A stretch of 37,937 bases of DNA from Roseburia sp. (GTDB lineage Bacteria; Bacillota; Clostridia; Lachnospirales; Lachnospiraceae). Location: the NCBI GenBank assembly GCA_023664725.1, contig JAMPFA010000018.1, positions 1-37,937 on the forward strand. Direction: 5' to 3'. This document shows positions 1-37,937 of this stretch, in pieces. The position numbers were made by a program, and so were the translations under genes. Positions within the stretch are counted from its first letter, which is position 1, and each line of letters starts with the position of its first letter. Below the pieces are notes generated by a model. The model was not told the DNA's origin, ran no database searches, and saw nothing but the letters and a program-made list of their open reading frames with translations.

Positions 1-99
1 ATTGTAAAATGATGTATTTCACAGCCTGAGTTGTACAACGGAGCGTTGCCGAAAAATAGTATTTTCAATCACATATCACATAGAAAAGAGGAGCAAATT

Positions 100-2748
100 A
101 TGAGCAAAGAATTAGAAAAAACCTACGACCCCAAAGGCATCGAGGAACGCCTCTACCAGAAATGGGAGAAAAACGGCTATTTCCGTGCCAAGGCAGACAA
201 GAGCAAAAAACCGTTCACCATCGTGATGCCCCCGCCAAATATCACCGGGCAGTTACACATGGGACATGCCTTGGACAATACCATGCAGGATATTTTGATC
301 CGCTTTAAGCGGATGCAGGGATACAACGCCCTTTGGCAGCCAGGCACGGACCATGCAGCCATTGCCACAGAGGTAAGGGTTATTGATTCCTTAAAACAGC
401 AGGGAATCAACAAAGAGGACTTAGGCAGAGAAGGATTTCTGGAAAAGTGCTGGGACTGGAAAAAGGAGTATGGCGGACGGATTATCAACCAGTTAAAGAA
501 AATGGGTTCCTCCGCAGACTGGGAGAGAGAGAGATTTACCATGGACGAGGGCTGCTCTGACGCAGTGCTGGAGGTCTTTGTAAAGCTGTACGAAAAAGGA
601 TATATCTACAAGGGTTCCCGCATCGTCAACTGGTGTCCGGTGTGCCAGACATCCATATCCGATGCGGAGGTGGAACACGAGGAGCAGGACGGATTTTTCT
701 GGCATATCAATTATCCGGTAGTGGGGGAAGAGGGACGCTTTGTGGAGATTGCCACCACCAGGCCGGAGACTATGTTCGGTGATACTGCCGTAGCAGTAAA
801 CCCTGAGGATGAGCGATACAAAGACATTATCGGAAAAACATTGCTGCTGCCCTTTGTGGACAGGGAGATTCCTGTGATTGCAGATTCCTATGTGGACCAA
901 GAGTTTGGAACCGGCTGCGTAAAGATTACCCCAGCCCATGACCCCAACGATTTTGAGGTGGGAAAACGCCACAACTTAGAGGAAGTAGTGGTAATCGGCG
1001 ATGACGGTGTGATGAACCACAATGCAGGAAAGTTTGCGGGAATGGACAGATACGACTGCCGGAAAAAACTGGTGGAAGAGTTAAAAGAAATGGAACTTTT
1101 GGTAAAAGTGGAGCCCCACTCCCACAACGTGGGAACCCACGACCGCTGTGGCACCACAGTAGAGCCTATGGTAAAGCAGCAGTGGTTTGTAAAAATGGAT
1201 GAGTTGATTAATCCTGCGGTAGAAGGGGTGAAAAACGGGGAGATCAAGCTTTTGCCAAAGCGCATGGAAAAGACGTATTTTAATTGGACAGACAATATCA
1301 GGGACTGGTGTATTTCCAGGCAGCTCTGGTGGGGGCACAGGATTCCCGCTTATTACTGTGAAGACTGCGGGGAGATGACGGTGAGAAAGACAAAGCCGGA
1401 GAGGTGTCCGAAGTGTGGGAAAACCCATTTAAAGCAGGATGAGGATACGCTGGATACCTGGTTTTCCTCAGCGTTATGGCCTTTCTCTACTCTGGGATGG
1501 CCCGAAAAGACGGAGGATCTCAACTATTTTTACCCAACGGATGTGCTGGTGACGGGATACGATATTATTTTCTTCTGGGTTATTCGTATGATCTTCTCCG
1601 GCTATGAGCAGATGGGGAAAGCGCCTTTCCACACCGTTTTATTCCATGGGCTGGTAAGGGATTCACAGGGAAGGAAAATGAGCAAGTCCCTGGGCAACGG
1701 CATTGATCCCTTAGAGGTAATTGACAAGTACGGGGCAGATGCGTTAAGGCTTACGTTGGTTACCGGAAATGCGCCGGGAAATGATATGCGCTTTTACTGG
1801 GAGAGAGTGGAGGCTTCCAGGAATTTTGCAAATAAGATATGGAATGCTTCCAGGTTTATCATGATGAACATGAAAGATATCACCCTGGAGAAACCTTTGA
1901 GAGAGGATTTCCTTAAGGAGGATAAATGGATTTTGTCCAAGGTGAACCGTCTGGCAAAAGAGATGACAGAAAACATGGACAAGTATGAGCTTGGGATTGC
2001 AGTACAGAAGGTGTACGACTTTATCTGGGATGAGTTCTGCGACTGGTACATCGAGATGACAAAACGCCGCACTTACAACAGAGAGAAAGACCAGAAATCT
2101 GCGGACACTGCCCTCTGGACGTTAAATGAAGTTTTAACCCAGGCCCTTAAAATGCTCCATCCCTTTATGCCTTTTATCACAGAGGAGATCTACTGTACCC
2201 TGCACCCGGAGGAGGATACGATCATGCTTGCCTCTTGGCCGGAATTTAAAGAGGAATATAATTTTTCCACAGAAGAGGAGGAAGTGGAGCGTTGCAAGGA
2301 GCTGGTAAAGGCGGTGAGAAACCGCCGCTCTGAGATGGATGTGCCGCCTTCCAGAAAAGCTTCTGTGTATATTGTCTCTGAAAAAGAGGAAGTCAGAAAC
2401 ATTTTTGACAGGCAAAGAGACATGTATGCAAATCTTATGGGAGCCAGTGACGTAACTGTTTTGGGAGATAAGACAGGAATCGGAGAAGATGCAGTTTCCA
2501 TTGTGATTCCAGATGCCAGTGTCTATATTCCACTTCAGGATCTGGTGGATATGAAAAAGGAGCGGGAGCGTCTCACAAAAGAGAAGGAGCGTCTCACAAA
2601 GGAGCTTGCCCGTTCCAAAGGCATGCTAAACAATGAGAAGTTTTTGAGCAAGGCCCCGAAGGCAAAAGTGCAGGAGGAAAAAGAAAAGCTGGCAAAATAT
2701 GAGCAGATGATGCAGCAGGTTCTGGCCCAGCTGGAATCCATGAAATAG
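100..2748 (+). CDS. valS: valine--tRNA ligase (ValRS)
   Basis: Class I aminoacyl-tRNA synthetase that charges tRNA-Val in the cytosol. The 882-aa product is full length for the family. The HIGH-type signature is seen as HMGH inside PPPNITGQLHMGHAL near residue 50, and the KMSKS loop as GRKMSKSLGNG around residue 530. Between them lie the CP1 editing domain (TTRPETMFGDTAVAVNP) and a Cys-rich CP insertion with CxxC pairs (YYCEDCGE, CPKCGK). The C-terminus is a Lys/Glu-rich coiled-coil arm typical of ValRS. I chose the ATG at 100 because AGAGGAG lies just upstream and the product then begins MSKELEKTYDPK; an in-frame upstream extension has no ribosome binding site. In this group valS is often T-box controlled, but the window starts too close to the gene to show that. 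Confidence 0.98.
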   Translation: MSKELEKTYDPKGIEERLYQKWEKNGYFRAKADKSKKPFTIVMPPPNITGQLHMGHALDNTMQDILIRFKRMQGYNALWQPGTDHAAIATEVRVIDSLKQQGINKEDLGREGFLEKCWDWKKEYGGRIINQLKKMGSSADWERERFTMDEGCSDAVLEVFVKLYEKGYIYKGSRIVNWCPVCQTSISDAEVEHEEQDGFFWHINYPVVGEEGRFVEIATTRPETMFGDTAVAVNPEDERYKDIIGKTLLLPFVDREIPVIADSYVDQEFGTGCVKITPAHDPNDFEVGKRHNLEEVVVIGDDGVMNHNAGKFAGMDRYDCRKKLVEELKEMELLVKVEPHSHNVGTHDRCGTTVEPMVKQQWFVKMDELINPAVEGVKNGEIKLLPKRMEKTYFNWTDNIRDWCISRQLWWGHRIPAYYCEDCGEMTVRKTKPERCPKCGKTHLKQDEDTLDTWFSSALWPFSTLGWPEKTEDLNYFYPTDVLVTGYDIIFFWVIRMIFSGYEQMGKAPFHTVLFHGLVRDSQGRKMSKSLGNGIDPLEVIDKYGADALRLTLVTGNAPGNDMRFYWERVEASRNFANKIWNASRFIMMNMKDITLEKPLREDFLKEDKWILSKVNRLAKEMTENMDKYELGIAVQKVYDFIWDEFCDWYIEMTKRRTYNREKDQKSADTALWTLNEVLTQALKMLHPFMPFITEEIYCTLHPEEDTIMLASWPEFKEEYNFSTEEEEVERCKELVKAVRNRRSEMDVPPSRKASVYIVSEKEEVRNIFDRQRDMYANLMGASDVTVLGDKTGIGEDAVSIVIPDASVYIPLQDLVDMKKERERLTKEKERLTKELARSKGMLNNEKFLSKAPKAKVQEEKEKLAKYEQMMQQVLAQLESMK

Positions 2749-2861
2749 AAAATAACCTGATCTGCCTGTCACTTTAGATTGAAAACAGGGTAAAGGAAAA
2801 GAATCAGGGCGGAAAAATAAGGATTTTGCGATAAAATTACAAAAAATTCATATTTTTTTAC

Positions 2862-2889
2862 TTGCATATTGGCACCACTATATTATAAT
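2862..2889 (+). promoter_or_regulatory. sigma-A-like promoter for the small ORF and TPR gene
   Basis: TTGCAT at 2862-2867, a 16-bp spacer, and TATAAT at 2884-2889. It lies about 70 bp before the next coding start. The -10 overlaps the left arm of a 14-bp perfect inverted repeat. Confidence 0.6.
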
Positions 2890-2924
2890 GTTAATGGTAT
2901 ATTAGCAGTAATAATATAGTGGTG
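2873..2924. repeat. 14-bp perfect inverted repeat around the promoter
   Basis: CACCACTATATTAT at 2873-2886 is matched exactly by ATAATATAGTGGTG at 2911-2924, with 24 bp between them. The left arm covers the spacer and -10 of the promoter. The right arm lies just downstream of the expected transcription start and is followed by TTTTGTT. It could be a two-site operator or a hairpin terminator for read-through from valS. Confidence 0.7.
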
Positions 2925-2958
2925 TTTTGTTGGCGGCATTTTATCCAGGAGGAAAATT

Positions 2959-3102
2959 ATGATCAATTTTGAAGAAGAGTTAAAGAAATTTCAGCCAAGT
3001 CTTGAGGTGGAAGAGGCAGAGGAATCCATATATAACCATGGTCTTACAGATATGACAGATATTTTATTGGAAATGATGAAGGAAAGAAACGGCAGCAGGT
3101 AA
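2959..3102 (+). CDS. 47-aa acidic hypothetical protein
   Basis: A short ORF starting at ATG 2959 directly after a strong ribosome binding site (AGGAGG at 2948-2953) and ending TAA at 3102. The product starts MINFEEELKKF and is rich in Glu, with no Cys and no membrane segment. The stop lies 20 bp before the TPR gene, so the two are probably co-transcribed from the promoter at 2862. I do not recognise a family. The good ribosome binding site and tight spacing support a real gene; a role linked to the downstream TPR protein is only inference. Confidence 0.6.
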   Translation: MINFEEELKKFQPSLEVEEAEESIYNHGLTDMTDILLEMMKERNGSR

Positions 3103-3121
3103 ATGGGCAAAGGAGATTCAG

Positions 3122-4567
3122 ATGGAATGTTTTAACTGTGGAGCGCATCTGACAGGAAAAGATTTCTGTGAGAAGTGCGGTGTAGATGTAAAAATATATA
3201 AAAAAATAATAATGACTTCCAATGCCTTTTATAATGAGGGGTTGGAGCGTGCCGGGGTAAGGGATTTATCCGGAGCGGTGGCAAGCCTTAAAAAAAGCCT
3301 GGAACTGAATAAATTAAACATAAATGCAAGAAATCTTCTGGGACTGGTTTACTTTGAGATGGGTGAGACAGTGAATGCGTTAAGCGAGTGGGTGATCAGC
3401 AAAAACTGTCAGTCAAGAAATAATGAGGCGGGATATTATTTAAGCGAGATTCAGAGCAATACCGCCATGTTAGACACCATCAACCAGACCATAAAAAAAT
3501 ATAACCAGGCATTGCAGTACTGCAGACAGGACAGCCGTGACCTGGCTATGATCCAGCTGAAAAAAGTGCTTTCCCTGAATCCCAAAATGGTGAAAGGCCA
3601 TCAGCTTCTTGCGCTTTTGTACATGCAGGAGGGGAGATTTGACCAGGCGAAGAAGAGTCTTATGCAGGCGTCCAAAATCGACAAAAATAACACTACCACT
3701 TTGCGGTATATGCGGGAAGTGGATAAGGAGATGAAGGACCAGAATCCGAAAAAGAAAAGAAATGATGATTTAATTTCCTATCAAAGTGGCAATGACACCA
3801 TTATCATGCCGGCAAATTTTAAAGATAATACCGCTGGGCAGACCATAATCAATATTATTATCGGAATTGCTCTGGGTGTGGCAATTATGGTATTTCTCTT
3901 TCTGCCAAACATTGACAAGCGGACAAAAAGCGATACAAATGAGGCGCTAAAAGCTGCCAATGATACGATTTCCACCAAGGAGCAGTCCATTTCTGCGCTG
4001 GAAAACAAAGTGGAGGATCTGACAAAGGAGCTGGAGTCTGTAAAAAGTGAATCTGAGGAGGTGGAGAAAAAGTTCACTTCCTATGAGAATCTGCTTGGCG
4101 CTTATTCTGCTTTTAGCAACGAGAACATCGACGGTGCAGGAGACAGTCTGTCCAAGGTAAAGGAAGAGGATTTAAGCGGTACAGCAAAAAATATTTACAA
4201 CGATATCAGTGCAAAAGTCAATGAGCAGTATCTGGCCACTATGTATCAGGAGGGCTACAGCGCCTACACCAAGGGAGGCTGGGAGGAGGCCATTGACAAG
4301 CTGAGCAAAGTTGTGGAGATTGAGGAGGATTATCAGAGCGGCAATGCTGTTTACTATCTGGCACAGTCCTACCGCAGGACGGAAGCGTTGCAGGATGCCA
4401 TGAAATATTATCAGATTGTGGTGAGGGATCACCCGGGCACAGAGCGGGCGAGAGTGGCCCAGGGCTTTATCAATGCCAATCCGGATCTGGTAAATACTCT
4501 TGGGTCGGTGGAGCAGGATAACAGCGATAGTGACCAGGACGGTGCTGAAGGGGAAAACAGAAACTAA
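3122..4567 (+). CDS. zinc-ribbon, TPR and coiled-coil membrane protein
   Basis: A 481-aa protein that probably acts as a membrane-anchored scaffold. The N-terminus has a zinc ribbon with four cysteines (C3, C6, C16, C19 in MECFNCG...FCEKCG). Tetratricopeptide-like helical repeats follow from about 30 to 200, for example LNPKMVKGHQLLALLYMQEG. One hydrophobic segment at about 240-262 (IINIIIGIALGVAIMVFLFL) is followed by a charged coiled coil to about 325, then a second TPR block at about 340-460 and an acidic tail. With a single transmembrane helix and an N-terminal zinc ribbon, the first TPR block is likely cytosolic and the second external. Proteins of this build sit between valS and spoIIA in many Lachnospiraceae genomes (from memory). 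The exact function is unknown. Confidence 0.85.
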   Translation: MECFNCGAHLTGKDFCEKCGVDVKIYKKIIMTSNAFYNEGLERAGVRDLSGAVASLKKSLELNKLNINARNLLGLVYFEMGETVNALSEWVISKNCQSRNNEAGYYLSEIQSNTAMLDTINQTIKKYNQALQYCRQDSRDLAMIQLKKVLSLNPKMVKGHQLLALLYMQEGRFDQAKKSLMQASKIDKNNTTTLRYMREVDKEMKDQNPKKKRNDDLISYQSGNDTIIMPANFKDNTAGQTIINIIIGIALGVAIMVFLFLPNIDKRTKSDTNEALKAANDTISTKEQSISALENKVEDLTKELESVKSESEEVEKKFTSYENLLGAYSAFSNENIDGAGDSLSKVKEEDLSGTAKNIYNDISAKVNEQYLATMYQEGYSAYTKGGWEEAIDKLSKVVEIEEDYQSGNAVYYLAQSYRRTEALQDAMKYYQIVVRDHPGTERARVAQGFINANPDLVNTLGSVEQDNSDSDQDGAEGENRN

Positions 4568-4595
4568 CCCCGAATAATTTAATAGTGGTTTAACA

Positions 4596-4636
4596 AAAGA
4601 CATAAGATACGGTTTTGTATTTTATGTCTTTCTTTA
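4596..4636 (+). terminator. rho-independent terminator after the TPR gene
   Basis: Stem AAAGACATAAGATAC (4596-4610) pairs with GTATTTTATGTCTTT (4617-4631) with one G-T wobble, around a 6-nt loop, and is followed by CTTT. It separates the TPR gene from the spoIIA operon. Confidence 0.8.
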
Positions 4637-4687
4637 TTGTATTTAGACGTCATCGAAGTATCTGAGCACGTGAAGGGAGAGTATAGT

Positions 4688-5032
4688 ATGAGAGAGGGAT
4701 TTCAATGTAAAGACGGATATATGACAGTGCAGATGCCAAAGGAGATTGACCATCACTGCGCAAAAGAGCTGCGGCAGGAGATTGACAAGATGCTTGAGGT
4801 TTCCCATGTGAGAACTCTGGTCTTTGATTTTTCTCAGACAGAATTTATGGACAGTTCTGGTATAGGTGTGCTGATTGGACGGTGCCGGAATCTGGGGTAC
4901 AGCGGCGGAAGTGTACAGGCAGTCCATGTCAGCGACAGGGTACAGAAAATTTTTATGGTGTCAGGACTTAATAAACTGATCCCCATTGTGGCAGACCAGG
5001 AGATAGCAGGAGGAAGAGCACATGGAGAATAG
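4688..5032 (+). CDS. spoIIAA: anti-sigma F factor antagonist SpoIIAA
   Basis: STAS-domain anti-anti-sigma factor. In its unphosphorylated form it binds SpoIIAB and frees sigma F in the forespore. The 114-aa length is usual. The phosphorylation site is the serine pair in FMDSSGIGVLIGR, the conserved STAS motif. I chose ATG 4688 because GAAGGGAGAG lies 6-8 bases upstream and the product then begins at the family's usual N-terminus; an upstream in-frame start lacks this. Its 3' end overlaps spoIIAB by 11 bp, so the two are translationally coupled, as in other spoIIA operons. Confidence 0.95.
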   Translation: MREGFQCKDGYMTVQMPKEIDHHCAKELRQEIDKMLEVSHVRTLVFDFSQTEFMDSSGIGVLIGRCRNLGYSGGSVQAVHVSDRVQKIFMVSGLNKLIPIVADQEIAGGRAHGE

Positions 5033-5456
5033 GATGAGGTTGGAATTTAGTGCCGTGTCGGTAAATGAAGGGTTTGCCAGGGTGGCAGTCTCGGCCTTTT
5101 TTGCACAGCTAAATCCCACACTGGATGAAATAGAGGATGTGAAGACGGCAGTGTCAGAGGCTGTCACAAATGCTATCATCCACGGTTACGGGGAGAAAGA
5201 GGGAACGGTGGCAGTTTCCTGTACATATCATGACATGGATTCGGAAGTAGTGGTGGAGGATAGCGGCGTTGGAATTTCGGATATAGAAAAATCCATGGAG
5301 CCTTTTTTTACCACAAAACCGGAACTGGAGCGCTCGGGCATGGGATTTGCGTTTATGGAGGCCTTTATGGATGAGGTGGAAGTGGAATCGGAGCCGGGAA
5401 AAGGGACAAAGGTAACTATGAAAAAAAGGTTTGGAGAGAGGAAACTGGAAGAATAG
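5022..5456 (+). CDS. spoIIAB: anti-sigma F factor / serine kinase SpoIIAB
   Basis: GHKL-type serine kinase that holds sigma F inactive and phosphorylates SpoIIAA. The 144-aa product shows the N box (EAVTNAIIHGYG), the G1 box (VEDSGVGI) and the G2 box (ERSGMGFAFM) that bind ATP. Start ATG 5022 lies inside the end of spoIIAA after AGGAGGAAG. The stop at 5456 directly abuts the sigF start, so the three genes form one operon. Confidence 0.97.
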   Translation: MENRMRLEFSAVSVNEGFARVAVSAFFAQLNPTLDEIEDVKTAVSEAVTNAIIHGYGEKEGTVAVSCTYHDMDSEVVVEDSGVGISDIEKSMEPFFTTKPELERSGMGFAFMEAFMDEVEVESEPGKGTKVTMKKRFGERKLEE

Positions 5457-6176
5457 ATGGATGTGACAGCTCTAATGAATCAGGCACACGCAGGGGATAA
5501 AGCTGCCAGGGAAAAGCTGATTTCAGATAATCTTGGGCTGGTGTGGAGTATTGTAAAGCGGTTTGAACACAGAGGGCATGACAAAGAAGAATTGTTTCAG
5601 ATTGGAACGATCGGTCTGATCAAGGCGGTGGATAATTTTGAGACTTCCTATGAGGTGAAGTTTTCCACCTATGCTGTTCCTATGATCATGGGGGAAATGC
5701 GGCGTTTTTTAAGGGATAACAGCATGATGAAAGTTTCCCGGTCTTTGAAGGAAAACGGGTGGAAAGTAAAAAAGGCCTCCGATGCCCTTTCTCAAAGGCT
5801 TGGCAGGGAGGCTACGATGCAGGAGATTGCCCAGGAGACAGGGTTTACCATAGAGGAGATTGTGGAGGCTATCGAGGCAAACGGGGAGGTGGCATCCATT
5901 TACCAGCCTGTCTTTCAGTCCGGGGACAGTGAGCTTTATCTGGTAGACCAGGTAAGCGACGGAGGGACGGAGGGAACGGAAAAGCTGGTAAATCATATTT
6001 TGTTAGAGCAGCTTTTGGCGGTTTTAAGCGCAGAGGAAAAAGAGTTGATCGAACTTCGGTATTTTAAGGAGATGACCCAGGTGCAGATTGCAGAAAAACT
6101 GGGGATCAGCCAGGTGCAGGTGTCACGGATGGAGAAACGGATTTTGCTTCGGATGAGGAAATCAGGAGAGGAGTAA
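5457..6176 (+). CDS. sigF: RNA polymerase sporulation sigma factor sigma F
   Basis: First forespore-specific sigma factor of sporulation. The 239-aa product has region 2 (KEELFQIGTIGLIKAVDNF, then KFSTYAVPMIMGEMRRF), region 3 (LGREATMQEIAQETG) and a C-terminal region 4 helix-turn-helix (MTQVQIAEKLGISQVQVSR). The ATG at 5457 follows the spoIIAB stop with no gap. Its position after spoIIAA and spoIIAB distinguishes it from sigma G and sigma B. No strong terminator follows at once; a new promoter starts about 85 bp downstream. Confidence 0.96.
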   Translation: MDVTALMNQAHAGDKAAREKLISDNLGLVWSIVKRFEHRGHDKEELFQIGTIGLIKAVDNFETSYEVKFSTYAVPMIMGEMRRFLRDNSMMKVSRSLKENGWKVKKASDALSQRLGREATMQEIAQETGFTIEEIVEAIEANGEVASIYQPVFQSGDSELYLVDQVSDGGTEGTEKLVNHILLEQLLAVLSAEEKELIELRYFKEMTQVQIAEKLGISQVQVSRMEKRILLRMRKSGEE

Positions 6177-6260
6177 AACAATGTACAGCAAGATATCTTT
6201 TATTATGAGAGAATGTCTCACCGCTCTTTCTAAAAAAAGAGTAAAAAATTGTATAAAATA

Positions 6261-6289
6261 GTGACATTATATTTATTTTGTGATATAAT
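6261..6289 (+). promoter_or_regulatory. sigma-A-like promoter
   Basis: GTGACA at 6261-6266, a 17-bp spacer, and TATAAT at 6284-6289, in an AT-rich gap after sigF and 32 bp before the next start. Confidence 0.65.
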
Positions 6290-6320
6290 TTTTACACTTT
6301 ACAGAGAGGGGGATGCATAT

Positions 6321-6698
6321 ATGACCAACGATGAATTGCTGTTTGCGATGTCCAATATGATGGATGAGAAGTTCAAAAGTGAATTGCGGCCTATAAAGAA
6401 TGATATCCAGGATATGAAAGATGATATCCAGGATATGAAAGATGATATCCAGGATATGAAGTGTAAAATTACTATTATAGAAAGTGACCTTGCCGGCGTG
6501 AAAGATGAGATCCATATGGTAAAACTGTGTCAGGAAAACATGATACTGCCACGTCTGAACACTATTGAGTCCTGCTACACAGATACGTACCATCGATACA
6601 AGGACAATGCAGACAAAATGGAGAGTACATACTCAGATGTGGAATTGTTGAAAAGAGTAGTGTCAGAGCACTCTGAACGATTACAGAAACTTGCATAG
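6321..6698 (+). CDS. small coiled-coil protein with heptad DNA repeats
   Basis: A 125-aa soluble, highly charged protein starting at ATG 6321 after AGAGGGGG. The N-terminal half is a long coiled coil containing three consecutive copies of DIQDMKD (residues about 28-47). These are encoded by 21-bp DNA repeats that are nearly identical, so the repeat number can change by exactly one heptad. The rest is helical and charged, with two cysteines. There is no signal peptide and no enzymatic motif. It has its own promoter and terminator, so it is a single-gene unit. Family unknown; such proteins are often annotated only as hypothetical. Confidence 0.75.
   Translation: MTNDELLFAMSNMMDEKFKSELRPIKNDIQDMKDDIQDMKDDIQDMKCKITIIESDLAGVKDEIHMVKLCQENMILPRLNTIESCYTDTYHRYKDNADKMESTYSDVELLKRVVSEHSERLQKLA
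6402..6460 (+). repeat. 21-bp tandem repeat, about 2.8 copies
   Basis: Unit GATATCCAGGATATGAAAGA plus T. Copies start at 6402, 6423 and 6444; the first two are identical and the third matches over 17 bases. The unit is 7 codons, one coiled-coil heptad. Confidence 0.9.
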
Positions 6699-6713
6699 TA
6701 AAAGCGGGTTTTA

Positions 6714-6742
6714 TGATAACGCTTCGGGTTATTCTTTTTTTC
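6714..6742 (+). terminator. terminator with UUCG tetraloop
   Basis: ATAACGC-TTCG-GGTTAT (6716-6732) forms a short stem with one bulged base and a UUCG loop, followed by TCTTTTTTTC. Confidence 0.65.
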
Positions 6743-6852
6743 GTATTTTTTCTGAAATTGAATCAATATAAAGTATATTTCAACTTATAGTATTCCAAAT
6801 AAAATCATTTACAGAGATTTTCTCCTTTGATATTGCAGATAGATTTTCACGA

Positions 6853-6881
6853 TTGTAGAAACAAATCTACAGTGATATAAT
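6853..6881 (+). promoter_or_regulatory. promoter with embedded inverted repeat, upstream of lipoprotein gene
   Basis: TTGTAG at 6853-6858, a 17-bp spacer and TATAAT at 6876-6881. TGTAGA (6854-6859) and TCTACA (6866-6871) form an inverted repeat over the -35 and spacer, a place where a repressor could bind. The remainder of the gap 6743-6953 is AT-rich with nothing else seen. Confidence 0.5.
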
Positions 6882-6953
6882 AACATATACAGACGAAAAA
6901 ATGTTCAAAAATATTTAATATACAAAATTATCATTTCAGAGGAGAACAGCAGA

Positions 6954-8081
6954 ATGAAAAAGAATATTTATGCACTGATGATAGCTGGAGTTTTGACGCT
7001 TTCCATGTGCAGCTGCGGGGGTAAGATACAGGAAACCGCAAATGAAATAGATGGCCAGGCGAATCCAGTGAAGGAACAGGAAGCAGAGGAGCAGAAATCT
7101 TCTGATGAACAGGAGGCTTCCGAAAAGAAGAGCGAAGTTGAGGGAAAAGCGGAACCGGAAAATGATACGGCAACTGAAAAAGAAAGTCAGAATGCCCAGA
7201 CAGATTCCCTTCAAGACGGGGAGGAAGGATTTTCTTTGGAAAATTTGAAAAATCATCGGTTTTTGTTTTCCAGCGGCGCAGGCGCCTGGGGAACTACGCT
7301 GGTCATTCATGAAGACGGAAGTTTTTCTGGTGAGTATTCCGACAGCGATATGGGAGACACGGGGGATGGTTATCCTGCCGGAACTGTCTATCAGTGTGAT
7401 TTTACCGGGCAATTTACGAAACCGGTAATGGTGAATGAATATACATACTCGATGGAAATAAAGGAATTAAATTATGAGAGGGAACCCGGTACAGAGGAGA
7501 TAAAAGAAGATGCCTTGTACAAATATTCCACACCCTATGGATTGGAGGATGCCAAAAATATTCTCATTTACCTGCCCGGTGCGCCGCTTTCGGAACTCCC
7601 GGAAGACTTCAGGGGCTGGGTGGGATATTATGACCTTTCCGGTACAGATGAGACATCTTTGCCCTTTTATGCCCTGAACAATGAGAGCCAGCAGCAGGGA
7701 TTTTCCAGTTATGATCTTGTAGAGTATTGGAAAACTTCTATTTCTTCTGTCAGTGAGCGGGCTGATGAACTGGAAAACTCAATCACAAAGGATCCGCTAG
7801 ATCAGTCGGAGTTAAATGAAAAATCTATGGAATTGTATAATCTGTGGGATGGAACGCTGAATATTTTGTGGAAGGATTTAAAACAGACAAGAGATACAGA
7901 CACAATGGAGGCACTGACAAATGAGGAGCGGCAGTGGATTGAGTTAAAGGAGCAGGAGATGGCAAAAGCGGGAGCAGAATTTGAGGGAGGCAGCATGCAG
8001 CCTATGTTGGAAAGCTTGAAAGGGGCGGAAATGACTAAGGAGAGAGTGTACGAACTCATGGAAATATTTGAAAAGAAATAG
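6954..8081 (+). CDS. putative lipoprotein of unknown function
   Basis: A 375-aa secreted protein. The N-terminus is a lipoprotein signal (MKKNIYALMIAGVLTLSMCSCGG), with C21 the likelier lipidated residue and C19 the alternative. A low-complexity Glu/Lys/Gln-rich linker runs from about 25 to 85, typical of the spacer between a membrane anchor and a surface domain. Then comes a globular region (about 90-220) with many Gly and aromatic residues, resembling a beta-rich domain with a signature like FLFSSGAGAWGTTLVIHEDGSFSG. A helical C-terminal part (about 255-350) contains a run similar to the lysozyme-inhibitor LprI type (NEERQWIELKEQEMAKAGAEFEGGSMQPM). The last point is a tentative resemblance. 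Start ATG 6954 follows AGAGGAG. It has its own promoter. Function not known. Confidence 0.8.
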   Translation: MKKNIYALMIAGVLTLSMCSCGGKIQETANEIDGQANPVKEQEAEEQKSSDEQEASEKKSEVEGKAEPENDTATEKESQNAQTDSLQDGEEGFSLENLKNHRFLFSSGAGAWGTTLVIHEDGSFSGEYSDSDMGDTGDGYPAGTVYQCDFTGQFTKPVMVNEYTYSMEIKELNYEREPGTEEIKEDALYKYSTPYGLEDAKNILIYLPGAPLSELPEDFRGWVGYYDLSGTDETSLPFYALNNESQQQGFSSYDLVEYWKTSISSVSERADELENSITKDPLDQSELNEKSMELYNLWDGTLNILWKDLKQTRDTDTMEALTNEERQWIELKEQEMAKAGAEFEGGSMQPMLESLKGAEMTKERVYELMEIFEKK

Positions 8082-8119
8082 GCAAAAACTGGCGAAAAGT
8101 GGAAGGGGACAAGTTTCTG

Positions 8120-8148
8120 TTGAAATATCCCCGGGAAAGAAATACAAT
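8120..8148 (+). promoter_or_regulatory. sigma-A-like promoter for the sugar kinase operon
   Basis: TTGAAA at 8120-8125, a 17-bp spacer and TACAAT at 8143-8148, about 40 bp before the kinase start. Confidence 0.55.
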
Positions 8149-8186
8149 AAATATAGAGAAGACAAAAATGTAGAGGGAGGAATCTT

Positions 8187-9275
8187 ATGGAACACCACAA
8201 TCCAATCACAAAAGAGGCCGTTACTGACCATAAATTTATTACCATCGGTGAGATCATGCTTAGGCTTACACCGCCAAGCTACGAGAAGATCCGTATGGCG
8301 TCCACATTTGAGGCAAGCTACGGAGGAAGTGAGGCAAATATAGCCCTTGCTCTTGCCAACCTGGGGATAGACAGCACTTTTTTCAGCGTGGTGCCAAACA
8401 ACAGCCTGGGGAAAAGCGCCGTCCGTATGCTAAGGAGCAATGACGTACACTGCACGCCCATGATTTTAAGCTCCAGGGAGGAGACACCCACCCACCGTCT
8501 GGGGAGCTATTATCTGGAAACTGGATACGGCATCCGCCCCAGCAAGGTGATTTATGACAGGAAAAACAGCGCCTTTGCGGAGTACGATTACAGCAGGCTG
8601 GATTTGAATGGGCTTTTGGAGGGATTTACCTGGCTGCATTTGAGCGGCATCACTCCTGCGCTGTCCAAAAACTGCCGGAAATTGGTTATGGACTGCTTGA
8701 AGACGGCGAAGGAAAAGGGGATTACCGTGAGCTTTGACGGCAATTTCCGGAGCCTTCTGTGGAGCTGGGAGGAGGCAAGGGATTTCTGTACGGAGTGCCT
8801 TCCCTATGTGGACGTGCTCCTTGGGATTGAGCCCTACCATATCTGGAGGGATGAAAACGACCACAGCAAGGGGGATGTGAAGGACAATATTCCATTACAG
8901 CCCAGCTACGAGCAGCAGGATGAGGTATTCCAGGCCTTTGTGGAGCGTTACCCCAACCTGAAATGCATTGCAAGGCATGTGCGCTACGCCCACAGCGGAA
9001 GTGAGAACAGCTTGAAGGCGTATCTCTGGTACGAAAATCATACCTTTGAGAGCAAGTTGTTTACCTTCAATATTTTGGACAGGGTAGGGGGCGGGGACGC
9101 TTTTGCCAGCGGCCTGATTTATGCCATGATGCATGAATATAAACCTATGGACATGGTAAATTTTGCGGTTGCCAGCAGCGCAATCAAGCATACCATCCGG
9201 GGAGATGCCAATATTACGGATGACGTGAGCAGCATCCGCAATCTGATGAATATGAATTATGATATTAAGCGGTAA
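8187..9275 (+). CDS. PfkB-family carbohydrate kinase, 2-keto-3-deoxygluconate kinase-like
   Basis: Ribokinase/PfkB sugar kinase of 362 aa. Seen: the N-terminal substrate region FITIGEIMLRLTPP, the signature-1 region ASYGGSEANIALALANLG, and the catalytic DRVGGGDAFASG near residue 300, where the Asp acts as base and the Gly-rich stretch forms the anion hole. GGGD in place of GAGD is common in 2-keto-3-deoxygluconate (KDG) kinases, and the GEIMLRL start and overall length also fit KdgK. KdgK phosphorylates KDG in pectin, glucuronate or Entner-Doudoroff breakdown, but no KDG aldolase lies beside it, so substrate is not certain. Start ATG 8187 follows AGGGAGGAATCTT. The next gene begins 5 bp later, so they may share a transcript. 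Confidence 0.85.
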   Translation: MEHHNPITKEAVTDHKFITIGEIMLRLTPPSYEKIRMASTFEASYGGSEANIALALANLGIDSTFFSVVPNNSLGKSAVRMLRSNDVHCTPMILSSREETPTHRLGSYYLETGYGIRPSKVIYDRKNSAFAEYDYSRLDLNGLLEGFTWLHLSGITPALSKNCRKLVMDCLKTAKEKGITVSFDGNFRSLLWSWEEARDFCTECLPYVDVLLGIEPYHIWRDENDHSKGDVKDNIPLQPSYEQQDEVFQAFVERYPNLKCIARHVRYAHSGSENSLKAYLWYENHTFESKLFTFNILDRVGGGDAFASGLIYAMMHEYKPMDMVNFAVASSAIKHTIRGDANITDDVSSIRNLMNMNYDIKR

Positions 9276-9280
9276 ATGAC

Positions 9281-11524
9281 ATGAATAACTGTATGAAAAA
9301 ACGATTTCCCAGATTGAAATGGGTATTGCTGGCGGAGTTTTTTTGTATATTGATGCTTGTGGCAGCTTGCTTTGCGTTCTGCGAAAATTACAGCGTACCC
9401 TTTGGGGAATCTATGGAAAATACGGTTTTGCTGCACAGCGGGGCTTACGATGTCAAAATATATTACAATGTCCTTGGCAGCCCGGAGCAGGCTGGTGATG
9501 AGGAAGGGCTGGGAAAGGTTTCCTTTCTGACGGAAAATTCTGTTATTTTAAAAGCCAATGATGTTCATCTTTCGGGGTATGACAGGGAGGCAGAATCACG
9601 TATCTGGATTCGCTGGGGGACGGAGGTTACTCCGGTGGGTATCATTATATCTGAAAATGAACCCGGGCAGCTGGCGGTTGAAAAGATAGAAATCACGGGG
9701 AAACCCGTGTATAGAATTGCAGTCTGTCTGTTGACGGTATGTTTATTTATCCTGCTGGATGCAATCTATCTCTTTGTTGGGGCAGAGGAAATATGCACAA
9801 GGGAAAAACGTCGGTTTATTCTCCTTGGAATTTTTTGCATTACCTTTTTTTCCAGCATGAGTTTTTTTGCAGGCTCCCTGCTGGTGGGGCATGATTTGGA
9901 GTTTCATCTGTCCCGGATCCTCTCTTTAGCGGATGCCCTGCGGGAGCGTCAGATTCCAAACAGAATGGAATTTGGTATGCTAAACGGCGAAGGCTATGCC
10001 AATCCGCTGTATTATGGGGAACTGTTTCTTGTGATTCCGGCGTGTCTGTATAACTGTTATATTCCCCTCCAAACCTGTTATCAAATCTATGTTGTACTGG
10101 TTAATCTGGCAACTGCATGTGTTAGTTTCTGGTGTTTTGAGAAAATGACACAGGACTGGAAATTGGGGATTTTTGGCGCCGCTGTTTACACACTGTCTTC
10201 CTACCGTGTTTTGGGGCTTCTTTTGCGGAGCAGTGTGGGGGAATATACGGCTATGATTTTTTTGCCGCTTTTGTCTTATGGATTCTGGAAGATTTATAAC
10301 AGCCAAAGGGGGGACAGGCTATTGCTATCCTATATGCTTCCGTTTATCATTGCCGGGACAGGGATTGTCAATTCCCATACGTTAAGCGTTGAAATGCTGT
10401 TGATATTTATTATTCCGTTTGTTCTGCTACATAAAAAAACATACCGCAAAAATATTTTGCTGTGTTTGATAAAGAGCGCCGTTTTAACGGTTTTATTAAA
10501 TCTGTGGTTTCTTGTGCCGTTTTTCCAGTCTATGGGGATGGATGTCAAAGTCACAGCCAGTCAGCAGATTGGAAAAATCGAGGATACCGGAAATTTTCTG
10601 CCTCAGCTTTTTGCCGTGTTTCATATAGGAACCTGGCATGCAGAGTCCGGGATTGACGGAAACGGCGGAATGACGGTATCTTTGGGATTTGTATTCGTGA
10701 TAGGTATTTTGCTGTTTTTTGTGGTATGGATAAAAAAGGAATCCTGGCAGCTGCAGCAGGCGGAGGAGTTATATAGTGCGAAACTTGCTTTTGCAGCAGG
10801 GTGCATTGGGGTGTTTTTTTCTTCCCGGCTGTTTTGGTGGGACAATTTGGAGTATATCAGCAATAGGCTTGCCCGTTTCCTGGGGAAAATACAATTTTCC
10901 TGGCGTTATCTGGGAATTGCTTCCCTGGCCTTTTGTATTATGCTTTTGTTCGTCATGCAAATCATACAGAAACATACGGAAGTCTGGAACTATAAGATTC
11001 TCATGCTGACTCTTCTGCTGACGCTTGTTTTTACAGAAGGTTATTTTATGGTGGACAGTACCGCTGTGTGGGAGGATGGAGAGAAGTATTATTCCGCTTC
11101 TGACGTAGGCGCTTTTAAAATTGGAAACGGAGAATATTTATTGGTCAATACAGAACGGTCTGGACTTTATAATCGTGAATGCATTTGCGGAACAGGCGTT
11201 TCGGACAGCGGCTGCCGCTATGAATCTAAGGGAAATTACTATCTGACCTGTGTCAATGAAAGCGATACCGGTTCCTATATTGATGTGCCGGTTCAAAAGT
11301 ATGATAATTATCATGCCTATACAGAGGAGGGGGAAGAGCTTCCTCTTGATACCGGGGAAAACAACCGTATCCGTATTGGGCTGCCGGCGTATTTTGACGG
11401 CATGATCCGGCTCAGGTACCAGCCGCCGGTGTTATGGCGGATATGTGAAATTTTGTCATTCGTTACGCTGATTGGTCTGACTATGGCAGCTTGGAAGAAA
11501 AAGAAATCAGTCACAAATTTGTAA
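9281..11524 (+). CDS. large polytopic membrane protein, probable GT-C-type glycosyltransferase
   Basis: A 747-aa membrane protein. One transmembrane helix at the N-terminus is followed by an extracytoplasmic beta-rich part (about 35-145), then about ten further helices (150-590) and a C-terminal soluble part (600-720) with a last helix. The first loop of the helical core contains VGHDLEFHLSRILSLADALRE, an acidic-His motif like the catalytic loop of GT-C / PTPS-related membrane proteins, followed by IPNRMEFGMLNGEGYANP. This suggests transfer of sugars from a polyprenyl phosphate donor outside the membrane. The ATG at 9281 has only a weak ribosome binding site, which fits translational coupling to the upstream kinase; an ATG at 9293 is an alternative start. 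Donor and acceptor are unknown. Confidence 0.75.
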   Translation: MNNCMKKRFPRLKWVLLAEFFCILMLVAACFAFCENYSVPFGESMENTVLLHSGAYDVKIYYNVLGSPEQAGDEEGLGKVSFLTENSVILKANDVHLSGYDREAESRIWIRWGTEVTPVGIIISENEPGQLAVEKIEITGKPVYRIAVCLLTVCLFILLDAIYLFVGAEEICTREKRRFILLGIFCITFFSSMSFFAGSLLVGHDLEFHLSRILSLADALRERQIPNRMEFGMLNGEGYANPLYYGELFLVIPACLYNCYIPLQTCYQIYVVLVNLATACVSFWCFEKMTQDWKLGIFGAAVYTLSSYRVLGLLLRSSVGEYTAMIFLPLLSYGFWKIYNSQRGDRLLLSYMLPFIIAGTGIVNSHTLSVEMLLIFIIPFVLLHKKTYRKNILLCLIKSAVLTVLLNLWFLVPFFQSMGMDVKVTASQQIGKIEDTGNFLPQLFAVFHIGTWHAESGIDGNGGMTVSLGFVFVIGILLFFVVWIKKESWQLQQAEELYSAKLAFAAGCIGVFFSSRLFWWDNLEYISNRLARFLGKIQFSWRYLGIASLAFCIMLLFVMQIIQKHTEVWNYKILMLTLLLTLVFTEGYFMVDSTAVWEDGEKYYSASDVGAFKIGNGEYLLVNTERSGLYNRECICGTGVSDSGCRYESKGNYYLTCVNESDTGSYIDVPVQKYDNYHAYTEEGEELPLDTGENNRIRIGLPAYFDGMIRLRYQPPVLWRICEILSFVTLIGLTMAAWKKKKSVTNL

Positions 11525-11546
11525 TGTTTATATAATCTGAAATATG

Positions 11547-11589
11547 AACCCTTGTAACTTTCTGCGATGCAGGTGTTACAGGGGTTTTT
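11547..11589 (+). terminator. rho-independent terminator
   Basis: AACCCTTGTAAC (11548-11559) pairs with GTTACAGGGGTT (11575-11586 region) and is followed by a T run, closing the kinase and GT-C unit. Confidence 0.7.
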
Positions 11590-11655
11590 GTATGCACACG
11601 CCTGTAAACCAGGTACTCTGACGGTGGCCTGTGCGCCATAAAAGTACACTGATAG

Positions 11656-11684
11656 TTGACAAAAAGAGGTAAAATTTCTATAAT
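11656..11684 (+). promoter_or_regulatory. perfect-consensus sigma-A promoter
   Basis: TTGACA at 11656-11661, exactly 17 bp, and TATAAT at 11679-11684. It lies 36 bp before the GT2 gene and predicts strong, largely constitutive transcription. Confidence 0.85.
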
Positions 11685-11720
11685 GAACAGAGATGAATTG
11701 TCACAGGAGGAGACAGACCA

Positions 11721-12713
11721 ATGAAAAAAATCTCTGTAATCATGCCGGCCTACAATGTGGAACCCTATATCGGCAGGTGCTTAAAATCTCTGGAGGCTCA
11801 GGGCTTGAAGGATTTTGAGGTCATTATAGTCAACGATGGGAGTACTGACGGGACAGAAAAAATTATTTTGAACTATATGTCAGATTCCAGTCTGGATATT
11901 AAGTATATTTATCAGAAAAATGCTGGCCAGGGATATGCGAGAAATGAGGGGCTGGGACAGGCAGAAGGGGAGTATATTGCTTTTATTGACAGTGATGATT
12001 ATGTGGATTCCGATTATCTGCAGGAATTACTGGCCTGCGCTGAAAAAAACGAAGCCGATATGGTGTCCTGCGGATACCGGGTGATAGATGAGCAGGGCAG
12101 AGTGGCAAGCGAGTGTGACGTATCTCCTTTTGCCAGGGAAAGCGGCTATGGGCGGCCGGGAATTTTTGTGGTCTGGAGCAGATTTTTCCGCCGGGAGTTT
12201 TTGGCGGAGAATCAGATTTTTTTCCCGGAAGGCAAGATATACGAAGATGTACCCTTTACCATTGATGCGAAATACAGGGCAAAGAATGTCAGGAGCATTT
12301 CCTATATCGGTTACAATTACTGTAAGCATACAAACAGTACCATGACAAAAGCCCGGGTAAAAAGTGACAGATTTCCTATGGCTGAGTTTGATGCGGTTCT
12401 GAAAAAGTTTAAAACGGAGGGAATGAAATGCCCACAGGATTTGGAGCTTGAAGTGTTATGCTTTTTTGCAGGATTTTTATTTTTGTACTGCGGAAAGGCG
12501 GAGAAAAAAGATGTGCATATTCTCTGCGAATTTGCACAAAAAGAGCTAAAGTATTATTTCCCAGGATATTGGAAAAATCCCGGTGTGGGCATTTGTAAGA
12601 CGAAAGAGCTTCCGTTTATCAACCGGTTATGTATTAAGGTTTTTGTTGTGACAAGCAGACTTCCGGTATTTAAGCATATTGTGTATCTTGTCACCCGTGT
12701 GACGAATGGTTAA
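11721..12713 (+). CDS. family 2 glycosyltransferase
   Basis: Inverting GT-A glycosyltransferase of 330 aa, cytosolic face. The nucleotide-binding start is KISVIMPAYNVEPYIGRCLKS, followed by VIIVNDGSTDGT and NAGQGYARNEGL, and the metal-binding DxD-type motif is FIDSDDYVD (residues 88-96). The acceptor side has YEDVPFTIDAKY. A C-terminal hydrophobic helix (VFVVTSRLPVFKHIVYLV) may dock it to the membrane. It resembles transferases of capsule or cell-wall polysaccharide assembly such as EpsJ-like enzymes. Start ATG 11721 follows CAGGAGGAGA. The last four bases overlap the end of a convergent XRE regulator gene. Confidence 0.92.
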   Translation: MKKISVIMPAYNVEPYIGRCLKSLEAQGLKDFEVIIVNDGSTDGTEKIILNYMSDSSLDIKYIYQKNAGQGYARNEGLGQAEGEYIAFIDSDDYVDSDYLQELLACAEKNEADMVSCGYRVIDEQGRVASECDVSPFARESGYGRPGIFVVWSRFFRREFLAENQIFFPEGKIYEDVPFTIDAKYRAKNVRSISYIGYNYCKHTNSTMTKARVKSDRFPMAEFDAVLKKFKTEGMKCPQDLELEVLCFFAGFLFLYCGKAEKKDVHILCEFAQKELKYYFPGYWKNPGVGICKTKELPFINRLCIKVFVVTSRLPVFKHIVYLVTRVTNG

Positions 12714-13021
12714 GATTTGTTGGCGGCAAAATGGTGGGAAGGATGTTTCATGGCCTGTACCAGCTGATAAAGGGCTTCTTTTTCCTCAAAACTCAGGCCA
12801 GAAAGGTCCAGCTCCGTTTTCTTTTCCACCCCCAGGAGAAAATCTGTGGTCACATGAAAGACATTCGCAAAGCCGATTAAAACATCATATGAGGGAAGGC
12901 GTACTCCCGTTTCGTATGCGCTGATAACGGATTTTGTGATGTTCAAGCGGCTGGCCAGTTCTGCCTGTGTGAGGGAATTTGAAATTCTTAAAGTCTTTAA
13001 TCTGTATCCAAAGTCAACCAT
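12710..13021 (-). CDS. XRE-family transcriptional regulator
   Basis: A 103-aa DNA-binding protein. The helix-turn-helix is at residues 8-62 (LKTLRISNSLTQAELASRLNITKSVISAYETG, broken here only by helix turns), the classic Cro/C1 HTH_3 fold, followed by a short Glu-rich tail. It starts at ATG 13021 after AAGGAGG and is transcribed away from the membrane-glycan gene at 13112, sharing a 90-bp intergenic region that probably holds both promoters. This placement suggests it controls itself and one or both flanking glycosyltransferase genes. That is inference. Confidence 0.92.
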   Translation of the reverse strand: MVDFGYRLKTLRISNSLTQAELASRLNITKSVISAYETGVRLPSYDVLIGFANVFHVTTDFLLGVEKKTELDLSGLSFEEKEALYQLVQAMKHPSHHFAANKS

Positions 13022-13111
13022 AAGTAACCTCCTTTTTTTAATATTACTATAATAGAATAAGACATTAGGTGGAAAAAATATCCTTTTAGTGGATTGCGGC
13101 GAGGTGTGAGA

Positions 13112-14632
13112 ATGACAAAAATAAATACGATTGTTACAAAATGGATTTCATGTTTTGTGTTTGGATTATTTGGAGGAATAATCTTTTTACTGTTTTTGTT
13201 TTCTATTTTTGAGACAAGCAAGATTAATATATCTGAAATCATTAGCTATCACTGGGATTTCCCGCCTTTGCATCTCCTTTTTCTGGCGGGAGTGTGTCTG
13301 GCTTTTCCCTTTATAAACAAGTGTAATGTGAAAAAAATACCCCTGCCTGTTTTATATGCTTTTTTCCTGGCCTGTATGGTTTTGTGGGTAGCGGTTACCC
13401 GCCTGTATCCAAAGGCAGACCAGTTAATTATCATGGACAGAGTGGAAAATATGGCACAGAAAAATTATCAGGATTTTTTACCCGGAGGATATCTGTACAA
13501 TCAGCCTCATCAGATTTTTTTGGCCTATTTCAGCACCGTGCTATGTTCCATATTTGGAAGGTCTTATGTGTTTGTTTTCCAGGGGCTGAACTGTCTGGCC
13601 ATGCTGGGCATTTACCGGTATTTGTTAAAGCTTTATAAAAAGTTTGATGGGAAAGGTTCCGCCGGAATGTTTCTGGTGGTTATTTTTTTGTTCCTGCCCT
13701 TGACTTTTTATGTCACATTTGTCTATGGCACGGTAATGGGATTGTTTTTTGCCCTGGCGGCAGTGGAAATATTGATAAGATATCTGGAGGATAAAAATTT
13801 ATGGCATATTCTGTCCTGTACGATCTGTATTTTGCTGGCACGTCTGTTTAAAGCCAACTATCTGATATTTTTGCTGGGAATAGCGGCTGTGCTGGTATAT
13901 GACTTTTTAAAAAGCCGGGAAAAATCCCATATTATTTTTATCTGCGTATTATTTTGTTCTCTGCTTTTGTGCAGTTATTCCCTGACCATGTTTACGGAAA
14001 AATTAACCGGAATCCACTCCGAGGGAGGGATGCCGGGGGAGCTGTTTGTGATGATGGGTCTGCAGAATTCCGAACTGGGTCCGGGATGGTGGAATGGCCT
14101 TCATGAAATGATTTTTATTCGGCATAACTTTGATGTGGAAGTTTCCAGAGAAATCGCCTGGGAAAAAATTGGGGAGGAAGTAGAGAAGATGCGGGAGAAT
14201 CCGATACAGGCGGGGCTTTTTTTCCTGAAGAAAACTGTGTCCCAGTGGAGTGAGCCAACCTATGAGAGTTTGTGGATACAGCAGGACAGAATACGGGGGG
14301 GGGGTATGAAAATGCCGGACTTGGTTCAGCGGCTTATCTGCAACGGCGGCCGGTTGTCGGAAGCGTATACTTTTTACTGTAATCTTTTTCAGAGTTTTTT
14401 ATATTTTGGAACGCTCCTTTTTGTGGTCTTTCACTGGAAAACAATTTCCTCTGATAAACTTCTGATACCTGCAATTTTTATTGGCGGCTTTCTGTTTCAT
14501 ATTTTCTGGGAGGCGAAGGGGCAGTATACCCTGCCCTACTGTGTGATATTACTCCCCTGTGTGGTGCGGGGGTATGAGGAGTTTGCAGGGTTTTTGGCGG
14601 GAAAATTTGGCCTTGACAATAGAAGAAGGTAG
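13112..14632 (+). CDS. polytopic membrane protein, probable GT39/GT-C-like glycosyltransferase
   Basis: A 506-aa membrane protein with about 11 hydrophobic segments and Lys/Arg-rich short loops. A first-loop acidic segment after the third helix (TRLYPKADQLIIMDRVENMAQ) followed by NYQDFLPGGYLYNQPHQI resembles mannosyl/arabinosyl-type GT-C proteins, where an Asp in the first large loop is catalytic. A C-terminal part (WEAKGQYTLPYCVILLPC) matches the usual ending of such proteins, where residues near the last helices read E-R/K-Y. I chose ATG 13112 after GAGGTGTGAG; a TTG 18 bp upstream is possible. It is divergent from the XRE gene. A run of nine G at 14296-14304 is inside the coding sequence and could slip. 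Confidence 0.75.
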   Translation: MTKINTIVTKWISCFVFGLFGGIIFLLFLFSIFETSKINISEIISYHWDFPPLHLLFLAGVCLAFPFINKCNVKKIPLPVLYAFFLACMVLWVAVTRLYPKADQLIIMDRVENMAQKNYQDFLPGGYLYNQPHQIFLAYFSTVLCSIFGRSYVFVFQGLNCLAMLGIYRYLLKLYKKFDGKGSAGMFLVVIFLFLPLTFYVTFVYGTVMGLFFALAAVEILIRYLEDKNLWHILSCTICILLARLFKANYLIFLLGIAAVLVYDFLKSREKSHIIFICVLFCSLLLCSYSLTMFTEKLTGIHSEGGMPGELFVMMGLQNSELGPGWWNGLHEMIFIRHNFDVEVSREIAWEKIGEEVEKMRENPIQAGLFFLKKTVSQWSEPTYESLWIQQDRIRGGGMKMPDLVQRLICNGGRLSEAYTFYCNLFQSFLYFGTLLFVVFHWKTISSDKLLIPAIFIGGFLFHIFWEAKGQYTLPYCVILLPCVVRGYEEFAGFLAGKFGLDNRRR

Positions 14633-14723
14633 GTATACTATTTTCCCAGAAACCAACGGGCGCAGCGGATATGGCAGAATCGGCGGTTACAGCGCTGCGA
14701 TGGAAAACGGGAAGGGAGAATAG
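14574..14723 (+). other. possible 49-aa ORF overlapping the membrane gene end
   Basis: An out-of-frame ORF from ATG 14574 (after GCGGGGG) to TAG 14723, finishing just before the ThiF-like gene. The product is rich in Gly, Arg and Tyr and ends IGGYSAAMENGKGE. No family recognised, and there is no beta-grasp-like length or terminal GlyGly. Probably chance, listed because it fills the gap ahead of the E1-like gene. Confidence 0.15.
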
Positions 14724-14729
14724 AATCAT

Positions 14730-15497
14730 ATGGCTTTAACAAAAAACCAGCGGGAGCGTTATGCCAGGCATATTGCCCTAAAGGAGCTGGGGGAAGAGGG
14801 ACAGGAAAAGCTGTTAAGGGGCAGGGTTTTGCTTATCGGGGCAGGGGGGCTGGCGAGCTCGGCGGCCATGTACTTGGCGGCGGCAGGGGTGGGAACCATC
14901 GGAATTGCGGATGGGGACAGGGTGGATTTGTCCAACCTCCAGCGACAGATTATCCATGGCGTGGAGGATCTAGGCCGGGGGAAGGCAGAGTCGGCAAAGG
15001 AGACCATACAGGGGATCAACCCGGAGGTAAAGGTGAATACATACCCTATCCTTGTAACCAGGGAAAATGTGATGGAGCTTGTCGGGGAGTACGATTTTGT
15101 CATAGACGCCACGGACAATTTTCCCACGAAATTTTTGATAAACGACGCCTGCGTCCTGGCGGGCAAGCCCTTTTCCCACGGGGGGATTTTCCGCTTTCAG
15201 GGGCAGCTTATGACCTGTGTGCCGGGAAGTCCCTGCTGCCGCTGCATGTTCCAGGGCCCGCCCCCGGAGGGGAGCGTGGCGACCTGCAGGGAGGCGGGGA
15301 TTATCGGGGCCATGTGCGGCGTGATCGGCAGCCTTCAGGCCATGGAGGCGGTGAAGTATTTCACCGGGGCGGGGGAGCTTTTGACGGGACGGCTGTTGTG
15401 TTACGATGCCCTTACAATGGAGTTTCGCACAGTGAAATTCCACAGGGATCATACATGCCCGGTCTGTGGAGAAAATCCTGTCATTAAAAAATTATGA
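14730..15497 (+). CDS. ThiF/MoeB/HesA-family E1-like adenylyltransferase
   Basis: E1-like enzyme of 255 aa that activates the C-terminal Gly-Gly of a ubiquitin-like sulfur carrier by adenylation. Seen: the nucleotide-binding loop LLIGAGGLASSAAMYLAAAGVG (residues 34-55), ADGDRVDLSNLQRQ with the ATP-contacting Asp and Arg, and DATDNFPTKFLINDAC. A structural zinc site is formed by CCRC near 167-170 and CPVC near 245. The crossover-loop cysteine is in ATCREAGIIG. The ATG at 14730 follows GGGAGAATAG. It overlaps the JAMM peptidase gene by 4 bp, a coupled pair known from sulfur-transfer operons. The gene is richer in G+C than its neighbours, with long G/C runs. No ThiS/MoaD gene is visible beside it. 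Confidence 0.9.
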   Translation: MALTKNQRERYARHIALKELGEEGQEKLLRGRVLLIGAGGLASSAAMYLAAAGVGTIGIADGDRVDLSNLQRQIIHGVEDLGRGKAESAKETIQGINPEVKVNTYPILVTRENVMELVGEYDFVIDATDNFPTKFLINDACVLAGKPFSHGGIFRFQGQLMTCVPGSPCCRCMFQGPPPEGSVATCREAGIIGAMCGVIGSLQAMEAVKYFTGAGELLTGRLLCYDALTMEFRTVKFHRDHTCPVCGENPVIKKL

Positions 15498-15928
15498 TAA
15501 GGATCAGAGAAAAAGAGTATCAGGAAATGATAAAGTACTGCAAAGGGGAGCTTCCGCTGGAAGCCTGCGGTCTTCTTGCAGGCGGGAGAAAAGACGGAAA
15601 TTATGATATCGAAAAGATATATTGCCTTTCCAATGCAGACGGGAGCGGGAATCATTTTTCCATGATACCAGAGGAACAGTTTTGTGCAATAAGAGATATG
15701 CGTGAAAAGGGATATGAGCTTTTGGGAAATTTTCATTCCCATCCCAGGACTGAACCGTTGCCTTCAAAAGAAGATATTCGTCTGGCTTATGACCCACAAC
15801 TGATTTATCTGATTCTTTCTCTGAAAGAGGAAAGGAAACCGGAATTAGAGGCATACAGCATTGACAGGGAAGGAAACGTTATTTTTGAACAAATTATACG
15901 GGGGCCCTGTTCTGTAAGCAGGGAGTGA
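15494..15928 (+). CDS. JAMM/MPN+ (M67) metallopeptidase
   Basis: Zinc isopeptidase-like enzyme of 144 aa. The complete JAMM motif is present: E23 in PLEACGLLAGG, then H81-x-H83-x7-S91-x2-D94 in NFHSHPRTEPLPSKED. In bacteria such stand-alone JAMM proteins (Mec+ type) trim the tail of a ThiS/MoaD-like sulfur carrier to expose or restore Gly-Gly, in cysteine synthesis for example. The start ATG 15494 lies within the end of the ThiF-like gene (ATGA overlap), so the two are co-translated. A shared terminator follows. Carrier protein not found in this window. Confidence 0.92.
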   Translation: MIRIREKEYQEMIKYCKGELPLEACGLLAGGRKDGNYDIEKIYCLSNADGSGNHFSMIPEEQFCAIRDMREKGYELLGNFHSHPRTEPLPSKEDIRLAYDPQLIYLILSLKEERKPELEAYSIDREGNVIFEQIIRGPCSVSRE

Positions 15929-15949
15929 TCTGGTTTTGCGCAGTAAAAG

Positions 15950-15993
15950 CGGGAGAGTATCTAATCTTTTAAAGATACTCTCCCGTATATTTT
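15950..15993. terminator. bidirectional terminator
   Basis: CGGGAGAGTATCT (15950-15962) and AGATACTCTCCCG (15973-15985) form a perfect 13-bp stem. T-rich DNA follows on both strands, so it serves the JAMM gene and the convergent chemotaxis receptor gene. Confidence 0.88.
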
Positions 15994-16019
15994 GTTCCAA
16001 ATGTTTTTGACGCAGTTCT

Positions 16020-17858
16020 CTACACCTGGAATTTATTTACATTTTCAATCAGGATACTAACCTGTTCATCCAGCTCATTTACAATACTGCTGGAACTTTC
16101 CACAATTTTTGACAGTTCCATAGCCATAGCGGAGGATTCTTCTGCAACTGACGCATTATCCTGGGCAAGTCCGTTTAAGAAGGACAGCGCATTTGTCACA
16201 TTTGACCTCTGGCTTTCAATGGACCTAGTCATATTGTCAACAGATTCCACAGAAGTGACGCAGTTGTTCAGGCGCTCATATAGATTCTGGAAAGACTGTT
16301 TTGTGTTGTTTAACGTGACATCCTGCTCTTCTACGGAACTGTTCAGCTCTTTCATAATAGAAGTAGATTTATGGGCATTTTCAATCAGGTCATTTACCAC
16401 ATTCCGGATTTCGTTTACCGCATTGGAAGACTGGCTGGCAAGGTTTGAAATTTCATCGGCAACAACAGCAAATCCCCTTCCGGATTCCCCGGCTCTTGCC
16501 GCTTCGATGCTGGCGTTTAGTGCCAGAAGGTTCGTCTGGCTGGCAATTTCATCGATCAGATGGGCAGCGTCGCTGATGGATTCCACGGAATGCTGGGTGT
16601 TGTCTGTCTGTTCAGCCATAATTGCAATATTGTTTCTTGTCTGGTTGTTTACGTCGATCAGGTTTGCCAGTGTGTGCATAGACTCTTCACTGATTTCTTT
16701 CATCTCGCTGGAGGCTTCATTTAAACTGCGGATTTCAGAGCCTGTCTGTTCAATGTTGCTTCCCATAGTGTTTACATCGGTTGCAGCGCTGTCTGTGGAT
16801 GTGGCCTGCTGGGTAACATTGTCTGCAATGGAGCCCACCGCATCCGTCACCTGGGAGATGGAAGTTCTCATATTGGTAAAAGCATCTGCAAAATCATTCA
16901 TCGCTTTGTTGATGGTCTGTGAAACTTCGTTGATACGGTGGATCAGGCTCCGCATATTTTTCCGGGCAATTTTTAAGGCATCTCCGGTCTGTCCGATCTC
17001 ACTTCTGGATTTGATGTAAACCTCTGTAGTAAGGTCTCCTTCTGACAGGGCAGTTGCAAACGCCTGCATTTGTTTGAGGGGAGCTATAATCATCCGGCTG
17101 ATAATATCTGCGGCAACTAAAGCTACTATAATGGAGCCTGCAAAGATGATTAAAAGCAGTATGATATCAGTTTGATAACTTTTATTCAGTTTAGATTCCA
17201 TATCACTTTTTGCAATGCTGATATCATCAATATAGTTTCCTGTGGACACGATCCAGCCCCAAGGTTCAAAGATCTGGGAGTAGGCGATTTTTGGAGCAAC
17301 CGTCACACCGTCTGATTTGGTGAAATAAAATTGGTTGAATCCGCCTTTTTCAGGAGTCTGGCAGGTTTTCATGATCTCCTGGATGATCATGACGCCGTTG
17401 GGGTCTTCCAGTTCATAGCGGTAATTACCTTCCTGCTCTACTAAAATGGGATGCATCACCAGTATGTAATCGGTGTCATCAATCCAGAAGTATCCGCTTT
17501 CGTCGTCACGATAGCGCATAATGCGGATAATTTCCTTTGAGTCTTCTTTTGCTTGTTCCTCCGTCTTTTCCCCAGCCTGAAACTTGGCATATTCGCTTTC
17601 CAAAACGGAGATGGTGCTTTGCACCTGGGATTTGATCTCTGTCCGGTATCCTTCGTCCGTAGTGATTTCATATGTATTGTATGCCATGGTGGACAGATCA
17701 GACAGAGAAAAAATAGCGCATCCTCCGGTAGCCAATGCAGTGACCACAGCCACACCGAAGCATAGCTGCATGATCACTGTTTTCAAGCTTCTGGGTTTCT
17801 TATTTTGGTTCTGGTTTGTATTTTGTTTCTTCTCCTGCTTCTTATTTTGTTTCTTCAT
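16020..17858 (-). CDS. methyl-accepting chemotaxis protein with Cache sensor
   Basis: Chemoreceptor of 612 aa. An unusually Lys/Asn/Gln-rich cytosolic tail (residues 1-25) is followed by TM1 (about 28-53) and an external sCache-like ligand domain (about 60-225) with [28 protein letters not shown] and [18 protein letters not shown]2 is at about 228-253, then HAMP, then the signalling domain whose tip reads [22 protein letters not shown], near-identical to all MCPs and the CheA/CheW contact. The tail has no CheR-tethering pentapeptide. The ATG at 17858 follows AAGGGAGAAC. This Cache type often senses small organic acids or amines, but the ligand cannot be read from sequence. The 5' leader of about 120 nt has repeats (see separate entry). 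Confidence 0.95.
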
Positions 17859-17876
17859 TGCTGTTCTCCCTTATGT

Positions 17877-17892
17877 TATACTCTAGAGCATA
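17877..17892 (-). promoter_or_regulatory. hairpin just upstream of the receptor's ribosome binding site
   Basis: On the minus strand TATGCTC-TA-GAGTATA pairs over seven positions with one G-U pair and ends 9 bases before GGGAGA. It could influence translation start. Confidence 0.4.
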
Positions 17893-17894
17893 CG

Positions 17895-17955
17895 CATCTG
17901 GCAAACCATTTGCTGGTTTTATTGTAATCATAGATAATGTCTGGCTAACCATTTG
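17895..17955 (-). repeat. 18-nt direct repeat in the receptor leader
   Basis: CATCTGGCAAACCATTTG (17895-17912) and TGTCTGGCTAACCATTTG (17938-17955) match at 15 of 18 positions. In the transcript each forms a small UGG-loop-CCA hairpin. They lie in the leader between promoter and start codon. Confidence 0.6.
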
Positions 17956-17987
17956 GCTCACGGGTATACAAAATAACCGTATACTTT

Positions 17988-17993
17988 ATTATA
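17988..17993 (-). promoter_or_regulatory. extended -10 promoter element for the receptor gene
   Basis: Minus strand reads TGCTATAAT, an extended -10 (TGn plus TATAAT). A -35 is weak. It implies an approximately 120-nt untranslated leader. Confidence 0.55.
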
Positions 17994-18108
17994 GCATAAA
18001 AATGCAGGAATGAAGTATTTTTTTTCAAAATCTTAATAAAATTGTTTTAACAATATACCAGTGGCGAAAAAGCGGAAACAGCATAAGCTAAAGAAAAAGG
18101 TGTTTTTT

Positions 18109-18597
18109 ATGAATCAGATGCCAGAACGTCTTTCTTTGTACAGGATGTTGGAAAGGGATATGCCCCAGGCTGTGGCACAGGTAAACGGCAGCAGCAGGGT
18201 TACGCCAATTCAGGGGTTTGTGAGGTTTTTTGAAGCGCCAGACGGCGGTGTGCTGGTTGAGACTAAGATCAGCGGACTGCCACAGGAGGCAGGGGAAGCC
18301 AGGAAAGAATTTTACGGCTTCCATATCCATGAATTTGGAGATTGTTCTGAAAACTTTACAGAGACAGGAAATCATTATAATCCCACAAACCGGGAGCACC
18401 CCATGCATACAGGGGATATGATCCCACTTATGTCCTCAGATGGAAATGCCTGGATGGTATTTTATGACGGAGATCTGAAGATCCCGGAAGTGGTGGGAAA
18501 ATCTGTGGTGGTACACAGAAGGCCAGATGATTTTACCACCCAGCCTTCGGGAAATTCAGGAGACAAAATTGCCTGCGGTGTGATATTTGCCACCTAA
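18109..18597 (+). CDS. Cu/Zn superoxide dismutase-like protein
   Basis: 162-aa SodC-type protein that would convert superoxide to oxygen and peroxide. All metal ligands are present: H72, H74 and H136 with bridging H89 for copper/zinc, and H89, H97, H100, D103 for zinc (FHIHEFGDC, GNHYNP, EHPMHTGD, VVVHRRPDD). The disulfide cysteines are C79 and C156. The substrate-guiding Arg before the ACG motif is replaced by Lys (GNSGDKIACG, K153). There is no signal peptide, so it appears cytosolic, unlike most bacterial SodC. I chose ATG 18109 after AAAAAGGTG; a GTG at 18061 would add a Lys/Arg-rich stretch with no clear ribosome binding site. Its stop overlaps the 3' remnant of a convergent pseudogene. 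Confidence 0.88.
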   Translation: MNQMPERLSLYRMLERDMPQAVAQVNGSSRVTPIQGFVRFFEAPDGGVLVETKISGLPQEAGEARKEFYGFHIHEFGDCSENFTETGNHYNPTNREHPMHTGDMIPLMSSDGNAWMVFYDGDLKIPEVVGKSVVVHRRPDDFTTQPSGNSGDKIACGVIFAT

Positions 18598-18821
18598 TCT
18601 TTTGTACCGGCATTTGCAGTTCTGATCATAGAAAGGATTTTCCGAAGGTACTCCTCGTTGTGATCAAGCCATATGTCGGCATATATCTTTTCCCATGAAA
18701 TAGGGAGTAACCTCATCAAATTCGCTGTTTATCACAAGAGTGGGGATATGGATTTTTTCTGCAGCTTTGGCAGAGTCCACATCCCCGTAGGAAAATCCAG
18801 TACACGGGAAACTTATGATTC
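18594..18821 (-). pseudogene. alpha/beta-hydrolase C-terminal remnant, frameshifted
   Basis: On the minus strand one frame reads GFSYGDVDSAKAAEKIHIP, then TLVINSEFDEVTPYFMGKDI, which is the final beta-strand and catalytic-Asp region of an alpha/beta hydrolase. It then hits a stop after a +1 shift near 18675; the other frame continues ADIWLDHNEEYLRKIL to a stop overlapping the SOD stop. The catalytic Ser half is gone, and a stop lies just upstream in the first frame. It sits directly after the ABC permease gene, as if once the last gene of that operon. Confidence 0.65.
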
Positions 18822-18827
18822 AGGGTA

Positions 18828-19964
18828 CTACTCAAGCATAATCTCTTTTAAGGACAAATGTTTCATCTTCTTGGTGTAGGAGTACATGATCAGTTCATAT
18901 AATATTACAAACACTGCCAGGGTGACAAACATTGCCGGAACGTCGAACTTATATTCTGGTAGATCTGTCACGTCAGCAAAGACCAAGGTCACGGTGAGCT
19001 TTAACAGCACATACTGGTAAACTGTGCCAAGGGCAAACCCAAAGTAGGCAAAGGGCCGGTATCCCCCCAGCACCACGCTGGAGCAGTCCTTATCTTCATA
19101 GCCGAAAACTTTCATCATGGTGATGGTTTTGCTGTTTGCCCTGATGACGGAAGTGGTTGCGATAAAGAGGGTGACACAGGCAAGGGTGAAGCCGATGCCC
19201 ATGATCATGACAGCCATCATCATGCTGGAAAGTTCATCCATGCTAAAGGACATCTGCATCATGGAGGAAAAACAGAAAACCGCAAAGGTAATGAAAAACA
19301 CCAGGGATTTTCTCTGCCTGATATTACTGCGCTTTAATTCCTGCAAAAAAGGCAGATCAGAATTTTTCCCGGAGGTTTTTACTTTTGTCCATGTTTTTCC
19401 CCGGAGAAGCTCCAGCGTGGGAAGCTTCAGTTTCAGGTAGCTGTAAAACACGGCTAACAGGGCAAAAAACAGGGCGGGAACAACCACAAGAAGGAAACAG
19501 AGCATGGGGTGGAAGGTTACGTTTATATCCGGCAAAAGACCGTCCTCGTTTTGCACTTCATAGAATTTTGGCATCAGAATGTGCGCACCGATATAACCCA
19601 GAGCAGTTCCACAGAATACGGATAATCCAAAAGCGGAAAATCCCTTAGCGATTTTTATCCTGGAATACCCGAGGGCTTTTAAAATCCCAAGCTCTTTTTT
19701 ATGTATGTCGATATAGTGGCTGATATAAAAGCACAGCAGCACTACGGTTGTAAGGAGCAGGCATCCCCCGGATACCAGGCTTACCACTTTGCCCGTCATA
19801 ACCAGGGCTTCATACAGGGACTTTACCGGCTCCATGGCCATTTGGCTTTCCATGCCAGAGAGATCCAGATTGTAGTTTAAAAACAGGGTGCAGACAAACA
19901 CGGCGCAAAAAGTAACGATAATGATGCCCACCATTTTTAAGGTGTCTTTTAAACTGATCATCAT
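18828..19964 (-). CDS. FtsX-like ABC transporter permease
   Basis: Membrane subunit of 378 aa with two FtsX-type units. Helix 1 is near 10-30 with a following external segment, then a cluster of three helices containing the coupling-helix region HKKELGILKALGYSRIKIAKG (about 90-110), and a second unit with TITMMKVFGYEDKDCS. It lacks the long extracellular domain and first half of the usual ~800-aa proteins, so it is a half-size version or an old truncation. The start ATG 19964 was chosen because AAAGGAGG lies 7 bases upstream; an upstream in-frame ATG overlaps the ATPase gene and has no ribosome binding site. Partner of the ATPase at 19979, likely exporting a peptide, lipid or antimicrobial. 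Confidence 0.85.
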   Translation of the reverse strand: MMISLKDTLKMVGIIIVTFCAVFVCTLFLNYNLDLSGMESQMAMEPVKSLYEALVMTGKVVSLVSGGCLLLTTVVLLCFYISHYIDIHKKELGILKALGYSRIKIAKGFSAFGLSVFCGTALGYIGAHILMPKFYEVQNEDGLLPDINVTFHPMLCFLLVVVPALFFALLAVFYSYLKLKLPTLELLRGKTWTKVKTSGKNSDLPFLQELKRSNIRQRKSLVFFITFAVFCFSSMMQMSFSMDELSSMMMAVMIMGIGFTLACVTLFIATTSVIRANSKTITMMKVFGYEDKDCSSVVLGGYRPFAYFGFALGTVYQYVLLKLTVTLVFADVTDLPEYKFDVPAMFVTLAVFVILYELIMYSYTKKMKHLSLKEIMLE

Positions 19965-19978
19965 AAACCCTGCCTCCT

Positions 19979-20671
19979 TTACCATTGAATTTCATAGGCG
20001 GATTTTACTTGTTCGTTGTGGTATTCCTCTATGACTTTTCCGCTGTTCATGCGGATGACGGTATTTGCCATATCTGCGATGTTCTGGTTGTGGGTCACCA
20101 TGACCATGGTAAATCCAAGCTTCTCCCGGAGCTTTGCGATATAGTCAAGGATCGACCGGCCTGTTGCCTCATCCAGTGCCCCGGTAGGCTCATCTAAGTA
20201 CAAGACCTTCGGTTTCTTCGCCAGGGCTCTTGCCACGGAAACCCTCTGCTGTTCCCCGCCGCTTAGTTCGTGGGGGTATTTGTTTAGTTTTTCTCCAAGT
20301 CCCACGGCTTTTATGATTTCCCGGTATTGTCTGTTTCCGGCTAAATCAGCGCCCATTTTCACATTTTTATCCACATTCAGATTGGGCAGAAGGAAATACT
20401 GCTGAAAAATATAGCCGATATGGTCTTTTCTGAATTTTGTCAGCTCTTTGTCCGTCATGGAAGTGATTTCCGTATCTTCATAAGAAATGCTTCCGCTGTC
20501 CGCAGGCTCTAAGCCTGAGATTACATTTAACAGGGTGGATTTCCCGGAGCCGGAGGTGCCAAGTATTACCACGAAATCTCTCTTCTTTATGGAGAGAGTG
20601 ATGCCCTTTAGCACCTGATTTTTGCTCTCTCCCATGCCGTAGCTTTTCTTTAGGTTTTCAATTTTTATCAT
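19979..20671 (-). CDS. ABC transporter ATP-binding protein (MacB/LolD-like)
   Basis: A 230-aa ATPase. Walker A is GTSGSGKST at 38-46, the Q-loop FQQYFLLPNLNV, the signature LSGGEQQRVSVARAL near 138, and Walker B VLYLDEPTGALDEATG near 158, with the H-switch in VMVTHNQ. The EPTGALD motif and short size place it with FtsX-coupled MacB, LolD and BceA ATPases. It powers the adjacent permease. Its start overlaps the TetR regulator gene by 14 bp and its stop is 14 bp from the permease start, forming one operon. Confidence 0.95.
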   Translation of the reverse strand: MIKIENLKKSYGMGESKNQVLKGITLSIKKRDFVVILGTSGSGKSTLLNVISGLEPADSGSISYEDTEITSMTDKELTKFRKDHIGYIFQQYFLLPNLNVDKNVKMGADLAGNRQYREIIKAVGLGEKLNKYPHELSGGEQQRVSVARALAKKPKVLYLDEPTGALDEATGRSILDYIAKLREKLGFTMVMVTHNQNIADMANTVIRMNSGKVIEEYHNEQVKSAYEIQW

Positions 20672-21260
20672 TGTTCGCTCCTTTGCTTTTCTCCTTGTTT
20701 TTTTCCAAAAATAGAAGACCTGTAAATACCTCTGTCAGCCTCTGGGAAATCTCTTCCTCACTGTAACTGCAAAGTTTTGTGGCACACATGGCAGCAATGC
20801 CGTGGGTATAAGTCCATAAGTGCTGGTACAATTTGTCGGCAGCAGGCCGGTCCAGTCCGTAAAGGTCCTGCACGGACTTTAAGATGTCCTCATAGCTGGC
20901 GTCAATTAAGGGCAGAATATTTGTCACATCTGTAAGTGTGGACAAAGGGGTCATAAAGAGAAGCTGAAACAGGATGGGTTCCTCTATGGAAAATCTGATG
21001 TAGGACATTCCCACACCTTTGAAAGCAATCTCTTTTTTCAGCCCGTTGGTTACATATTGCTTATAAAGCTCCTTTGCCTTGCCGATGACGTCATTTTTCA
21101 GCTCATCCATATTTTCATATACCGTAAAAATAGGGCGGGCGGAACTGCCTAATCGTTTCCCCAGCTCTCTGGAAGTGAGTTTTTCGATCCCTTCTGTCCT
21201 GGCAATCTCAAATGCCATCTGTTGTATTTCTTCCCTTGTAAATTTTGCTTTTGGCGGCAT
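20658..21260 (-). CDS. TetR-family transcriptional regulator
   Basis: A 200-aa repressor. The N-terminal TetR_N helix-turn-helix is at residues 8-52 (FTREEIQQMAFEIARTEG, then LTSRELGKRLGSSARPIF), and the rest is an all-helical ligand domain with TPLSTLTDV and a WTYTHGIAAMCA helix typical of TetR C-terminal domains (WHG type). It is first in the operon with the ABC ATPase and permease, and a 32-bp palindrome overlaps its promoter, so self-repression and control of the exporter are likely. The ligand is unknown. Confidence 0.93.
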   Translation of the reverse strand: MPPKAKFTREEIQQMAFEIARTEGIEKLTSRELGKRLGSSARPIFTVYENMDELKNDVIGKAKELYKQYVTNGLKKEIAFKGVGMSYIRFSIEEPILFQLLFMTPLSTLTDVTNILPLIDASYEDILKSVQDLYGLDRPAADKLYQHLWTYTHGIAAMCATKLCSYSEEEISQRLTEVFTGLLFLEKNKEKSKGANNDKN

Positions 21261-21281
21261 AATGTCTCCTATCTTTTCAAT

Positions 21282-21313
21282 TTAAATCATGCGTTTTAAA
21301 ACGTTTGGTTTAA
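21282..21313. promoter_or_regulatory. palindromic TetR operator
   Basis: Core CGTTTTAAAACG (21292-21303) is a perfect 12-bp palindrome. The flanks TTAAATCATG and TTTGGTTTAA extend the symmetry with 7 of 10 matches. It overlaps the end of the -10 box and the start region of the tetR operon. Confidence 0.75.
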
Positions 21314-21340
21314 TATAACACGGGATAGTAGGATTGTCAA
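21312..21340 (-). promoter_or_regulatory. sigma-A promoter of the tetR-ABC operon
   Basis: Minus strand TTGACA (21340-21335), a 17-bp spacer and TATATT (21317-21312). The adjacent palindrome lies where repressor binding blocks RNA polymerase. Confidence 0.8.
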
Positions 21341-21351
21341 TAAATTTTTGA

Positions 21352-21379
21352 TTGCATATGGGGGACTTTTTGGTATACT
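21352..21379 (+). promoter_or_regulatory. divergent promoter for the YgjP-like gene
   Basis: TTGCAT at 21352-21357, a 16-bp spacer and TATACT at 21374-21379, pointing away from the tetR promoter. Confidence 0.55.
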
Positions 21380-21433
21380 TATAGTGAAAAAATCGACATC
21401 AACATACATTTCTGAGAGATAAAGGTGAGTTTC

Positions 21434-22135
21434 GTGGAAGAGATTATATTGGATGGAATCTCTGTTTCCGTCACAAAAAAATCAATTAAAAATATGTATA
21501 TCCGTGTACTGCCTCCAGACGGAACAGTGAAAATATCGGCTCCCCGCAGTGTCAGCGATGAGTCTATCTGCAGATTTGCCCAGGCAAAATTACCCTGGAT
21601 AAAAGAGCAGCGAAAATTATTTCAGGAAAAGCCCTGTGGGGCAAAGAGGGAATATATCACAGGGGAATACTGCTATGTATGGGGGAGAAAATATCGGTTG
21701 GAGGTGCAGGAATCAGACTTTGGAAGCCGTGTGTTTCTCTCCGGGGATAATCTGGTGCTTCGGATCAAGGGGGAAAGCGATGCCTCCCGGAGGGAGAAAT
21801 TGTTGAATGAGTGGTATCGCAAAGAGATGCGCCAGACGGTTCCCAGGCTTTTGAAAAAGTGCGGGGATGTGGTGGGGGTACACGCCAAGGAATGGCAGAT
21901 TAAAAATATGCGCACAAGGTGGGGAACCTGCAATATTGCAAAAAAGCGGATCTGGCTGAATCTGCAGCTGGCATCAAAGCCGCCGGAGTGCCTGGAATAT
22001 GTGATCATTCATGAGCTGGTGCATCTCCTTGAGAGAAACCATAATAAGAGGTTTTATGGGTATATGGATGTGTTTTACCCGGGGTGGAGAGAGGTGCGGG
22101 AGAGATTGAATCGGCAGGGAGAATTTTATGCCTGA
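21434..22135 (+). CDS. YgjP-type zinc metallopeptidase (DUF45, M48-like)
   Basis: A 233-aa cytosolic protein of the YgjP/DUF45 family. The zinc-binding helix is HELVHLLERNH at residues 193-203, with HExxH plus a third His in NHNKRF. Upstream is the family's conserved stretch RTRWGTCNIAKKRIWLNL. The N-terminal half carries the usual KNMYIRVLPPDGTVKISAP start. Its physiological substrate is not established; members are often found near restriction or DNA-repair genes, which is not the case here. I chose GTG 21434 after AAAGGTGAG at a 5-base spacing; a GTG at 21425 is inside that ribosome binding site. Confidence 0.9.
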   Translation: MEEIILDGISVSVTKKSIKNMYIRVLPPDGTVKISAPRSVSDESICRFAQAKLPWIKEQRKLFQEKPCGAKREYITGEYCYVWGRKYRLEVQESDFGSRVFLSGDNLVLRIKGESDASRREKLLNEWYRKEMRQTVPRLLKKCGDVVGVHAKEWQIKNMRTRWGTCNIAKKRIWLNLQLASKPPECLEYVIIHELVHLLERNHNKRFYGYMDVFYPGWREVRERLNRQGEFYA

Positions 22136-22219
22136 AAAACAAAATATAGAATGAAAGAAAAGGGTCTGATATTAGTTTGTTATAGAAATATCCTTATGTT
22201 AGTAGAAGGAAAAAACTAA

Positions 22220-22248
22220 TTGACAAAAATTTATTCCATACTTATAAT
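22220..22248 (+). promoter_or_regulatory. perfect-consensus sigma-A promoter
   Basis: TTGACA at 22220-22225, exactly 17 bp, and TATAAT at 22243-22248. It drives only a truncated gene. Confidence 0.85.
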
Positions 22249-22283
22249 AAAACCTATGGATTCACTAGGAAAATGGAATTACT

Positions 22284-22499
22284 GTGGCGGCAAAAGGTAT
22301 GGAATTTATCGGGTATGCAAAATCGGTGATGGAACAGTATGAATTGCTGGATGCAAAATATATTTCACAGATAGATGTGAAAAAGACCTTCAGCGTATCC
22401 ATGCAGCATTACACGTTTGCTGTAAATGCATTTGTAGAACTTGTGAAGCAGTACGGAATGGATGAGTACCCATGTAAGACTATAGTATGTATTTTCTAA
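22284..22499 (+). pseudogene. 5' fragment of an unknown gene
   Basis: ORF of 71 aa reading MAAKGMEFIGYAKSVMEQYE at its start, helical and without recognised motifs. It begins under a perfect promoter. Its last codons (from about 22478) run into the interior of an oppositely oriented GNAT gene fragment, so the C-terminal part is missing. Start codon uncertain (GTG 22284 or ATG 22299). Confidence 0.45.
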
Positions 22500-22598
22500 T
22501 GCCCGCCTTGCCTGTTCTTCTGAATAAGCGTTCCAATCAACGCTTTTTCTTAACAAACTATATATATCGTAATTTAAAATGTTTTCCTTATAAATCAT
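22478..22598 (-). pseudogene. GNAT acetyltransferase 5' fragment
   Basis: Minus-strand ATG 22598 follows AGAGGAGAAAATATT and encodes MIYKENILNYDIYSLLRKSV, then DWNAYSEEQARRALENTYYSL. This is the standard N-terminus of GNAT N-acetyltransferases of the small cargo type seen on mobile elements. After YYSL the reading runs into unrelated DNA and the acetyl-CoA-binding part is lost. Confidence 0.65.
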
Positions 22599-22651
22599 AA
22601 TATTTTCTCCTCTACAGCTTCCTATTTTATCGCTCCTATAAACTGGATTTG

Positions 22652-23317
22652 TCAAATCAACTTGAAATGCTTTGCAATTACGTCGCAGACTGATTCTCTT
22701 GTATCAGTGCCATTATCTTGCCGCACCACTGTGAAAAAGCCACTGTCTGCATATTCGTCATAGTGCTTCTTGCTATTAATAAGCTCAAGTCCCCGTCTAT
22801 AATTTTCCATTACAGCTTCAGGATTTTGAAAACTCTCAATGATACTGAGAATAAATTGCTTTTCGGGGTCTCCCCGATCAAAAAAACGTTCAACACTCAT
22901 AGACTGTGGTGAAAGCATAACCGCAACATGATTATAGTTGGAAATTTCCTTCAATACGTCAACAGGGATATTGGTATCTACAATTACTTTTCTGTCCCTT
23001 GACAGTGAAATAAGTTCCGCCACCTCAAACGCTGCGGCTTCTTTTGCTGTGCTGTAAATCCACCGTTCATATTCTTCGGGAGAACGAGTAACAAATTCTT
23101 TCCAGTCAGTAAGATTCTTTATATAGCATAGGTCAGGCTGAACATCAGGCGATGCCACAATATCCGATACTGCACTATGATAATTTTCCCCGCAAAAAAA
23201 CATATCATATCGTTCAGCAAGCATTTTTACAGTTGTCGATTTTCCTGCATAAGCTGTACCTGTAATAAAATAAACATTTTTGAGATAATGTTTTAGGATA
23301 TTATTTTCAATTTTCAA
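22652..23317 (-). CDS. P-loop AAA/NadR-like ATP-binding kinase-like protein
   Basis: A 221-aa protein with Walker A GTAYAGKST at residues 20-28 (VYFITGTAYAGKST) and a central VIVDTNIP stretch that fits the Walker B or acceptor region of small nucleoside or polynucleotide kinase-like AAA ATPases. Cys and Tyr residues are spread without pattern. I chose the TTG start at 23317 because GGAGG lies 8 bases upstream; the longer in-frame extension runs through GC-rich palindromic DNA that looks non-coding. It lies on the same strand as the GNAT fragment and the TTRAP-like gene, so it is probably cargo of the same mobile element. Substrate unknown. Confidence 0.7.
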   Translation of the reverse strand: MKIENNILKHYLKNVYFITGTAYAGKSTTVKMLAERYDMFFCGENYHSAVSDIVASPDVQPDLCYIKNLTDWKEFVTRSPEEYERWIYSTAKEAAAFEVAELISLSRDRKVIVDTNIPVDVLKEISNYNHVAVMLSPQSMSVERFFDRGDPEKQFILSIIESFQNPEAVMENYRRGLELINSKKHYDEYADSGFFTVVRQDNGTDTRESVCDVIAKHFKLI

Positions 23318-23399
23318 TACTTCGTACCTCCAAATCCCGATTGCTAATGGCTCTATTATACGTTTTCCCACTGAAAAAGTATAGCCAGATTTCGTAAAA

Positions 23400-23650
23400 C
23401 TTGTCGGACTGAACAGCTTGTAATGCAAGGTGATTCCGGGCGGCAAACCCACAAAGGGGTAGCTGGCGGCAGCCAGCGCAGGGTGCAAAACGTCCAGTGG
23501 ACGTTTGTTCTGCGCCGACCGAAGCGGAGCGTCTCCTGTGATGATTGGAGCGGAGCGGAAATCATCTGCTGTCCGCAGGACGCCCCCGGCAGGTGGTGTA
23601 TAGTTGCGCCCCCCTTTCAGAGGGGGAGCCATGCCTGGCAGCTTCAGAAA
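23400..23650. other. GC-rich palindromic mobile-element DNA
   Basis: Short perfect palindromes occur close together: GCTGGC-GGCA-GCCAGC at 23462-23477 and AAACGTCC-AGT-GGACGTTT at 23488-23506, followed by CCCCC...GGGGG at about 23612-23626. The G+C content is much higher than in flanking DNA. Such regions recur between genes of Tn1549-like integrative elements. No convincing gene is seen; it could be transfer-origin or attachment-type DNA. Confidence 0.45.
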
Positions 23651-24254
23651 TGCAAAATGCACATCTGATTATAACTTCCATGTTCTCCAAACACTTCCAG
23701 AAGAATATCCCCTCTGCAAAATATTTATCAGTGCGCCAGCTCTTTTTCTTTTCTGTCGGGATAAATCTTTCCGGCAACCACGGCAGCATAGCTCTGTATC
23801 TTGATTTCACCTTCCTGTTGCTGCGCTTGGCGTTCCGATAACCTTCATCGGAGAAATAGAAGCGGAATCGTTCTCCCTGAAAACCGATGAAACAGTCCTT
23901 TTTTACTTCCAATGTAATCATATGACGCATTTCCGGCATGAACCGTTCTTCCCCTGATAGGTCATGCCTCTGCATGATTGATTTCTGTGCCTGTGATTGT
24001 GCCTTTGCCGCCGCAAGCCGCTGGCGGATGGATTTATCCTGCGCTGCCATGAGATGAGCTTTCGTGGCAGCGACAAACTGGCTGCACTCCGGCTCTGGAA
24101 TCCGTTCCAATTTCCGGATAGCACTTTCCAAGATTTCCTTTGTCTGCAGATCCTTTATCAGCGGCAAGATTTCCTTCATGCCCGCAAGCGTATCCTCTTT
24201 GCCCGGCGCGGCATACTGATAGATGATATTAAGCTCGTCTCTTGAAAAATTCAT
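23562..24254 (-). CDS. transposon-transfer-assisting (TTRAP-like) protein, probably 3' fused
   Basis: A 230-aa reading frame. The N-terminal 95 residues (MNFSRDELNIIYQYAAPGKE, then KEILESAIRKLERI) resemble the TTRAP family found on Tn1549/CTn-type conjugative elements. A Lys/Arg-rich second part (about 110-200) with GFQGERFRFYFSDEGYRNA is not recognised. The last 20 residues come from the GC-rich palindromic DNA and look accidental, so the natural end was probably lost. There is no clear ribosome binding site before ATG 24254 and the upstream side meets a metB-like fragment after about 20 bp, so expression is doubtful. Confidence 0.55.
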   Translation of the reverse strand: MNFSRDELNIIYQYAAPGKEDTLAGMKEILPLIKDLQTKEILESAIRKLERIPEPECSQFVAATKAHLMAAQDKSIRQRLAAAKAQSQAQKSIMQRHDLSGEERFMPEMRHMITLEVKKDCFIGFQGERFRFYFSDEGYRNAKRSNRKVKSRYRAMLPWLPERFIPTEKKKSWRTDKYFAEGIFFWKCLENMEVIIRCAFCISEAARHGSPSERGAQLYTTCRGRPADSR

Positions 24255-24269
24255 TATGTGGGCTATTCC

Positions 24270-24769
24270 CTGCCTTTTGTGCAAAGGCGGCTTTTCTCCG
24301 GGAGACCATTTGATTGTGGACGCAGACCTTTATGGGGGAAGCATATGGCTTTTTCATAATGTATCAGAAAAAACGGAATTACATTCTCAAGTATTGATTG
24401 TTATAAAGAAGATGTGGAGAGTTATATTAGTGAGAATACAAAGGTAATTTACATTGAGACTCCCACCAATCCCATGATGAATGTTACAGATATAGAGACG
24501 CTTGGGGAAATAGCAAAAAAGTATAATTTGCATAGGCGATTTTAGAGAAAGTCCGCATAATTAAGTTTGCAGAAAGTCTTGGAGGCGTAGAGACGCTGAT
24601 TACTTATCCGACAACACAGACACATGCAGATGTGCCAAAAGAAATCAGGGAAAGAAATGGGATTACAGAAAGCACACTCAGACTTTCTGTTGGAATTGAG
24701 GATGTAAAGGATTTGCTCTTTGAACTGGATAAAGTTTTTCGTGAAATAGAAGGTGAATTACATGGCTGA
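24270..24769 (+). pseudogene. cystathionine gamma-synthase-type PLP enzyme, deleted and frameshifted
   Basis: Three collinear pieces of a Cys/Met-metabolism PLP enzyme (MetB/MetY/MGL type). The first reads SPGDHLIVDADLYGGSIWLF, then shifts frame at an A-run (24368-24373). The second reads GITFSSIDCYKEDVESYISE, then KVIYIETPTNPMMNVTDIET up to KKYNL. The third, after about 24535, reads ILEKVRIIKFAESLGGVETL to LRLSVGIEDVKDLLFELDKV and stops at 24769. The middle, with the PLP-binding lysine, and the first about 100 residues are missing. The ATG of the next small ORF overlaps the stop, as in a natural operon. Confidence 0.85.
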
Positions 24770-24809
24770 AAGAAATCTTGATTTTAACAATCTTGAAAAA
24801 AGAATATAA
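24762..24809 (+). pseudogene. possible PatB/MalY N-terminal scrap
   Basis: ATG 24762 overlaps the preceding stop and encodes MAERNLDFNNLEKRI before a stop. MAERNLDF resembles the N-terminus of PatB/MalY-type cystathionine beta-lyases, which often follow metB-type genes. Too short to be sure. Confidence 0.3.
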
Positions 24810-25038
24810 GGATGAAAAAGAAGTAACTGGAGTGGGCAAAATCCCTATGACATTTATCCGAGCCCCTTTTGTAGAAAGTGCGGGAGCAGATACAGAGATT
24901 ATTGCAAGGGTGGATAGAAATATCGTTGGGGTAAAATATCATAACCAGATCGGCGTTTTCTTTCATCCGGAGGTTACAGAATGTACCAGACTGCATGAAT
25001 ACTTTTGGAGAATATGTCAGGTTCATTTCAAACCATAG
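24795..25038 (+). pseudogene. PdxT (PLP synthase glutaminase) C-terminal fragment
   Basis: Reads VTGVGKIPMTFIRAPFVESA, then RNIVGVKYHNQIGVFFHPEV and TRLHEYFWRIC to a stop at 25038. This is the end of the PdxT glutamine amidotransferase, with the His-Pro-Glu of the catalytic triad in FHPEV. The N-terminal two-thirds, including the nucleophile cysteine, is missing and replaced by the scrap of another gene. PdxT supplies ammonia for pyridoxal phosphate, the cofactor of the neighbouring enzymes. Confidence 0.75.
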
Positions 25039-25091
25039 ACAATATCTATTATGTAAAAGGAATAATCTATTACCTTGAGTGAGAAAATCTA

Positions 25092-25120
25092 TTGACAAGA
25101 TAAATAGGAAAAAGTATAAT
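25092..25120 (+). promoter_or_regulatory. perfect-consensus promoter of the cysK region
   Basis: TTGACA at 25092-25097, exactly 17 bp, and TATAAT at 25115-25120, some 290 bp before cysK, giving a long leader. Confidence 0.85.
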
Positions 25121-25147
25121 GTGTAGTATAAAGCAAAACCTATAAAA

Positions 25148-25164
25148 CCTATTATACAAATAGG
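25148..25164. promoter_or_regulatory. inverted repeat, candidate operator
   Basis: CCTATT-ATACA-AATAGG is a perfect 6-bp inverted repeat with a 5-bp centre, about 20 bp downstream of the expected transcription start. A-T rich, CCTATT-type sites fit an Rrf2/CymR-like or similar regulator of cysteine genes. The assignment is inference. Confidence 0.5.
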
Positions 25165-25184
25165 GATTAAGAAAGGAGCAGCCA

Positions 25185-25259
25185 GTGGCAGGTTCTGTAG
25201 TTATGAACTTGAAAGATGTTAGCAGAGCGATCAAACAAATATTAATTTTATGGAGGTAA
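25185..25259 (+). CDS. 24-aa leader-like ORF
   Basis: GTG 25185 follows GAAAGGAG by 8 bases and encodes a 24-aa peptide ([20 protein letters not shown], then ILWR) ending TAA at 25259, exactly at the first CsoR-like box. It may be the scrap of a lost gene or a leader peptide. No Cys run that would indicate cysteine attenuation. Confidence 0.3.
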
Positions 25260-25273
25260 TACCCCACGGGTAC
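25259..25273. promoter_or_regulatory. CsoR/CstR-like operator, box 1
   Basis: ATACCCCACGGGTAC: ATACCC and GGGTAC flank CAC, symmetric at 5 of 6 positions. The pattern matches known CsoR-family sites (ATACCC...GGGTAT). Confidence 0.55.
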
Positions 25274-25281
25274 AAGGTGAA

Positions 25282-25298
25282 TTGACACGAAGTGTCAA
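25282..25298. promoter_or_regulatory. perfect palindrome TTGACAC-GAA-GTGTCAA
   Basis: Seven-base arms with a 3-base centre between the two CsoR-like boxes. The arms contain a -35-like TTGACA. No good -10 follows, so it is more likely an operator or RNA hairpin. Confidence 0.6.
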
Positions 25299-25318
25299 GA
25301 GAGGGCGGCCTGGGCCGT

Positions 25319-25403
25319 ACCTATATGCCAAAAATCAGGCAAGAAGGAGGAAATACCCCACGGGTATACCTATATGCCAAAAATCAGGCAAGAAGGAGGA
25401 AAT
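25319..25403 (+). repeat. 49-bp-period tandem duplication before cysK
   Basis: A 36-base segment starting ACCTATATGCC and ending AAGGAGGAAAT occurs at 25319-25354 and again at 25368-25403, identical. Between them lies the second CsoR-like box. The cysK ribosome binding site is therefore present twice; only the second is next to the start codon. Confidence 0.95.
25353..25367. promoter_or_regulatory. CsoR/CstR-like operator, box 2
   Basis: ATACCC-CAC-GGGTAT is a perfect inverted repeat. It immediately follows the first copy of the ribosome binding site (GGAGGAA). Confidence 0.6.
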
Positions 25404-25407
25404 CATT

Positions 25408-26346
25408 ATGAGTCAGATCAAAGAAAGTGCACTGGAGTTAATCGGAAAAACCCCGATACTGAAACTGAATGGGTATGCGAAGAAAGCGGGCGTGACAGAT
25501 GCCACAATTCTTGCAAAGCTGGAATATTTGAATCCGGCTGGTTCCGTGAAGGATCGTATTGCATTGGCAATGATTGAGGATGCGGAAAAGAAAGGTCTTT
25601 TAAAAGAGGGAGCAACCATTATTGAGCCTACCAGCGGGAATACCGGAATCGGTCTTGCTGCTGTTGCAGCGGCAAAGGGATATCGGGCAATCCTTACCCT
25701 GCCGGATACCATGAGCGTTGAGAGGAGAAATCTTTTAAAGGCATATGGTGCAGAGCTGGTGCTTACAGAGGGAGCTAAGGGAATGAAGGGGGCGATTGCA
25801 AAAGCAGAAGAGCTTTCTAAAGAAATTGACGGAGCAGTTATCTTAGGACAGTTTGTGAATCCGGCGAATCCGGCAGTGCATAAGGCTGCAACAGGACCGG
25901 AAATCTGGGAACAGACAGAGGGAAACGTTGACATTTTTGTTGCCGGTGTAGGAACGGGCGGAACCATCACGGGTGTCGGCGAATACTTAAAAGAAAAGAA
26001 TCCGGATGTGAAAATTGTGGCAGTTGAGCCAGCGGGAAGCCCTGTTTTGTCAAAGGGAACTCCGGGAGCGCATAAGATTCAGGGAATTGGTGCAGGATTT
26101 GTTCCGGAAGTTCTCAATACAAAAGTTTATGACGAAATTATTGCGATTGAGAATGAGGATGCATTTGCAGAAGGCAAGGCATTTGCTGTAAGTGAAGGAA
26201 TCCTTGTGGGGATATCTTCCGGCGCTGCGCTTAAGGCAGCAGTGATTCTTGCAAACAGACCGGAAAATAAAGGAAAGACGATTGTAGCATTACTTCCTGA
26301 CTCTGGTGATAGATATTTGTCTACTCCATTGTTTAATAATAATTAG
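25408..26346 (+). CDS. cysK: cysteine synthase (O-acetylserine sulfhydrylase)
   Basis: PLP enzyme of 312 aa joining O-acetylserine and sulfide to give cysteine. The PLP lysine is K48 in [11 protein letters not shown]. The substrate loop is [10 protein letters not shown], the phosphate-binding Gly-rich loop [17 protein letters not shown], and the C-terminal part ends [15 protein letters not shown], all as in CysK rather than CysM. It looks fully intact. Start ATG 25408 follows AAGGAGGAAATC at the right spacing. It is surrounded by fragments of other sulfur genes yet is itself complete, which suggests it is under selection. CsoR-like boxes and palindromes in the leader point to regulation by sulfide, persulfide or metal. 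Confidence 0.97.
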
Positions 26347-26369
26347 GAAACGCTGATGAAAGCGTTTCC
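26346..26369 (+). promoter_or_regulatory. intergenic hairpin between cysK and yezD
   Basis: GGAAACGCT (26346-26354) and AGCGTTTCC (26361-26369) pair over nine bases around a 6-nt loop, starting at the last base of the cysK stop. No T-run follows, so it is more likely an mRNA-stabilising or processing hairpin than a terminator. A second short one, CGGACA-GATTT-TGTCCG, lies at about 26409-26425. Confidence 0.6.
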
Positions 26370-26443
26370 TGCGCCGGATTTGCGCTGCAAATTCGTGTGC
26401 ATACGAAGCGGACAGATTTTGTCCGGATTGGAGGCGGATGTGA

Positions 26444-26602
26444 ATGAAAGAAACAGAAAATAAGCAGGTTTTGGATAGTTCGCATTTAGGCACTTTTGAA
26501 GAACTGTTAAGTGATATGAAATATGGAAGTATCACACTTATTATTCAGGATGGTAAAATTGTCCAAATAGATAAAACTGAAAAACACAGAATAAAAGACT
26601 GA
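26444..26602 (+). CDS. yezD: YezD family protein (DUF2292)
   Basis: A 52-aa protein of the YezD/DUF2292 family. The conserved part is LLSDMKYGSITLIIQDGKIVQIDKTEK, seen as the usual KYGSI...IQDGKIVQI pattern. In many Firmicutes yezD lies beside sulfate or cysteine assimilation genes, which fits its position after cysK; its biochemical role is unknown. The ATG at 26444 is preceded by GGAGGCGG. Followed by a strong terminator, so cysK and yezD form a unit. Confidence 0.85.
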   Translation: MKETENKQVLDSSHLGTFEELLSDMKYGSITLIIQDGKIVQIDKTEKHRIKD

Positions 26603-26610
26603 CTGGAAAA

Positions 26611-26655
26611 CCAGAGGTTTTGTTAAAAAGAGTAACAGGACCTCTGGCTTTTTCT
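26611..26655 (+). terminator. rho-independent terminator after yezD
   Basis: CCAGAGGT-TT-TGTTA pairs with TAACA-GG-ACCTCTGG across a 7-nt loop and an internal mismatch pair, followed by CTTTTTCTTT. Confidence 0.9.
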
Positions 26656-26728
26656 TTATTACTCGTTATATTTTGCATAATATTTTCTGTTCTGAATCGT
26701 TACATATTATAGTGAAAGAAGGTGTAGC

Positions 26729-27082
26729 ATGAGCAATACATATCAGGATCTGCAAAACTCCCATCTATGTTTTGGCGGTTATAAAAATAATGCGGGACGG
26801 ATTCATCTTCCGGTTAGTCCGGGATGTAACATTGCCTACCGTTTTTGTGACAGGGTGATCAATGATGTGGAGGAGCGGCCGGGAGTGACCTCAAAAGTGA
26901 TAACGCCTGAGGAAAGTCTGGAAATTCTTAGAAAAGTCTCGGCTGCCGGCTTTACAATAAAGAAAAATACGGTGCTTGTCCCGGAGATTAATGGTGGGCA
27001 TATAGAAGAAATTGCAAAAACCGTAAAAGAGGCAGGTGCAAGCATTTGGGCGGATTGTCCACAAAAGGCGGGCAGAAGCTGA
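26729..27082 (+). pseudogene. NifB-like radical SAM gene, internally deleted
   Basis: Starts with a good ATG 26729 and reads a NifB N-terminus (AGRIHLPVSPGCNIAYRFCDR, then RPGVTSKVITPEESLEILRK), then jumps to the NifB C-terminal half ([20 protein letters not shown]) with the central barrel missing. In the FeS motif CX3CX2C the second cysteine is Tyr (C33, Y37, C40), so no radical SAM cluster could form. The frame ends out of phase in cysE-derived DNA (from about 27040). In this group NifB-like genes stand alone without nitrogenase. Confidence 0.75.
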
Positions 27083-27249
27083 AAGGAGTAAAGAGACACC
27101 CGACAATTGGAGATAATGTTACGATTTACTCCGGTTCTTCTATTTTAGGCGGTGATACGGTAATTGAAGAAAATGTTGTAGTGGGAATCACAAGGTATCT
27201 GGCAAACGATTTCAGTTTTACCCCCATGTTTGTGGTTAACAAGCAATGA
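27043..27249 (+). pseudogene. serine acetyltransferase (CysE) C-terminal fragment
   Basis: In a different frame from the nifB fragment the DNA reads [20 protein letters not shown], then [21 protein letters not shown] and [12 protein letters not shown] to a stop at 27249. These are the left-handed beta-helix hexapeptides that end CysE/EpsC. The catalytic N-terminal part is missing. CysE makes O-acetylserine, the substrate of CysK, so cysteine synthesis would need another copy elsewhere. Confidence 0.8.
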
Positions 27250-27511
27250 ACGTGAAGCAGCCTTAGAAAAGGATATCCAGTTTATACTGGCATCATTCCC
27301 AATGAATGAGAGGCTGGTTTTTCTTTGCGTATTTTTTGTCCGTAAAGACAGGCGTTCTTTCTGGTTTGAGCCGGAAAGAAGGAAAAATGCAGGCTATACG
27401 CTGGAACAGTTTGGAGAAAAGATCGGTTTGTCATACCGTTCCATAGCGGATTTTGCAGCAAAGATCAGGCAAGGGGAATGTTACTCTTTCCCTGCCATAT
27501 CTTTTTCTTGA
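27250..27511 (+). pseudogene. unrecognised ORF fragment with HTH-like segment
   Basis: Open frame reading [31 protein letters not shown] and GYTLEQFGEKIGLSYRSIAD, the last resembling an HTH. It has no start of its own (ATG 27302 is possible but has no ribosome binding site), and it begins in the cysE fragment. Fills the gap between 27250 and the next promoter. I do not recognise the family. Confidence 0.3.
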
Positions 27512-27536
27512 CGGAATAAATAGCCGTTGTTAGAAT
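27508..27536 (+). promoter_or_regulatory. sigma-A promoter for the DUF2262-kinase-TLP operon
   Basis: TTGACG at 27508-27513, exactly 17 bp, and TAGAAT at 27531-27536, 60 bp before the first gene. Confidence 0.7.
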
Positions 27537-27595
27537 ATATTGTGTAGCTTATACAAAGTCAATCATTCTAAAGAACAGTTCCTAAGGAGGATTAA

Positions 27596-28441
27596 ATGAG
27601 CATAAGAACACGATTTGAATCAAGATTCGATGAGGAAATCATAGATCTGCTGGTGCTGGTGAAAACACGTAACGGCGCACACATTGAAAAAAATATGATA
27701 CAGCCCAGTGTGGATTTTTTTGCTTCTTTCAACCTGACTACGGGTGAATTTTCTCCGAAAAAAGGAATTCTTGAATGGATCATCAAAGAAAGACCGGACA
27801 GATTTGACTGGGGTTTTGATTTTAAGCCCTTTGAGATATACCATATAAAGGCAAGAAAAAAGACAAGGGAATCCATTGATCTGCCCAAGTCACTGGCGTA
27901 TATGAATAACTGTTATATGGTAGTGGACATTGTGGAGGAGTCGGTCTCTCATCCAAAGCTGGATAAAATCAGGGAAAAGGCGACAAAGCCTGTGGTGATA
28001 GAAGATGAACAGGTTGGAACGTTTGTATTGAACAGGCAGGATTCCCTGTTTTATGGCGCCATGGAATGGATGGGGAGAGAATGCACGGTGCTTTTAGACC
28101 CAGATAATGAGAAAGAGAATACAGCGAAAAAGGCATTTTTGCATTATAAGGAATTACATAAAGACATGGAAACAAGGTATCGTCAATACTGTAACTATGC
28201 AGCAGAGGAATTGACGGACTTGGCCAATGAGTGGCTGGAAGACTGTGAAGATGACGGCAAAACAGCCACACCTGTCACAAAAGAAGAATTTGCGGACAGG
28301 ATACGGCTGAAAGAATTGTCCATTGCACCAGAAGGGGATATAACGTTGTATTTTGATGATGACGATATATTTGGGGGACATTCTGTGATCGTGGAAGCGG
28401 ATATCAATGGGGAAATTTTTTCTGCAGATATCATTGGATAA
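27596..28441 (+). CDS. DUF2262 domain-containing protein
   Basis: A 281-aa cytosolic protein. The C-terminal about 150 residues fit DUF2262: GTFVLNRQDSLFYGAMEWMG, then TPVTKEEFADRIRLKELSI, then LYFDDDDIFGGHSVIVEADING, with the characteristic acidic patch and GHS/V motif and ending near residue 281. The N-terminal about 120 residues are a separate alpha/beta part with LDLPK-like IDLPKSLAYMNNCYMVVDIVE. No signal peptide or membrane helix. Start ATG 27596 follows AAGGAGG. It heads a probable operon with a polynucleotide-kinase-like protein and a Thg1-like polymerase, so an RNA-related role is inferred; the domain itself has no established function. Confidence 0.75.
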   Translation: MSIRTRFESRFDEEIIDLLVLVKTRNGAHIEKNMIQPSVDFFASFNLTTGEFSPKKGILEWIIKERPDRFDWGFDFKPFEIYHIKARKKTRESIDLPKSLAYMNNCYMVVDIVEESVSHPKLDKIREKATKPVVIEDEQVGTFVLNRQDSLFYGAMEWMGRECTVLLDPDNEKENTAKKAFLHYKELHKDMETRYRQYCNYAAEELTDLANEWLEDCEDDGKTATPVTKEEFADRIRLKELSIAPEGDITLYFDDDDIFGGHSVIVEADINGEIFSADIIG

Positions 28442-28592
28442 AAATATGTGCTGTCAATGATTCTTGGCAGCGGTGATGCATTCCATCTTCTCCCACGCAC
28501 CTATGCATTATGTACAACTGGTCTGGATCGTGTCAATGGGATATCATGATAGGATGGATTTATGGGTGCATTAGAAAGAAAACGGAGTATTC

Positions 28593-29078
28593 ATGAAAGA
28601 TTTATCAGAAAAGACAGCAATTATTTTTATTGGTATTCAGGCCAGCGGGAAATCGACTTTTTATCATGAACGGTTTGAGGATTATGTTCATATTAACCTG
28701 GATACCTTACATACAAGAAATAAAGAGAAGATGTTGTTGCAGGAATGTGTGGAAAGAGGGTACTCTTTTGTGGTGGATAATACAAATCCAACGAGGGCAG
28801 ACAGGGAGAAGTACATTCAGGCCGCAAGAGAGAATGGTTATCGTATCCATGGCTATTACTTTCAGTCCTCCATTTCCGATTGCATTGCAAGAAATCGAAA
28901 ACGGGAAGGGAAAGCAAGGATACCGGATCAGGCTGTGGCGGGTACGCATCACAAACTGGAACTTCCGGAATATGGGGAGGGATTCGACGAACTTTTCTAT
29001 GTCTGTTTGAAAGGTGGAAGCTTTCATGTAGATGAGTGGTGCGAAGGAAAAGAACAGGGGGAAATTTATGAATTTTGA
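28593..29078 (+). CDS. polynucleotide-kinase-like P-loop kinase
   Basis: A 161-aa AAA_33-type kinase. Walker A is FIGIQASGKST (residues 12-22), with INLDTL (D36) as the acceptor-activating Asp region. VVDNTNPTRADREKYIQAA matches the DTN...R motif of T4-Pnk-type 5'-kinases. The lid is IARNRKREGKARIPDQAV with a run of Arg/Lys, fitting binding of phosphorylated nucleotide or RNA ends. It overlaps the TLP gene by 11 bp, so they are co-translated. Whether it phosphorylates RNA 5' ends or a small molecule cannot be read from sequence. Confidence 0.8.
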   Translation: MKDLSEKTAIIFIGIQASGKSTFYHERFEDYVHINLDTLHTRNKEKMLLQECVERGYSFVVDNTNPTRADREKYIQAARENGYRIHGYYFQSSISDCIARNRKREGKARIPDQAVAGTHHKLELPEYGEGFDELFYVCLKGGSFHVDEWCEGKEQGEIYEF

Positions 29079-29829
29079 TGATTTTGATCAGGAAATGCGC
29101 ATTTACGAAGAATCCATTGACCAGTATATTCTGCCTGATCTGTATATTGTGGCACGATTGGATGGCAGATCTTTTACCAGGCTAACAAAGGAAATATGTA
29201 AATTCGAAGCGCCATTTGATATCAAATTCAGAGATTTGATGATCGAGACAGTGAAAACTCTGATGAATGTTGGATTCCGCATCGTATACGGCTTTACCGA
29301 AAGCGATGAGATATCGCTTCTGTTTCATCCCAAAGACCGTACATTTGGCAGGAAAGTCCGCAAGATTAATACGACTTTGGCAGGGGAAGCCAGTGCAGCG
29401 TTTTCGTTGGCGTTAGGGAAAGCAGCAACATTTGATTGTCGCGTGGTTCCGCTGCCAAACAAGGACAGGGTCGCAGACTACTTTGCATGGCGACAGGAGG
29501 ACGCACATCGGAATTCCTTAAATTCGCACTGTTATTGGGCTCTCCGTAAAGAGGGGGAAAGCCAGAATGATGCTACAATGAAATTAGAGGGGAAGAGTGT
29601 GGCATATAAGAATGAACTGCTGTTTCAGAAAGGTATCAATTATAATGAGCTTCCGTCATGGCAGAAAAGAGGGATTGGTGTTTATTTTACGGATACTCAG
29701 AAAGAGGGGTTTAACCCGGTTAAAAAAGAAAAGGTCATAACACAGAGAAGAGAGCTGTTTGTGGATTATGAGATCCCTCTTGATGAAGCTTACAGGAAAT
29801 TTGTATTGCAATTTCTTGATGAGGGTTGA
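29068..29829 (+). CDS. Thg1-like protein (TLP), 3'-5' RNA polymerase family
   Basis: A 253-aa member of the Thg1/TLP family, whose members add nucleotides in the 3'-5' direction, typically repairing 5'-truncated tRNAs in bacteria. Metal-binding residues are seen as D32-G33-R34 in ARLDGRSFTRLTK and D80-E81 in TESDEISLLF, matching the two carboxylate sites of human Thg1 (D29, D76/E77). Downstream conserved parts include RKVRKINTTLAGEASAAF and WRQEDAHRNSLNSHCYWALR, the latter with the family's HxxN-type motif. I chose ATG 29068 after AGGGGGAAATTT since the N-terminus MNFDDFDQEMRIYE matches the family; the reading frame upstream lies within the kinase gene. Confidence 0.92.
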   Translation: MNFDDFDQEMRIYEESIDQYILPDLYIVARLDGRSFTRLTKEICKFEAPFDIKFRDLMIETVKTLMNVGFRIVYGFTESDEISLLFHPKDRTFGRKVRKINTTLAGEASAAFSLALGKAATFDCRVVPLPNKDRVADYFAWRQEDAHRNSLNSHCYWALRKEGESQNDATMKLEGKSVAYKNELLFQKGINYNELPSWQKRGIGVYFTDTQKEGFNPVKKEKVITQRRELFVDYEIPLDEAYRKFVLQFLDEG

Positions 29830-29902
29830 CAGATGGGCAGCAGCGCTACAAATCTTCATTCTACCACAGGTGATGCAGCATGGAAGGGCTTAGGCGGATA
29901 TA

Positions 29903-29932
29903 TTGACATAGTAAGCGTTATTCTGGTATTAT
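29903..29932 (+). promoter_or_regulatory. sigma-A-like promoter of the c-di-GMP operon
   Basis: TTGACA at 29903-29908, an 18-bp spacer and TATTAT at 29927-29932, 40 bp before the phosphodiesterase gene. Confidence 0.6.
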
Positions 29933-29971
29933 GAACTTGCTGAAGAAGGAATTATATGCGAGGGATAAACT

Positions 29972-32257
29972 ATGAGAAACATATATACCACATTACTGTT
30001 GATCTTCGCAGTTGCTATTTTTATCTGCAGTTATGTAATTGGCAAACGGGATAAGAGACCGCTGACGAAGGCGATACGCTACATAATGATTGCGGCCCCC
30101 TGTACCATGGCAATTTATGCGGCGGCGCTGATTGTGCCTACGCAGTTTTCGGCGGAACTGATGTATGCGATATACTATACGGTGTCGGATGTGCTGCTGA
30201 TCTGTATGCTGTTCTATACATTGAAATACACCAATGTCTATGAGATGCGGGCTTGGCAGAAGGCGGTTCTCTATTTGGCGGTTGCCGTGGACGGCCTGTT
30301 TATGCTGTTGAATGTCTTTACTGACAAAGTATTTATTTTTCAATGCGGCCAGATGGAGGATGCAGGCACTTTCTTTTATGGTATTGCAGAGCGTGGCAGA
30401 TTGTATAATTTTCACAGGTTTATTATATACGGTATGGTAGTGCTGGTGGTGTTGCCGCTGGTGGTAAAGATTGTGAAATCGCCGGTGATGTACCGCAAAA
30501 AGTTCTGGCTTACGCTAATCAGTCTTATGATCATTATAGTTGCCAATGTGCTTTATCTCTTGATGGGTCTGGAGATAGACTTTTCGGTGCTTACCTATGG
30601 TATCATGGCACTGGCAATTTATTACTTTAATGTAATTTATGTCCCCCAGGGACTGGTAGAGGGTCTTTTGTCTTCCAGTATAAAGAATATGGATGACAGT
30701 GTGGTGTGCTTTGATATTGAGGGAAACTGTATCTATGCCAATTCTGTGGCATATGGCTTTTTTAAGGCGGAAAGCACGAGGCCTTTCGAGGACTATTACA
30801 GGGAGCGGATGAATGGCAGACAGCTTTCAGAGGCGGAGGATGCGGAGTGGAAGGAAACCAGGGAGGTAAATTCCGCAAAGAGATATTATGATGTGAGTTT
30901 TAAGCGGCTGTGTGACAGCAATGACAACTGTGTTGGCTGCTTTTTTAAGATGCACGATGAGACAGTTGAGGTGGAGAAGCTGGCAACGGAGCGTTTCCGG
31001 GCCACTCATGACCGTCTCACGGGGATATATAATAAAGAGCATTTTTATGATGTTGTGACGGATGTGGTGAGGGAAGCGGAGCCGGGAACTTATTGTATGA
31101 TCTGCTCTGACATTAAGAACTTTAAGCTTGTGAATGATATTTTCGGGATCAATGTAGGCGACGAGGTGCTGTTAAATATTGCTGATGCACTTAAGCGGCT
31201 GGCAAAGCCCGGCTCTGTCTATGGCAGGCTTTCAGGAGACAGATTTGCCATATGTATGCCCAAAGAGCGTTTTGACCCTGATATGTTTTCCAATGAAATC
31301 AGGCACATAGGGGAGAAGAGCGGCACAGCGACTTACCGCATCTGTGTGCATATGGGTGTCTATGATATTGTTGACAAGAACATAGCGGTTTCTGTTATGT
31401 GTGACAGAGCTTTTATGGCGATAAAGACCATCAAGGCCAGTCTTGCGGATGTGATAGCCCATTATGATGAGGGAATCCGGGAGAGCAGCGTCAGCGAGCA
31501 GAAGGTGGCGGGAGCCTTTGGCAATGCTCTCGAGGAGGGGCAGTTCTGCTTTTACATTCAGCCACAGGTTTCTGTTCTGGGGAAGATTCTGGGCGGAGAG
31601 GCATTGGTGCGTTGGATCCATCCGGAACGGGGCATGATTCCGCCTTTTGAATTTATCGGAATTCTGGAGAATACGGGACTGATCTGCAGGCTGGATATGT
31701 ACGTATGGGAACTTGCCTGCAGGAAGCTTCGTGAGTGGAAGGATAGGGGGCTTACGGATTACCATATCTCCGTGAACATTTCTCCGAAGGACTTTTACTT
31801 TGCAGATATTTATAAGGTATTTACCGGGCTTGTGGAGAAATATGAGATCAGACCCCGCAATCTCCGGCTTGAAATTACGGAAAGCGCCGTCATGAGTGAT
31901 TTTGACAAGCAGCTTGTGCTGATTAAACGGCTGCAGGAGTATGGCTTTATGGTGGAGATGGATGATTTTGGAAGCGGCTATTCTTCTCTTAACATGCTAA
32001 AGGATATGCCGGTGAACACCCTCAAGGTGGATATGGGCTTTTTGAGACAGACAAATAATCAGGAGCGCAGCAGAACGATCCTAAAGATGGTTATCTCTCT
32101 GTCAAAGCAGCTTGGCATGGAAGTGGTTACAGAGGGCGTGGAGACCAAAGAGCAGGTGGATTTCCTGACAGAAATCGGCTGCGATATTTTCCAGGGTTAC
32201 TATTTTGCGAAGCCTATGCCGGTTGGTGAATTTGAGCAGAAATATTTTGACAGATAA
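29972..32257 (+). CDS. 7TM-PAS-GGDEF-EAL c-di-GMP phosphodiesterase
   Basis: A 761-aa membrane protein. Seven hydrophobic helices (about 1-225) form a histidine-kinase-type 7TM sensor, followed by a PAS-like domain (about 230-330). The GGDEF domain (about 340-500) is degenerate: the signature reads SGDRF, so it likely cannot make c-di-GMP and may bind GTP as a sensor. The EAL domain (about 510-755) is complete: E543-A-L in EALVRW, N602, E634, D664/D665 in DDFGSG, K685, E721 and Q741. It therefore should break down c-di-GMP. Starts at ATG 29972 after GAGGGATAA. A separate diguanylate cyclase lies 2.3 kb downstream. Confidence 0.93.
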   Translation: MRNIYTTLLLIFAVAIFICSYVIGKRDKRPLTKAIRYIMIAAPCTMAIYAAALIVPTQFSAELMYAIYYTVSDVLLICMLFYTLKYTNVYEMRAWQKAVLYLAVAVDGLFMLLNVFTDKVFIFQCGQMEDAGTFFYGIAERGRLYNFHRFIIYGMVVLVVLPLVVKIVKSPVMYRKKFWLTLISLMIIIVANVLYLLMGLEIDFSVLTYGIMALAIYYFNVIYVPQGLVEGLLSSSIKNMDDSVVCFDIEGNCIYANSVAYGFFKAESTRPFEDYYRERMNGRQLSEAEDAEWKETREVNSAKRYYDVSFKRLCDSNDNCVGCFFKMHDETVEVEKLATERFRATHDRLTGIYNKEHFYDVVTDVVREAEPGTYCMICSDIKNFKLVNDIFGINVGDEVLLNIADALKRLAKPGSVYGRLSGDRFAICMPKERFDPDMFSNEIRHIGEKSGTATYRICVHMGVYDIVDKNIAVSVMCDRAFMAIKTIKASLADVIAHYDEGIRESSVSEQKVAGAFGNALEEGQFCFYIQPQVSVLGKILGGEALVRWIHPERGMIPPFEFIGILENTGLICRLDMYVWELACRKLREWKDRGLTDYHISVNISPKDFYFADIYKVFTGLVEKYEIRPRNLRLEITESAVMSDFDKQLVLIKRLQEYGFMVEMDDFGSGYSSLNMLKDMPVNTLKVDMGFLRQTNNQERSRTILKMVISLSKQLGMEVVTEGVETKEQVDFLTEIGCDIFQGYYFAKPMPVGEFEQKYFDR

Positions 32258-32296
32258 AAAGATTCTATTGATATGATGTGACCGGAGGTGTTTTTT

Positions 32297-33166
32297 TTGA
32301 AAGATAATGCAACAAAGCTTAAACATTATGTAAGGGAAATATCCAGCTATGTGATGCTGGTGATCGGTGCGGCGATTGCTGCATTTGCCATCGAGGAATT
32401 TTTGGTTCCATGTACAATCCTGGATGGCGGGATTGTGGGAATCTCCATCATGATCAATAACCTGAGCAAGTTTCCTCTTGGAATACTGACTCTGATACTT
32501 AACATTCCGTTTTTGTTGGCTGGCATGCGGAAGCTGGGAACGGAATTTATTGTCAAATCCGCAGTTGCCATGGTGGCATTTTCAAGTTTTCTGGAAATTT
32601 TTGCGCCGCTTACGGATGTTACCCATGAATATCTCCTGGCAGTCTGTTTTGGCGGAGTATTCTTAGGAGTAGGTGTTGGGCTTGTGATCCGTGCCGGCGG
32701 CTGCCTTGACGGAACAGAGGCGGTGGCGCTCTTCCTGAACAAAAAGTCTAACTTTCCGGTGGGACAGACGGTTCTCTTTATCAATGTTGTGATCTATACC
32801 GTGGCTGGTTTTCTGTTTGGATTTGACAGGGCTATGTACAGCCTGCTGACGTATTTTATCACATCAAAAGTCATTGATTTTGTGGAAACAGGAATGGAAC
32901 AGACGAAAGCAGCTATGATCATCACCGATGAAGGACAGTTGATCGCAGACGAAATCTATAAGAAAATGGGGCGCACAGTGACGATCCTGGAAGGAGAGGG
33001 CTTAATCAGCGGAAAGAAAATTGTTCTCTACTGTGTATTGAACATGTTTGAGATCCATGAACTGAGGCATCTGATCCAGGAGGTGGATGCCAGTGCATTT
33101 ATCACTATCAGCGACGTGTCGGAGATTATTGGAAATCATATTAAGAAGAAAGCAGATGTGGAATAA
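32297..33166 (+). CDS. YitT family membrane protein
   Basis: A 289-aa membrane protein of the YitT type (DUF161 plus DUF2179). Five helices in the first 190 residues with ILDGGIVGISIMI, RAGGCLDGTEAVALFLN and GFLFGFDRAMYSLLTYF are the conserved YitT motifs. A cytosolic C-terminal DUF2179 domain (about 205-280) includes TVTILEGEGLISGKKIVLYC. I chose a TTG start at 32297 because GGAGGTG (32284-32290) is then six bases upstream; a GTG at 32288 lies inside that ribosome binding site. The transport role of YitT proteins is not established. Confidence 0.85.
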   Translation: MKDNATKLKHYVREISSYVMLVIGAAIAAFAIEEFLVPCTILDGGIVGISIMINNLSKFPLGILTLILNIPFLLAGMRKLGTEFIVKSAVAMVAFSSFLEIFAPLTDVTHEYLLAVCFGGVFLGVGVGLVIRAGGCLDGTEAVALFLNKKSNFPVGQTVLFINVVIYTVAGFLFGFDRAMYSLLTYFITSKVIDFVETGMEQTKAAMIITDEGQLIADEIYKKMGRTVTILEGEGLISGKKIVLYCVLNMFEIHELRHLIQEVDASAFITISDVSEIIGNHIKKKADVE

Positions 33167-33192
33167 GTAAGAAAAGTTGGGAGGACATAACA

Positions 33193-34503
33193 ATGTGGGC
33201 ATATGAAAGCGTATTTTATCAAATTTATCCGTTAGGATTCTGTGGTGCGCCATTTGAAAATGATGGGAAAGAACAGTCCCGGATTCTGAAAGTGCTTGAC
33301 TGGATCCGGCATATTAAGAAATTGGGAGCCAATGCTGTCTATTTTTCGCCACTCTTTGAATCCGATACCCATGGATATAATACCAGAGATTACAAGAAGA
33401 TTGACTGCAGGCTGGGATCAAATGAGGATTTTGCAAAAGTGTGTGAAAAACTGCACGAGTCCGATATACGGATTGTGCTGGACGGTGTGTTTAATCATGT
33501 AGGCAGAGGTTTTTGGGCCTTTCAGGATGTTTTACAAAATCGGGAAAATTCCAGATATAAAGACTGGTTTCACATTGATTTCGGCGGAAATTCAAACTAC
33601 AACGACGGGCTTTGGTACGAGGGGTGGGAAGGTAATTTTGATCTGGTCAAATTAAACCTTCGGAATGAGGAAGTGATCTCGCATATTTTTGATGCGGTGA
33701 AATATTGGGTGGAGACGTTTGACATTGACGGGCTGCGTCTGGATGTGGCGTATTGTCTGGACAAAGAATTTCTGAAACGCCTACGAAAGTTCACGTACTC
33801 CCTGAAAGAAGATTTCTTTTTGGTGGGAGAGACACTGCATGGAGATTATAAGCAATGGGCAAATAGTGACATGTGTCATTCTGTCACAAACTATGAATGT
33901 TATCATGGGATGCACTCCAGTTTTAACAGCATGAATATGTTTGAAATCTGTCATTCCCTTTTAAGGCAGTATGGACCGGAGGAATGGACTTTATATAAGG
34001 GAATGCATTTGCTGAATTTTGTGGACAACCATGATGTAAGCCGGATTGCAAGCGTTCTAAACAATGAAAAGCATCTGCCGTTAATCTATGCCCTGTGCTT
34101 TGGCATGCCTGGCATTCCCTGTGTATATTACGGAAGCGAATGGGGAACAAAGGCAAATAAGAGTGAGGGAGATCCGGCGCTTCGCGCAAGCTTTGATCAG
34201 CCGGTATTTGGAGAATTGGCAGAGTGGATTGCAAAACTGGCAGAGATTAAGAAGAACAGTAAAGCTTTGAACTATGGTGGTTTCCGTTCTGTCATACTGA
34301 CGAATCATCAATGTATTTTTGAGCGTGCCTGCGAGGGTGAGAGAATACTGGTAGCAATCAATGCGTCTGAGACGCCCTTTACGGCACATTTTGATGCGGG
34401 ATGCGGCATGGCGGAGGAGCTTCTGACCGGGAAGCCCCATGATTTTGGCGGCGGCAGTGAGCTGCCTCCCTACTCCGCTTCTTTTTGGAAAATGGAGCGT
34501 TAG
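33193..34503 (+). CDS. GH13 alpha-glucosidase/alpha-amylase, cytosolic
   Basis: A 436-aa glycoside hydrolase family 13 enzyme. Conserved regions are DGVFNHVG (97-104), GLRLDVA with nucleophile D184, VGETLHG with acid/base E213, and FVDNHD with D281. No signal peptide, so it acts in the cytosol on imported maltodextrins. The short N-terminus begins directly with YESVFYQIYPLGFCG, the first barrel strand; a small C-terminal all-beta domain (about 370-436) follows. The ATG at 33193 follows GGGAGG. Lies in the same orientation and close to YitT and the cyclase gene. Confidence 0.93.
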   Translation: MWAYESVFYQIYPLGFCGAPFENDGKEQSRILKVLDWIRHIKKLGANAVYFSPLFESDTHGYNTRDYKKIDCRLGSNEDFAKVCEKLHESDIRIVLDGVFNHVGRGFWAFQDVLQNRENSRYKDWFHIDFGGNSNYNDGLWYEGWEGNFDLVKLNLRNEEVISHIFDAVKYWVETFDIDGLRLDVAYCLDKEFLKRLRKFTYSLKEDFFLVGETLHGDYKQWANSDMCHSVTNYECYHGMHSSFNSMNMFEICHSLLRQYGPEEWTLYKGMHLLNFVDNHDVSRIASVLNNEKHLPLIYALCFGMPGIPCVYYGSEWGTKANKSEGDPALRASFDQPVFGELAEWIAKLAEIKKNSKALNYGGFRSVILTNHQCIFERACEGERILVAINASETPFTAHFDAGCGMAEELLTGKPHDFGGGSELPPYSASFWKMER

Positions 34504-34552
34504 GCTGGCATAAATGCACATTCGGTACAAAACATGGAACGGAGAAATATAG

Positions 34553-36286
34553 ATGAACAGGTCAGGGATGAAAGACACAAATATAAAGAAAAACAGGATT
34601 TACCACATTACCTATGCCGTTATGATTGGATTTTTTTTGCTTATAATCTTAGGGGCTGCGGTGAAAAACCGGGGGCAGTCTCCAGCGGAGCGGCTTTCCG
34701 AAGGCAATATCGCCTTTGACGAAGGGTGGTATCTGGAGGACGGCAGTGCGGCGGATGTCGGTCATTTGAATAAGATTTCCTCTGTGGTGCCTGATCAGGA
34801 AAAGAGCGTCTATCACAGACTGCCCGATGATCTGGATGAAGGGCTTTCTTTGTGTTTCCGCACAAAAAACATTGACTATCAGGTCTATGTGGACGGAGAG
34901 CTGCGCTATGAGCCGGTGCGTCGGGAGAGCAGTGTCTATAATAAATCACTGGGAAACAGATGGAACTATGTTCCTCTTTACAGCAGTGATGCTGGAAAAA
35001 TAGTGGAAGTGCGTTTTCACACCGTGTATGAGAGCGGCCGGGCAAGCATAGACCATCTCTGCATAGGAGCCGCAGAGGGGGAGATTGTCGACACATTTAC
35101 CAGTAAGAGTGTGGCTTTTTCTACCTGCCTGCTTATCTTGTTTGTCGGGCTGCTGCTGATTCTGGCGGATATTCCGGCCAATCTGCAGATGCATAAAACC
35201 CACGAGCTGCTTTATCTCGGTCTGTTTGCCATAAGTATTGCGGTTTGGTGTCTGGCGGAGACAAGCCTGCTGCAGTTTTACACGAACGACAGCAGGCTTA
35301 TTCAGCTTATGGCCTGTTGCTCCCTGATCATGATCCCGATTCCGCTGGTGCTTTATCTGGATGCGGCTTTTGGCTTTAAGAGGGTGGCGGTTGTTCCGCT
35401 GATCTGCGGACTGTCCCTGGCGGAGTTTGTCATTCGTACTATCCTGCATTTCACAGGGGTGATGGACTACCACGAGACACTGACTTTTTCTCACATTATT
35501 TTGGCAATCTCGGCATCTTTACTGCTGTTTTCTATTCTGAACAATGAGTTTCGGGAGGGAAAAAGCAAGAGCCGGAATATTTATAAGGTATTGCGCACCA
35601 TTGGATTCATGGGGCTTGGTATTGCGGCGGTGATAGATATATTGAGGTATTATAGAGGCAACGGCAATGACAACGCTATGTTTGTGCGCATTGGCCTGCT
35701 GATTTTTATACTGTGCTATGGAAGCTCCAGCCTGGAGAAAATGATAAATGCGGTAAAGCTTGGAGTGCAGTCGGAGTTTGTCAGCCAGCTTGCCTACCGG
35801 GACGGCCTGACGGGCGTCGGTAATCGAACGGCTTTTCAGGAGCGGCTGGCGGAGCTGGAGAAAGAAAAGGATCAGCTTTCCGGAATCGCTATTATCATGT
35901 TCGATGTAAACGACCTAAAGCTGATAAATGACAATCAGGGTCATCAGAAGGGAGATCAGCTTTTGGTGTGCAGTGCGGAGATCATCAAGATAGCAGCGGA
36001 ATCCGTGAAGGGCATCTGTTACAGGATCGGCGGCGATGAGTTTGCATGTATCATAATCGGAGCGGATGTGGCCAGTCGCTGCGAAAAAGCCATCGTCTGC
36101 TTTAAACAGGCCATGGACGACTATAACGCTGTGAAGGGACAGCCGTTTCGCATCAGCATTGCCAGCGGTTATGCGGTCTATAACAAACTTCAGGAGAAGG
36201 AAATGTTGATGGACGTGTACCAGCATGCGGACGCCTGTATGTATGAAAATAAAAAACAGATCAAAGCAAAATGGTGTAATGTATGA
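34553..36286 (+). CDS. diguanylate cyclase with 7TMR-DISM-like sensor
   Basis: A 577-aa membrane protein. TM1 (about 15-40) is followed by an external beta-rich domain (about 60-185), seven-ish helices (about 190-390) of the 7TMR-DISM type, then a GGDEF domain (about 410-575). The active site is intact: DGLTGVGNRTAF, DVNDLKLINDNQGH, and RIGGDEF with GGDEF at 493-497. The RxxD inhibitory site normally lying a few residues before GGDEF is absent (ESVKGICYR), so product inhibition at the I-site is not expected. The ATG at 34553 follows GGAGAAATATAG; an ATG at 34568 is possible. Confidence 0.92.
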   Translation: MNRSGMKDTNIKKNRIYHITYAVMIGFFLLIILGAAVKNRGQSPAERLSEGNIAFDEGWYLEDGSAADVGHLNKISSVVPDQEKSVYHRLPDDLDEGLSLCFRTKNIDYQVYVDGELRYEPVRRESSVYNKSLGNRWNYVPLYSSDAGKIVEVRFHTVYESGRASIDHLCIGAAEGEIVDTFTSKSVAFSTCLLILFVGLLLILADIPANLQMHKTHELLYLGLFAISIAVWCLAETSLLQFYTNDSRLIQLMACCSLIMIPIPLVLYLDAAFGFKRVAVVPLICGLSLAEFVIRTILHFTGVMDYHETLTFSHIILAISASLLLFSILNNEFREGKSKSRNIYKVLRTIGFMGLGIAAVIDILRYYRGNGNDNAMFVRIGLLIFILCYGSSSLEKMINAVKLGVQSEFVSQLAYRDGLTGVGNRTAFQERLAELEKEKDQLSGIAIIMFDVNDLKLINDNQGHQKGDQLLVCSAEIIKIAAESVKGICYRIGGDEFACIIIGADVASRCEKAIVCFKQAMDDYNAVKGQPFRISIASGYAVYNKLQEKEMLMDVYQHADACMYENKKQIKAKWCNV

Positions 36287-36327
36287 TAATCTGTAATAGT
36301 TAAGAACATGGACAGGAGGGAACAAGA

Positions 36328-36426
36328 GTGAATAGGGAAGAGGTTTGGGATTTATTAACGGAATATAATCAGGAAGAGTTTCATTTGCAGCAGGATGTGA
36401 CGCATACATACCGAAGATTACCATAG
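36328..36426 (+). pseudogene. truncated HD-domain-like gene
   Basis: GTG 36328 follows GGAGGGAAC and encodes 32 aa (MNREEVWDLLTEYNQEEFHL, then QQDVT) before a stop. This fits the N-terminus of HDIG-type HD-domain phosphohydrolases (...LLTEYN...FHLQHALTVE...). The frame continues into unrelated mobile-element DNA, so the gene was cut off. HD proteins are common partners of c-di-GMP and nucleotide signalling. Confidence 0.45.
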
Positions 36427-36557
36427 AAGGGATATGGCAGCGCACCCACTTCTTCCCACCCGGTCACGCCGTCATGCTTGAAAATCTCCCGCATGTCGTG
36501 GTAGGTCACGTTTTCATTTTCCATTTTGCCTGGGTTCGGGGTGACCCCAACAAGCAT
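36422..36557 (-). pseudogene. integrative-element gene fragment
   Basis: On the minus strand from ATG 36557 the frame reads MLVGVTPNPGKMENENVTYH, then DMREIFKHDGVTGWEEVGAL and PYPFYG, then enters unrelated DNA at about 36425. The tail reads as a coherent protein N-terminus from an integrative-conjugative element, but I do not recall a family. It interrupts the HD-like gene. Confidence 0.4.
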
Positions 36558-36581
36558 ATTTAGACATCACCTTTGATACAA

Positions 36582-36631
36582 AATAAATAAGGCGTTTGCC
36601 CCGATTTATAGGGGTAAATGCTTTATTTATT
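36582..36631 (-). terminator. long hairpin, likely mobile-element terminator
   Basis: AATAAATAAGGCGTTTGCCCC (shown as arms at 36582-36602) pairs imperfectly with GGGGTAAATGCTTTATTTATT at 36611-36631 around an 8-nt loop. T-rich on both sides; the orientation is uncertain. Confidence 0.55.
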
Positions 36632-36892
36632 GGCAGATGCTCGTGAACGGAAGTTGATTTAGGGAATTATTTCGGTTATACTCAAGTGGAAAAATAACGG
36701 GTCATTTTACACGATGCACCCGTCTGATTAGTTTACACCCACTTTGCACCCAACTCCCAAAGAGGTAGACCACTGGGTACAAAACACGGTTAAGCGTATT
36801 CACGCTAGCAAAGATCGGCATCCGCCGCACACAAAGGCAGCGGAGGGGGAAACCGTTCCAACGGTTGTTGTTTGACGGGTTGACATCAGTAG

Positions 36893-37105
36893 GGGCGGGG
36901 CCGAAAGGCGAGATAACGGATGCCGATATTACCTGGTGCATGATGTGCTTGTCATTTACAAACAGATATCCCTGCAGTTCGATGAGGACGGGAACCTGAA
37001 GCCGTTTGAAGGGATCCCCGTGCATACCCTGTCCTATGATGAAAAGCCGGGTGTGCAGGCAATCGGCAATACGGTGGAGGACCGCCCGCCAATTCCGGGG
37101 ACAAA
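36893..37105 (+). pseudogene. IS630-family transposase fragment
   Basis: Two frames join: KGEITDADI, then after a shift RYYLVHDVLVIYKQISLQFD and EDGNLKPFEGIPVHTLSYDE, then KPGVQAIGNTVEDRPPIPGT. These are the well-known linker segments of IS630-family transposases, ahead of the catalytic DDE region, which is missing. No terminal inverted repeats are seen. Ahead of it, a frame ending VYTHFAPNSQRGRPLGTKHG (stop near 36790) may be the C-terminus of a tyrosine integrase. Confidence 0.7.
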
Positions 37106-37235
37106 ATCAGGATGAATTTTATGAGAACTACTGGTCTGCTATTGAAAAGAATGTGGGCTATCAAAATCTGGTTTATTTACTTACATATTTTGTTAGAAAA
37201 ACTGCTTTGAAATTAACAAGAATTTATCAAAGTTT

Positions 37236-37379
37236 ATGAAATCCATGTATGATAGAGTCATGGATGGAAATTATGATAATTACTATGAAAAATTTGTGAC
37301 TTTTCTTAATGATTCAAAGGCAAATGATCGTATGCCGACAGATAAAGAATTTGAATTAATTGGATGTGCCTGGTTATAA
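37236..37379 (+). CDS. short hypothetical protein, possibly a 3' remnant
   Basis: ATG 37236 encodes 47 aa (MKSMYDRVMDGNYDNYYEKF, then VTFLNDSKANDRMPTDKEFE, then LIGCAWL) to TAA 37379. The same frame is open upstream (EINKNLSKF), so this may be the end of a longer broken gene. AT-rich codon use unlike the IS630 fragment next to it. Family not recognised. Confidence 0.3.
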   Translation: MKSMYDRVMDGNYDNYYEKFVTFLNDSKANDRMPTDKEFELIGCAWL

Positions 37380-37434
37380 AAAAGTTATATAATTATATAA
37401 AAAGAGTGACAGAGAAATAAAAAAGTTATATAAT
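37377..37434 (+). repeat. 17-bp direct repeat, one copy forming the -10
   Basis: TAAAAAAGTTATATAAT occurs at 37377-37393 and 37418-37434, identical, 41 bp apart. The second copy provides the TATAAT of the next promoter. Confidence 0.85.
37406..37434 (+). promoter_or_regulatory. sigma-A-like promoter for the last receptor gene
   Basis: GTGACA at 37406-37411, a 17-bp spacer and TATAAT at 37429-37434, giving an approximately 140-nt leader before the gene. The leader (37445-37580) has short G/C blocks (CATCGG, ACCGGCC, GCACGGGG) but no riboswitch I can name. Confidence 0.6.
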
Positions 37435-37582
37435 AACAGACAGAGAGGAGAATGATAAAAAAGTATAAATAATCTCATCGGTATAGGAAAGGTCAAGATT
37501 CCAAAACCGGCCAGTGATATCCCAGGCAGCACGGGGAAAAGAATCTGGCTTTTACATAAACAGAAATAAGGGGGGATTAACT

Positions 37583-37937
37583 ATGACAGAAAAACAGTAC
37601 AAAAGAGCTAATACAGCTGTTTTTCCAATTTTATTGGCAGTATTATTATTAAATGTATTTTTCCTTATAATGATTATAATAATGGAAAAGGATACAGCAG
37701 ATACATATATCCAGTTAGCAGTGTATAGTACTGCAGTGGTTGTTATTCTGGTGGCATTTATTACTAACAGGCAGAAAAGAGTATGTGCAATTGCGTTATA
37801 TTCAGCAGGGGGTGTTGTATTTCTTGTAATGATGTGTTTTAATAAGATTCAGGTTTCATTTATATATGCACTCCCAATATTATTTGCGTATATTTCATAT
37901 GTTAACAAAAGGCTTATGTACCTAAGCAGTCTTGTAA
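37583..37937 (+). CDS. methyl-accepting chemotaxis protein, 5' part (runs off the window)
   Basis: ATG 37583 follows AAGGGGGGATT. The first 118 residues (MTEKQYKRANTAVFPILLAV...) contain four hydrophobic helices joined by short polar turns (about 11-33, 42-61, 68-84, 88-105). This N-terminal four-helix sensor without an extracellular domain is typical of cytosol- or membrane-sensing MCPs of Lachnospiraceae. The signalling domain is beyond the window edge, so the assignment rests on the N-terminus only. Confidence 0.5.
   Translation, partial: MTEKQYKRANTAVFPILLAVLLLNVFFLIMIIIMEKDTADTYIQLAVYSTAVVVILVAFITNRQKRVCAIALYSAGGVVFLVMMCFNKIQVSFIYALPILFAYISYVNKRLMYLSSLV

Follow-up and report, generated by a model that had tools for sequence, protein, structure and literature searches.

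The window, a stretch of 37,937 nt from a Roseburia strain, contains three genes on the + strand that encode a protein with DUF7021 and DUF2262 domains, a stand-alone kinase of the polynucleotide-kinase type, and a Thg1-like protein (TLP), a member of the only enzyme family known to build RNA in the 3'-to-5' direction (Table 1). As claimed in an earlier note on this DNA, the three open reading frames were all present at these places, and the overlap of the kinase and TLP genes was exact in the sequence. The ATG at 29068 was taken as the TLP start; a second in-frame ATG occurs at 29032. Between the DUF2262 and kinase genes no + strand terminator-like site was found, again as claimed, though a gap of 151 bp separates the two genes, and no consensus promoter was seen there. 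The consensus-like promoter that had been placed before the DUF2262 gene is a real pattern, but proves nothing alone, because such sites are frequent here: 13 promoter-like sites were counted in a 3.2-kb stretch, as compared with 7.7 (sd 2.7) in shuffled sequence. In the Roseburia strain, all three genes may be transcribed by read-through from this site. The earlier description of the upstream DNA as mobile and decayed was fair. The - strand at 23565-24284 encodes a protein in which DUF5720 and TTRAP ('putative transposon-transfer assisting protein') domains were recognised, and the stretch 26729-27508 appears to hold fragments of genes for radical-SAM, hexapeptide and HTH proteins. Neither the Rfam nor the tRNA scan gave a match in the window, and the sole PADLOC match of the three proteins was a weak match of the kinase to DrmMI (E 0.03).

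Table 1. Features of the kinase-TLP locus (positions in the window).
Feature	Position	Strand	Details
Promoter-like site before DUF2262	27508-27536	+	TTGACG-17-TAGAAT, 10/12 consensus positions, TG before second hexamer
DUF7021+DUF2262 protein	27596-28441	+	281 aa; Pfam DUF7021 E 1.2e-24, DUF2262 E 7.2e-43
Conserved kinase-TLP cassette	28572-29842	+	Widest stretch common to close relatives with unrelated flanks (blastn)
Stand-alone polynucleotide-kinase-type P-loop kinase	28593-29078	+	161 aa; AAA_33 E 3.4e-17
Overlap between the 3' end of the kinase gene and the TLP start	29068-29078	+	11 bp, exact in sequence
Thg1-like protein (TLP), 3'-5' RNA polymerase family	29068-29829	+	253 aa; Thg1 E 4.4e-31, Thg1C E 5.7e-18

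Searches with the kinase yielded matches of the P-loop kinase type only, and no phosphatase domain was found in its 161 residues. The Walker A motif, the catalytic Asp and the conserved arginines were invariant in 62 of 62 sequences. PNKP ranked first in both the Foldseek and the VIA lists, and the protein was nearer to the kinase domain of mammalian PNKP than to T4 Pnk, to which the earlier note had likened it. As a stand-alone protein that lacks phosphatase and ligase domains, it differs from mammalian PNKP, C. thermocellum Pnkp and T4 Pnk alike. Fungal, PSTK and zeta-toxin rows were also among the comparison rows. PNKP, one of the nearest solved relatives, is a DNA-repair kinase, and the small-molecule kinases gluconate kinase and PFKFB appeared lower in the fold list. 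Both observations would fit an enzyme whose substrate is a DNA 5'-OH end or a small molecule and whose link to the TLP is indirect, a reading that was considered very unlikely.

Both the Thg1 palm, with its acidic residues, and Thg1C are present in the window TLP. Residues D32, D80, E81 and K99 were invariant in 59 of 59 sequences; the first three are presumably the three metal-binding acidic residues of the Thg1 palm. Sequence matches included 5axk (E 3e-33) and BtTLP of Bacillus thuringiensis (4KGK/4KGM, PMC3701042; E 1.8e-20 with 4kgk).

To describe the gene neighbourhood, TLP loci were taken from a scan of genome contigs (75 loci) and from a draw of genomes of the same family (5 usable loci), a set that is biased to relatives of the window TLP and includes some near-copies and possibly some repeated genomes. 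The 76 loci that were scored had at least 450 bp of DNA upstream of the TLP gene; three loci with short upstream DNA, two without a usable TLP and the window's own locus were left out. A same-strand kinase gene adjoined the TLP gene in 61 of these 76 loci, and this adjacency extended across lineages, with records titled Chamaesiphon, Alkanindiges and Bacteroidales as well as a Deinococcus plasmid. The two genes overlapped in 39 of 59 measurable pairs (25 by 4 bp, 11 by 11 bp, two by 41 bp and one by 1 bp), while 20 pairs showed a gap of 1-152 bp. The 11-bp overlap is likely to reflect translational coupling.

The extent of the conserved unit was analysed by blastn against the nine close relatives that have DNA flanking the cassette on each side (L008, L009, L011-L016, L073); the matching DNA was 83-90% identical to that of the window. 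Similarity started at 28572-28609, near the kinase start, and stopped at 29816-29842, just after the TLP gene; the rest of 24001-33300 gave no match to these relatives at E 1e-5. The genes that flank the cassette in these relatives were different ones, with a flank in common between a few loci. In a survey of 135 neighbour proteins (of 200 collected, with duplicates and some others removed by hand), no third recurrent partner was found, as no Pfam family had more than four members among the neighbour proteins of kinase-bearing loci. PADLOC matches among these proteins were scattered, with GajA and GajB as single members. In the 600 bp before the kinase gene, a co-directional open reading frame was present in 47 of 61 loci, an opposite-strand one in 8 and none in 6. 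Since no consensus promoter was seen and an upstream co-directional gene is usual in relatives, the cassette may rely on transcription from its surroundings; in the Roseburia strain, the upstream gene in question is DUF2262. These results indicated that the kinase and TLP genes constitute a two-gene cassette, with the DUF2262 gene outside it.

The three genes had originally been proposed to form one system. In tblastn and profile searches, however, DUF2262 was not found near the TLP gene in any of 75 other loci, and neither kinase nor TLP was found near any of 20 other DUF2262 genes from 18 other family genomes, viewed in 32 overlapping stretches, in which 12 of the genes appear twice; 12 of the stretches were 9-13 kb long. 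In neighbourhoods of TLP homologues, only the kinase-TLP pair recurred. Small orphan and ankyrin proteins are encoded around some of the DUF2262 genes. One result pointed the other way: DUF2262 was detected in 19 of 200 family genomes and, above expectation, in 4 of 6 TLP genomes (p 0.0008; 3 of 5, p 0.006, when the window's genome was left out), an excess that may reflect accessory-rich genomes. In three genomes (G092, G173, G194), DUF2262 and TLP were encoded on different contigs, and the similarity among cassettes ended at 28572, before reaching the DUF2262 gene. Involvement of the DUF2262 protein as a substrate binder or regulator beside the kinase and TLP is thus extremely unlikely. It is most likely a co-directional neighbour only, and drops out of the RNA-repair model discussed below.

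Co-occurrence of the kinase and TLP was also evident at the genome level. In the draw of 200 family genomes, TLP exceeded the cut-off in 6, a seventh match fell short of it, and 4 had a strong kinase match, each with an adjacent TLP gene (hypergeometric p 2e-7; 8e-6 without the window's genome). A fifth kinase match, in G033, was weak (E 7.9e-6, in a 411-aa frame). Among 299 phylum genomes, TLP was found in 2; the kinase profile matched 30, with E <1e-50 in only three: the window's genome, G221, in which the kinase adjoins TLP in reversed gene order, and G346, in which the contig ends 113 bp after the strong kinase match. Kinase and TLP distances were correlated over 48 loci (r 0.74; 0 of 1000 permutations as high). 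In a tree of 118 TLPs, a quick tree with long-branch warnings that included 40 of 80 viral loci, kinase-bearing rows accounted for 65 of 86 in one large branch versus 1 of 32 in the other, with 12 changes versus 38.3 in shuffles. Most phage TLPs were located in the 32-row branch. Of all 80 viral TLP loci, 2 carried a strong adjacent kinase and 1 a weak match further off. BtTLP, itself not a row of this tree, probably belongs to the phage-rich branch as well, unlike the window TLP. Pairing of kinase and TLP is far beyond chance; the triple with DUF2262 is not.

The pair cannot be called undescribed, as the earlier note had suggested for the module, because its association and role were published in 2010. 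In the available part of that study (Anantharaman, Iyer and Aravind, 2010; PMC2904730), an enzyme of the polynucleotide-kinase family is the most persistent bacterial association of Thg1, and RNA repair is proposed. A subset of the neighbourhoods in this part contains macro-domain and RNA-ligase genes; in the present set, a PARG_cat_microb gene (L006) and ligases (L053, L054, L066) were found. Relative to the same text, the unit is here bounded at both ends, gene overlap has been measured in 59 pairs, and RtcB and tRNA contexts and the rarity of a kinase beside viral TLPs are added; the cassette boundaries, the overlap counts and the links to RtcB and tRNA arrays are new. A literature search that covered few subscription journals found no later paper in which the kinase-TLP pair was tested.

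Kinase and TLP are likely to form a cassette for the repair of RNA 5' ends, to which the upstream DUF2262 gene would be unrelated. A 5'-OH end is the mark of metal-independent RNases. In the proposed mechanism, cleavage by an RNase would give rise to a 5'-OH end on an RNA (a tRNA most likely) that has lost 5' nucleotides; this RNase would probably be metal-independent and either a toxin or a defence nuclease. The kinase, as its family, fold and invariant residues suggest, would move a phosphate from an NTP to this 5'-OH. The TLP would then activate the 5'-phosphate with ATP or GTP and add nucleotides in the 3'-to-5' direction, with the opposite strand as template, by which the stem would be restored, as has been reported for BtTLP and other TLPs. 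The observed overlap of the genes may keep both enzymes in step. Because a 3'-end phosphatase is lacking, the pair would heal 5' ends only. TLP activity on 5'-phosphorylated truncated tRNA is supported by the available parts of published work (PMC3701042, PMC6471195), the latter of which describes the natural substrates of bacterial TLPs as not entirely settled as of 2019. Tight coupling to a kinase suggests that the natural TLP substrate starts as a 5'-OH end, and makes the substrate question directly testable with two small proteins. The earlier proposal that a Pnk-like kinase readies 5' ends for the TLP is well supported by conserved coupling, sequence, fold and nearby RNA-repair genes.

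RNase P products already carry a 5'-phosphate, so that a kinase would be needless if the TLP supplied G-1 to histidine tRNA, like eukaryotic Thg1. Such a role would fit the tRNA-His genes in tRNA clusters beside the kinase-TLP genes of L039 and L047, which have T instead of G at -1, and the tRNA-His gene of L299, which is also T-1. The latter is, however, the only such case among ten full-length tRNA-His genes taken from TLP genomes (two further matches, cut by contig ends, are outside this count); the nine others, among them the other, presumably chromosomal, copies of the L039 and L047 genomes, encode G-1. G-1 was likewise encoded by 9 of 9 tRNA-His genes that were obtained from virus records with a TLP; this search covered the records of 50 of 80 viral TLP loci, from which 20 pattern places, chosen by eye, were fetched. 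Conversely, six virus tRNA-His genes were read as T-1, yet Thg1 was found in none of 42 virus records with tRNA-His, many of them fragments (ARAGORN calls in 43 of 80 pattern loci, with a few odd calls and -1 read by eye; 42 of the 43 were searched for Thg1). Since TLP genomes mostly encode G-1 and no Thg1 was found in the T-1 virus records, TLP does not appear to track missing G-1, and a function as histidine-tRNA guanylyltransferase is disfavoured and highly improbable. No tRNA-His was recovered in the window's assembly, in which 20 tRNA genes were found. There was also no sign of tRNA 5' editing in the part of the tRNA drawings of the window's genome that was covered: 5' acceptor ends were paired there, except in one tRNA-Met with an unpaired C1, as in initiator tRNA.

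RNA-repair genes were detected in the fetched flanks of 12 of 75 loci: RtcB in six (L026, L030, L038, L039, L043, L045), RNA ligases in five (ATP ligases in L053, L054 and L066; T4 Rnl1-type ligases in L055 and L075) and Hen1 with Pnkp in one (L077); KptA was also present in L055. Those in L038, L053, L054, L066, L055 and L077 were confirmed with Pfam and the others were identified by tblastn to these; as the seeds were picked by eye from the same loci, other repair genes may be missed. The six RtcB genes near TLP, not all of them independent, compare with 0.08-0.15 expected under the assumption of 3.1-Mb genomes, and RtcB was present in 6 of 6 TLP genomes versus 64 of 200 family genomes. The ligases, together with Hen1-Pnkp in L077, would be consistent with formation of 5'-adenylylated (App) RNA, in which the kinase phosphorylates and the TLP goes no further than activation, with sealing left to a ligase, an option that is raised in the available part of PMC2904730. 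Also in its favour, L053, L054, L055 and L066 have a ligase and no adjacent kinase. Against this option, no ligase was found by tblastn, with seeds from the same loci, near most kinase-TLP loci, nor among the open reading frames scanned around the pair in the window. Moreover, the nucleotidyl-transfer carboxylates of the TLP are invariant, which argues that its polymerase function is kept. Synthesis of App-RNA for a ligase was therefore considered unlikely, and repair of 5' ends by nucleotide addition remains the preferred interpretation.

Genes for tRNAs were present in 8 of 75 loci, with up to ten in L038, and a small regulator of the HTH_3 type was identified with Pfam in L047, with relatives in L038, L039 and L045. 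L038 and L039 resemble the trn tRNA array of Anabaena, which together with RtcB is controlled by the repressor TrcR in a joint translation-stress response (PMC10272220). That paper makes no mention of Thg1; the regulator in L047 is of the HTH_3 type and not RHH, and the window itself is without tRNA genes. As a tentative extension, which we regard as doubtful, the cassette, without a consensus promoter of its own, could be exchanged among gut Firmicutes and beyond and give immunity to RNases that truncate tRNA 5' ends, and could in some elements join RtcB, spare tRNAs and a small HTH regulator in a transferable 'translation damage recovery' island.

Other settings of the TLP gene included L006, in which the upstream PARG_cat_microb gene is presumably macro-like, and a Thiodictyon plasmid on which a BREX gene lies near TLP and a nucleotidyltransferase, and no kinase is annotated beside TLP. 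On the Deinococcus plasmid, the kinase and TLP genes overlap by 4 bp and are followed about 1-4 kb downstream by Hen1, at ~1 kb, and two nucleotidyltransferases.

Two of the compared loci carried the pair formed by the polynucleotide-kinase-type P-loop kinase and the Thg1-like protein (TLP) within arrays of tRNA genes that also included RtcB and a gene for a small HTH protein (see table below). These arrays (L038 and L039) call to mind the trn array and RtcB of Anabaena (PMC10272220). The base at position -1 of tRNA-His was T, not G, at L039 and at two further loci, L047 and L299, and T-1 was also read in six tRNA-His genes of viruses. Another tRNA-His copy in the genomes of both L039 and L047 contained G-1.

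Virus contigs often carried TLP relatives (221 of 255 pattern stretches). Among the best 80 of these 221, which were retained as the viral TLP set (L111-L190), a strong adjacent kinase was present at only two loci. At L074, L078, and L081, a TLP gene close to that of the window was matched in parts only. The gene may thus be gained and lost rapidly, although some of these partial matches may be due to contig ends.

Features at the compared loci and in the window
Locus	Feature	Coordinates	Content
L038	tRNA gene array	1-12750	kinase-TLP, 10 tRNAs, RtcB, small HTH protein
L039	tRNA gene array	1-8930	kinase-TLP, 7 tRNAs, RtcB, small HTH protein
L039	tRNA-His	3082-3154	T at -1
L047	tRNA-His	6921-6992	T at -1
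L109	Deinococcus taeanensis plasmid p_TS293_5	5525-10784	kinase-TLP; downstream Hen1, two nucleotidyltransferases
L015	Two genes upstream of kinase-TLP	1116-4917	GajA-like and GajB-like by eye
Window	Decayed genes upstream of DUF2262	26729-27508	apparent radical-SAM, hexapeptide, and HTH protein fragments, side by side

The plasmid region of L109 forms a compact RNA-repair island. Among the neighbor proteins of kinase-bearing loci, PADLOC detected single Gabija members, its output not naming the locus.

DUF2262 genes at five other loci (L195-L199) lay amid small orphan proteins, DUF1877, UPF0167, and ankyrin proteins, surroundings that might represent an immunity-type array.
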